DNA from: a virus
Strand: one strand, 5' to 3'
Length of the DNA stretch: 47,337 nt
Virus record (IMG/VR): IMGVR_UViG_3300034375_005592
Span: 1-47,337 of that record
A model generated the notes under the pieces. The model was not told where the DNA came from. It was given only the letters and a program-made list of their open reading frames with translations, and searched no databases. Positions 1 through 47,337 of the stretch are shown in pieces. The position numbers and the translations under genes were made by a program. Every line of letters starts with the position of its first letter. The first letter of the stretch is position 1.

Positions 1-1
1 G

Positions 2-253
2 CTTTACGAAAAAGCAGAAGCTGCGTTTCCTGAAAGAAAAATGCGTAAAGATACACGCGACGGAGATCCTGATAAAGAAGCTAACTTTTATGTATTAGTC
101 CACACTACAATGCCTGCTATATTATCAGAAAACTTTTTTATGACTAACTACAGAGAATGTCACGAAATACTTATGAGCGAATCAGGTAGAGATAGAGTCG
201 CTAAAATTCATTTTGAAATGATACAACAAATAGAAAATGGCAAAGATATTTGA
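2..253 (+). CDS. N-acetylmuramoyl-L-alanine amidase, C-terminal part (start outside window)
   Basis: The reading frame is already open at base 2, so the ATG at 41 is internal and the gene begins upstream of the window. The visible 83 residues resemble the end of Amidase_3 enzymes, zinc amidases that cut the bond between N-acetylmuramic acid and L-Ala in peptidoglycan. The clue is the segment with VLVHTTMPAILSENFFMTN, which corresponds to the family's usual 'xMPAVLVExGFxxN' region carrying the catalytic Glu (here the E of LSEN), followed by a C-terminal amphipathic helix. The metal-binding His residues would lie upstream and cannot be checked. Lying at the head of the tail genes, it could be a virion-associated or lysis enzyme. 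Its last codons overlap the next small ORF. Confidence 0.6.
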   Translation, partial: LYEKAEAAFPERKMRKDTRDGDPDKEANFYVLVHTTMPAILSENFFMTNYRECHEILMSESGRDRVAKIHFEMIQQIENGKDI

Positions 254-368
254 TAATAAATATAAATCTAATACCACTAAAAGACCAGGTATACATTCTA
301 AAAGTAAGACATCTAAATTAAAGACTTCTAAAAATTATAAAAAGAAATACAGAGGACAAGGAAGATAA
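237..368 (+). CDS. Small, very basic 43-residue protein
   Basis: This ORF starts at an ATG inside the end of the amidase gene (17-base overlap, different frame) and stops at TAA 366-368. The product starts MAKIFDNKYKSNTTKRPG and ends NYKKKYRGQGR. It is about 40% Lys plus Arg, with SKSKTSKLKTSKNYKKK in the middle, and has no hydrophobic core, so it is probably disordered and nucleic-acid binding. From memory, similar tiny Lys/Arg-rich proteins ending in a YRGQGR-like tail sit among the structural genes of other Bacteroidetes phages; that memory was not checked. It fills the gap between the amidase and the ring-type gene. It could be packaged with the DNA, but no function is established. Confidence 0.6.
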   Translation: MAKIFDNKYKSNTTKRPGIHSKSKTSKLKTSKNYKKKYRGQGR

Positions 369-397
369 TTATCAAATAAAATTGATATATTTGTCTT

Positions 398-1123
398 ATG
401 TTAACATTAGAAGATCTTCAAGCTCAACTTGATGAGTCTTTGGCTATTAATTCTATAGAGTCATCTTATTCCTATGATTTCTATACAGATTTAATAAATG
501 AACAAAGAGCTCTATGGCTACGTAACGAATATAATAAGAATCGTAGCATAGATCCTTTTGTCATCCAGACTCTTCCTTGTTTAGAATTAGAACTAGTAAA
601 TCCTATAGATTGCTGTATTACTGTACCAGATGCATGTAAAGTTTTAAGAACTAAACAAACTATCCCTAATACTATTGAGCTTTATTTTAAAAAAGGAATA
701 GCCACTGTAGGTCCCGCAGATATAACTAAACCACGATTTGTAGTTATAGATTATTCTAGAGTACCATTTATTGGACACGGCAGAACTACACAAAAAGCAA
801 TCTATACTTTTCTCTATGATGATCATATGTATGTAATTAGTAAAGATCCTACAGTTAAAACTATTAAATACATAACTTTTAGAGGAGTATTTGAGGACCC
901 AACTACATTATTAAATTATGTGAATTGCGTAGATGGTAGTACTTGTTGGTCTTCATCAGACCCATATCCTATTAACCAATGGATGTGGACATATATTAAA
1001 CCTATTATTTTACAACAACTAATGCAAAAAGGAGCAGCTCCGTTTGACGATATGAACGACGCTCAAGATGCTAGATCTCAAGGTATGAGACAAGCAGCTC
1101 CCGCGCAACAACAACAGCAATGA
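398..1123 (+). CDS. Ring/connector-type structural protein of crAss-like phages (putative)
   Basis: A 241-residue protein with no catalytic motif. It has an N-terminal helical part (LTLEDLQAQLDESLAINSIE), a central beta-rich part around residues 55-165 (CLELELVNPIDCC, RFVVIDYSRVPFIG) and a disordered C-terminus ending in five Gln. Size, fold pattern and position among tail genes fit the small ring proteins that form the head-to-tail connector of crAss-like virions; assignment to a specific ring is not possible here. The stop TGA overlaps the ATG of the next gene (ATGA), so translation is probably coupled. A TATATTTG sequence 5 bases before the start resembles a Bacteroidetes -7 box but is too close for an ordinary leader. 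Confidence 0.5.
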   Translation: MLTLEDLQAQLDESLAINSIESSYSYDFYTDLINEQRALWLRNEYNKNRSIDPFVIQTLPCLELELVNPIDCCITVPDACKVLRTKQTIPNTIELYFKKGIATVGPADITKPRFVVIDYSRVPFIGHGRTTQKAIYTFLYDDHMYVISKDPTVKTIKYITFRGVFEDPTTLLNYVNCVDGSTCWSSSDPYPINQWMWTYIKPIILQQLMQKGAAPFDDMNDAQDARSQGMRQAAPAQQQQQ

Positions 1124-1644
1124 TAAAAAGAGGTAAAGGTAAGCAACTAGGTGACGTAAAAAAGAAAGATTTTTATACACACTACAAAGCTAATGCTAAA
1201 GAGGAGCTTATTAGTAAACCTTTATATAATAGTTTCGTAAAAGAATTACTTAGTGCGTTTTCTAATGCTATTGTTGAATTAGGATTAGAGTTAAAAATAA
1301 ACAAAGTAGGCAAGCTTAGAATTAGAAGTAAAAAATTACACTTCTTTGATAAGAACGGTAAAAGATGTAAAAGTTTAAGAGTCAACTGGGAAGCAACCTG
1401 GAACTATTGGCATACTAAACATCCTGATTTATCGAGAGAAGAAATAATAGATTTAAAAAATAAGTCAGTAATCTATCACGAGAATGATCACAGCAGTGGA
1501 GAATTTTATGAGCATTTTTGGGATAAGTTTACTAATAACTTAAAATATAAAAGTTTTTATGTCTTTAAACCATCAAGGCAATATTCAAGATTAATTGCTA
1601 AAGTAGTTAAGGACCCAAATCGTAAAGTTTTTTATTATGGATAA
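1120..1644 (+). CDS. HU/IHF-like structural or DNA-binding protein with enlarged arm
   Basis: A 174-residue basic protein. Residues about 34-72 (helix LYNSFVKELLSAFSNAIVE, then LELKINKVGKLRIRSKK) read like the second helix and first strands of HU/IHF proteins. The end, FYVFKPSRQYSRLIAKVVKD, resembles their closing FKPGKxLKxxV segment. Between them lie about 75 residues rich in Trp, His and Tyr where HU has its short DNA-binding arm. crAss-like phages are known to encode IHF-like proteins beside their tail genes, which supports the reading, but it rests on pattern matching only. The gene overlaps both neighbours, by 4 bases upstream and 8 bases downstream. An unrelated tail adaptor remains possible. 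Confidence 0.5.
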   Translation: MIKRGKGKQLGDVKKKDFYTHYKANAKEELISKPLYNSFVKELLSAFSNAIVELGLELKINKVGKLRIRSKKLHFFDKNGKRCKSLRVNWEATWNYWHTKHPDLSREEIIDLKNKSVIYHENDHSSGEFYEHFWDKFTNNLKYKSFYVFKPSRQYSRLIAKVVKDPNRKVFYYG

Positions 1645-1921
1645 TATAGAAATTGAAGTAGAAGAATCAAATGGATCTTCTAAAGAAGTCGAAAAAACAG
1701 TTAGAATTAATCGTAAAGAATTTGAAGACGGAGGCTACGAAGAAATACGAGTAGAAGAAGTTGAAGGCGGATACATTAAAACTGTTTGTACTCGAAAAAA
1801 AGAAAACGGAGAATGGACTTATGAAGATAAAAAGTCTGTAACCACAGAAGATCCTTTAAAGGATAATTCTTCTGAGGGCATAGCAAATAGATTAGAGGCA
1901 GCGCTTAAAAAATTAATGTAA
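1637..1921 (+). CDS. Small acidic protein of the tail operon, function unknown
   Basis: A 94-residue, Glu-rich protein (IEIEVEESNGSSKEVEKTV near the N-terminus). The middle could form beta strands (YEEIRVEEVEGGYIKTV) and the C-terminus is a short amphipathic helix (IANRLEAALKKLM). There is no signal peptide or membrane segment. It overlaps the HU/IHF-like gene by 8 bases, and its stop codon is followed directly by the next ATG. The strong charge contrast with its basic upstream neighbour would suit a chaperone or partner of that protein, which is inference. I do not recognise the family. Confidence 0.7.
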   Translation: MDNIEIEVEESNGSSKEVEKTVRINRKEFEDGGYEEIRVEEVEGGYIKTVCTRKKENGEWTYEDKKSVTTEDPLKDNSSEGIANRLEAALKKLM

Positions 1922-2746
1922 ATGTATGCTGGTAAAACTGTATCATATAAAGCCATTTTAGATAAAGTCATTAGAGACTTTGGATTTAATTATGACATTC
2001 ATGAAGAAGAAGGCTTAGAATGGCTAGCTGAATTTATGGCACATACTAACGTGCCTATGGTTCTAGAAAATAATATTGCATATATTAAAGTATGTGATGG
2101 TAGGGCAGAATTGCCTTTTGATTTACATAAAATAGGTCAAGTATCTTATTTAACTTCAGTAAATAGTGTAGAAGAAGCAGAATGCGGTAAGGGTCGCATG
2201 TTTCCTATGCGATGGGCAACTGATTATTTCCACAAAAGATATCATCTAGACGACAGAGACTATACATCAGAGTCTGAACAAACTTACACTGTAGAAGGTG
2301 GATTTATTTTTACATCTTTTAATGAAGGATACTTAGCAATGAGCTATAACGCTATCCCTACAGATGAAGATGGGTATCCTGTAATACCTGCAGAACAACA
2401 ATGGTTAGAAGCAGGATCACATTATATAGGACATAAGATAGCTAGAAAATTATGGATGCAAGGACAACTTCGTCCAGATGTATACCAGATTATAGAAAGA
2501 GATAGAGATTGGTACTTTGCACAAGCTGTTAACCATGCTAAACAATGGAACGGAGTCGACGAAGCAGAAAGCATGCAAAATGCAACTCTTAGAACTATTC
2601 CTGACGTACAAGCGCATGCAAGCTTCTTTGCTAATATGCAACTGCCTGAACAAAGAAACTTTAGACCTAAGTCAGGAGCGAGAACTACTACTGATATATC
2701 TATAGTTAGCGCATCTGTACAAGGACCTAATCCAGCAACTTCTTAA
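1922..2746 (+). CDS. Ring protein / head-completion adaptor (crAss-like, putative)
   Basis: A 274-residue protein. The segment at about residues 134-146 (YLAMSYNAIPTDE, followed by DGYPVIP) is a signature I associate with a conserved connector protein of Bacteroidetes phages, comparable to the ring protein next to the muzzle in crAss001. The N-terminal 45 residues are helical (VSYKAILDKVIRDFGFNYDI). The helix after residue 150 (EAGSHYIGHKIARKLWMQGQ) is typical of P22 gp4-like adaptors. The C-terminal 60 residues are polar and probably extended. It starts right after the stop of the previous gene, with 9 bases before the muzzle gene. It likely seals the portal and binds the tail. The fold class is inferred, not demonstrated. 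Confidence 0.55.
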   Translation: MYAGKTVSYKAILDKVIRDFGFNYDIHEEEGLEWLAEFMAHTNVPMVLENNIAYIKVCDGRAELPFDLHKIGQVSYLTSVNSVEEAECGKGRMFPMRWATDYFHKRYHLDDRDYTSESEQTYTVEGGFIFTSFNEGYLAMSYNAIPTDEDGYPVIPAEQQWLEAGSHYIGHKIARKLWMQGQLRPDVYQIIERDRDWYFAQAVNHAKQWNGVDEAESMQNATLRTIPDVQAHASFFANMQLPEQRNFRPKSGARTTTDISIVSASVQGPNPATS

Positions 2747-2758
2747 ATTTAATTCATG
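2744..2758 (+). promoter_or_regulatory. AT-rich translation-start leader shared with the RNA polymerase gene
   Basis: The start reads TAAATTTAATTCATGG, with no Shine-Dalgarno purine run. The same string with one extra T precedes the giant RNA polymerase gene at 22136. Many other starts in the window also have an AATTTAA- or AATTAAA-like tract within about 15 bases. This fits Bacteroidetes, where ribosome binding depends on A/T-rich leaders rather than GGAGG. That it is a functional element is inferred from the near identity of the two copies. Confidence 0.35.
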
Positions 2759-5700
2759 GAAGGACACGTTAATACTTATGGAGGCATGGATAAAGACACT
2801 GCTTATGATAGCATTAAGCAGAACATGTATATTGATGCAATAGATATAAGAATTAGTACAGATAAAGGAGAGTCGCAAGGAGCTTTTACTAATATGAAAG
2901 GCAATCAAGAAATCTTTCAAATTAGAGATGAGTCTGCAGTTAGTGATCCTTTTCATCCGTGGACATCTGACAGTCCTGAAATAATTGGATACGGTACAAT
3001 TAGAAATTCTATTGTATTATTTGTAGCAGATAATACAGGAACTAAAGGTTGGATATATGAAGTAAAATATGATCCAGCTTCTAGAGAAATACTTCCTGGG
3101 TATCCTAAAACTGTTTATTATAATGACAATTTAAATTTTAAAAAAGAATGGCCAATAGAAGCATTAGGTCGCTATGAAAACGTATCTACTCAAAGAATCT
3201 ATTGGACAGATTATAATAACTTTTTTAGAACGTTAAATATTGTAGATCCTGATTTAGTTACATTTCCTGTAGAAAATGTAGATATATTTCCTGAGATTCA
3301 ATATACTCAGCCTATTTTACAAACAGTTGCAGGAGGAGGAGAATTAAATTCAGGAATGTACCAAATAGCATACAGATTAATTACATCTGACGGAAAAGAA
3401 ACTTTAGTTTCTCCTCCAAGTAATATGATTCATATTACAAGAGCTGCAGAGTTTGATTCAATTCCAAAATATGTAGGAGAACCTGAAAAAATAAATTCAG
3501 GTAAAAGTATTACCATTACTGTAGATACTACTAATTATGTAGGAAAATTTGAAAAAATAGAATTCTTAGCACTTTATTATGAAAGTCCTACAGCTACTCC
3601 AATAGCTACTTCTATCGAAGAAATTAATATTACTACTAATTCTACAGAACTTCTTTATACAGGAACAGAAGGAACTATTTTTGATGTAGAGCTATTTACA
3701 TTTACTTCTAAGAATTTTGCATTTAAAACTTTTAAAACAGTTACTCAAAAAGATAATTATTTAGTAGGAGCAAATATAAAATCTTCTACTATAAATGCTC
3801 AAAGTCTTTTAGAAGGAGCAGATACTTTTAGTGCTTTAACTGCTAGATATAATTCTTCATTACAAACTCCAAACGGAGTAGGAACTCCTCAAGATAGATT
3901 AGATAATGCTTTTAATGCAGATTTTAATAAAGACGAACATTGGGAACCTACTTGGCATAATGCAGTTAATCAATATAAATATCAAGACAACGGAACTATT
4001 TTAGGAGGTACAGGGCCTAATATTTCATATAGTTTTCATCTAGAACCTATGACTATTGATGTAGAAGGACAAGCTAAATTTCATAATATTGGAGGAAATA
4101 TAAAATATGGATACGATAATAATCATGATTTAGACGATGGTTATGGAATTTATCCTAATCCTAGCTTTGCAAATAACGCCTCTCCTAATATTTCAGGATT
4201 ACTTCGAGGATATAAAAGAGGAGAAACTTATAGATTTGGGATTATATTTTATACTAAAAAAGGAGAAGCTACTTATGTAGAATTCATAGGAGATATTAAA
4301 TTTCCAGATATATCAGAAGCAGACGGTACGCCTAATTTTTCAGGAAATTATTTCCCTATATCGACAATGCCTAGTGAATTTCCTGTAGGAAGTTTTTTTG
4401 GTCAAATAGCAACAGGTTTTAATTTAGGTATAAAATTTACAGTAGACTTTAGTACTTGTCAAAGTTTATTAGATAAAATATCAGGATTTCAAATAGTAAG
4501 AGTTGAAAGAAAAGAAGTAGATAAACGTAGATTATGTACAGGTATTTTAAGTCCTTTAGGCTATCAAGAAACTGGTAACACTACACCAAACGATTTTGAT
4601 TTTAGAGTAGATGGAAATGAAAACGTAGTTCATCATTTTAATGCTAGTCCCAATATAACAGGTCCTAATTTAATACAAGATAGTTTAACCTTTTTTAGAG
4701 ACGAACAAGATCCTCTTGCAAATATTATTAGCGGTCCAAATGTCACAATAAGAGCTCAACATTTATCTTTCTATTCTCCTGAAATTTCTTATAAGTATTC
4801 TAATATTTCAGATATAGGAACTAATTTAGGAAATAACCCTGGATTATTAATAACAGGACATTATAGTCACGCAGTTCTTAGTGGAGATTATGAAGACCAA
4901 AGATCTTCTTCTTCAGGACCTGATGCATTAAATTTAGGAAATCATGCTACATTATATGATTTAGGAGTTAAGTTTAGAAGAACTCTTCCTGTAACTTTTA
5001 ACAGTGTAGAAAATATAAGAAGATTAGATAATGCTACTTATTTTGATATGCGGGATAGTACGAATGTAAGTATAGGAACTAAAACAGCTTCTTGGAGTAC
5101 AGCAAACAATGGAGGTTCAGGAGCAACTAGTCCAGAAATGCCTGCTACCCCTAGCTATATGAGAAATTATTATGTAAACGCTTCTACATTAAATGATCCT
5201 AGTGGAACAGGAGCAGGACTTGCTAGAGCAGGTTCTAATATATCTGCATTAACTAAACAATATATAAATAATCCTTTAACAGGAACAGCTATTATAAATC
5301 CTGCTACTACAGATTACTTTCTCGTACAAGGTACTACTACTCACGTACCTTTACAACCTGCTATTCAATCTTTAACAAACGCAGGAGCAAATTTTACTAT
5401 AAATGAAGCTATTCCTATAGCAGATTTAATTATTCCAAAAAGTGAAGTATATGGAGGAAGTACGCAAAATGCATTAGAATCTAATAGTTTTATAATAGCT
5501 TCTCCTATAATAAAAACAGAATCAGTTACAACTAGTTATAGTCCTATAGTTTTTGGAGGAGATATTTTTATAAATATGTATTCTTTACAAAAAGCTATGG
5601 TAGAATTTAATGCAGAATTTTATGATGCAGGTTTAGCAAGTAATACATATGAACAACCTTTTACAAGAACAGATTTATTGGTAACAGAAAGTTGTGTTAA

Positions 5701-7063
5701 TGCTAGCTTACATCACGGAGCTAATACTACTACTGGTGTTAAATTTAAAATAGCAATAGCAACAAGTGAAGTAGAAAGTGAGTATTATAGACAAGAAGAT
5801 AATAATAGTTTTTCAAATTATGGATTATTAAATCCAGGAGAAACTCAATATACAATGTATAATTATAATGAAGTATATTCCTCAATAAATAAAAAAGTAT
5901 TATTTTTTACTTTACCTGAAAATTTAATTGATACTTCATTAACAAATGATGTACGAGCTTTTTTATCTGATGTAAAAGTAAATGGAGAAGATATAGATTC
6001 TTGGACAAAGTTTGCTATTAATGATTTTTATGATATAGACGATCATGGTCCTATAAATAAAATTGTAAACTTTAAAGACAATGTTTATTTCTTACAAGAT
6101 CAAGCAACAGGAGTTTATGCTATCAATAGAGAAGCGGTTACTACAACAGATGATGGAGTTCCTACAGAATTAGGGATATCTCAAGGTTGGGGTAAACATC
6201 AATATTTTTCTAAAGAAAATGGATCTATACACCAATGGGCGGTAGCTGTAACTGACAGAGGTATTTATTTCTTTGATGCTATTCATAGAAAAATATTTCA
6301 ATTAGGTCAAGCAAAAACAGGTATGAGTAATAGTCCTTTATCAGAAGTAAAAGGAATGCATTCTTATTTACAAGAGTTAGGTCCTGCAGTATTTAAAAGA
6401 AAAGAAGATGGAGGAGATAATCCTATACTATCAAGAGGAGCTCATATTGGAGTAGATGAAATTAATGATGAAATTATTTTTACATTTTTATCTTCTACAT
6501 TAGCTGATCTTTTTGATTTTAAATCTATAGTATTTGACGAACTTACAGGAACGTTCTCTACTAGATTATCTATAACTCCTAAAATATGGATCAATAATGG
6601 TAATACTTTATTAACTACAACATTAGACACGGGCGTGAGCGTGTGGGCCCACAACATAGGAAACTGGGGAGAGTTTTACGGGACTCAAACAGGATGTGAA
6701 CTTACACTAGTTATTAATCCTAAAGCAGATATAAATAAAGTTCTTAGATTCTTAGAATTCAATAGCATAGTTCGTGACGATGACAAAGTAATAGATAGAA
6801 CTAAAACTATTACAGGATTTAAAATTACTACAGAAACTCAAGCTAGTGATAGTATTTATGAAACTACTCCTGAATCTTTAACAAGAATAAAAAGACGTTT
6901 TGATAAATGGAGAATTAAACTTCCTAGAGATGTTAATTCTACTAGTCAAAAAGGAAGGTTTAGATCTACACATTTTTTATTAACTTTATATTTCGACAAT
7001 ACTTATAATAAAGAACTAATTATGAATAGATTAGTTTCTTTTTATGACCCACAAATATTCTAA
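2756..7063 (+). CDS. Tail muzzle / tail stabilisation protein (crAss-like)
   Basis: A 1435-residue, beta-rich protein. The N-terminus (EGHVNTYGGMDKDTAYDSI) and the Gly/Asn/Thr-rich body resemble the large tail-nozzle proteins of short-tailed phages (P22 gp10, T7 gp12, crAss001 muzzle). Propeller-type blades can be read near residues 1110-1190: VYAINREAVTTTDDG and IYFFDAIHRKIFQLGQ. Residues around 200-230 (YQIAYRLITSDGKETLVSP) look like an Ig-like strand pair. It would form the distal tube through which DNA leaves. It lies directly after the ring protein gene, the usual order. Codon use is extremely AT-rich except for a short GC-rich spot at 6628-6653. The stop and the next start overlap (TAATG). 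Confidence 0.7.
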   Translation: MEGHVNTYGGMDKDTAYDSIKQNMYIDAIDIRISTDKGESQGAFTNMKGNQEIFQIRDESAVSDPFHPWTSDSPEIIGYGTIRNSIVLFVADNTGTKGWIYEVKYDPASREILPGYPKTVYYNDNLNFKKEWPIEALGRYENVSTQRIYWTDYNNFFRTLNIVDPDLVTFPVENVDIFPEIQYTQPILQTVAGGGELNSGMYQIAYRLITSDGKETLVSPPSNMIHITRAAEFDSIPKYVGEPEKINSGKSITITVDTTNYVGKFEKIEFLALYYESPTATPIATSIEEINITTNSTELLYTGTEGTIFDVELFTFTSKNFAFKTFKTVTQKDNYLVGANIKSSTINAQSLLEGADTFSALTARYNSSLQTPNGVGTPQDRLDNAFNADFNKDEHWEPTWHNAVNQYKYQDNGTILGGTGPNISYSFHLEPMTIDVEGQAKFHNIGGNIKYGYDNNHDLDDGYGIYPNPSFANNASPNISGLLRGYKRGETYRFGIIFYTKKGEATYVEFIGDIKFPDISEADGTPNFSGNYFPISTMPSEFPVGSFFGQIATGFNLGIKFTVDFSTCQSLLDKISGFQIVRVERKEVDKRRLCTGILSPLGYQETGNTTPNDFDFRVDGNENVVHHFNASPNITGPNLIQDSLTFFRDEQDPLANIISGPNVTIRAQHLSFYSPEISYKYSNISDIGTNLGNNPGLLITGHYSHAVLSGDYEDQRSSSSGPDALNLGNHATLYDLGVKFRRTLPVTFNSVENIRRLDNATYFDMRDSTNVSIGTKTASWSTANNGGSGATSPEMPATPSYMRNYYVNASTLNDPSGTGAGLARAGSNISALTKQYINNPLTGTAIINPATTDYFLVQGTTTHVPLQPAIQSLTNAGANFTINEAIPIADLIIPKSEVYGGSTQNALESNSFIIASPIIKTESVTTSYSPIVFGGDIFINMYSLQKAMVEFNAEFYDAGLASNTYEQPFTRTDLLVTESCVNASLHHGANTTTGVKFKIAIATSEVESEYYRQEDNNSFSNYGLLNPGETQYTMYNYNEVYSSINKKVLFFTLPENLIDTSLTNDVRAFLSDVKVNGEDIDSWTKFAINDFYDIDDHGPINKIVNFKDNVYFLQDQATGVYAINREAVTTTDDGVPTELGISQGWGKHQYFSKENGSIHQWAVAVTDRGIYFFDAIHRKIFQLGQAKTGMSNSPLSEVKGMHSYLQELGPAVFKRKEDGGDNPILSRGAHIGVDEINDEIIFTFLSSTLADLFDFKSIVFDELTGTFSTRLSITPKIWINNGNTLLTTTLDTGVSVWAHNIGNWGEFYGTQTGCELTLVINPKADINKVLRFLEFNSIVRDDDKVIDRTKTITGFKITTETQASDSIYETTPESLTRIKRRFDKWRIKLPRDVNSTSQKGRFRSTHFLLTLYFDNTYNKELIMNRLVSFYDPQIF
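6628..6653. repeat. GC-rich island with a 12-base perfect palindrome inside the muzzle gene
   Basis: Bases 6642-6653 read TGTGGGCCCACA, an exact inverted repeat. They lie in a short tract (from ACACGGGCGTGAGCGTG at 6628) whose codons ACG/GGC/GTG/AGC/GCC/CAC are otherwise rare in this A/T-ending gene. It encodes the TGVSVWAHNIGNW stretch. It may only reflect a conserved Trp/His/Gly motif or a small recombination patch. Confidence 0.4.
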
Positions 7064-8937
7064 TGGCAAAAAGGTATCCATATATTCCAATATATTATAA
7101 ATCTAAAGGCACTAAAATCTTTAGAGATACTACTGATGCGCCTCCTACAGCGCATGATAATGGAGGTAATTTAAATCTTGATGGAACACAACAAGTTGAT
7201 TTACCAGAAACTACTGTTTATGGCGCACCAGAATCTAGAAAATTACAAGGTACTCTTCGTCAAAAATTAGATCAATTAAAAAGAGCTGCTCAAAAATATT
7301 ATGAAGACAGAGGCTTTGGAAGAATATTTTTAAAGCAAGACCCTACTAGTGAAATATCGGGATTAAAACAAAATGTACAAGCTTATAAAGATTTATTAGA
7401 AGAAGAGAAAGGAAGATATGTAAAAGCAGAAATAGCTTTACAAGATCTTCAGAAACATTATCCTGATACTTGGGGAGATAAAAAATTAGCAGATGTTTTT
7501 ACACCTCAAGGATATCAAAGTCTTCTTTCTTTACAAAAGAATGATAAAATTTCTACAGATAGATTTCGTACATACTATGATAACTTTGCTAAAGAGTTTG
7601 ATCCTTACATGGCTAAAGGTAGAGGTCCCGATGCAGTATACAGTGCAAAAGGAGCTAGAGAAGCCTGGGGTAAAGATTGGGACGAGTTTACAAGTATGGT
7701 AAATAAATTTGCTCTTGCCGCTCCTATGTTAGGTGGAGCAGCTGCATTAGCTCCAGCAGCAGGATCTCTTTCTGTACCAGGTCTTGGATCAGCTACTAAA
7801 GCAGCGCTTACTGCTCCTATGTTTTCAGGAGCTCCCTCATGGTTAACACCATTAACAGCTTTAGAATTTTATGGAGCTCATCATATGGCAAGTGAATTAG
7901 GTAGAAGTGATTCCGATACAAGAAAAAGTTTAAGAAAAGCTTACCAAAATCCTACAGCTTCTAACATTGCAGGAGCAGTAGGAGATACAGGATTTGCAAT
8001 ATTAGGAGGAGCGCCTACTGGTATTACTGCAGCAAAATGGCTTGCAACTAGAGGATCAGGCGCTGCTAGAGCTGTTAAAAATCTTCCTCAAATTAAAGAC
8101 TTTAAAACAGGTCTTCAAAATGTAAGGAAAGGAGAAGCTAAAATAAGTGACATGCTTAAAAGTCAGACTTTATATAGATTTGATAAGCCTGCAATAAATA
8201 TTCCTTCTACTTCTCCAAGGACTATTGATCCACTTGAAGGTAGATGGTATATGTCTACTAAGAATCCTGATTTAATAAAGTATTACAAAGAAAGTCCTTT
8301 ATTTAAACAAGTTACAGGAACTAAAGCTTCTTTAAAACCTTATAATGTTTCTGAAATGCAGAAAGCTGCTGCTAGCGGAAAGACTATACCTTTTGATTAT
8401 ACTACAGCTATAGGCAGAAGTATAAGCTCTGCAGACAATCCTGCAATGCAAGCTTATATTAAACAGTATCCTATTAAATCAAAATCTAAAATAATTCCTA
8501 CTAGAGAAGAAATATGGAGTTTAGTAAATAAACCTCATAGCTATTGGAAAGATCCTCTATATACAAATAATCCTGGAATGCAACATGCATTAAAAGGTGC
8601 TCCTGCTTCTAGACATGAATACGTTTTACCTTCAAAATTAGCTTTCCCTGCTCCAAAAGGAACAGAACAATTTAATATAAATTATAATCCTGTTAAAGAT
8701 TTACCTGCACAATGGAGAATATTAGCTAAAGAAACAGAAGCAGCTGTAGAACCTATATATGCAGGAGCTCAAAGATTTGCTAAACCTTTTGGAAAAGGAA
8801 CTAAAGTTGTTAAGGCATCAGGAATAAGAAATGAAGATCAAAATCAAGAATTAAATATTGATCCTAAATTATATGAAGCAGCGAGAAAAGGAGTCTTTAT
8901 GTCTGGATGGGATTTACTAAATGATACAAATGAATAA
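7063..8937 (+). CDS. Putative virion cargo protein with Gly/Ala-rich hydrophobic segment
   Basis: A 624-residue protein. Residues 1-50 are extended and contain LPETTVYGAPES at about 47, a LPxxTVYG-type motif that I recall from other Bacteroidetes phage virion proteins. Residues 70-130 form charged helices. Residues about 215-265 and 290-330 are Ala/Gly-rich and membrane-compatible (LAAPMLGGAAALAPAAG; GFAILGGAPTGITAAKWLA), as in ejection proteins that cross a membrane. The C-terminal part has LYRFDKP near 371 and GRWYMSTKNPDLIKYY from 393, faintly like ADP-ribosyltransferase-like folds. It is fused by TAATG to the muzzle gene and followed by a cell-wall hydrolase, so co-delivery with the genome is plausible. 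Function unproven. Confidence 0.55.
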   Translation: MAKRYPYIPIYYKSKGTKIFRDTTDAPPTAHDNGGNLNLDGTQQVDLPETTVYGAPESRKLQGTLRQKLDQLKRAAQKYYEDRGFGRIFLKQDPTSEISGLKQNVQAYKDLLEEEKGRYVKAEIALQDLQKHYPDTWGDKKLADVFTPQGYQSLLSLQKNDKISTDRFRTYYDNFAKEFDPYMAKGRGPDAVYSAKGAREAWGKDWDEFTSMVNKFALAAPMLGGAAALAPAAGSLSVPGLGSATKAALTAPMFSGAPSWLTPLTALEFYGAHHMASELGRSDSDTRKSLRKAYQNPTASNIAGAVGDTGFAILGGAPTGITAAKWLATRGSGAARAVKNLPQIKDFKTGLQNVRKGEAKISDMLKSQTLYRFDKPAINIPSTSPRTIDPLEGRWYMSTKNPDLIKYYKESPLFKQVTGTKASLKPYNVSEMQKAAASGKTIPFDYTTAIGRSISSADNPAMQAYIKQYPIKSKSKIIPTREEIWSLVNKPHSYWKDPLYTNNPGMQHALKGAPASRHEYVLPSKLAFPAPKGTEQFNINYNPVKDLPAQWRILAKETEAAVEPIYAGAQRFAKPFGKGTKVVKASGIRNEDQNQELNIDPKLYEAARKGVFMSGWDLLNDTNE

Positions 8938-8940
8938 GAT

Positions 8941-11007
8941 ATGGTTGAGTATACTAATTTAACGGATCCTCCTAAATTAAGTAGTCTTGATAAAAATGAT
9001 AGACTAGCTTTAGTTTATAATGAAGTAATTGCTCATATTGCAAGATTAAAACAATCTGGAAGAATTCCTGAAGGAATGGATTTAAATGCAGAAGGTATTA
9101 CTACTCAAATTATTTTAGAAAGTAATTGGGGAGCATCTCCTTTAGCAGAAAGAACAAATAACTTTGGAGGATTAACTGCAGGTAAAGCTTGGAAAGGAGA
9201 AATAGAAACTGTAGAAAATGATCCTTTTACAGGTAAAACATATCATTATAGAAAATTTAAAACTCCTCTTGAAGGTATTAAAGCTCAAGTAGAATTTTTT
9301 TTACCTGATGTAAATCCTAGATATGCAAAGGCAGGAGTATTAAAAGCTAAAAATGCCGAAGAACATTTTGCAAGAGTTAAAGCTGCAGGTTATGCAGAAG
9401 ATGCTAATTATGTAAGCAAACTAAGTAAAATGGTTAAGTCTACTATTAGACCTAGGTTAAAAAGAGGAGGCAATCAGGAAAATATAAATGGTTGGATAAA
9501 AGAACAAGATGCTTATGATGCAGGAGAGGATTACGTAAAAGAACTACAACAATACGAAACAGCTAGTCAAACTCCTACAGGAAATATGTATCCCTTTATG
9601 TCACAAATGGCTGCTTCTAAACAAGTTAAACCTAAAGATCTTTTTGGAGATATAGATACAACTTCAATTAAAAGAAATTACATTTCTGAAAATAATGTAG
9701 CAGATGCTAAAACTTTTGTTCCTAGTGAAGAACAAGCAGAAGCAGAAGCAGAAAAACAAGCAACCGCATTAAAACGACAAGCACAGTTAGAAAAATATTT
9801 AGCTACTCCTGTGACTAGTTCTAATACTCCTACATTTGGACAAGGGTCTATGTTCGGTCAAGGGCAACTATTTGGGGCTTCTAAGAAAAGAGCAGGAGGT
9901 TCTAATGTAGGTAAATATCCTAATGTAAAGTCTTTTGCAGGACCGTCAGGTGGAGCACCAGCTGGTAGTTATCCTATTAATACAATTGAAAGAGGGCGAT
10001 CAGCGTTAAAGCTAGCACACCATGCTCCTAATCCTTCAGGTATAAAACAAGCAGTTTATAGCAAGTATCCTAGTTTAAAAAAGAGTAACGGAGGACCCAT
10101 AGGGCCTATACGTCCTATACCAGGTCTTTTTGAGCAAATGATGGAAAATTATTACATGGGTCTTTCTCCAGAAGAAGGAGAAAAACTAAAAGAATCAGCT
10201 ATTAATTACCAAGATCTCTTACGAGCAAAACAAGAAAAAGTCGTTCAAGAAGAAGAATACGTAACAGGTGTTCAACAAAAAATGGCAGAGATTGCAAGAG
10301 AAAGAAGCGAGCCAGGAACTCCTTATGAAGAAGATTACGAGTATTTAGGTATACCTTTTATGGCTGATGAAACTTCTTGGTTCCATAAATTAAACGACCC
10401 AGAGACAGGCGAACCTATGATACCTTACTCTTGTCAAGGAGTTGCTTGTGCAATTGGTCGTAAAGCAGGAGCAACTGCTGCTCAAGATTATAGAGGAGTA
10501 CAAGCAGGAGATCCTTGGAGAGTTATAACAGGAAGCCGTACAGTAGATAATCCTGATGTCTTAGCAGGTATGGGATTATATCCTATAGAAAATTTAGGAG
10601 AAGATGCTAAACTACAACCAGGAGACATGATGAGAATGGGTTATCCTACAGGAGGCACTTATCATAATGTAATTGCTATAACTCCTGAAGAACAGGAAAA
10701 CTATGATGACTTTCAAGCAGGGTATGCTTCTGAATGGTATAAAGGAGTAAAACGAGGACCTTGGACATATGATCCTGAACAATCGACAGCTTTTAGGTAT
10801 TTAAGAAATTTACCTAAATTACAAGAAGAATTAAAAAGTTTAGAAGAAGATAGCTCACCAATAAAACAATATGAAGCTTATAAAAAAGCTAATCTTCCTC
10901 AGAGACTTGAATTACAAAAACCTGGACAATTATCTTTTGTAGGACCTACAAAGTTAATTAATACTGAGCCTGCTAAAACAAAAAGAAAATTATTCAGAAA
11001 CCGATAA
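8941..11007 (+). CDS. Two-domain virion peptidoglycan hydrolase (glucosaminidase + CHAP/NlpC-like)
   Basis: A 688-residue protein. Residues about 20-175 match the glucosaminidase family (PF01832, FlgJ/GH73-like). The motif ILESNWGASPLAERTNNFGG carries the likely catalytic Glu60, followed by YRKFKTPLEGIKAQVEFF and a closing GYAEDANYVSKL. Residues 195-400 are a Gly/Pro/Ser linker with GG repeats. Residues about 480-640 look like a papain-fold amidase: SCQGVACAIGRKAG offers Cys498 or Cys503 as nucleophile, and LQPGDMMRMGYPTGGTYHNV supplies His575. It would cut both the glycan and peptide parts of the wall during DNA entry. Its place among cargo genes fits a virion role better than lysis. The glucosaminidase call is firm; the second domain is probable. 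Confidence 0.75.
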   Translation: MVEYTNLTDPPKLSSLDKNDRLALVYNEVIAHIARLKQSGRIPEGMDLNAEGITTQIILESNWGASPLAERTNNFGGLTAGKAWKGEIETVENDPFTGKTYHYRKFKTPLEGIKAQVEFFLPDVNPRYAKAGVLKAKNAEEHFARVKAAGYAEDANYVSKLSKMVKSTIRPRLKRGGNQENINGWIKEQDAYDAGEDYVKELQQYETASQTPTGNMYPFMSQMAASKQVKPKDLFGDIDTTSIKRNYISENNVADAKTFVPSEEQAEAEAEKQATALKRQAQLEKYLATPVTSSNTPTFGQGSMFGQGQLFGASKKRAGGSNVGKYPNVKSFAGPSGGAPAGSYPINTIERGRSALKLAHHAPNPSGIKQAVYSKYPSLKKSNGGPIGPIRPIPGLFEQMMENYYMGLSPEEGEKLKESAINYQDLLRAKQEKVVQEEEYVTGVQQKMAEIARERSEPGTPYEEDYEYLGIPFMADETSWFHKLNDPETGEPMIPYSCQGVACAIGRKAGATAAQDYRGVQAGDPWRVITGSRTVDNPDVLAGMGLYPIENLGEDAKLQPGDMMRMGYPTGGTYHNVIAITPEEQENYDDFQAGYASEWYKGVKRGPWTYDPEQSTAFRYLRNLPKLQEELKSLEEDSSPIKQYEAYKKANLPQRLELQKPGQLSFVGPTKLINTEPAKTKRKLFRNR

Positions 11008-11056
11008 TATAGTAAATTATTTTAAAAATAAGTAACTTTATAAAAATTTAAGAAAA

Positions 11057-14000
11057 ATGAAAAAAAGAATTCCTAATTCATATTCTGCATTTCCCTCCAG
11101 TGTAAATATGAGATACGGCAAACGTATGAGTAATGGAGGCGCTATGAATCAGTTAACAGAATTTAACGAAGGAGGCCGCCATGAAGAAAATGGTTTAGGC
11201 GGAATTCCTCAAGGTATGAATGAACAAGGGCAAATGAATCTAGTAGAAGAGGGAGAAACTAAATTCAATGCTGAGAATTATATTTTTTCTGATACTCTTA
11301 AAATAGATAAAGAATTAGCAAAAGCTTTTAACCTTAATTCAAAGATGGTAGGTAAAACTTTTGCAGACGCTTCTAAACTAGCTGGACGTAAAAAATCTAG
11401 AAGAGAAGGAGATAAAATAGAAGAAGCTGCTAACGATGCAGACTTAATGAATCTTATGGAAGCTCAAGAAGCTTTCAAGCAAAAAGAAATAGAAGAAAGA
11501 CTAGCAGAAATAGATGCATTAGACCCTACTGTTCTTCCTGCTATGATGGGACAAGGACAATCTCAAGGTGATCCAGCAATGGGAGGACAAATGCAAGAAG
11601 CTCCTATGGATGAGCAAGCTATGATGGAACAACAAATGATGGCGGAACAAGGACAACCATCTCCAGAAGAAATGGCTATGATGCAGCAGCAACAAGATAT
11701 GGCTATGGGCCAACAAGAAGGTATGATGAGAAGCGGAGGTAAGATACCTAAATCAGTATTATTATCTAGAGCAAAATCTCATATGTCTGATGCAGCTGCA
11801 CAAGAGTATGTAAAAAATTATGATAACGGAGGTAATTTAGGAGGACCTTATCCTAGACACAGCATTGGTTTAGGTTATAAAAGACCAGTATATCCTATGA
11901 CTGAAGAAGAAGCTAGAAGACAAAAAATATATGAAGGACCTTATAAAGATCATGTAGAAAGGTTAAATGATATAGATTTAGCATTTGATAATCCAACTGC
12001 TTTAGTAACAGGAGAACCATTAGCAGGAGAAAAATCTTTATTTAAAGACTATCTAAAATGGTGGGATTCACCGCAACCTTATCGTCCAACTCGTAAAGAT
12101 GAATGGCCAGAAGCTGAAAAGTTAGGTGGATATTTAGGAGACGGAAAAAGTTCTTTTGGAGGCGGAGGTTATATGTCACGTTCATATGCACCAGGAGGTT
12201 TTATGGGAATGAACATGGCTAATGCAGGTATGATGAATGCAAATCCAAATCCTTGTGGAGATCCTCCATTACCTCCATGTCCAGGACAAGAAACAGGATT
12301 TACTTCAACTATAAAAACTAGAGATACAGGCAGCGCTATTCAAAATTTTAGTCCTCATTTATCTTGGACAGAAGAAGCAGGTTTTGAAGATGATAGAATA
12401 ATGCAAGATATTCGTCAAAATATGATAAGTAATTTAGGAGCTGTTGGTACTAGCACAGATCCTGCTTATGGTGGCGGAACAGGAATTGGAGAATTTCCTG
12501 ATAAAGAACGTACAAGAAAATTTAAAGATTTTGTAGGAAAAGTAAAAGATGATTTCGTAGACAAACGAGAAAATATAAAAGCTTTTAGACAAAAACCAAA
12601 TACAGCAGGTCGTAGATATACACATATGAATAGAGCTCTTAATGTGTTTAGACCAAAAAACGATAGAATAAGAAATAGTGGTAATATGCGTTTTGCTGTA
12701 AAACACCCTAGAGCAACACAAGATGCACAAGGAAATAATCTTAGAGCTTTAAGTAATCTTTTTCTTGGAGTACCAGATAAAAGTAAATGGGTAGGTAGAT
12801 TTGGAGAAGATCAAATGAGAAGAGGAGGAGGAAAATTATGTTACGGATGTGGAGGTAAGATGCATGCTTACGGAGGTCGTATGAGCGTACCAGGTGTTCA
12901 ACATAAATATGGAGCAGGTATGCAAACTGCAGGAACTATTTTAGATACTGCTGCAGATTTTGCTAAATATATTCCTGTAGTAGGACAAATTGTAGCTCCT
13001 GTTGCAGAAGCAGGAGCAAATGTTTTAAAAGGAGCAGGAGAAGCAAAAGCTACTGATACTGCATATACTTTAAAAGACGCTGCTTTTGATGCAGGTTCTG
13101 GAGCAGCAGGAACTTTTGTACCTGGTGCAGAACAATTTATACAAACTATAGGAGATCAGGCAACAAAAAAAGATAAAGAAGCAGAGATGGCAAAAAAACA
13201 AGCAATTCTTGCTGACAAAAATCATCCTGATCATAAAAAAGTTAAAGCTGCAATGGAAGCTAGAGCAAATGATGAATCTTTACAAAATGCTCAAACATTT
13301 CAAAATGTATGGAATCAAACTGCAGGAATGGCAAGTCAATTTATAAATCCTGGAGAAGCAGCAGATACTGCAGCAACTGTTACTGAAGTTGCTCCTGATG
13401 CTATAACGGATACTGTAACAGACACTACAGGACTAGTTGGTGAAGGTATGGGGTATGGTAATTGGGCAGATATAGATATGGGAGCTCCAGAATTACCTTT
13501 TGGAACAGGAGGTCGTATGGGATCTAACTATCTTAAAAATGGCGGAGGTCTTTGGGCTAATATACGAGCTAAGAAAGAAAGAATGGGAAAAAATTATCGT
13601 CCTGCTAAACCAGGAGATAAAGATTACCCAAGCGATGAAGCAATAGAAGCTGCTCAAAAACCAATGGGAGGAAGTTTAACTAATCCAACTGATCCTATGA
13701 ATATAGAGCCTCTACCATTAATGCCTGCTAATCAATTTGGTTCTCCTGCTCAAGCAACATTACCTTTTAATTATGCATATAATATGCAACCTACAAGTAT
13801 TGCAGATTTCTTTCAAGGAGAGAATGAAATAAATGTAGATGTCGATCAAGAAGATGTTAATAGAGATTTTAAATTTAAAGAAACTCCTATGCAAGCTGCA
13901 GCTAAAGCATTGCCTATTGCAGCTAACTTATATTCAGGATTATTTTCTAAATACGATCCTAAATATGAACCTGAGTTTGTAGCCACTAAGGCTCCTAAAT

Positions 14001-14443
14001 TAGATTACACAGAATCTGTTAATGCTATTAGAAGATCTACTGCAGGTTTAAGAAAAGACTTAAGAAAGTTTGGAAGAAACCCAGGTAATTTACAAGTAGC
14101 TGCGCAAAAAGGAGCTCAATTAGAAGCACAAGCTATTCAGCAAGTAGACACTATTAATGCTAAACTACAATTTGAAGCAGAGAAATTGAATAAAGCAGAA
14201 AAGCAAAAGCTTGAGAGAATAAAGAAACAATTGATGCTTACTTTTGATGAAGCTAAAAGAAAATCTTTACAAGCATCTGCTGAACAAACTAAACAAATGG
14301 TAGAAGCAAATCAAGCAAATGAATTAGCAGCTTACTATGCTACAATGGCAGGTGAAGGCATTGGTTCAGTAGAATATAAAACTTTAGCAGATCAATTTGC
14401 AGAGATGTTAAAGAATAGAAATAAAAATAAAAAGAAAAAGTAA
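11057..14443 (+). CDS. Low-complexity cargo protein with GG-motif repeats
   Basis: A 1128-residue protein. The N-terminus holds a block (HEENGLGGIPQGM, NLVEEGETKF, YIFSDTL at residues 35-85) that I recognise as recurrent in virion cargo proteins of crAss-like phages. Residues about 158-230 are Met/Gln-rich (MMEQQMMAEQGQPSPEEM). A GG motif next to Met, Lys or Arg recurs along the chain (SNGGAMNQ, RSGGKIPK, APGGFMG, GCGGKMHAYGGRM, GTGGRMG), and a CYGC pair lies at 595-598. Residues 615-690 are Ala/Gly-rich and amphipathic. The last 150 residues are coiled-coil helices. A 49-base AT-rich gap precedes it, the longest inside the late operon, so it may be less tightly coupled. Probably packaged; exact role unknown. 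Confidence 0.6.
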   Translation: MKKRIPNSYSAFPSSVNMRYGKRMSNGGAMNQLTEFNEGGRHEENGLGGIPQGMNEQGQMNLVEEGETKFNAENYIFSDTLKIDKELAKAFNLNSKMVGKTFADASKLAGRKKSRREGDKIEEAANDADLMNLMEAQEAFKQKEIEERLAEIDALDPTVLPAMMGQGQSQGDPAMGGQMQEAPMDEQAMMEQQMMAEQGQPSPEEMAMMQQQQDMAMGQQEGMMRSGGKIPKSVLLSRAKSHMSDAAAQEYVKNYDNGGNLGGPYPRHSIGLGYKRPVYPMTEEEARRQKIYEGPYKDHVERLNDIDLAFDNPTALVTGEPLAGEKSLFKDYLKWWDSPQPYRPTRKDEWPEAEKLGGYLGDGKSSFGGGGYMSRSYAPGGFMGMNMANAGMMNANPNPCGDPPLPPCPGQETGFTSTIKTRDTGSAIQNFSPHLSWTEEAGFEDDRIMQDIRQNMISNLGAVGTSTDPAYGGGTGIGEFPDKERTRKFKDFVGKVKDDFVDKRENIKAFRQKPNTAGRRYTHMNRALNVFRPKNDRIRNSGNMRFAVKHPRATQDAQGNNLRALSNLFLGVPDKSKWVGRFGEDQMRRGGGKLCYGCGGKMHAYGGRMSVPGVQHKYGAGMQTAGTILDTAADFAKYIPVVGQIVAPVAEAGANVLKGAGEAKATDTAYTLKDAAFDAGSGAAGTFVPGAEQFIQTIGDQATKKDKEAEMAKKQAILADKNHPDHKKVKAAMEARANDESLQNAQTFQNVWNQTAGMASQFINPGEAADTAATVTEVAPDAITDTVTDTTGLVGEGMGYGNWADIDMGAPELPFGTGGRMGSNYLKNGGGLWANIRAKKERMGKNYRPAKPGDKDYPSDEAIEAAQKPMGGSLTNPTDPMNIEPLPLMPANQFGSPAQATLPFNYAYNMQPTSIADFFQGENEINVDVDQEDVNRDFKFKETPMQAAAKALPIAANLYSGLFSKYDPKYEPEFVATKAPKLDYTESVNAIRRSTAGLRKDLRKFGRNPGNLQVAAQKGAQLEAQAIQQVDTINAKLQFEAEKLNKAEKQKLERIKKQLMLTFDEAKRKSLQASAEQTKQMVEANQANELAAYYATMAGEGIGSVEYKTLADQFAEMLKNRNKNKKKK

Positions 14444-17400
14444 TGCCTTTAACGCCTTTATCTACTCCATTTACTACAGAATATAAGCCTCTTGGATTAG
14501 AAGCCTTTGCGGAGCCTTTGTCTAAAATGAAAGAAAAGTTTGATGTAACTAAATCTGAAATAGATAAAACTAAGTACGCTTTATCACGTATGAGTCAAGA
14601 CGATGAAAGAGCTAAAAAGTTATTGGCAGATTTAGATGCAAAAACTCAAGAACTTTCTCAAAATTTAACTCGATCAGGTAACTATAGAGTAGCTACTCAA
14701 CAGCTTCAAGATTTAAACGAATGGTTTAATACTAATCCTGAGTTTGCAGGAATGAAGCAAAACTATAATAATTATCAGAAGAATTATGCATTAATGCAGA
14801 AGAAGTTAGAAAAAAGAGAAATAACTCAAGATGACTTTGAAACCTGGGATTATTATGTTAGAAATAAATTCTCAGGAACTAATTACGATCCTACTACAGG
14901 TAATTATAGTACTGGAAACTTTACTCCTAAATCAGAAAACAGAGAAAAAGAAATAGAAGACTTAGTTCTTAAGATAGCAGCTATGGAAGAAGACCAACAA
15001 GTAAATGCTATTATGGGGATAAATAGTGCTGTAGATGCTGGAGAGATAAGACAGCAACTAACTAAATATAGGACAAAAGAAGATGCTGCTAGGTCTATTA
15101 GAAACTTTATTACAACAGGAGAAAGATTTAAAAATTGGAAACAAGAAGATGCTCAGATGAAGTTTTTCGAATTAAACGATAGAACTAAGAAAGCAGCTCT
15201 TCAAGGATTAACTGAAGATAAAGACCCTTATCAATTTTCTAGAAATGTTTTAATCGAATCTCTTCCTGAATTAGAAGAGCTCCACGATCAAGTTACTAAA
15301 GTAATAGCTAATCCAAATGCTACATCTGAGGATATAGCTAAAGCTAAAGAAATACAAGCCGAAGCAGAAGAAAAAATGGCTGACATCCAAACTATGTTAG
15401 AAAACAATGATGTTGAAGCTATAGAACAAGAAGCTGCAGGTATTTATGTAGCAGATAAGTTAGGATACTTTGATAAGATAGCATTAGCAGGCGCTGACAT
15501 TGTAGACTTTATTAATGAGGGAGCGATTAGCTCCTCTGGTAGTGGTAGGAAATCTACTAAAATAAAAGAAGCAAATGAAGTAGGAGATATTGCTACACAG
15601 TTAAATCCTGTCAATGTTATGAAAGAAACTCCTTTAGCAGGAGGTACTTCTCCTTTTAACGCAGAAGAAAATATACAACTTGAACCAGTTGAGTATACTA
15701 TAAGCGCTACAGGAGCTGATGGAGAAACTTATGAAAAAGTAGTAGAGATAGAGCCTTCTTCTAGTATAGGTGCAATGTATCAAAAAAATGTAGATGTGCT
15801 TACTCCATTTGTAGGTGGAGTTTCTAAATATACTACAGGAGATGGAACAGTAAGCTATGCCCAAACAAGTGATTATATATTAACTGTTCATGCAGAAAAC
15901 GAAGCATTGTCTAAGACTACTCTTGGTTTTGAGCAAATGTACGATCAAAGAATAGCTACTTTAACAGATGATATTAATGCTTATAAAGTTGAATTATTAG
16001 ACCCAACTTTAACAGAAGAACAAGAAGCAGAATTAGAAGCTAAAATTAAAGACGCTAGAAAAGAAAAATATCAAGCTACTTATTCTAAAGTAGGACAATT
16101 AAAAGACCTTGATTTCTTAGTAACAGAATATATAAATGATAAATCAGAAGAAGAGCTAGTTCAAATTATAAAAGACCAAGCAGGAGATCTTAATCTTTCT
16201 GATGAAGATATTATAAAAGACATAACTAAATTAAAAGAAGACTTCGAAGCTAATACTGTAAGTAGTCCTAAATTCTTAGATAAAGAATTAAATTCTTTAA
16301 TAGGAACTAGAAAACAAGAAAAAAATGAACTAGTAAAAAATCTAGATAACGAATTTAAAGATCTTATGGACGAGGCTGCTAGACAGTTTATGGGAAAAGA
16401 AACTAGCGAGTTAACTGAAGCAGAACAAGAACAATTAGAACTTTATGTAAGCGGCAGAATGGATCAACAAGAAGAAGGTTATGAGAATATTCCTGAAGAA
16501 GTAAAGGCTGAGAGACAAAGAATTTTTGAAAGACTTAATGCTATTGACGGAGAAATGGACAGTGCACTTGATATGGTCGACAATGTTTTTTCCCCTGGTG
16601 AACTACTATTGAATAAAATTTATAAAGAGTATAGAAAATCTAAAACTTTAGGAAGCGAGCAATTCTATCAGATTCCTCAAATAATTGTAGACAAAGGCGC
16701 TGATAAATTCTCTAGTGGGCAATTTAAAGCTTTAGTAGACGACGGAATGGTAGCAAGAGGTAGTAGAAATTCTAGAGTAATATGGGATCCTTCTACAAGA
16801 CAATCTATTGCAATGGACCCAGGAGGTCTTAAGCATTCTTATACTTTAGATGCATATCGTACAGATACTCCTAGATTTGCAGGAGTAGACCAAAATGGTA
16901 ATGTTATTATGGCATTCTATAGAAAATCAGCATTAACCGATCAAAATCAAAATTTAAAAGATTGGCAATCTTATATAGATAAAGGAATCCAACCTTTAGC
17001 TGAAACAACTCAAAAACGACTTGAAGCATATGAAGCTGGCGAAGACGTTAGAGTAAAATTCAGTAAGCAGGAATTAGAAGCAATGCAAAAAAATAATCCT
17101 GAAGTTTTATATTTAAGTTCAGAAGGATTAGATTATAAGCCTATAGAAACAGTAACAGAAAACTTTGTAGATTATATAGAAAGCGCTAATGCTATTGCTA
17201 ATCCTGATAATAGAATAGAATTCATAGAAAAACAAAGAGCTAACTACGCTCCTTTCTATATGGCTTCTAATCCTAAAGCAGCTAGAGAATATAATCAATT
17301 TGCTAATACTCTTCAGTATAGAGCAAATAATGGAATAGAGTCTTCGATAAGTCAAGGAGCAACTAAGCCAGCACAAAGCCCTCCTTATACTGACGCGCAA

Positions 17401-17724
17401 GGAAGAGAAGTACAAAAAGAATATCAAGCTACTTTCCAAACAACAGCTGATAAAGAAATTCTAGTTCAATATACAGAAGTAATTAGAGACGCAAATAATT
17501 ACGATAATATTATCTCTACTGATGAATTACCTGCCCTTACAATAAGTAATCAAGTAAATCTTCCTACTGCTTTAGCAAAATTAGATTTAACTTTTGGAAC
17601 AGGTGCAGATTTAAATTTAACATACACTGCTAAAGGAGGAAGAAGACAACCTTTAGTATTAGCATTTATGGTAGACTCTGATGTATATAGAGATCCTAGA
17701 AGAATGCAAAATATTATTAAATAA
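14443..17724 (+). CDS. Coiled-coil cargo/ejection protein (putative)
   Basis: A 1093-residue acidic protein. Residues 1-120 contain a conserved-looking opening (TTEYKPLGLEAFAEPLSKM, then heptad-rich DDERAKKLLADLDAKTQEL and YRVATQQLQDLNEWF) that I associate with crAss-like cargo proteins. Residues 230-330 and 500-720 are long charged helices, probably coiled coils. Between and after these are beta-type segments (VEYTISATGADGETYEKVV; ITFGTGADLNL-like strands near the end). There is no signal peptide, transmembrane helix or catalytic motif. Start and stop overlap both neighbours by one base (TAATG), so stoichiometric translation with them is likely. The family role is inferred from context and architecture. 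Confidence 0.55.
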   Translation: MPLTPLSTPFTTEYKPLGLEAFAEPLSKMKEKFDVTKSEIDKTKYALSRMSQDDERAKKLLADLDAKTQELSQNLTRSGNYRVATQQLQDLNEWFNTNPEFAGMKQNYNNYQKNYALMQKKLEKREITQDDFETWDYYVRNKFSGTNYDPTTGNYSTGNFTPKSENREKEIEDLVLKIAAMEEDQQVNAIMGINSAVDAGEIRQQLTKYRTKEDAARSIRNFITTGERFKNWKQEDAQMKFFELNDRTKKAALQGLTEDKDPYQFSRNVLIESLPELEELHDQVTKVIANPNATSEDIAKAKEIQAEAEEKMADIQTMLENNDVEAIEQEAAGIYVADKLGYFDKIALAGADIVDFINEGAISSSGSGRKSTKIKEANEVGDIATQLNPVNVMKETPLAGGTSPFNAEENIQLEPVEYTISATGADGETYEKVVEIEPSSSIGAMYQKNVDVLTPFVGGVSKYTTGDGTVSYAQTSDYILTVHAENEALSKTTLGFEQMYDQRIATLTDDINAYKVELLDPTLTEEQEAELEAKIKDARKEKYQATYSKVGQLKDLDFLVTEYINDKSEEELVQIIKDQAGDLNLSDEDIIKDITKLKEDFEANTVSSPKFLDKELNSLIGTRKQEKNELVKNLDNEFKDLMDEAARQFMGKETSELTEAEQEQLELYVSGRMDQQEEGYENIPEEVKAERQRIFERLNAIDGEMDSALDMVDNVFSPGELLLNKIYKEYRKSKTLGSEQFYQIPQIIVDKGADKFSSGQFKALVDDGMVARGSRNSRVIWDPSTRQSIAMDPGGLKHSYTLDAYRTDTPRFAGVDQNGNVIMAFYRKSALTDQNQNLKDWQSYIDKGIQPLAETTQKRLEAYEAGEDVRVKFSKQELEAMQKNNPEVLYLSSEGLDYKPIETVTENFVDYIESANAIANPDNRIEFIEKQRANYAPFYMASNPKAAREYNQFANTLQYRANNGIESSISQGATKPAQSPPYTDAQGREVQKEYQATFQTTADKEILVQYTEVIRDANNYDNIISTDELPALTISNQVNLPTALAKLDLTFGTGADLNLTYTAKGGRRQPLVLAFMVDSDVYRDPRRMQNIIK

Positions 17725-20700
17725 TGGCAGACGAGAAAGAACTCAATCTTAAAGGGATGGATACTAGTAATCCTGATGGAGAACCTCAAATAAATCCCAT
17801 ACTACAATCTGCAGAAGAAAAAATACAATCTTCTGATGCTTATATACAGCCTAGAAAAGAGCAACAAGATTTTATAAATAATCTAGCAAATGCAGGTATT
17901 AACGGAGTAACTAATGATACTATTAAGGGAACTAACTTTATGGTAGATCCCGCTGCTAAAGAATTATTTACTTCTGTTGATTTAGCTAAAGCAATTCCTG
18001 ATCCTAATGAGCGTGCAGAATATATTAGACAGCACGGCAGTAAAATGACTAGGCTACTAGATCCTGATACTTATGGTATAACATTTAATAGAGAGATAGG
18101 AGATTATGCTGCATTTAGACAAAACAATTATTACAAACAATTAAAAAAGTTTGTAGATGATTTAGATGAAAATCAAGGTTTTTGGGAATCATTGGGAACT
18201 ACTTCTGGTAAATTAGCAGGTTCTACATTAAATAATATAGGAGCAAATATTTTAGCACCTATATATGGAGTAGGATCAGCATTATGGAATTGGGATAGAA
18301 CTAAAGTTTTTGATAATGATGTAGGCGAGTGGTTTAATAAAAACCAAGAATACATAGACCAACGTCTTGTAATCTACGGAGGATACGATTATGCTAAAAA
18401 CAGAGATAAACAAACTTTCTTTTCTAGAATAGCTGATCATCCTTTTAAATCTATTAACGACGATATTGTTCCCACAGTCTCTTTTGTTATGGGGGCAGTG
18501 GGTGCAGAAATACTTTTAGGAAAAGTAGGATTAAAAGGAGCCATGGGAAGGCCCACTAGAACGATAGCTCGTGCAGGCGCTATTGGTACAGAAAAATTTT
18601 CTAAAGCTTACAGAGCTATTAGAGGTTTAGAAAAATTAGACGACATACAGTCTATGAGAAAGATAGTAAAAGCTACCGATGCTTTACAAAAAGGTATGGG
18701 TACTATAGGAACTATGTATCGATCAGCTGCTTATGAATCAGCAATGATTGGTAAAGACACTCAAGACAGTACTTTATTACAATCTAAATACGGATATATA
18801 AAGAACGATCCTCAATTGTTTGAGGAATATAAAGAACTTGTTCGCCAAAATACAGATGAGTTTGGTAATCTAGAAATCTCAGAAGAAGAAATCATTGAAA
18901 CTATTGCTAGAAAAATTCCTAGAGGAGAACTAGCAATGATGCAACATAATTCTAAGAATGCAGGTACGGCAGCATTCCTTACTAATATTCCATTAGTAGG
19001 TGCTAGTTATATGATTCAGTTCCCTAAAATATTTGGATCAGGTTTTAGAAACAATCAAAAGATTTTATCTAGAAGCGGAGTCCTTTATGGAACAACTAGA
19101 GATGCTACAGGAAAATTAGTTTCAGAATTTGCAAGTGCAACTAAATTAGAAAAATTCTTATTTAAATATGCAATGCCTTCATTAAAAGTAGGTATTACTG
19201 AAGGATTTGAAGAATTTTCTCAAGGTGTTATAGAAAAAGGATATTCAGACTATTGGGCTTCTCCTTATACTAAAAGCGCTAGAGACTCTTCTATAGGCTT
19301 TATACAAGCTATGGCAAGTGCTTCTAGAAAGTATGCTACATCTATAGAAGGAATTGATTCCATGAGTTTAGGATTTTTAATGGGATTCTTAGGGATTCCT
19401 ATGGTAAAACCTAAAGCAAGTGGTAAGATGGGTCTTGGATGGAGCGGGGGTTTTTATGAAGCAGTAGGAGAAGTATCAGAAAAGATTTCTGAAGTAGAAG
19501 CTGCTATAAAAAATTATAATGAAGGAATTCAAATGAATGAAGTCCTTAAAAATAATTTCGATGCTTTTAGAAAATCTGTTAGTATACAAGAAGATAAAGA
19601 TCTTGCTCTAGCTAAAGGAGATGTCTTTGGATATAAGAACGCAGAATTTGATGAGCTATTTAATTTTGTAGAAAACAGAATGAGCAATGGAATTCTGGAC
19701 ACAGTGTACCAGGATATAGATGCTTTAGAGAATATGTCTCTAGAAGAGTTTAACGAACAGTTTGCTCACAAAGATGAAGCTCTTCAATTTACAGAAGAAA
19801 CTAAAAAGAAGAATTTAGAAACTCTTCGTAAAAGAGTTGACACAATTGTTAAGAATCAAGATACATTTGATTCTATAGCTAGTGATAGAAAAACCTGGAT
19901 AGATAAATTCTTTCTTAAAAATTATAAAGGATTAGATCAATTAGAAGAACTTGACCCAAGTAAGAATCCTGAGCTCGAAATGGATCAGCAGGATTATATG
20001 CGAGCAAAAGCAAACTTTATAAGAAATAAACAAAACGCTCTTAAAAAACAAGCTGTTTATTTATTATCTAGTAGAGACAATCTAAAAGAAAGAGAAAAAG
20101 AACTAAGAGAAAAACTAAATGAATTAGCTCCTAATAGTAATCTAGATGTTTTATATAAAGATGAAAATTATAGAGAAGTACTAGCAGCTGTAGAAAAAGG
20201 AGACGTAATTTATTTTGCACAAGAAGAAGGCAAGAAAAAACTAGATAGTTTTATTAAAGAGATCTTAGGTCAAATAAAAGAAGATAATTTTGAATCATAT
20301 AACTTTAATAAATCTGAAATAGAAGGTATTGTTAAAGATATATTTCAAATTAAAACTAAGCAAGCTAAAGTTTCTGAAATCTATTCTACTCTCTTTACAA
20401 ATAAAGGAGCCAATACCTGGTTTAAATTAAAAGAAGATTTTGAAAAACAATTTGCTGAAGAGCTTATAGATGGCATAAAAAAACGAGCAGAAGAAGCTGT
20501 CAATAAAAAACAAGATGGTTCTAGTGTAAAAACAAATCTTGATTCTTATAGAGAACTTTTTGGAAAAGATGTTCCTGCTCATTCTGAAAATGTTATAAGC
20601 CAATTAAATACTGTAAAATCAAAATTATCTGACCCAGAAACTGCTCCATATGAAGAAGTAGTTGAGGCATTAAAAGATGGAAAGAATGCTAATCTAGTAG

Positions 20701-22103
20701 AACATATTTTTGAAGTTATGGAAAGCCGAGACGAGCTTCCTAATGGATTAGATTACTCATTAGATAATATAGATAACTTTAAAGATAACGAGGATTTTAA
20801 AACTAGTTTTTTAAATGCATTCAATACTATTCTAAATAACTATGAAGATATAGTTTCAGAGATTTCTAAACGTAATACTAACTTTGCTAATTCAAAGAAA
20901 GAAAACGTAACTCCTGAACCTGTACAAAGTACATCAGAGTTTAAAGACGAGAAGAAAGAAGCTTTTACTATTGATGACATGTTCGAAGAAGCTGTCGAAC
21001 AATCTACTAGTGGTAACATTCCTACTATTAACGAAAAGCAATTAAGATTTGACGAAGACGGCAAATTAATAAAAACGCCAATAAATCCACAAACAGGTAA
21101 ACCTTATCCTTGGGAAGATAGTCAAGGTAGACCAACTACTCAAACAGAAATAGATGGGTACGACATGAAGAAAGTTAATAGCCCTGATTGGTTAAATAAT
21201 GAAGATTTAGAAAAATACGAAGAGACAGCTGAATTTAAATTTGCTACTGAGTTAGATGAGAACGGAAATTCTTACGGAGATAAAAGTGTATATGATGCTG
21301 ATAACATCGGTATTAATGTATATCATGGAGATACTTTTATAGGAAGACTTCAAACAACTTCTAGAAACCCTAGTGTAAAAGGTTTAAGAGAGGCTTTATA
21401 TAATTCTACAAAAGAAACTGACGGAGGATTTATATCATCAACAACTAAAGACTCTATAGAATCTTATGAAGGATATCAAGCTACTGTTGCTTTTAAAACA
21501 GAAACTAAAGAAACTACTACATCAAAGTACGTAGAACAGAAAGATCTGCCTCCTATTATTGTTGAGTATAAAGGAGTTAAATATTCTACTAATGTAGATT
21601 TAGTTTTTGGGGAAGGTGAAGTAATTAATCTAGAAACAGGTAAAGTAGTAGGAAATTATTCTTCTCCTTTAGGACGAGCTGTTGTAGATGAGGCTATAAA
21701 ACAAGGATTATATTTCAAACAAGAACAAACTACTACAGTAGATATAGCATCTGATTTAGGATTACTTGATACACTTAAAAAAGGTGATAATATTATACAT
21801 CCAAAATTTGGAAAAGGAACAATAGTTAATATTATTGTAGATCCAAACGGTGTTAGATTTGATCAAGTAGAAATTTTATTTCCTGATGAAGGAGGAATAG
21901 TAAGAATTTCAAAAACAGGTACATTAGAAGATAGTAAACTAATAAAAACTACTTCGCCAGAAACAGAAGTAGAACAGACTGCTAGAGAAAAAGTAATAGA
22001 AGAAAATTTCGATGATATAATTGAACAGCTTAGTAATAGATTCGGTGAAGGGTACGTTGATATCTTAGACGGCAATAACTATATAGGAGAAAAACAATGT
22101 TAG
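17724..22103 (+). CDS. Large cargo protein ending in a PcrA/UvrD-like Tudor module
   Basis: A 1459-residue protein. Residues 150-340 contain two Gly/Ala hydrophobic stretches (GANILAPIYGVGSALWNW and SFVMGAVGAEILLGKVG) that could insert in or line a membrane channel. Residues 560-1090 are charged helices and coiled coils. After an acidic linker, residues about 1350-1410 read GDNIIHPKFGKGTIVNII and VEILFPDEGGIVRI. This closely resembles the C-terminal Tudor-like domain of PcrA/UvrD helicases (GDxVxHxxFGxGTVxxV...IxFPxxGxxxL), which in bacteria touches RNA polymerase. No helicase motifs are present. The chain ends EKQC. The gene lies directly upstream of the virion RNA polymerase. The cargo role is inferred and the Tudor call is fairly strong. 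Confidence 0.6.
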   Translation: MADEKELNLKGMDTSNPDGEPQINPILQSAEEKIQSSDAYIQPRKEQQDFINNLANAGINGVTNDTIKGTNFMVDPAAKELFTSVDLAKAIPDPNERAEYIRQHGSKMTRLLDPDTYGITFNREIGDYAAFRQNNYYKQLKKFVDDLDENQGFWESLGTTSGKLAGSTLNNIGANILAPIYGVGSALWNWDRTKVFDNDVGEWFNKNQEYIDQRLVIYGGYDYAKNRDKQTFFSRIADHPFKSINDDIVPTVSFVMGAVGAEILLGKVGLKGAMGRPTRTIARAGAIGTEKFSKAYRAIRGLEKLDDIQSMRKIVKATDALQKGMGTIGTMYRSAAYESAMIGKDTQDSTLLQSKYGYIKNDPQLFEEYKELVRQNTDEFGNLEISEEEIIETIARKIPRGELAMMQHNSKNAGTAAFLTNIPLVGASYMIQFPKIFGSGFRNNQKILSRSGVLYGTTRDATGKLVSEFASATKLEKFLFKYAMPSLKVGITEGFEEFSQGVIEKGYSDYWASPYTKSARDSSIGFIQAMASASRKYATSIEGIDSMSLGFLMGFLGIPMVKPKASGKMGLGWSGGFYEAVGEVSEKISEVEAAIKNYNEGIQMNEVLKNNFDAFRKSVSIQEDKDLALAKGDVFGYKNAEFDELFNFVENRMSNGILDTVYQDIDALENMSLEEFNEQFAHKDEALQFTEETKKKNLETLRKRVDTIVKNQDTFDSIASDRKTWIDKFFLKNYKGLDQLEELDPSKNPELEMDQQDYMRAKANFIRNKQNALKKQAVYLLSSRDNLKEREKELREKLNELAPNSNLDVLYKDENYREVLAAVEKGDVIYFAQEEGKKKLDSFIKEILGQIKEDNFESYNFNKSEIEGIVKDIFQIKTKQAKVSEIYSTLFTNKGANTWFKLKEDFEKQFAEELIDGIKKRAEEAVNKKQDGSSVKTNLDSYRELFGKDVPAHSENVISQLNTVKSKLSDPETAPYEEVVEALKDGKNANLVEHIFEVMESRDELPNGLDYSLDNIDNFKDNEDFKTSFLNAFNTILNNYEDIVSEISKRNTNFANSKKENVTPEPVQSTSEFKDEKKEAFTIDDMFEEAVEQSTSGNIPTINEKQLRFDEDGKLIKTPINPQTGKPYPWEDSQGRPTTQTEIDGYDMKKVNSPDWLNNEDLEKYEETAEFKFATELDENGNSYGDKSVYDADNIGINVYHGDTFIGRLQTTSRNPSVKGLREALYNSTKETDGGFISSTTKDSIESYEGYQATVAFKTETKETTTSKYVEQKDLPPIIVEYKGVKYSTNVDLVFGEGEVINLETGKVVGNYSSPLGRAVVDEAIKQGLYFKQEQTTTVDIASDLGLLDTLKKGDNIIHPKFGKGTIVNIIVDPNGVRFDQVEILFPDEGGIVRISKTGTLEDSKLIKTTSPETEVEQTAREKVIEENFDDIIEQLSNRFGEGYVDILDGNNYIGEKQC

Positions 22104-22121
22104 TAAAAATCCGTAACTTTG

Positions 22122-22138
22122 ATAAATTTTAATTCATG
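22122..22138 (+). promoter_or_regulatory. AT-rich leader before the RNA polymerase gene
   Basis: The 32-base gap after the preceding stop ends in TAAATTTTAATTCATGG. This is the muzzle-gene leader with one extra T, and no purine-rich ribosome site is present. Unlike its neighbours, this gene is not stop-start coupled, so it relies on its own initiation signal. The element is inferred from similarity to the copy at 2744. Confidence 0.35.
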
Positions 22139-25100
22139 GCTTGTAAGTATTGGTACGACGGTAATTGGCGAAGTGAGGAAGAGTTTAAATCTATTCTTAA
22201 TAATGGTTTATTAGATCAGCTATTAAGAGGTGAAGCGATTTCTCTAAAAGAGTTTCAGTTAGATGAAACTAAAATAATCAACAAACCTAAAGAAACTGTA
22301 CAGCAAGCTCCTGTAAGAGTTAGAATTAAAAGAAAGATTCAAAGAAATCTTAATGTTGGTACAGATCCACAAAACAATGGAGAGCCTTTAAAAAATAATC
22401 CTGCTGTTTTATTAAAAAAAGCAGCTGATGCTAGAGGCGATAAAAATAATGAACTACTATTAGTTATTAAAACTATTGATCGTGTTAACATTGGACAAGA
22501 TGGACAAGGAGATACAGTCATGAGTACTATTCATACAGGGAGAGCGGGGTCAGAAAAAGCAAAAGCATTAAGAGAAAAACTAGAAAACTCTAAAGTAAAT
22601 CTCAGTGAAAGTTTAGAACCTGGATATGTTTACATGTTAGTTCCTTCTGCATATGGTTTATATCCTGTTAAGTTATTTACCCATAAGATAGCAGATACAA
22701 ATGATTTTGACACTGTAAAAACTAAACTAAAAGAATTACAAGAAGCTACTAATATTGATGATATCAAAAAAATTAGAGAAGTTCTTGAAGATATTACTTA
22801 TAGATTTAATATTGAATACAAAAGAGGCAATACTAAAAAAGATTCTTATTTCGAATTTAAGTGGACAGAAGTAGAAGGAGAAGTAATTGTCCCTCAAGAA
22901 ATAAAAATTCCAGGAGATCAAATAGATGCAGCTATTGATTTTTTAGGAAAAAGAATTAGAAAAATAGATTTTGCTAGAATCAACGAAGGAAACTATAATC
23001 AACAAGTTGCAGAAAGCGGAGCTATTACTACTGACTTATTTCATGAAGACGGTAACTTCTTTCATTCAAGTTCTTTCTTTTTAGAAACTTATCAATTAAG
23101 TGAGTCTGAGAAAAAAGCTTATGAGCAGCAAGTATTAGACTTTGATAAAAGTGATGAGAAAAATTTCAATGAGGAATTTGGTCCTACATCTAACGAAGCT
23201 TATGAGCCTAATCCTAATCAAACTAGTACTAAGAAAGACGAAGCAGAATACTTTGATGATCAAATACCTCCCGATGATTTTGAATTTGAGTTTGATGAAG
23301 AGTTAGCACTTCTTTCAGCACAAGCTACAGAAGAAGGAAAGAAACAACAAAAAGGAGAACCAGTAAAAAAAGAAGAGCCAGGTGAAAGAGCTCCGACAAG
23401 AGAAGAGATTATAGACTCTGACCAAGAATTATCTGCACAAGATCTTGATGATATAATAAAAGCTGCAGAAGAACAAGGCATCTCTGCAGGTGTAGCAGCA
23501 ATGGAAGAAACTAGAAGTAATGAAAGTACTCTTCTTGATTCAGAATCAGAGACTGGTGACGATATAGATACTGATGTATCTTCTAGCGATGATATAATAG
23601 GAGATCCTTTTGGAGATAGTAATCTTAAAACAAAAATGGGCCCTAAGATGGACCCTGAACTTGCTAAAGAAGATGCTAAGAAAGCTAGAGAACAAGGATT
23701 AGAAACTCTTAAAAGAATATTAGGAGAGTCTTTTAAAAGACAGTCAGGAAAGAAAGGCACTGTTAGAGTCATTAAAGATTTTGATTCTTTACGCCACTAC
23801 CTTCCTAAAGAATCTTTTGAGATGCTGCAACAAGCATTAAAAAACGGAGATGAGTTATATGGATTATTTACTACTGCTGCAGTATTAATATCAGAGTTAG
23901 CTCCAGCAGGAACAGAAGCTCACGAAGCATTTCATGTTATTTTTAATTTAGTTCTGCCTATAGAACAAAGAGTTAAAATCTTAAATGAGATCTTTTATAA
24001 GTATCAAGAAGAGATTCCTTTAACAAGAAAAGAAGTTACTCTAGAAGACGGTACTAAAGAAGTTCAATATGTTAGACCTACTTTTATTGAGTTAGAAGAA
24101 TTCTTAGCAGATAAGTTTATGGCTTATGAACAAAGCCAAGAAGTTGATAAGCTTAAGCCTGTAAGCAAGCAACCTGTCCCTGAAGATAAAAGAACGGGGC
24201 AACAAAAAACTAAAGATATATTAGCAGGTAAAGAAAATTTTAAAGAGACTAATGCTTTTTTTAAAGGTCTTTCTAGAATGTTACGAGTTTTCTTTAAAAA
24301 GAATAAAGTTCTAAACATAGATAACTTATTTGAGAATATAAACTTAGGAGTGTATGCGGATTCTATAAAATTTAAAAACACTGTATTAAAAAGATCTATT
24401 AGACAATCTATCGGACAATCTGTAAGAACTACTGCTCCTAACAGAAAGTATATAAATCCAGTTGAGAAAAAATGGGCGTTAAGATATTTTAACAGTAAGA
24501 TTAAAAAAGCCATTGAAGGATTCCGCCAACAATTAGACCCAGAAAATAAATTATCTGTACCTGAAATAATAAATTTAGTAGGTAAGAAGTCTAAGAACTC
24601 AGGTCCTCATATTATATTTAGTAATGCTATTACTGATGTTGTTCGAGATATAGCAGTCGCAAAACAACTTCTTGCACAAGCAGAGGCAGCTGGAGATACT
24701 AAAAAAGTTGCTAAGTTTAAAAACTTAATTCATCACTTTAGTAAGTTCTATAAAATCATAACTAATAATCAAAAGATTGTTAGGAAGAATCCAAAAGGTA
24801 GAATAGAATTTATGAAGTCTTCTGATTTATTAGAACAGTTTAATAGATTCTTAAAAAGTAATGAAGGTATTGAAATTAGTTATGGAGGATTTGAAGCAGA
24901 GAGTAGATCTCCTCAAGAAGGCACTAACGGTCAAGTTACAGAACAAGATTATATAAATGCTATTGAAGAAGGAGAAGATACTCCAGATAGAGTAGCACAG
25001 ATAAATAGTATTGAAAGAAATCCTAAGCAGGGAATGAAGCAACAGCTTATTAGTTTCTTTGCTAATATTCCTAAATATAATTCTGATGGTTCAAAAGCAA

Positions 25101-28100
25101 TTTCTCCTTTTGGTATTCAAGATGTAGAAGATTCTAATGTAGTATTTGCTGCTTTAGTATCTAAAGTAGCTAATAGTTATACTTTAGAAAACTTTGACGC
25201 AAAACTAGCTACTCTAAATAAACCTTGGAAACAAGATGTTATAGATTTATTTGCTCAGAATCCAAGACTAAGAACATTGTTCTTTGCCAATTTTGCTAGT
25301 AAAAACTTTGCAGAGTTTGAAAGTGTCTATGAAGTAAATGGAGAATTTAGAGTATTTAGTTCTAACTCTAAAACTATCAAAGATATTATTTCAGAAGATC
25401 TTATAGCTAACTTCTTATCTAGTACTAACTCATTATATAAAGTAGGTAAACAAGATGCTCTTTGGACAGATAATATAGACGCAGCTAAAGCCAAAGCTTT
25501 CTTAGATGGTTTACTAAAATTAGATTTTTTATATAGACAAAATGATGTTAGTGCTGATGAAAAAGTAGCTGAAAAAAGTGTAGACTTTTTTGAAAACGGA
25601 AAATTCTTTAAACTACTTTCTGATCACTTAGCTACTGTAAATCTTTTCTTAACTCCTGAACAATTAGATAAAATCTATAATAGTGGAGGAGCAAAATTCT
25701 TATATAAAAGAGGAAAGATTGGAAATCTATTACGTGTTCTCCAAGAGGTAGGTAAAAAACTAGTTGGAACAGATAGAACAGCGATGGAAAGTCGAACTGT
25801 TGTTGGCGAAGACGGAAAGAAAAGAACAGTTAAGACTCCTAAATATAAAAGAGACGCAAAAGCAAGAGTTAATCCATTTACTAAACTAACTCCTGAAACA
25901 GATATTCAGTACGGAAAAAGTAAAGCTTCAGGAAAAAGTTTAGTACAACAATTAGCAGAAGCTATAGAGCCTGCACTAGACACCGAATTAGTTTCTAGTT
26001 TTAGAGGTATAGGAGGTAAAACTAAGTATAACATTATTCTTTCAGGACAGATTAATAAAATGTTAGAAGAAGTTAAAGATGAAGATAGTCTTCAGAAGCT
26101 TATAGATAATGTAGCAGGAAATGATTTATTAGTAAGTAACTTGCCTTTCTTACAAGATTTAAAAAATGACGACGGTTTAAGAAATAATCTTAAATCTATT
26201 ATATTAGACGGACTTACTAGAAAAGGACAAAACAAAGCTGTTACTTATGGTAAGATGTCTGATATAGAATTAGAAGCAACTTCTTTTGGTTTATATTATA
26301 GAAGAGGTAAAAGAGAATACCAACAAGGTAATGTGGGTATTAAATTAGGTATACCTTCAAACTCTCCTACTGCCCATTATTTAAAAGTAAAGAGACTTAG
26401 TAAAGATGAAATTATAGATAAACTTACAGATACTGCTATCGCAGAAATGGAAAGAATGAAGTTTATCAAAGGCTTGGAAGAACAGTATAAAAAAGAAAAG
26501 AAAGAAAATAAAGATGCTGTTCCTCATCCATTATTATTAAATAAGAACTATGTAAAAAGAGGAAAGAACTTTCAATTACTTACTTTTTTAAATAAAGTTC
26601 CTGCTAAAAATCTTAAAACTAAACAAGGTATTAAAAAAGAAATTCAAAAATTCTTTGAGTTTAATTTAGAAAAAGATACTTTCTTTAGACAACAATATCT
26701 TAAATATAAAGAATCAGGAATTGTTGAAGGAAAAACAGCAGAAGGATTAATGACATTTAATCCTAATATTTTAGACAAAAGTCTAGAAACTACTCAAGCA
26801 CAAAACGAAGTATTTATAGATTACCTTATGAATACTTTTTATTATAATGCTCAAACAAATGTTTTATTTGCAGGAGATCCTAGTTTTTATAAAGGTACTA
26901 CAGATTATCAAAAACGTTTTAAGCAAATCTTTAGTCCTGGTACATACACTACTTTAACAGGAAGTTATAGCGCTATTATTTTAGAAGACTCGATGGTTCC
27001 TACCTCTAAAGAAAATCTAAAACATATCAATGATATTATTGATAAGTCTAATATGACTCCTGTAGAAAAAGAAGCATTGAAAATAATGTGGAAAGAAAAG
27101 GCTAATGCTAAAAAAGTAGGAGATCAAAATAATGAATCAGATGGTGGTACTTTTGTATCTTTAGATTTCCGTAAAAAAATATTAAAAGGTTTAGGAGAGT
27201 GGGGAGAAGCCCATGATAAAGCCTATGATAGAATTAAAAAAGGAAAAGAAACTATAGAAGATTTAAGAATTATAGATCCTCCTGCATCTCCATTAAAACC
27301 ATTTACATTTACACAAATGTATGTTGATGGTGTAAGAGTTCCTATGCAGATTAAGAACTCTGAAACAGTACTTACTAAATCTTTTGCTCTTAAAAAAGAT
27401 AAGCAAGGTAATCTAGTTTATCCTAAACTTGCTGCAATATATGAAGATATGGAAAGAGGCGCATATGAAGTAGCTCTTTTTGAATCAGCTGTTAAAGTAG
27501 GAGGAATAACAAATGGAAAAGATAGTAGGTTTACTCACTATGAAAAGCAAGCTGACGGAAGCTACATACCTTCTGTAGGATATGATAGTGTTAAAGTATT
27601 TAATTTAGATATATCTGATTACAGAAAACAGCAAGAAACTCCTGCTCACCATATTGATGAAAGAAGTAATTTTGGATCACAGCTAAGAACTCTTATTACT
27701 GGTGATATAGCAATGGACCAGGATTATGATTTATTTATAGGCGATACTAGAACTTCATTAAAAGGATATGAAGTAGTTTCATTATATCAAGATATTATTT
27801 TCGACGACTTAAAAGAATCTTTCGAGTCATTAGAAAAAGATATGGTAAATCCTGACGGTACTCTTAATTATGTAAAGCTGATTCCTTTATTAAGAGAACA
27901 TGCTGTTGAAAGAAATATGGGAGACCAATATCTTCAAGCTATTTCTCCAGTAGAAGTCACTGTTAATGATGCATCATTAGGATCAAAAAAAACAATTACT
28001 ACAGCTTTGCCTTTATTCCATCCTAGAATTTTATATCAAACAGAAACTCTTTTGCATTCTATCTTTAAAAACAATGTAGTTAAACAAAAAATTAAAGGGG

Positions 28101-31100
28101 GAGGGGTAATTAACACGCCTTCTTACGGTGTAAGTACTCTTCAAAGAGAAGAAGATGCAGATCTTGTAGGAGAAAGATACCATCCTAAATTAAAAATTGA
28201 AGATGGTAAAATTATTTGGGAAGTATTAATGCCTCATACATCAAAGAAATTTTTTCCTACTAAAGACGGAGAAGTTGACTTTGAATACATAAACATGTAT
28301 GCTTCTGAGCTATTAGAAATTATAGCTAACAGGATTCCGACGGAAGATAAATACTCTATGTTTAATATTAGAATTATAGGATTTACTCCTCCGTCTATGG
28401 CTAATACTATTATAATGCCTCCTGAAGTAACTACTATTGCAGGTCTTGACTTCGATATTGATAAATTGTATTTCTTATCTAAACATTTTAGAGTTATAGA
28501 TAATATTCCCAAAATAACTCAATACTACAGTACTATAGATAACCAAGAACAAGCAAATGATCTTGCTGAAAATATTTATAGAAATAAAATATTAATTAAA
28601 AAATTTGCAGAGGATACTATAAAAAATGAAAAAGAAAGAGAAGAGTTTTTAAAAAGAGTAGAAACTTCAATACAAGAAGTAGCTCTAGCCACAAAAGATA
28701 AAAATCGTAGCCTTTCAGATATTAAAAGAGAAATTAGAGAAAGTGAAAGAGAATTAAAAAAGTCTAAACAATTAAATACTGAAGATGCTAAAGCTCTAAA
28801 AAAAGAACTTCAAGAAACAATCGATTCTTTTTATAATATTTTAAATGGACAAGAATGGGACGAAGAGCTTGTTGAAAAAAGTATAGCGCTTCAAGAAGCA
28901 GAAGAAGGTAAAAATGTAATTATTGATGTAATAGCTAGTGCACTTCTTGATGCTAAAAATCTTGGCATAAATATATCAAGTTACAATACTAGAGCAGCTA
29001 GAGATAATATGAAAATAAATATTATGAAGTCTATTCTAGAAAATAGAAATACTGCTGCTGCAATTATTAATCCAGGTAACTTTGATTCTTTAAAATATGC
29101 AGGTGCTAGAATTAGATTATTAAAAGCAGGCAAAACTAAAGAAGCTAATTTAAAAGGAAAAGAATTATTAGCAGCTGCAGATAAACTAGATGATGATGCC
29201 GACTTTAACATTGCTTATCCTTCTACTCAATTAGAGTTATTCCGACGTAACATGGACGGTAACGATCTTATTGGTATTATGGCGAATCATAATACTCACC
29301 ATGCTAAAGCTCAGTATACAAATCTTAAATTAGTAGACCAATTAGAATTTAATAAACAAACTTATCAAGCATTAAATCAAATTAGAAGTAGAACTGGTAA
29401 AAGAATTTCAAGAATACTTGCGACTAAATTAGCAGCTGTTGTGGATAATGCGAAAGAACCTATTTCAGCATTCTTAAACTTCAACATGTTTACTGCTAAT
29501 GTAGTAGCACTTGCAGATAGACTTGGTGTCGACGAAGCCTTTATGTTTGCTTTACTAAATCAGCCTGCAATATTAGAACTAACAAATAGAGTTCAAAATG
29601 AACAAGGGTCTATGAGTAAACAAAATCTTGTTTCTCAAATAAAGAAAGAGATTATAGCTAATCTTCAAGAACAGATTCCTAGTGGAACTACTGTGAAACC
29701 AGTAAATATAAAAGACTTAACTACTGAGATGTTAGAAAAAACTCTAAGTGGTAAGAAAGGTGTTAAAAATGCTTTTATCCAAAAAGCAGCACTTGCTTTA
29801 TTTGAAGAATTAGATACTATAGCAGAAGAATTATCTAGAGGAATACGAGCTTCTAAAACAGATTCTGTTACTGCTTACGGATCTACTGGTGCAGCTGACT
29901 ATGTATTCTTAAACAATCAAACAAGAATATTAGTAGACAATCAAAGAGGAGCTAATAAAATATCAGGTTTAGAAGAAATTTTCTTATATAAAAATCCTAA
30001 ACAAAAACAAAGCCCCGCATTTACAACATACGGTTTATATAAGCCTATTGGTATTTACGAAAAGGTGTTTCCAACTATTGGTAATATAAATGAAAATAAT
30101 CCTACAGAAACTAAGTTCTCTCCTTTAGGATTAATTAAAGAAAAGTTTACTGAGTTTAAAGGTACAGGAGTTTTAAGAGAAGAAGAAGCGCAATTAATTA
30201 ATAGTAACTATTTAAATTACATTGCTAGTGAATTTAAGTTTTTCCACCACGATCAGATAGACGATATATTAAAGAAATTCCCTGGAGAATTTTTAACGTT
30301 TAAAAGAAACTTACCTGAGAATTCTCCATTTAAACCATTAATGGACCAACTTCATATAGTACGTCCAGATTTAACTTCTCCTATTAGCAGAATTCAATTC
30401 TATCAAACAGGAAAGTTTGCTGAAGATATAGAAGCATTATCAGATTCTTGGGAAAGAATGTTATTAGACCCTGATCCTGAAATTAGAGAGATAGCAAAAA
30501 AATTAATAAAGTATTCGTTCTTTGCTAACGGATTTAATTTCGGTCCTTATACATTTGCTAATGTTATTCCCGTCATGTTCTTTACTAATGAGTATCAGTC
30601 TACTCAACCAGACTTAATGATACAAGATGGAGGAGGACAGCTTACTATGAACGAACTTCTTCAGAAAAGATTAATGGTAGAGAATTATGATTCTGAGTAT
30701 AATGGAAGATTTATAGAACAATTTATTCGTAACTATTCTAATCGTCATAATTTTATTCCTACTGCTAAAATAGATAGAACATTATCAGAAGAAGATGCTG
30801 GGAATTACCTGACTCCTACAGGAAGAATTACATCAACTTTCTACGAAGCAGATGCTAATATAATAAAAGACTTAAAAGGCAATTTAGTTGTCATAGGTAA
30901 TTATGCTACAACTAATCTTAGAGACAGATTCGACGAACCTGTACCGTATATAAAAGCATATGATACTAAAATAAATAATCATTATGCAACTTCTATCTAT
31001 AAATTAACAGATACAATTATAGAATACAATAGTAATAACCAAGAAATTGTTGTTTATAAATATAATAGAGTACCTAATTTAGGGATTAGTAATGTCGCTT

Positions 31101-32479
31101 TAGAATTTAATGCATTAGGAGCAATAGAAAACTCTGTATCTCCTGCACCAGACACTATAAAAGACGGCAAAACAGAAGCTCAAAGATTAGCAGACCAAGC
31201 AGTCGATAATGAAATCACACAAAATATTAAATCAGCAGAGGGAGAAGTACCGAGTACAATTAAACCTAAAGTAGATTTAACAAAGAAAACAGCTCCAGTA
31301 GATCTTTCTACCGATACAGAAATGTATAGACTTCAGTATAAAGATGCTGAGTTTATAGCAGAGATTAAGAATGGGAAATTCCAAATATTCAATGCTAAGA
31401 ATATGGAGCAAAAGTTTGTAGATAAGACTCCTGAAAATGACCCAGTGGTTAAAGAACTTTACGAAATGTTTAAGCTAAAGGTTTCAGGTATCTCAGAGAC
31501 GCTTGTAGACAATTATCATGATAGTGTTTCTTGGGAACAATTAGCTGTGAATTTTGATAGAAGCTTTTTTGATCCAGAAAAAATTAAAGGCAGTCAAGAT
31601 GTACTCAGAGCTTTTTGGCCTTATCTAGAAAAAGACTCTAATATATCACAGCTAGTTACTAAACTAGGAAGAGTTAATTTTGAAGTTAAATTTTTAAATA
31701 ATGAAGAGTGGGCAGAGCAAACAAGAGGTAGAGGTACTTACATGTTCTACTATAATGACACAATATATTTAAATGAAGAAACAATACGACAAGTAGATAG
31801 TGGAGCATTTTATTTATATGCTTTCCTCCATGAAGTAACCCATGCTTTTACTATTGATTTAGTTGTTAAAGGAAAACAAACTACTGTAAAAGATGGTAAA
31901 AGAGTTACTCAAGATATTATAGACAAAGAGTTAAGACAAAAGAATACTGAGCTAACAAATTTATTTAAGGAAGCAAAAAATTTAGATAAAAAGAGTGAAT
32001 CTCCGAAGCAAGATCTTTACGGTTTTACAGATGAATTTGAATTTGTAGCAGAAATTTTTACTAATCCTGACTTTGCAAATCATGTTAAAAGCTTAAGAGC
32101 TCCACAAGAATCAAAAAGTATTTGGCAAAAATTTATAGATTGGTTAACTTCGATATTTTATGAAGTACCTAAAAAAGGTAGAGGAGAAGAAATTTACGAA
32201 GAATCTATGGAACTTATAAACGCAATAGTAGAAAATGTAACTAAGGATTACAGAGAAACGATACAGCGTGAAAGAGAACAGATAAGTGAAGGAGATAAAT
32301 GGTTAAGAGATAACCAAAATTATATAGTAGAAGAGATATATCAAAATGGTCCAAGTATAACTAATTATCTTTATGGAATAAAAACTGCTAACGGTACATC
32401 TACTAGAGATATAATGACTCAACAAGAATGGGACACTCTTTCTCCTGAAGAAAAATATAATGTTATAAAATGTAACTAA
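22136..32479 (+). CDS. Giant virion RNA polymerase of crAss-like type, with two flanking zincin motifs
   Basis: A 3447-residue protein, much longer than the about 2180 residues of phi14:2 gp66, the characterised relative. The catalytic signature is AGLDFDIDKLYF with Asp2105, Asp2107 and Asp2109. It is preceded by RIPTEDKYSMFNIRIIGF and IIMPPEVTT, as expected for the metal-binding double-psi barrel. PMQIKNSETVLTKSF (Lys1740) and IKGGGVINTPSYG (from 1987) may belong to the partner barrel. The single-chain, two-barrel layout is that of QDE-1-like polymerases. Residues 330-510 are acidic and disordered. HEAFH (596-600) followed by EEFLAD (from 654) forms one zincin-like site. HEVTH (3232-3236) followed by FVAEIF (Glu3306) forms a second. 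The enzyme is expected to be packaged, injected and used to transcribe early genes. Confidence 0.85.
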   Translation: MACKYWYDGNWRSEEEFKSILNNGLLDQLLRGEAISLKEFQLDETKIINKPKETVQQAPVRVRIKRKIQRNLNVGTDPQNNGEPLKNNPAVLLKKAADARGDKNNELLLVIKTIDRVNIGQDGQGDTVMSTIHTGRAGSEKAKALREKLENSKVNLSESLEPGYVYMLVPSAYGLYPVKLFTHKIADTNDFDTVKTKLKELQEATNIDDIKKIREVLEDITYRFNIEYKRGNTKKDSYFEFKWTEVEGEVIVPQEIKIPGDQIDAAIDFLGKRIRKIDFARINEGNYNQQVAESGAITTDLFHEDGNFFHSSSFFLETYQLSESEKKAYEQQVLDFDKSDEKNFNEEFGPTSNEAYEPNPNQTSTKKDEAEYFDDQIPPDDFEFEFDEELALLSAQATEEGKKQQKGEPVKKEEPGERAPTREEIIDSDQELSAQDLDDIIKAAEEQGISAGVAAMEETRSNESTLLDSESETGDDIDTDVSSSDDIIGDPFGDSNLKTKMGPKMDPELAKEDAKKAREQGLETLKRILGESFKRQSGKKGTVRVIKDFDSLRHYLPKESFEMLQQALKNGDELYGLFTTAAVLISELAPAGTEAHEAFHVIFNLVLPIEQRVKILNEIFYKYQEEIPLTRKEVTLEDGTKEVQYVRPTFIELEEFLADKFMAYEQSQEVDKLKPVSKQPVPEDKRTGQQKTKDILAGKENFKETNAFFKGLSRMLRVFFKKNKVLNIDNLFENINLGVYADSIKFKNTVLKRSIRQSIGQSVRTTAPNRKYINPVEKKWALRYFNSKIKKAIEGFRQQLDPENKLSVPEIINLVGKKSKNSGPHIIFSNAITDVVRDIAVAKQLLAQAEAAGDTKKVAKFKNLIHHFSKFYKIITNNQKIVRKNPKGRIEFMKSSDLLEQFNRFLKSNEGIEISYGGFEAESRSPQEGTNGQVTEQDYINAIEEGEDTPDRVAQINSIERNPKQGMKQQLISFFANIPKYNSDGSKAISPFGIQDVEDSNVVFAALVSKVANSYTLENFDAKLATLNKPWKQDVIDLFAQNPRLRTLFFANFASKNFAEFESVYEVNGEFRVFSSNSKTIKDIISEDLIANFLSSTNSLYKVGKQDALWTDNIDAAKAKAFLDGLLKLDFLYRQNDVSADEKVAEKSVDFFENGKFFKLLSDHLATVNLFLTPEQLDKIYNSGGAKFLYKRGKIGNLLRVLQEVGKKLVGTDRTAMESRTVVGEDGKKRTVKTPKYKRDAKARVNPFTKLTPETDIQYGKSKASGKSLVQQLAEAIEPALDTELVSSFRGIGGKTKYNIILSGQINKMLEEVKDEDSLQKLIDNVAGNDLLVSNLPFLQDLKNDDGLRNNLKSIILDGLTRKGQNKAVTYGKMSDIELEATSFGLYYRRGKREYQQGNVGIKLGIPSNSPTAHYLKVKRLSKDEIIDKLTDTAIAEMERMKFIKGLEEQYKKEKKENKDAVPHPLLLNKNYVKRGKNFQLLTFLNKVPAKNLKTKQGIKKEIQKFFEFNLEKDTFFRQQYLKYKESGIVEGKTAEGLMTFNPNILDKSLETTQAQNEVFIDYLMNTFYYNAQTNVLFAGDPSFYKGTTDYQKRFKQIFSPGTYTTLTGSYSAIILEDSMVPTSKENLKHINDIIDKSNMTPVEKEALKIMWKEKANAKKVGDQNNESDGGTFVSLDFRKKILKGLGEWGEAHDKAYDRIKKGKETIEDLRIIDPPASPLKPFTFTQMYVDGVRVPMQIKNSETVLTKSFALKKDKQGNLVYPKLAAIYEDMERGAYEVALFESAVKVGGITNGKDSRFTHYEKQADGSYIPSVGYDSVKVFNLDISDYRKQQETPAHHIDERSNFGSQLRTLITGDIAMDQDYDLFIGDTRTSLKGYEVVSLYQDIIFDDLKESFESLEKDMVNPDGTLNYVKLIPLLREHAVERNMGDQYLQAISPVEVTVNDASLGSKKTITTALPLFHPRILYQTETLLHSIFKNNVVKQKIKGGGVINTPSYGVSTLQREEDADLVGERYHPKLKIEDGKIIWEVLMPHTSKKFFPTKDGEVDFEYINMYASELLEIIANRIPTEDKYSMFNIRIIGFTPPSMANTIIMPPEVTTIAGLDFDIDKLYFLSKHFRVIDNIPKITQYYSTIDNQEQANDLAENIYRNKILIKKFAEDTIKNEKEREEFLKRVETSIQEVALATKDKNRSLSDIKREIRESERELKKSKQLNTEDAKALKKELQETIDSFYNILNGQEWDEELVEKSIALQEAEEGKNVIIDVIASALLDAKNLGINISSYNTRAARDNMKINIMKSILENRNTAAAIINPGNFDSLKYAGARIRLLKAGKTKEANLKGKELLAAADKLDDDADFNIAYPSTQLELFRRNMDGNDLIGIMANHNTHHAKAQYTNLKLVDQLEFNKQTYQALNQIRSRTGKRISRILATKLAAVVDNAKEPISAFLNFNMFTANVVALADRLGVDEAFMFALLNQPAILELTNRVQNEQGSMSKQNLVSQIKKEIIANLQEQIPSGTTVKPVNIKDLTTEMLEKTLSGKKGVKNAFIQKAALALFEELDTIAEELSRGIRASKTDSVTAYGSTGAADYVFLNNQTRILVDNQRGANKISGLEEIFLYKNPKQKQSPAFTTYGLYKPIGIYEKVFPTIGNINENNPTETKFSPLGLIKEKFTEFKGTGVLREEEAQLINSNYLNYIASEFKFFHHDQIDDILKKFPGEFLTFKRNLPENSPFKPLMDQLHIVRPDLTSPISRIQFYQTGKFAEDIEALSDSWERMLLDPDPEIREIAKKLIKYSFFANGFNFGPYTFANVIPVMFFTNEYQSTQPDLMIQDGGGQLTMNELLQKRLMVENYDSEYNGRFIEQFIRNYSNRHNFIPTAKIDRTLSEEDAGNYLTPTGRITSTFYEADANIIKDLKGNLVVIGNYATTNLRDRFDEPVPYIKAYDTKINNHYATSIYKLTDTIIEYNSNNQEIVVYKYNRVPNLGISNVALEFNALGAIENSVSPAPDTIKDGKTEAQRLADQAVDNEITQNIKSAEGEVPSTIKPKVDLTKKTAPVDLSTDTEMYRLQYKDAEFIAEIKNGKFQIFNAKNMEQKFVDKTPENDPVVKELYEMFKLKVSGISETLVDNYHDSVSWEQLAVNFDRSFFDPEKIKGSQDVLRAFWPYLEKDSNISQLVTKLGRVNFEVKFLNNEEWAEQTRGRGTYMFYYNDTIYLNEETIRQVDSGAFYLYAFLHEVTHAFTIDLVVKGKQTTVKDGKRVTQDIIDKELRQKNTELTNLFKEAKNLDKKSESPKQDLYGFTDEFEFVAEIFTNPDFANHVKSLRAPQESKSIWQKFIDWLTSIFYEVPKKGRGEEIYEESMELINAIVENVTKDYRETIQREREQISEGDKWLRDNQNYIVEEIYQNGPSITNYLYGIKTANGTSTRDIMTQQEWDTLSPEEKYNVIKCN

Positions 32480-35400
32480 TGAGTAAATGTATAAATAAAT
32501 CTCATCCTGAATTTAAACAGCTGTTACTAGATACAGAAGTAAATCCTCTTATAGTAGCTGCTAAAGTTGGTATATGGATGGAACAAAATAATACAGAAGA
32601 TTTTCCTACTATAGAACAAATAGGTCTAACTTCTATACAAAATACTCAAGAAAAACAAGTATTATATCAAGGAGGTCCTTCTAGAGCTAGAGCTGTTATA
32701 AAAGAAGCTCGTGATATATTCTTTAATGAAGTATATCAAAAAGATTTATCAGAAAATGATGTCAGAAGAATTAATACTAAGCTTAGACAAATTTCTGATA
32801 GAATAGGGGATCAGCCTTGGAGACTTAAAGAAAAGTTTGATGGCACTTATTATATAGCAGGTTATAAAAATGCTAATGTAGCCCAGAAAGAAGATACTTA
32901 CTACTCACCATATGCTAACGGTATGTTTAGACAAATGAGTGTTAAGAATACTGAAAAAGCAAATGCTAAATTAGATAGAATATTAGGAGCTTGGGCAAGA
33001 AAACATGGAGTAGCTATAGAGTCTTTAAAATCTGTGATGGAAAAATTCCCTAATAGATTTGAAGAAAATGCTTTAGGAGTTGCTGACTTTATGAATTCTC
33101 TTATCGCTATTGCTGATGGAGCTAAGATAGATACTCTTGCAGAAGAAGTCGCTCACTTTGCTATTGAGATGCAGTTGATGAGCCAAGGGGAGGCTAATTA
33201 TATTTTAGGTCCTACTACTATAAAACAAGCTTTAGAACAAGTCACAGAGACTGAGACTTACGCACAAGTAAAAGAAGAGTATAAAGATATCTATGAGAAT
33301 GAAGAAGACTTTAGAAAAGAAGCTTTAGGTAAGATATTAGCAGCTGAAATAGTTAATCAGTTTAAACAGACTGATCAATTTATTGAAGAAGATGTATCAG
33401 GATTCTGGCAAAGTCTTAAGAAAGTATGGCAAGATTTTACTGCCTGGTTAGATTGGGCTCTAGGAATAGATAGTGCAGGTAGAAATGATATAGAAAATGT
33501 TGTTATTCCTTTGGCTAGAGATATATTAAATCAAGAGCAAGTAGGAAAATATGAAAAGTTTGAGTCCTATAAACAGCTGAAGAAACACGAAGGCAAAAGA
33601 CCTTTTACAAAAGATGATATTAAATATCAAAAAGAAAAAAGAAGCGATGAAAGGAAACTGACTGAAAAAGAAAAGTTTCTTAAAAAAGTAGAGCAGCAGC
33701 TTTTAAAGAAGAAACAAAGACTTAAAGAAGCTCAAAGAGATACTAGAAGTCAGAAAAGTAAAAAAGCAATTGCTGCAGTTACAGCTGAGATAGAAGGTCT
33801 ACAAAGAGACCTTGAAAATGCTAGGTATAATACTGGTATTACTAAATGGATTTACTCTTCTAAAGAAGAAGTATATGAAATATTTAAAGTATTAGATTCT
33901 GCAGAAAGAGGAGACGTTACTTTAGGTGGACGAACATTATATAATTATGAGCTATTCTTAGATAGTTATAATTCTCTTATCAATACTTTGATAGAAGATG
34001 TAAGAGTATCTACTGTTACTAGAGAAGAAGGAGCAGATATAGAGGAAGCAGTAGCTAGTTTAAGAGATTTAATAACTAAATCTAGAACCAGATTAAAACC
34101 TTTAAGATTAGAAAAAAATAAAGAAAAGTTTAGAGAAATAAATAGAACACCTGATGGTGAAGTTATAGATAAAGATTTTGATGAAGAGAGTGCTTTTGAA
34201 GCTATGCAAACAAAATTCTTTGATTGGTTTAAATATTATACAGGTAACTTTAAAAATGCTAAGTCAGCTGTTATTAGATCAGTACATAAATTTATTTATG
34301 ATGCTTATAATAATGTTAAAAGATTTGCCGTAAGTACTGCTAGAGATGTATTAGCTTCCCAGACTTTATTCTTAAGTAAATATAAACAAGAAGATCTCAT
34401 AGAGATGGACGGCAATAAGCCTACCCATTATATGGTAGCAGATTATAACTATTCTAAATTTTATAAAGAAAGAGAAAAGTTTAGAAAAAAAGTAGCTGAG
34501 AAATTAGGTTACGTAGACCCAGAAACTGGAGAAGGAGATCCTAGTTTAATAAATAAAAATTTCTTTACAGCAGAACAAGCTGCCGCATATGCTAAGATGT
34601 GGGAAGGTTGGTATATTAAAAATGCTGTTAGTATTAAAGTAGATGCTAAAAAAGATATAATAAATGAAGAAGGCAATTTAACTACTCAAGTATTAATGAA
34701 ACTTAGAAATTCAAATAGAGATCCTATTTGGGTAAATGAAAGTGATATAGCTGAGAAAAAAAAACAAGGATATTATATCAGACAAGAGTATAAACAAGTT
34801 CCTAACGATAGTTATAAGAATAAGAATTTTGCAAAATTAATGAAAGATGAGAAATTCAGACTTCATTATGAAACTTTGATGAGAGTAAAAAGAGAAGCTC
34901 TTGCAAAATTACCTGCAGGATTTCAAACGGATCAGTTGCTTTACATGCGTCCTTCTATGATGAAGAGTACTTTAGATAGATTATTTAGAGCAGACGGAAA
35001 TATTCTTACTAGAATAAAAGAAGTTGCTAGAGAAGGAGTAATGATTGAACAAGATGATACTCAATTCGGTGAGTTAAGAGAACTTGATAAAGAAACAGTT
35101 CCAATTTACTTTACAAGAGAATTAGATGACCCTTCTAAATTAACTACTGATTTCGGAAGAGCTTTTGTAATGTTTGCAGAGATGGCAGAGAATTTTTATC
35201 AGATGACAAAAATTTCTCCTGATGTAAACAACATACTATTTTCTTTAAAAGATAAAGAATACTATAGTGTTAGAAGAGGAAACATAAAAGAAAAGGTAGC
35301 ATCTGAAGCAAGTATGGAATACGCTACTGTTAAAGAAATGATTGACAGTTTAGTTTATGGTCAACAAAGGCAGACTGCTGAGTATACTATACCAGGCACA

Positions 35401-36948
35401 AATAAAACTGTAAGTATTACAAAACTAACATCAGGTATAGCTTCATATATTAGAAACAATAACCTTGCATTTAATGTGCCTACATCTTTAGCAGGTTACA
35501 TTAAAGGATCTATCGATTCTATTATAGAAGGTTCTACTGGTTTATATATTACTGCTGAAAGTAAAAATTGGTCAAGAATAGAATTCTTAAAAGAAATAGG
35601 AACTGTTATAGGAGAAATAGGGTCTAATAAACAAAGTAGCAAGATGCATCTTCTTAACCAGGATATGGGAGTTGTTAGTTTAGATTCTATGTTATATGAG
35701 ACAGATAAATCTAGGTTAACAAAAAAATTAGCTAGCGGAGATTTAATGTATGTTACATATGCTACAGGAGATTACGGATTAAAATCTAGAATCTCTTTAG
35801 GAGTATATGATAACTACAGATTATACGATGGCAATTTTATTACTAAAGAACAATTCTTAAGAAAAACAGCTACTAAAAAAGGAATAGAATACGGAAAATC
35901 TAGAAAAGCCGACAAAGCCCATGAGAAATCTGTACAAAAAGAATGGGAAGCTCTTAGAGAAAAAAGTCTATACAATGCTTATGAAGTTGTTAACAATCAA
36001 TTGAGGATAAAAAAAGGCATGAAACAGTACATTAATGATGGACTATTAAATGCAGTAAAGGGTAAGATAGAATATGTTAGTAATAATATAGACGGTTTAC
36101 TAGGAGCTACTGATAAAGGTAAGCTAGCAAGAACTTCTGCAGGAGACTTCCTTTTAATGCACCGTGGTTGGTTCGTTAACTTAATCGATGCTAAGATGCA
36201 GACTCAAAAAACAAGTTGGATAACAGGTGAAGAAGAAATAGGACACTATAGAGCATTTTTTGGACAATATCTTCCTAGTGTTTTTAAAGCTATGAAAGGA
36301 GGAGATCTTATGGCAGCACATTCTGTGTATGACGGAATGACTAAAGCACAAAGAAGAGGAGTTAAAAAATCTGTAATAGATATGTTTGCTGCAATACTAG
36401 TCTCGTTCTTAGCAGGATTAGCACAGAAGTTTGCAGACGAAGATGATGAAGATCAATTTGTTATACAATTTACTTCATTAATCATGAACAGGGTATTAAT
36501 GGAACAGTCAGCTCCTTGGAGTCCTGCAACTCTTACAGACCTTATAGATGAGCCTGTGGTAGGTACAAAAATGCTTAAAGGTTGGACAGACCTTACAGAT
36601 TTATTTGATGGTACAGCAATTGAAAGTGGACCTTACGAAGGGCAATCTAGAAGATCTAAATGGGCTCAAAAGAAAATACCTTTTGGATGGAAAAATATAT
36701 ATGAATTTCAATATCCTGGAGAGAAAAACAAATTCTACAAGCAATTAGTAGGTGATGGATTCTTTGCTAACGTTCTTTCTAATGACCCTGAAAAGCAATA
36801 CTCTCTTATAAAATGGTTAAAGCAAACTTTAGGACCGTCTCCTGTTAGAAATTGGGATGCTTATACAGAAGGAGAAAGAGAGGAGATTCTATTACAAGGT
36901 ATAGAAGAGCTAGAAAATGAACAAGACATGTATAATGGGTGGAACTAG
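32479..36948 (+). CDS. Giant cargo protein with degenerate EExxH motif and C-terminal hydrophobic helix
   Basis: A 1489-residue protein. The N-terminus (CINKSHPEFKQLLLDTEVNP, then FPTIEQIG) is a signature I recall at the start of several large crAss-like phage proteins. Residues 219-230 read TLAEEVAHFAIE. The layout is like a zincin helix, but Glu222 replaces the first His, leaving EEVAH (222-226). RKEALGKILAAEIV, about 50 residues later, sits where a third ligand would be. Residues 380-460 are a charged coiled coil. Near residues 1299-1320, SVIDMFAAILVSFLAGLAQK is a probable membrane helix. The gene is joined to the polymerase gene by TAATG and closes the late operon. Co-packaging with the polymerase is likely from position. 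Confidence 0.6.
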   Translation: MSKCINKSHPEFKQLLLDTEVNPLIVAAKVGIWMEQNNTEDFPTIEQIGLTSIQNTQEKQVLYQGGPSRARAVIKEARDIFFNEVYQKDLSENDVRRINTKLRQISDRIGDQPWRLKEKFDGTYYIAGYKNANVAQKEDTYYSPYANGMFRQMSVKNTEKANAKLDRILGAWARKHGVAIESLKSVMEKFPNRFEENALGVADFMNSLIAIADGAKIDTLAEEVAHFAIEMQLMSQGEANYILGPTTIKQALEQVTETETYAQVKEEYKDIYENEEDFRKEALGKILAAEIVNQFKQTDQFIEEDVSGFWQSLKKVWQDFTAWLDWALGIDSAGRNDIENVVIPLARDILNQEQVGKYEKFESYKQLKKHEGKRPFTKDDIKYQKEKRSDERKLTEKEKFLKKVEQQLLKKKQRLKEAQRDTRSQKSKKAIAAVTAEIEGLQRDLENARYNTGITKWIYSSKEEVYEIFKVLDSAERGDVTLGGRTLYNYELFLDSYNSLINTLIEDVRVSTVTREEGADIEEAVASLRDLITKSRTRLKPLRLEKNKEKFREINRTPDGEVIDKDFDEESAFEAMQTKFFDWFKYYTGNFKNAKSAVIRSVHKFIYDAYNNVKRFAVSTARDVLASQTLFLSKYKQEDLIEMDGNKPTHYMVADYNYSKFYKEREKFRKKVAEKLGYVDPETGEGDPSLINKNFFTAEQAAAYAKMWEGWYIKNAVSIKVDAKKDIINEEGNLTTQVLMKLRNSNRDPIWVNESDIAEKKKQGYYIRQEYKQVPNDSYKNKNFAKLMKDEKFRLHYETLMRVKREALAKLPAGFQTDQLLYMRPSMMKSTLDRLFRADGNILTRIKEVAREGVMIEQDDTQFGELRELDKETVPIYFTRELDDPSKLTTDFGRAFVMFAEMAENFYQMTKISPDVNNILFSLKDKEYYSVRRGNIKEKVASEASMEYATVKEMIDSLVYGQQRQTAEYTIPGTNKTVSITKLTSGIASYIRNNNLAFNVPTSLAGYIKGSIDSIIEGSTGLYITAESKNWSRIEFLKEIGTVIGEIGSNKQSSKMHLLNQDMGVVSLDSMLYETDKSRLTKKLASGDLMYVTYATGDYGLKSRISLGVYDNYRLYDGNFITKEQFLRKTATKKGIEYGKSRKADKAHEKSVQKEWEALREKSLYNAYEVVNNQLRIKKGMKQYINDGLLNAVKGKIEYVSNNIDGLLGATDKGKLARTSAGDFLLMHRGWFVNLIDAKMQTQKTSWITGEEEIGHYRAFFGQYLPSVFKAMKGGDLMAAHSVYDGMTKAQRRGVKKSVIDMFAAILVSFLAGLAQKFADEDDEDQFVIQFTSLIMNRVLMEQSAPWSPATLTDLIDEPVVGTKMLKGWTDLTDLFDGTAIESGPYEGQSRRSKWAQKKIPFGWKNIYEFQYPGEKNKFYKQLVGDGFFANVLSNDPEKQYSLIKWLKQTLGPSPVRNWDAYTEGEREEILLQGIEELENEQDMYNGWN

Positions 36949-37008
36949 GCAAATTTTTTACTTAAAACAAAGTTTCGTATATTAGGGACGCGATAAATAC
37001 AAAACACA

Positions 37009-37899
37009 ATGAAACTTATTAAACATGCTGATAATATCCATGAGTTAAAACTCGATGGTACTAGGGCAAAAATTGCTATGTTATCAGACATCCATTGGGA
37101 TAATCCTAAATGTGATTGGAAACTTTTAAAAAATGATTTAGACTTTTGCTTAGACAACTCAATCCCTATTATGGTTAATGGGGATTTCTTTTGTTTAATG
37201 CAAGGTAGAGGAGATAACAGAAGAAACAAATCTGATATACGCCCTGAACACAATAATGCTAAATACTTAGATTCAATAGTAGAGACAGCTGTAGAATGGT
37301 GGAGTCCTTATGCACATCTTCTTACAGTAATAGGCTATGGAAATCATGAAACTGCCATTATCAAATGGCAAGAAACAGACATATTAGCTAGATTTGTTAA
37401 GATGCTTAATCTTAAGAATAACACCAATGTAATGACAGGAGGATATGGTGGATGGTTTATTATAAATCAAGCTCTTAGAAAAAAAGAAAATGGTAGAGAC
37501 TCTACAAGAGCTATTAAGATAAAATATTTCCACGGATCAGGTGGAGGCGGTGTAGTTACTAAAGGAGCACTTAATTTAACTAGGGCGTTAGAAATGTATG
37601 AAGACTTTGATGTATTTACTATGGGTCATATACATGAGAATGCAGCTAGGAATGATGTAAGAGATGTTTGTGTCCAAGGATCTAGTGTATATAGACATTG
37701 TCAAAAACAACTTCACATGATGCTCACAGGCACGTACAAAGAGGAATATGGAGCAGGTAGCAAGGGGTGGCATGTAGAAAGAGGAGCTCCAGTTAAACCT
37801 ACAGGAGGTAGAATTCTTACTATAGATTATAAAAGAATTAGAGCAGAGAATATAGATAGACACGACAGACAAGTAGATTCATGTAAATTTCCATTATGA
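37009..37899 (+). CDS. Calcineurin-like metallophosphoesterase
   Basis: A 296-residue protein with the complete motif set of the superfamily: SDIHWD (Asp27, His29), NGDFF (Asp59), GYGNHE (Asn112, His113), FHGSG (His175) and MGHIHE (His207, His209). These bind two metals and hydrolyse phosphomono- or diesters. The substrate cannot be told from sequence; DNA ends, cyclic nucleotides or RNA are all possible in phages. There is no signal peptide, so it should act in the cytoplasm. A 60-base AT-rich gap separates it from the virion operon, the most likely site for a separate promoter, but no convincing box was found. Its stop overlaps the start of the next gene (ATGA). Confidence 0.85.
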   Translation: MKLIKHADNIHELKLDGTRAKIAMLSDIHWDNPKCDWKLLKNDLDFCLDNSIPIMVNGDFFCLMQGRGDNRRNKSDIRPEHNNAKYLDSIVETAVEWWSPYAHLLTVIGYGNHETAIIKWQETDILARFVKMLNLKNNTNVMTGGYGGWFIINQALRKKENGRDSTRAIKIKYFHGSGGGGVVTKGALNLTRALEMYEDFDVFTMGHIHENAARNDVRDVCVQGSSVYRHCQKQLHMMLTGTYKEEYGAGSKGWHVERGAPVKPTGGRILTIDYKRIRAENIDRHDRQVDSCKFPL

Positions 37900-38741
37900 G
37901 GTTGTTATTAATTATATTATTATCTACATTTACAGCTTATGGCCAAATATCAGAACCGTTTGATAGCTTTGATCAGCCTGGTGAGTGGACTAGCCCTGGC
38001 GGTAATACTGGTTCGCATAGTGGCTCTTTGTGTTATAATATTAGTGGGACTTATGTCACAGATACTTGGTACATTTTTGAATCGCCTATATACGATCTTA
38101 CTTCGTATGGACAAGTGGATATACTCTGGTATCAGGAGTGTTCTATCCGTAACGGGGATGAGTTTAGACTCTACCTTTTCGATGGTGCTTGGTCTTTCTA
38201 TGACATTACTAATCTTAACGGCCTTTATCAGCTTACCATTCCTAATACTGTTACTCGTATAACATTTGATTTACTTACGTACGGTAACGGAGGTCTTAAG
38301 AATAAATACGCACATGTAGATTTCTTTGACATATTAAACGTAACTCCATTGCCTGTAGAACTTTTAGATTTTAAAGCAGAGTTATTAGACGACGGAACAA
38401 AGTTAACTTGGTCCACAGCATCTGAAAACAATTCTGATTATTTTTCGTTATATAGAGCAATGGATACTTCAAATTGGAATAAGATAGCTCATATACCAGC
38501 TGCAGGTTTTTCTACAAGCTTGCAAGAATATGAATATATAGATAATAGTATCTTATATAATACTACTTACTATCAACTTAAAGAAACCGATATAGACGGC
38601 ACTACACAATCTTGGTATCCTGTGTATGTTTATCGCAAACCAGAATCTTTTAATTACTACAACTTATCGGGACAAGAAGTCAAAGAATCTCAGAAAGGCT
38701 TCGTGATCTACCGAGGAAAGATTCACTACAAACACAAATAA
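37896..38741 (+). CDS. Secreted protein resembling a Bacteroidetes type IX secretion substrate
   Basis: A 281-residue protein. Residues 1-16 are a signal peptide (MRLLLIILLSTFTAYG) followed by Gln17, matching the habit of Bacteroidetes signal peptides to be cut before Gln. Residues 18-150 are a beta-sandwich-like region (FDSFDQPGEW, VDILWYQECS). Residues 152-240 begin LPVELLDFKAELLDDG and continue LTWSTASENNSDYFSLYR and YYQLKETDIDGT, the Fn3-like module found just before T9SS sorting domains. The end (YYNLSGQEV, KGFVIYRGKIHYK) resembles a short type A sorting tail. Codons are less A-rich than in neighbours (GGC, CCT, TGG, GTG), suggesting acquisition from a host. It might alter the host surface or be a stray host gene. 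The family call is good; the purpose is unknown. Confidence 0.7.
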   Translation: MRLLLIILLSTFTAYGQISEPFDSFDQPGEWTSPGGNTGSHSGSLCYNISGTYVTDTWYIFESPIYDLTSYGQVDILWYQECSIRNGDEFRLYLFDGAWSFYDITNLNGLYQLTIPNTVTRITFDLLTYGNGGLKNKYAHVDFFDILNVTPLPVELLDFKAELLDDGTKLTWSTASENNSDYFSLYRAMDTSNWNKIAHIPAAGFSTSLQEYEYIDNSILYNTTYYQLKETDIDGTTQSWYPVYVYRKPESFNYYNLSGQEVKESQKGFVIYRGKIHYKHK

Positions 38742-38773
38742 AAAAAGGGGGACATATTAGTCCCCTTCTTTTA
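38741..38773. terminator. Bidirectional rho-independent terminator between convergent blocks
   Basis: GGGGAC (38748-38753) pairs with GTCCCC (38760-38765) around the loop ATATTA. A-rich sequence precedes it and TTCTTTT follows, so a U-tract exists in both directions. It touches the stop codons of the secreted-protein gene (+) and of the small acidic gene (-), and separates the two convergent transcription units. Confidence 0.88.
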
Positions 38774-39061
38774 TGATCCACAATATAAGCAATCATCATC
38801 TTGATCTAACTCAGGTTTAAATGCTATCTGAGGATTAAGAATTAATTTTAACGCATAAATTTGTTGTTGGATTTCTGCATCATCTAGAAGATTACCAGTA
38901 AGAGTACTTTTTAATCTTTGAATTTCAGCATTAACGTCTTTAGCAGCAATCTGTTTATTTTTGCTGTTATAAAACTGTTCTAGATTAAAATCCTTTTCAT
39001 GGTTTTCTCCTTTAATTACGAAATCAATGTTTGTGTCTTCAACGTTCCTGTTTTCTGTCAT
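38771..39061 (-). CDS. Small acidic protein with C-terminal CxxC, unknown
   Basis: A 96-residue protein, last gene of the minus-strand block. It has a polar N-terminus, two helices (AAKDVNAEIQRLKSTLTG and DDAEIQQQIYALKLILN) and an acidic tail DQDDDCLYCGS with a CxxC pair two residues from the end. The pair could bind metal or be redox-active, but one pair alone cannot form a classical zinc site. Its stop codon abuts the bidirectional terminator. The upstream leader contains AAAATTAAAAAACTC and no Shine-Dalgarno. It lies 13 bases after the radical SAM gene and is probably co-transcribed with it. I do not recognise the family. Confidence 0.7.
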   Translation of the reverse strand: MTENRNVEDTNIDFVIKGENHEKDFNLEQFYNSKNKQIAAKDVNAEIQRLKSTLTGNLLDDAEIQQQIYALKLILNPQIAFKPELDQDDDCLYCGS

Positions 39062-39074
39062 GAGTTTTTTAATT

Positions 39075-39938
39075 TTAAAAGATGTACCTAATTTTATTCC
39101 AAGGAATTATACTGTCGTGGATAGCAGTAAATTGTTCTATGAATTTCTTCTTTAAAGATAACTCATATCTTAGATTTTCGCCACCATATTGCGATATTTT
39201 ATTTTGCTGAATTTCGGGAATCCATAAATCTTTTTCTGCTTCAGCGTGATTCTTAAGATTAGCCAAATGTTTCTTTTTATTATGAGTAAGAAAGATAACT
39301 TCTGCGAGTACTTCGTCCTTGTAATCGATATACTCATTTACCATCTCAAACAATTCTTTATAATCTTTACGCCAACCTTTGTATACAATCACGGGACTAA
39401 AATTAAGATGTACCTCATAACCTGCATCTATAAATGCGTCAACAGCTTTAATCCTGTCAAGTATCTTAGATGTATTAGGCTCATGTTTATCGCTCATATG
39501 TTGAGGCATAAGACTATATCTAATTCTAATCTTCTTATTAGGATCATAACTAATAAAGTCAGGATTAACATATTTAGTAGCGAATGAACCCATAGCCAAA
39601 GGATGGTTCTTAAAGAATTCAAATATCTTTTGCCAATCATAGAACTTAGCATGCAGAGCGAAGTCTTCGTTACAGCTGATGTCATAAGTAGTCAACACAG
39701 GATGTGTTTGATTAGGTTTATCGACAGGTGTAAAATATGCATGATTATTTACAACAGTTAATATATCTTCTATATTTTCTGCAATGTCTAAACCTTTTGG
39801 TTTATGACGCTTCATGTAGCAATAGCTGCAATCATACAAGCAGCCATAGCCGAAGCTAGGTGAAATAAAATCTGTTGATCTACCAGAAGGTCTAATCAAC
39901 ATAGATTTTCTATTAATTTTCTTTATAAGTTTTGTCAT
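39075..39938 (-). CDS. Radical SAM protein of the spore photoproduct lyase type
   Basis: A 287-residue protein. SFGYGCLYDCSYCYMK places Cys33, Cys37 and Cys40 in the CxxxCxxC pattern that holds the [4Fe-4S] cluster of radical SAM enzymes. Residues 135-205 (IRYSLMPQHMSDKHEPNTSK, then AGYEVHLNFSPVIVYKGW) follow the SplB family, where 'RxSL...E.xT...R' and 'AGYxxxxxxxPI..xxGW' recur. SplB reverts a UV-induced thymine dimer, the spore photoproduct. A very AT-rich phage genome would gain from TT-lesion repair. The subfamily and substrate remain inferred; the protein is shorter than spore SplB (about 340 residues). A terminator hairpin sits directly upstream of its start. Confidence 0.75.
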   Translation of the reverse strand: MTKLIKKINRKSMLIRPSGRSTDFISPSFGYGCLYDCSYCYMKRHKPKGLDIAENIEDILTVVNNHAYFTPVDKPNQTHPVLTTYDISCNEDFALHAKFYDWQKIFEFFKNHPLAMGSFATKYVNPDFISYDPNKKIRIRYSLMPQHMSDKHEPNTSKILDRIKAVDAFIDAGYEVHLNFSPVIVYKGWRKDYKELFEMVNEYIDYKDEVLAEVIFLTHNKKKHLANLKNHAEAEKDLWIPEIQQNKISQYGGENLRYELSLKKKFIEQFTAIHDSIIPWNKIRYIF

Positions 39939-39943
39939 AGGAT

Positions 39944-39976
39944 TAAAAATAAAAAGGGCCCTATTTCTAGAGCCCC
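39944..39976 (-). terminator. Rho-independent terminator upstream of the radical SAM gene
   Basis: GGGC (39956-39959) pairs with GCCC (39972-39975) and CTA (39961-39963) with TAG (39968-39970), with one C/A mismatch and a TTTC loop. Read on the minus strand, the stem is followed by TTTTTATTTTT. Only 5 bases separate the tract from the start codon at 39938, so it ends the 202-residue gene or attenuates the radical SAM gene. Confidence 0.75.
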
Positions 39977-39979
39977 ATC

Positions 39980-39994
39980 AGATTAATATAATCT
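39980..39994. repeat. Short inverted repeat in the intergenic leader
   Basis: AGATTA (39980-39985) and TAATCT (39989-39994) form a perfect 6-bp inverted repeat around ATA. It lies between two stronger hairpins in the 80-base gap 39939-40018. It may be an operator half-site pair or a weak stem; no regulator can be named. Confidence 0.35.
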
Positions 39995-40012
39995 AAACTG
40001 CATAACCACTAT

Positions 40013-40034
40013 GGGAGACTAAAAGAAGTCTCCC
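40013..40034 (-). other. Perfect 8-bp hairpin overlapping the stop codon of the 202-residue gene
   Basis: GGGAGACT (40013-40020) pairs with AGTCTCCC (40027-40034) around AAAAGA, covering the TAG stop at 40019-40021. No U-tract follows on the minus strand, so it is not a classical terminator. It may protect the mRNA 3' end after processing or act together with the terminator about 40 bases downstream. Confidence 0.55.
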
Positions 40035-40627
40035 GTCGGGGTTAGTTTGTTTTTTTGTGTATAATTAGAAATTACTTCATTTGTTAAGATTTCTTTAGCG
40101 CAGTTAATAATAGGCCATACTTCTTGATCATATAAATATGCAGGAGAAGTAGGGTTACTTAAGCGCTCTTCCCAACTTTCTTTTAAAACAATTGCTTTGT
40201 TTAATATTAACGGTAATGTATAAGACTTACCAGAAAAATAGTGATTAGCTAGAATTAGCTTCTTACTATTGGCTGTTATCTCTGAATACTTACCGTTAAT
40301 TAATAAATCAAAATCACGTTGATAATCAGTAGGTATACTAAAGATAAACACAGTGCATTCTTTAATATCATACTCGTCTATAAAGTTTGGAAAAGCTTGA
40401 ATAGTACTATGAAATTTTTCAAAATCTGTATCTCTATAACCTCTTACTAATACGTGTATATAATTTTCTTCTTTGTATTTACTAATTGTAGTATTAGCTA
40501 GAAAAGCATTTAAGAATCGAGACTTATGTTTAAGTCGACCCCAGCTATCTGTAATATGACAATCAAACAAAGACTTTGGTACGTTTAGAAGAGGGAACAA
40601 AAAAGTTGCAGTTTTTGTATACTTCAT
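40019..40627 (-). CDS. Conserved-looking phage protein of unknown function (202 residues)
   Basis: The product starts MKYTKTATFLFPLLNVPKSL and contains alternating strands and helices: NYIHVLVRGYRDTDFEKF, CTVFIFSIPTDYQRDFDLL, then INGKYSEITANSKKLIL at about residues 110-128. The GKYSxIxxxxKxxI stretch is reminiscent of unnamed proteins in the replication regions of other Bacteroidetes phages, although this was not checked. There is no catalytic motif or membrane segment. It begins 2 bases after the nuclease gene and ends inside a hairpin. Its company (nuclease, resolvase, primase) suggests a part in DNA metabolism, but nothing in the sequence shows it. Confidence 0.7.
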   Translation of the reverse strand: MKYTKTATFLFPLLNVPKSLFDCHITDSWGRLKHKSRFLNAFLANTTISKYKEENYIHVLVRGYRDTDFEKFHSTIQAFPNFIDEYDIKECTVFIFSIPTDYQRDFDLLINGKYSEITANSKKLILANHYFSGKSYTLPLILNKAIVLKESWEERLSNPTSPAYLYDQEVWPIINCAKEILTNEVISNYTQKNKLTPTGDFF

Positions 40628-40629
40628 AA

Positions 40630-41649
40630 TTACTCTACGCTTATTACATTTTTACCTTGTTTATAATATTCCATTGGGTAATCCCAAGCATCATTTTCTG
40701 TAGCATATTTATACCTTTCGATTGCTTTATTAAAACCTTCATACTCTTTGTTGCCTTTGATGCCAACTTCGAGTACAGTTTTAGTAATTTCAAATACCAT
40801 AGGATTATTATTTAAATGTGTTTCTACAACAATATATAGAAATCTATTTATAGAATAACCGTTTTGGTAATATTTTTGCAATCTTTCAGATTTGTCTAAA
40901 TGCAAACCTAAGTCATAAACAGCTGCTTGAAAATCATACCTAAAATGCCAGAAACTATTTTCAAAATTAAGAACAGATTTACCTGTAGTCTTAAAGTCAA
41001 TTGGAGTTATTGTTTGATTTTTATGATCAACAATAATTCTATCTATTTCACCTTTGAATTCTAGACCGCTATACTTAAATTGTACAACATGTTTATCTAT
41101 GATTTCAATATGATCGTCGCTAGATTTCTTTTGACAATAAGGTCCAGTAAATTTGTCTGATCGAAGTGCCATAACACAATTAACTGCTTTAGCATAGTCA
41201 GTCTCAGTAACAATAGTTTTACCATCTGTCTCTTTAAGAATTTCAAAATATTTAGAACCTTGAGCTATGATTTTATTAACTCTAGTCTCTTCTTTCCAAT
41301 TACTTTGATAATTCTCATATTGACAATGTTGTAATATATCATCATAGTATTCTTCTAGATCTAAAATTTCTAGCCCAGTAGCTACTCTATCTTGATACAC
41401 ACCTTGCACTATTCTACTAATTGTGTCAGTAACTCCTGTTGTATCAGGAATCACAGCATACTTGTTATCAAAATCTTGTTTAGTCTCTGTAAGCAATGAG
41501 TCTACTAAAGAACCAAAGACAAAATGCTGCTCAGTAGATTCATCTTTTGCTAGCTGTCTTTCTTTAGCTTTAATATATTCTTGTGGACTAATCAAAATCT
41601 TTTTTAGAGTGCTTTGATTAAGAGCACTTATTGTTTGGTAATCGATCAT
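40630..41649 (-). CDS. PD-(D/E)XK family nuclease (RecE/Cas4-like fold)
   Basis: A 339-residue protein. The catalytic core is visible as FKGEIDRIIV (Glu201, Asp203) followed by ITPIDFKTTGKS (Asp218, Lys220). This is the D...(D/E)xK arrangement of this superfamily, in the PDDEXK_1-type form often annotated as exonuclease VIII-like. FRYDFQAAVYDLGL (Gln241, Tyr245) matches the helix motif QxxxY of RecB/Cas4/RecE-like nucleases. The N-terminus (LNQSTLKKILISPQEY) is the usual opening 'xSxLKxxxxSPxxY'. It lacks the Cys residues of an iron-sulfur Cas4. It probably resects dsDNA for recombination or processes replication intermediates. It overlaps the RusA-like gene by 4 bases, so the two are co-translated. 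Confidence 0.82.
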   Translation of the reverse strand: MIDYQTISALNQSTLKKILISPQEYIKAKERQLAKDESTEQHFVFGSLVDSLLTETKQDFDNKYAVIPDTTGVTDTISRIVQGVYQDRVATGLEILDLEEYYDDILQHCQYENYQSNWKEETRVNKIIAQGSKYFEILKETDGKTIVTETDYAKAVNCVMALRSDKFTGPYCQKKSSDDHIEIIDKHVVQFKYSGLEFKGEIDRIIVDHKNQTITPIDFKTTGKSVLNFENSFWHFRYDFQAAVYDLGLHLDKSERLQKYYQNGYSINRFLYIVVETHLNNNPMVFEITKTVLEVGIKGNKEYEGFNKAIERYKYATENDAWDYPMEYYKQGKNVISVE

Positions 41650-42143
41650 CTTCTTTTAATTGATTTAATTTTATAAACTAATTTTCTGTTCTTCAAATTT
41701 CTAACAGGCACAAACTCATATTGAGTACGTCTTAAGAATTCTACAGTGTCATCAGGTAATATACCTTTCTTTATTAACACATCATCTAGACATTTAATCC
41801 ATATGAGAGCTAGGTTGCCTATATCCCAATTAGGTTTGTAATCATCGGCTGCTGGTTTCCAACTCGTCTTTCTTTTTCCTGTTTCTTTATCTTTTATCAT
41901 TTTCATAACTCCATAATTTATAGGCGCATATACTGTTAGTTTTGTTTCTACGGGGGTGTCAATACTTAGATTGTCTGGTATATGTTTTTCAATATATCCG
42001 TGCATGGCAGCTACAAGAGCTGCCCTAGTTGTATAGTGCACAGATGCATGAATCTTATTATAACCAATCTTGACCCAGTTTTTCTTACTAACAGGTATAT
42101 GAGTTATGAATTCAGGAAATTCTAATTTAATCTCACTTACCAT
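41646..42143 (-). CDS. RusA-like Holliday junction resolvase
   Basis: A 165-residue protein. The key part is NWDIGNLALIWIKCLDDVLI, followed by KGILPDDTVEFLRR. It mirrors the RusA pattern 'DxDNxxKxxxDxL...vxxDDxxV', with Asp107, Asn110, Lys117, Asp120-121 and Asp131-132. RusA cuts four-way junctions as a Mg-dependent dimer. The middle of the DxDN motif reads DIGN, so one metal-binding Asp appears to be Gly109; activity may still come from the other acids. The basic C-terminus (KNRKLVYKIKSIKRR) suits DNA binding. It lies between the nuclease gene and an unknown gene and would resolve recombination intermediates before packaging. Confidence 0.7.
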   Translation of the reverse strand: MVSEIKLEFPEFITHIPVSKKNWVKIGYNKIHASVHYTTRAALVAAMHGYIEKHIPDNLSIDTPVETKLTVYAPINYGVMKMIKDKETGKRKTSWKPAADDYKPNWDIGNLALIWIKCLDDVLIKKGILPDDTVEFLRRTQYEFVPVRNLKNRKLVYKIKSIKRR

Positions 42144-42155
42144 AGCGTTTTGTTT

Positions 42156-43337
42156 TTATTCAATCCAACGAAATTCGTCAGGTATTTCGGTTTCTACTTC
42201 ATCTTTTATTTCTACTTCTTTAACTGTATATCTAGGAGTAATTTCTCTCACATAATCTATATTTAATGCTTCAGCTATCTCAGGACTTAGAGTAATATTC
42301 TGAACTTTAAAATGATCATTATGATATACAAATTGGTCTTTATATTTATTAAGAATATAATCCAACATATCTACAGTTAAAACTTTTCTATCAAGTAGCA
42401 TACTAATTATTGAATTGTGGTCTAAATAGAAATTACTAGGAGTCATATTAAAATAACCTAAGAAAGATTTAAAATTAACATGTCTTTTAGTAGGATTTTT
42501 ATCTATTTGATGGGTCCAATCATTTAGTAACAACAAAAGATACATCATAGATTCTTTATAATTACAATTAGCCATAATCTCCATAGCTAGTACATGATTA
42601 TCAGTATCATCACTATTAAACATATTATGAACTTGCTTATATACATTTTCATCCATAGTAATAGTTTCTTCACCGTTAATATGAGGGAGCAATTCTGTAT
42701 AATTATATACTTTATCGAGATTATTTAAAATATATTCATATAACTCTACGTAATCTTCTTTAATAAAATAATAACTATAACTTCGATATGTATGTACATT
42801 TTTAGATACAGGAACACCTCCATATAATCCACTAGGTCTATTACTAATCATTCTAGATATATAAGAATTAACGATTATATTGTCTTCATCTTTATATGGC
42901 TCTAAAAGTTTTAATAATTCATCTCGTTCTTTTATGTCTATATAATTATGAACTTCAGCTTGAGTTACAAAAGTCACAACTTGTTCTTTAGTAACATGAT
43001 ATTTCCACTCATAATCTCTTAATTTACCGAGACTTGGATCTACAAATATATGAGTAGCATCTTTAAACTTATTAGTAGTTTTAGAAGCATTATCTAGTAA
43101 AAGATTTTTTAATTTTACTCTAGGAACATTAGCACCTGCACCAATATAAAGAACATCTCCAATATTTGGAGTATAACTATTTTTTGATATAGAATCTGTA
43201 ACATTACTTAATACTTCTTTGTCATAAATATACACATAGCTATGTCTGCTACTATAGTAGAGATAATCTACTTCTCCTGATCTATGATCCATATTTGAAT
43301 CAAAACAATCTGATAAATCTAATATTTTTTTTGTCAT
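42156..43337 (-). CDS. Unknown 393-residue protein next to the MoxR/VWA pair
   Basis: A mixed alpha/beta protein with no clear enzymatic motif. Residues about 58-103 (PNIGDVLYIGAGANVPRVKL, then KFKDATHIFVDPSLGK) loosely recall a BRCT domain, whose third strand often reads 'xATHxxV'; this is weak. The segment KEQVVTFVTQAEVHNYIDI and the Tyr-rich part around 185-205 are distinctive. The C-terminal 50 residues are acidic (VKEVEIKDEVETEIPDEF). It starts 6 bases after the AAA+ gene ends, with a nine-A tract before its ATG, so it is probably part of the same complex or substrate set as MoxR/VWA. That link is by position only. Confidence 0.65.
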   Translation of the reverse strand: MTKKILDLSDCFDSNMDHRSGEVDYLYYSSRHSYVYIYDKEVLSNVTDSISKNSYTPNIGDVLYIGAGANVPRVKLKNLLLDNASKTTNKFKDATHIFVDPSLGKLRDYEWKYHVTKEQVVTFVTQAEVHNYIDIKERDELLKLLEPYKDEDNIIVNSYISRMISNRPSGLYGGVPVSKNVHTYRSYSYYFIKEDYVELYEYILNNLDKVYNYTELLPHINGEETITMDENVYKQVHNMFNSDDTDNHVLAMEIMANCNYKESMMYLLLLLNDWTHQIDKNPTKRHVNFKSFLGYFNMTPSNFYLDHNSIISMLLDRKVLTVDMLDYILNKYKDQFVYHNDHFKVQNITLSPEIAEALNIDYVREITPRYTVKEVEIKDEVETEIPDEFRWIE

Positions 43338-43343
43338 TTTTTT

Positions 43344-44513
43344 TTATTTAGTACTCATTTGTAAAACATTTTGATCTAGCATCATCTTAGAAAACTTAGC
43401 TTTATGACCGCCTAATAATTCTTTTACTATATAATATTTTAAATCTTCAGTAAAAGTGTTGAATTTAGTCGTAAGCTTAATTAATCTATTAATCATTGAT
43501 TCAGGAACATGTCCTTCAGAAGCAGTACGCAAACAATAATTAATTAATCTAGTAGCCAAGACACTTGCTATGTCAGCACGATATGTATCATTAACTCCGA
43601 CACAATCATCAAGAGCTTCTAATAACTCTTTCTCATCTTTTTGAATTAATTCTTGAGGAGTAAGAATCTTATCTAGCTGATTATTAATAAACATAACAAA
43701 TAAACTTGCTGCTTCTGGACCAATAGAACCTTCGCCTACCATTTGTATAAGGGGTAATTCTTTACTAAAGTCTTTAATAGAACTAATAGAATTAAAGAAT
43801 GTAGTAATAGACCTAGGATTAATTTCTTGAGTTATTATTTCAGGATGCATTAATAAGAAATTAATACAACGACCATCTATTCTCATATTCTCTGCCCACC
43901 GTGCCCATACATTAGCATCAAACTTAGTCTCAACAGATATGAAACGAGTTTTCTGCGCATTATCTAGACTAGTAACATTATAATCACCATTGTCAGGATT
44001 AGTAGTTAAGATAACATGCCAGTTTCTAGGAAGTCGCCAGCTAACATATTCTTGTTTATCTATCAATTCCATACAAGCTTGCATAAATCTATGATCAGCA
44101 CGAGTATAGTCATCTAGAACTAAGAAACCGCCTTCACCACGACCCTGAATCCATTCAGGTGCAGCATGAGACATTCTTTTATCTACAACTTTATAGCCTT
44201 TCTTGTTAGCAGTATCAATTTCTTGCTCAGTAATCCATAAAGACTTACCCTCGTTATTTTTAACTTGGAATTCTTTAACAGGAAAACCTACTAAATCGCC
44301 TAACTCTTCTAGCTGTGCTAAGTTTAGCTTTACTACTTGCATGTCAAGCTCACTGCCTAACTGCATAATAGCAGAAGTTTTACCAAGGCCAGCTTCACCT
44401 TCAATATTTACAGCAACAGGAACTTTACCGTCTTCCTGTATATGTTGGTTATTGCTTACCATATGTTTGATGAATCCTTTTAATTCATCTACGTTTAATT
44501 GTAATTGATTCAT
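43344..44513 (-). CDS. MoxR-type AAA+ ATPase
   Basis: A 389-residue protein. Walker A is GEAGLGKTS (Gly39-Lys45-Thr46). Walker B is FLVLDDYTRAD (Asp134-Asp135). Sensor 1 is LTTNPDN (Asn172). The arginine region is NAQKTRFISVE (Arg190). The layout fits the AAA_5/MoxR clade, whose members act as chaperones with a von Willebrand factor A (VWA) partner. Here the next gene upstream in the operon encodes exactly such a VWA protein, separated by 12 bases. In cells the pair remodels metal enzymes or envelope complexes; in phages the target is unknown. Its position next to primase and recombination genes suggests a role in replication or host takeover, which is inference. Confidence 0.82.
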   Translation of the reverse strand: MNQLQLNVDELKGFIKHMVSNNQHIQEDGKVPVAVNIEGEAGLGKTSAIMQLGSELDMQVVKLNLAQLEELGDLVGFPVKEFQVKNNEGKSLWITEQEIDTANKKGYKVVDKRMSHAAPEWIQGRGEGGFLVLDDYTRADHRFMQACMELIDKQEYVSWRLPRNWHVILTTNPDNGDYNVTSLDNAQKTRFISVETKFDANVWARWAENMRIDGRCINFLLMHPEIITQEINPRSITTFFNSISSIKDFSKELPLIQMVGEGSIGPEAASLFVMFINNQLDKILTPQELIQKDEKELLEALDDCVGVNDTYRADIASVLATRLINYCLRTASEGHVPESMINRLIKLTTKFNTFTEDLKYYIVKELLGGHKAKFSKMMLDQNVLQMSTK

Positions 44514-44525
44514 TAGTATTTAATT

Positions 44526-45770
44526 TTATAATTCTAATTTTATCTTAAGACCAGGTAGGTCTTCATTAATTTCTGATTCTTCCGAGTGAACCCATAAAAC
44601 TCTAGCTCTAGGATTTACGTGTGTATGTGCCTCACCATCTGTAAAATATATAAGACTAGTATAACTAGTATTCTCATTAAAATATTTTATTACAGGTGTA
44701 AAGTCAGTACCACCGCGTCCGTGTATCTTTAGTTCATAGGTACCAGTATATTCACTAACATCTCGTATATAAGTATCACATTGTACAAGAGTTATATCTA
44801 CACCAGTTTTATATATATGGTGCATTTCATTCATAAACTCTTTTACTTCATGATCACGTACAGATCCAGATGTGTCTATGGCTAATAAAAGTTTTTGTTT
44901 CATTTTAACTTTCATACCAGGCATATCAGGAAACTTAACGTTTTCTTTTCTACGAATTTTCTTAGTAAATATTTTAGTGCTAATGCCAGTAAATCGTCGG
45001 AGATAATTCTTCCAATTAAATTTAGGAGGAATTATTTCCTGAATCTTAATCAAACCTTTCATCTCACCAGGAACATGTCCTTGTTTCTTTTCAGTTTGTT
45101 TTTTACATTGTTCCAACACACGTTGGAGTTGCATATCTATCAATTGTTTTTCTGCTTCAGGCAAGTTTTCAAATTCTTCCCAATCATGTTTAGGAATTTT
45201 AACTTCTTTTTTTGAACCTAATCCTCCTTCTCCGTCATCACTATCTGCTGGTCCAATTAATACAACTTCTTGACTTTGATCTAGACCATCTAAAAGTTTA
45301 TCCATATTACTATCTCCACTACTACCTTGTTCTTTTTTCTTCTTTTGAGCTTTTTCTAACTCTTCATAATAATATTGAGTACCAGCTTTTCTTCTTAGAT
45401 TAAGATCACCATAATCATTGATATTTATACCTCCTTCAGGCAATCGATTTTCATCTATATATTGATTGATTTCCATATCCATTGCTATGTTAGCAAGTTT
45501 TTTATCAGAGAACTTAGTAAAAGTCAATAGATGGCCAAAAGCAATATGTAATAATTCATGTTTAAGTAAACCTGTTTTATGGTCCTCACTTAGAGTATCC
45601 CAAAAAGGTTCGCTTATCATCAATTGATAGTTGATTCCATTCTTACAAACACCAGCTGTGCCTACTCGCACATCCCATATTTTATTTAATGATAATAGAT
45701 AGAAACCGTAGAACGGTTCTTCTAACATTAGCTTCTTGCTAATTTTACTTAGAGATTCATGTTTTGTCAT
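44526..45770 (-). CDS. VWA protein with N-terminal metallopeptidase-like domain
   Basis: A 414-residue protein of the DUF2201/VWA-like type. The N-terminal domain contains LLKHELLHIAFGH (His71, Glu72, His75, His80), an HExxHxxxxH zinc site, then ANIAMDMEINQYID, typical of this putative metallopeptidase family. Residues 130-190 are a charged, Ser/Gly-rich linker. The C-terminal VWA domain has the metal-binding motif LLAIDTSGSV (Asp299, Ser301, Ser303), the later Thr in GRGGTDF and YFTDGEAH. It probably works with the adjacent AAA+ protein as a substrate-selecting partner. Whether it cleaves proteins is unproven. It overlaps the primase gene by 4 bases, so the two are translated together. Confidence 0.82.
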   Translation of the reverse strand: MTKHESLSKISKKLMLEEPFYGFYLLSLNKIWDVRVGTAGVCKNGINYQLMISEPFWDTLSEDHKTGLLKHELLHIAFGHLLTFTKFSDKKLANIAMDMEINQYIDENRLPEGGININDYGDLNLRRKAGTQYYYEELEKAQKKKKEQGSSGDSNMDKLLDGLDQSQEVVLIGPADSDDGEGGLGSKKEVKIPKHDWEEFENLPEAEKQLIDMQLQRVLEQCKKQTEKKQGHVPGEMKGLIKIQEIIPPKFNWKNYLRRFTGISTKIFTKKIRRKENVKFPDMPGMKVKMKQKLLLAIDTSGSVRDHEVKEFMNEMHHIYKTGVDITLVQCDTYIRDVSEYTGTYELKIHGRGGTDFTPVIKYFNENTSYTSLIYFTDGEAHTHVNPRARVLWVHSEESEINEDLPGLKIKLEL

Positions 45771-46768
45771 AATTTTTCTAATTTTTTATTAAAATGTTCT
45801 ACACTAAATTCTTTAGTAGTATTTTTTACTAAGTCACTGAAATCTTTAGATCCACCTAAAGGCAATACAATGAAACTAGGCACATCATATCTTTTAGAAA
45901 ACTCTTTAGCGAGTTTCATACCTGCGTCGTCGTTGTCAAAGAGACATACAACTTTTTTAAATCTAGATTTATATTCGTCCATTACAGAATCTTTCATCAT
46001 AACAGATTCTGATTGTAAGCCTATAGCAGGAACACCTACTACATCATGGAGGCTCATGACATCTTTTAAAGACTTAGTAATTACTAACAGCTCACCTGAT
46101 TTAGGCAATTGCCTATAACCTTGGTGTACAGAATAATTAGCATTGTTAATCCATTTTTTAAGTTTATTCTCAAATGGTTGATATATCTTATAAGTAACTT
46201 TACCGTCTTTGTGCTCGACATATGCATAAGCATGATTAGCAGTTTTAACAGCATTGTCATTATAAAATACATGGCTAATAGGAAACACATTAAACTTTTC
46301 TAACGTAGCTTTTTTAATACCAAATGATTGCCAATATTTTTTATCTATTGTTAACCAAGGTCTTTTCTTTATTCCTAATTCTACAGATTCTTTACGTGTT
46401 ATCCTTGTATATTCTACATTCTGTTTTACAGCATTGACATTAAAGTTAGATAACCCCATATCATATGCTACTTTTTCTAGCGCTTCATAATAATTTAAAC
46501 TAAATAATTTTCTAACTAACATGATAAAATCACCACAATCACTTGTAGCAAAATCTTTAAACATTAGTATATCTCTATTTGCTTGATGAAAAAATAACGC
46601 AAAAGAAGGAATATTGTCTTCACGAAGAGGTGAATGATAAACACCAAGTCTATCTATTTTTTCTCCCATATAAAAACTATATATCTGTTCTTGCGTAACA
46701 TGTTTTAAGATATCATCTCTTGTAATAAGATCATTAAATATTATTGAATTTAAATCTATGTTTTCCAT
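45767..46768 (-). CDS. DnaG-type primase with zinc-finger-like and Toprim domains
   Basis: A 333-residue protein. Residues 43-110 (VYHSPLREDNIPSFALFF, FKDFATSDCGDFIML) follow the CHC2 zinc-binding primase domain 'CxxPxRxDxxPSF...DFxxxxxGDxxxL', but the Cys residues are largely missing. Residues 226-300 are a Toprim fold: ELLVITKSLKDVMSL, then VVCLFDNDDAGMK with Asp278 and Asp280. The position of the usual catalytic Glu is Lys232. It would make primers for phage DNA replication. There is no helicase domain, so a separate helicase must exist outside the window. A terminator hairpin lies directly before the ATG, and the gene overlaps the VWA gene. Confidence 0.78.
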   Translation of the reverse strand: MENIDLNSIIFNDLITRDDILKHVTQEQIYSFYMGEKIDRLGVYHSPLREDNIPSFALFFHQANRDILMFKDFATSDCGDFIMLVRKLFSLNYYEALEKVAYDMGLSNFNVNAVKQNVEYTRITRKESVELGIKKRPWLTIDKKYWQSFGIKKATLEKFNVFPISHVFYNDNAVKTANHAYAYVEHKDGKVTYKIYQPFENKLKKWINNANYSVHQGYRQLPKSGELLVITKSLKDVMSLHDVVGVPAIGLQSESVMMKDSVMDEYKSRFKKVVCLFDNDDAGMKLAKEFSKRYDVPSFIVLPLGGSKDFSDLVKNTTKEFSVEHFNKKLEKL

Positions 46769-46770
46769 AA

Positions 46771-46806
46771 TAAAAAAGAGAGGGCTTTTACACCCTCTCT
46801 GTTTTT
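46771..46806 (-). terminator. Rho-independent terminator between ssDNA-binding-like and primase genes
   Basis: AGAGAGGG (46777-46784) pairs perfectly with CCCTCTCT (46793-46800) around CTTTTACA. On the minus strand it is followed by a T-tract that runs almost into the primase start codon at 46768. On the plus strand GTTTTTAT follows, so it could work both ways. It should reduce transcription of the primase operon relative to the abundant upstream protein. Confidence 0.82.
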
Positions 46807-46820
46807 ATAGTTTAGATAGT

Positions 46821-47324
46821 CTACCAATCGTCACCTTCTAGAAGCTCATCTGCTTTAGCAGTAACTTCTACTTCATCTTTCACTATTCTATCCATAGCGT
46901 CGATGGTAACGGCTAGTTTTAAACGTGTTTGACTTACATCAACACTCATAGATTCTACAAATGGAACCCAGCTACGAGGCTGAATATATTGTTTAGGGGC
47001 ATTTACAGTACCATAGGTAGCGAAAACTCTAAACTTACCAGCACTAGCTAATCCATCTTTAATATATTTCATAGCTTGGTCAAGCAATTCTTTAGGGTTA
47101 TTAGCCTTAAAGCCAATCTGATGGTCAGCACCATATACAGCGTGTATAATGTGTTTCATAGATTTACCTTGCTTTTTTACTTGTTCATCCACAGTACTAT
47201 ACTGTGTGTCTTTAGTAACATACCAATAAGAAGTAGAACACTCGCCACCATTATCATCTGTAAAAGTGATTTTATAATCAGGAGCATTTTCCTTATCATC
47301 TGGTTTCTTTTTGTAAACAGACAT
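46821..47324 (-). CDS. Putative single-stranded DNA-binding protein
   Basis: A 167-residue protein with a beta-rich body and an acidic tail ending LLEGDDW. This imitates the acidic, aromatic-ended tip (DDDIPF-like) by which SSB-type proteins recruit partners. The central part GKFRVFATYGTVNAPKQY, then RSWVPFVESMSVDV, gives strands with aromatic residues suited to stacking on bases. It is the first visible gene of the minus block, next to the primase, and is set apart by a terminator, as expected for a protein needed in high amount. No signature proves an OB fold, so a different replication accessory protein is possible. The leader is AT-rich. Confidence 0.45.
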   Translation of the reverse strand: MSVYKKKPDDKENAPDYKITFTDDNGGECSTSYWYVTKDTQYSTVDEQVKKQGKSMKHIIHAVYGADHQIGFKANNPKELLDQAMKYIKDGLASAGKFRVFATYGTVNAPKQYIQPRSWVPFVESMSVDVSQTRLKLAVTIDAMDRIVKDEVEVTAKADELLEGDDW

Positions 47325-47337
47325 TTTAACATCGTTT

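What the first reader, a model, noticed from the sequence alone, without database searches (positions are those of the whole stretch)
22136..32479. Virion RNA polymerase core flanked by two HExxH zincin motifs in one 3447-residue chain
DFDID at 2105-2109 marks the polymerase. HEAFH at 596-600 (with EEFLAD about 55 residues on) and HEVTH at 3232-3236 (with FVAE, Glu3306) each have the spacing of a gluzincin-type site. Two protease-like modules, one on each side of the core, suggest self-processing: the giant chain could be cut after injection to release an active core. Zincin domains in large phage polyvalent proteins are known; this two-sided arrangement around a crAss-like polymerase is what deserves attention.
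Basis: partly seen in the sequence, partly recalled or inferred. Interest (0 to 1): 0.82.

Follow-up and report, generated by a model that had tools for sequence, protein, structure and literature searches.

The report
Phage-injected polymerase with two protease domains
A gut-phage-type virus makes its RNA polymerase as one giant protein that also carries two zinc-protease-like domains, one on each side, and comparison with relatives suggests that these are injected enzymes whose main job is not to cut the polymerase free.

Summary
The 3447-residue chain is a crAss-like virion RNA polymerase (DFDID at 2105) with HEAFH at 596 and HEVTH at 3232. They are homologous to each other. In the crassvirus loci sampled, Zn1 lies upstream of the polymerase or on a separate chain, and Zn2 is patchy, while gene borders move. 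Only the window lineage has both on the polymerase chain (2 of 84 non-redundant loci). Zn2 is homologous to the zincin just after the unrelated N4 virion polymerase.

Self-processing to free the core is not supported. Zn1 keeps its active site in 9 of 9 loci where it is encoded apart from the polymerase (7 on the opposite strand). Of 13 loci with polymerase and P3 in one chain, 7 show no active zincin. N4's full-length enzyme is reported intact and active.

Best reading: co-ejected proteases acting on something other than the polymerase seam. Self-processing and a structural role remain rivals. No chemistry was tested. New variant of a known kind.

The parts
17724..22103 (+). P1, upstream cargo protein, 1459 aa; homologous to the N-terminal part of crAss001 gp47 and of fused giant chains, and weakly to phi14:2 gp67
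   Evidence: iterated profile (crAss001 gp47 res 78-846, E 2e-166; phi14:2 gp67 res 70-399, E 9e-11; fused chain L037 res 86-913)
22136..32479 (+). 3447-aa virion RNA polymerase chain with two zincins
22136..23167 (+). N-terminal region (res 1-344), homologous to the stretch ahead of Zn1 in fused chains (e.g. L029 res 1202-1496)
23168..23788 (+). acidic linker (res 345-551; 27% D+E), poorly conserved
23789..24367 (+). Zn1 zincin-like domain (res 552-744); HEAFH at 23921-23935, proposed third ligand E655 at 24098-24100
   Evidence: most conserved of the nine segments compared between window and L004, 81%
26900..29398 (+). RNA polymerase core (res 1589-2421), DFDID at 28448-28462
31136..31717 (+). 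variable linker between polymerase and Zn2 (res 3001-3194)
   Evidence: 38% identical to L004
31718..32227 (+). Zn2 zincin-like domain (res 3195-3364); HEVTH at 31829-31843, proposed third ligand E3302 at 32039-32041; homologous to N4 vRNAP C1
32479..36948 (+). P3, downstream cargo protein, 1489 aa (homologue of crAss001 gp49 and phi14:2 gp65); its ATG overlaps the polymerase stop codon (TAATG)

Best explanation
A crAss-like virion RNA polymerase carries two homologous gluzincin-type zinc-protease modules of the kind found in other phage proteins that are injected with the DNA. Zn1 lies before the polymerase and Zn2 after it, at the seams with the partner cargo proteins P1 and P3. Shown: both modules, their conserved catalytic residues, their homology to each other and of Zn2 to the N4 polymerase's zincin, and the varying gene partition. 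Inferred: the modules bind zinc, are ejected with the polymerase, and cut a target in trans (a host protein, or a co-ejected or envelope protein) early in infection; they ride on the polymerase chain for delivery. Freeing the polymerase is at most a secondary role.
For: Catalytic residues are conserved over divergent sequences: Zn1 H596/E597/H600/E655 21 of 21 in A5, Zn2 H3232/E3233/H3236 21 of 21 and E3302 20 of 21 in A4 (HExxH helped to choose many of these rows, so the later Glu is the more independent part). In six dead Zn1 copies both His and E655 are lost in the same rows, as expected of zinc ligands. Structural look: the first 19 rows for Zn1 are all Pro-Pro endopeptidases or ATLF-type zincins (Z 6.0-6.8); for Zn2 the first rows include PhiM1 TEP (Z 6.4, but over model residues 132-226 only, without the HExxH helix), N4 vRNAP (Z 5.5 over the whole domain) and ATLF. 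A Zn2 profile built from 17 crassvirus rows finds the domain in Presley vRNAP (8e-15), BF25/12 (8e-15), RHph_TM27A (7e-19) and N4 vRNAP (domain 1.4e-4, whole chain 4.7e-8); reversed sequences give 0.14 at best per domain and 0.0099 per chain. Those 17 rows were recruited with a profile that held three of the non-crassvirus members, so plain tblastn is the cleaner link: Presley zincin to phi14:2 3e-5 and cr55_1 2e-5; window Zn2 to phi14:2 2e-4 and Presley 1e-2. Active-looking Zn1 is kept in 9 of 9 loci where its chain is not the polymerase chain, 7 on the opposite strand. Distribution is patchy: fewest changes 13 for Zn1 state and 8 for Zn2 on the polymerase tree (an overcount where contigs are cut). 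The Presley zincin alone also matches a DarB-like antirestriction protein of Serratia phage Parlo, 3e-4.
Against: No substrate or activity is known; nothing biochemical was done. Zn1 keeps its place next to the polymerase in much of the tree and is more conserved than the polymerase core between window and L004 (81% against 72%), which could mean a role tied to the polymerase. Dead copies keep a profile-detectable domain, so a structural role is likely in at least that clade. Structural matches are all below Z 8. The absence of dead copies among split loci (0 of 9) against fused ones (7 of 38) is not significant (Fisher p 0.32), and the dead copies are few evolutionary events.
Confidence: 0.5

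Rival explanations
1. Self-processing polyprotein: the zincins cut at the seams, in the head or after ejection, to separate P1, polymerase and P3 (the first reader's view; proposed in general terms for N4-like vRNAPs by Iyer et al. 2017).
For: The zincins sit near seams that are gene boundaries in other phages. Gene breaks fall on either side of Zn1: before it in the window clade and in L093/L102, after it in the crAss001 group and L086 (in L086 the separate chain runs 1159 residues past Zn1). Phage P1 DdrB is processed before packaging (PMC5512222, Peptidases section read). Release of Zn1 from P1 is not excluded by any result here.
Against: Active sites are kept where the Zn1-polymerase seam is already a gene boundary, 9 of 9. 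Seven of 13 polymerase-P3 fused loci lack an active zincin. N4 vRNAP is packaged unprocessed (PMC5512222), and recombinant full-length protein was active; the authors saw no evidence of degradation, a remark made about missing N-terminal density (PMC12633501, sections 7 and 11 and passages). crAss001 virion gels show bands at about 150, 270 and over 300 kDa, and gp47, gp49 and gp50 were detected (PMC6235969, passages; which band is which is in a figure I did not see). No cleavage-like motif stood out after Zn1 in the nine chains aligned (by eye).
Confidence: 0.27
2. Structural role: the zincin fold is a packing, ejection or membrane module of cargo proteins; catalysis is secondary or absent.
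For: Dead copies persist (six loci of one clade and L088 for Zn1, L087 for Zn2). Both domains are followed by a conserved helix-like stretch (FFKxLxxxIK in Zn1, lldkiidalkklfG in Zn2) that I read as amphipathic; not computed. The region holding the N4 domain is required for encapsidation (as stated in PMC5512222).
Against: HExxH is kept in 40 of 47 non-redundant loci that have Zn1 and in 17 of 18 that have Zn2; a loose third-Glu pattern is also met in all of these but three (L018 and L094 for Zn1, L085 for Zn2). L094's Zn1 is split by an insert.
Confidence: 0.18
3. Chance HExxH motifs without zincin domains.
For: Pfam and PHROGs scans of the whole chain give no zincin hit; Foldseek gives no PDB match with E up to 0.001 for either model.
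Against: 0.032 motifs expected; conservation with a third Glu over tens of divergent loci; homology of Zn2 to the N4 C1 domain, described as bearing a conserved HExxH (PMC12633501, passages).
Confidence: 0.02

Closest known systems
crAss-like virion RNA polymerase (phi14:2 gp66, PDB 6vr4; crAss001 gp50)
   Same: Homologous core with DFDxD; same partner proteins P1 and P3.
   Different: phi14:2 gp66 (2180 aa) and crAss001 gp50 (2412 aa) have no HExxH and no zincin-profile hit in the chain. In phi14:2 Zn2 lies in gp65; in crAss001 Zn1 lies near the C-terminal end of gp47, on the opposite strand.
Phage N4 vRNAP gp50 and its C1 domain (res 2124-2375)
   Same: Homologous zincin directly after the polymerase; ejected giant chain (PMC12633501, preprint).
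   Different: The N4 polymerase is of the single-subunit T7-like type (PMC12633501), not two-barrel; one zincin, not two; a large C2 domain follows in the same chain.
Zincin-like MPTase domains of polyvalent proteins (Iyer et al. 2017, PMC5512222)
   Same: HExxH plus a Glu on a later helix, in large proteins predicted to be injected with the DNA; more than one copy per chain is known there.
   Different: Crassviruses are not in the passages or section of that paper that I read; assignment to one of its 12 clades was not tested.
PhiM1 tetrameric ejection protein gp48 (PDB 8vb2)
   Same: Residues 276-566 match the Zn2 profile at 1.7e-28 (the profile holds a relative, BF25/12).
   Different: Its authors call residues 268-528 endolysin/exotransglycosidase-like (PMC11440229, passages). 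No polymerase domain is mentioned in the passages I read.
P23-45 gp96 tape-measure-fused virion RNA polymerase
   Same: Another injected polymerase in one chain with a metallopeptidase domain (PMC10770324, passages).
   Different: Tape measure protein of a long-tailed phage; relation of its peptidase to Zn1 or Zn2 not tested.

Membership tests
crAss-like virion RNA polymerase | Core with DFDxD metal motif, homologous to phi14:2 gp66 | tested here: met
crAss-like virion RNA polymerase | P1-like and P3-like partner genes beside it | tested here: met
crAss-like virion RNA polymerase | Packaged in the virion and injected | not testable with these tools
   inferred from crAss001 and phi14:2 (PMC10172136 and PMC10136315, passages)
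Gluzincin-type metallopeptidase | HExxH and a conserved downstream Glu | tested here: met
   E655 21 of 21 in A5, E3302 20 of 21 in A4; E655 lost together with both His in six dead copies
Gluzincin-type metallopeptidase | Zincin fold | tested here: inconclusive
   AlphaFold2 mean pLDDT 72 and 63; VIA Z up to 6.8 and 6.4, top rows mostly zincins but below Z 8; no coordinates were available to measure ligand geometry
Gluzincin-type metallopeptidase | Zinc binding and proteolysis | not testable with these tools
   needs purified protein
Zincin MPTase of phage polyvalent proteins (N4 vRNAP C1 kind) | Sequence homology to the N4-like vRNAP zincin | tested here: met
   Zn2. Zn1 only through Zn2: hhalign probability 95.5, E 1.5e-8
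Zincin MPTase of phage polyvalent proteins (N4 vRNAP C1 kind) | Placement in one of the 12 clades of Iyer et al. | not tested
   their alignments were not at hand
Self-processing polyprotein | Protease kept where parts are fused and dispensable where they are separate genes | tested here: not met
   the split-against-fused contrast by itself is not significant (p 0.32)
Self-processing polyprotein | Cleavage products in virions or infected cells | not testable with these tools
   no proteomics for this phage

The most novel reading that the evidence does not exclude
One family of ejected zinc proteases serves several unrelated phage ejection machines. The same module was placed next to two unrelated virion RNA polymerases (T7-like in N4, two-barrel in crassviruses) and in the tetrameric ejection protein of PhiM1-type phages. 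It acts in trans in the newly infected cell as a takeover or counter-defence enzyme, not as a polyprotein processor. The window lineage doubled the dose by having one on each side of the polymerase.
Probability: 0.4. Interest if true: 0.78.

Novelty: new variant of a known kind. Interest (0 to 1): 0.6.

Why it matters
Crassviruses are described as the most abundant viruses of the human gut (PMC10172136, abstract in listing), and what their giant co-injected proteins do besides transcription is open. The finding assigns a likely enzyme to regions annotated only as RNA polymerase subunit or RNA polymerase associated protein in culturable phages too (crAss001 gp47, phi14:2 gp65). It links them to a zincin that is seen but unexplained in the N4 structure. 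It also turns the self-processing idea into a test with a clear prediction, and the comparative data go against that idea.

Tried and rejected
Pfam and PHROGs on the whole chain gave nothing useful. Pfam on each Zn2 member gave weak SprT-like hits in 11 of 21 (best 2e-4); Zn1 members gave no family shared by more than one of 21. NCBIfam gave one strong hit in one of 21 Zn2 members (A1S_2505 family phage protein, 1.4e-16) and else weak ones. Foldseek against the PDB had no hit at E up to 0.001 for either model; its best Zn2 hits were N4 vRNAP entries at E 0.15 and 0.38. Looking for a cleavage motif after Zn1 in the window clade led nowhere. A link between dead zincins and chain state was not significant (Fisher p 0.32). 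Whole-record searches found Zn1 in 1 of 32 records given (the window's own phage) and Zn2 in 4 of 32: the window's own phage and three weak partial matches without the HExxH half (crAss001 gp49, and the records of L078 and L088). Many of those records are fragments.

Caveats on counts. Of 103 sequences held (102 loci and the window), 98 gave a crassvirus polymerase chain with the motif; the other five are L008, L009, L010 and L022 (not crassviruses) and L016, bajarodcaudo virus, whose polymerase gene is interrupted and was not scored. L016's zincin, in a P1-type chain on the opposite strand at the Zn1 place, scores with the Zn2 profile (1e-32) rather than Zn1 (6e-4), so the Zn1/Zn2 division is not perfect. 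The 84-locus set is 98 less 14: 13 near-duplicates and one short core. 'None' includes contigs cut before the place of Zn1. L062/L063 have an HEVGH at the Zn1 place that the Zn1 profile did not score; they count as none. The tree is a quick one with long branches and 28 of 81 inner branches unsupported.

Literature. 'Zincin' with 'crAss-like' and 'RNA polymerase', and with 'crAssphage', gave 0 papers; 'crAss-like' with 'metalloprotease' 4, listing only; with 'metallopeptidase' 8, of which passages of two were read; 'Crassvirales' with 'peptidase' and 'RNA polymerase' 0. In Yutin 2021 (PMC7886860; passages and part 1 of section 7) and the crAss001 atlas (PMC10172136, passages) and the 2023 review (PMC10136315, passages), 'zincin' and 'protease' occur 0 times. 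Yutin 2018 and Drobysheva 2021 are not held, so a zincin could be named there; I could not check.
Full report
Observation. The window is an IMG/VR virus record of 47337 bases. The ORF at 22136-32479 encodes 3447 residues with HEAFH at 596, DFDID at 2105 and HEVTH at 3232. Composition alone predicts 0.032 HExxH motifs for the chain. Three other contigs carry the same chain and L004 carries a relative whose polymerase segment is 69% identical, with the same layout.

The polymerase. Residues 1589-2421 match 111 phage records, among them crAss001 and two Cellulophaga baltica phage records. A profile of 15 crassvirus cores, phi14:2 included, matches the solved phi14:2 polymerase at 2.6e-161. The chain is therefore a crAss-like virion RNA polymerase by homology; packaging in the virion is inferred.

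The two zincins. Profiles were built from the first relatives, iterated, and applied to all ORFs of 102 loci and the window. Zn1 is HExxH with a later LEExLAExF; Zn2 is HExxHA, then YGxxxxxEFxAE, then NxxF. In A5 (Zn1, 21 rows) H596, E597, H600 and E655 are 21 of 21; in A4 (Zn2, 21 rows) H3232, E3233 and H3236 are 21 of 21 and E3302 20 of 21. HExxH helped to choose many rows, so the later Glu is the better test. In the wider Zn1 set of 39 rows (A2), six copies have lost both His (to W and R) and the Glu at 655 in the same rows, which fits zinc ligands decaying together. Zn1 and Zn2 are homologous (hhalign probability 95.5, E 1.5e-8). AlphaFold2 models (mean pLDDT 72 and 63) place HExxH and the Glu on separate helices of the expected order. 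VIA-align ranks Pro-Pro endopeptidases and ATLF-type zincins in the first 19 rows for Zn1 (Z 6.0-6.8). For Zn2 the first rows are PhiM1 TEP (Z 6.4, over the Glu-helix part only), a dynein helix (5.5), N4 vRNAP (5.5) and ATLF (5.0-5.4). All are under 8, so I call the fold likely, not proven. I had no coordinates with which to measure ligand geometry.

Order and moving gene borders. Iterated profiles of the flanking genes show that P1 (17724-22103) is homologous to the N-terminal part of crAss001 gp47 and of several fused chains, that residues 1-344 of the window chain are homologous to the stretch ahead of Zn1 in fused chains, and that P3 (32479-36948) is homologous to crAss001 gp49 and phi14:2 gp65. 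Where Zn1 shares a chain with the polymerase (38 non-redundant loci) it starts 1308-1703 residues before DFDxD. In 9 loci it is on another chain; in crAss001, cr128, cr85 and Dulem41 that chain has the P1 match and Zn1 is near its C-terminal end. Zn2 on the polymerase chain (13 loci) follows DFDxD by 738-1107 residues in 11 and precedes it in 2, L053 and L091. In 5 loci it is on another chain: in phi14:2, cr53, cr272 and cr4 ahead of the P3 match, and in cr10 (two tandem copies) in the downstream ORF, which the record end cuts. Gene breaks fall before Zn1 in the window clade and in L093/L102, and after Zn1 in the crAss001 group and L086, where the separate chain runs on for 1159 residues.

Counts. 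Of 84 non-redundant loci (98 less 14 dropped), Zn1 is active-looking on the polymerase chain in 31, dead there in 7, active-looking on another chain in 9, not found in 37. For Zn2 the numbers are 12, 1, 5 and 66. Both are on one polymerase chain in 2, window and L004. 'Active-looking' rests on HExxH; a loose third-Glu pattern failed in three of these (L018, L094, L085). Within the 9-row supported clade that holds the window only these two have Zn2, so the two-sided chain looks like a local gain. On the tree the fewest changes are 13 for Zn1 state, 8 for Zn2 and 7 for P3 fusion; cut contigs inflate the first two.

Test of self-processing. If Zn1 exists to free the polymerase, it should decay where its chain and the polymerase are already separate genes and be kept where they are fused. 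The data lean the other way. Nine of nine loci with Zn1 on a separate chain keep HExxH and the EE pair, and in seven of them that chain is on the opposite strand from the polymerase. All six non-redundant members of one clade (L055, L059, L061, L065, L068, L070; 5472-5711 aa in the five complete chains) join a long N-terminal region that the P1 profile does not match, Zn1, polymerase and P3, and have a dead Zn1 and no Zn2 in the stretches held. L087 has a dead Zn2. So 7 of 13 polymerase-P3 fusions lack an active zincin, and 6 have one. The split-against-fused contrast alone is not significant (p 0.32), and the dead copies are few events (two Zn1 losses on the tree, and one Zn2 case). Self-release of Zn1 from P1 is not excluded.

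Link to other ejection machines. In plain tblastn the Presley vRNAP zincin finds phi14:2 at 3e-5 and cr55_1 at 2e-5, and window Zn2 finds phi14:2 at 2e-4 and Presley at 1e-2. A Zn2 profile from 17 crassvirus rows finds Presley vRNAP (8e-15), the BF25/12 internal protein (8e-15), a 2307-residue protein of Rhizobium phage RHph_TM27A (7e-19) and N4 vRNAP (domain 1.4e-4, chain 4.7e-8) among 838 ORFs; reversed sequences give 0.14 per domain and 0.0099 per chain at best. The rows had been recruited with a profile that held three of these proteins. Among solved structures the A4 profile, which holds N4 and BF25/12, also matches two chains not in it: an internal virion protein (9sfn, 5.6e-15) and a gp10 (23sg, 1.1e-11). 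Iyer et al. 2017 (PMC5512222; abstract, passages and the Peptidases section read) described the N4 domain (res 2130-2448), offered self-processing or host targeting, and note that N4 vRNAP is packaged unprocessed while P1 DdrB is processed. The N4 structure preprint (PMC12633501; abstract, sections 7 and 11, passages) places C1 at 2124-2375 after a 23-residue linker, reports that the C-terminal domain dampens transcription and that the full-length enzyme is active, and saw no evidence of degradation. So the same module follows two unrelated polymerases. The PhiM1 paper (PMC11440229, passages) calls the corresponding region of its TEP endolysin/exotransglycosidase-like; the Zn2 profile says zincin.

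Constraint. Between window and L004 Zn1 is the best conserved of nine segments (81%; polymerase core 72%), while Zn2 is 44% identical but keeps its catalytic residues. Zn1 thus looks important and Zn2 fast-changing.

Conclusion. Anatomy: firmly supported. Mechanism: I favour co-ejected proteases acting in trans (0.5) over self-processing (0.27) and a structural role (0.18). I found no description of zincins in crassviruses in the searches made, but two key papers are not held, so priority cannot be claimed.

Noticed in passing
window 44526-45770 (-): 414-aa protein with HELLH: DUF2201 putative metallopeptidase plus VWA-like domain (Pfam 3e-17 and 1e-17), beside an ATPase gene (PHROG 1297) at 43344-44513; its best PHROG is labelled HNH endonuclease. 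Not part of the finding.
   Followed up: partly
PhiM1 gp48 (PDB 8vb2), residues 276-566: Region called endolysin/exotransglycosidase-like by its authors matches the ejected zincin profile.
   Followed up: partly
L055, L059, L061, L065, L068, L070: A clade with a long N-terminal region, polymerase and P3 in one chain (5472-5711 aa in the five complete ones) and a dead Zn1 (WEAxR in place of HEAFH).
   Followed up: partly
L016 (bajarodcaudo virus 1) 27377-35389 (-), residue 2426: Zincin at the Zn1 place of a P1-type chain scores with the Zn2 profile, not Zn1: a possible replacement. Its polymerase gene is interrupted by an endonuclease gene.
   Followed up: no
L006 (crAss001 gp49), record position 56286-56585 (-): Weak match (1.5e-5) to only the part of the Zn2 profile after the catalytic half; may be a zincin remnant or a shared helical region.
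   Followed up: no
window 32477-32481: Stop of the polymerase ORF and ATG of P3 overlap as TAATG, which suggests translational coupling.
   Followed up: no
L017 (cr10_1), ORF 17595-21203: Two Zn2 zincins in tandem (HEIVH 565, HEIAH 806) in the downstream ORF.
   Followed up: no
Serratia phage Parlo NC_048758: DarB-like antirestriction protein matches the Presley vRNAP zincin at 3e-4, a hint of a counter-defence link.
   Followed up: no
window 8941-11007 (+): 688-aa protein in the virion gene block with a glucosaminidase domain (Pfam 4.7e-20), likely a wall hydrolase.
   Followed up: no
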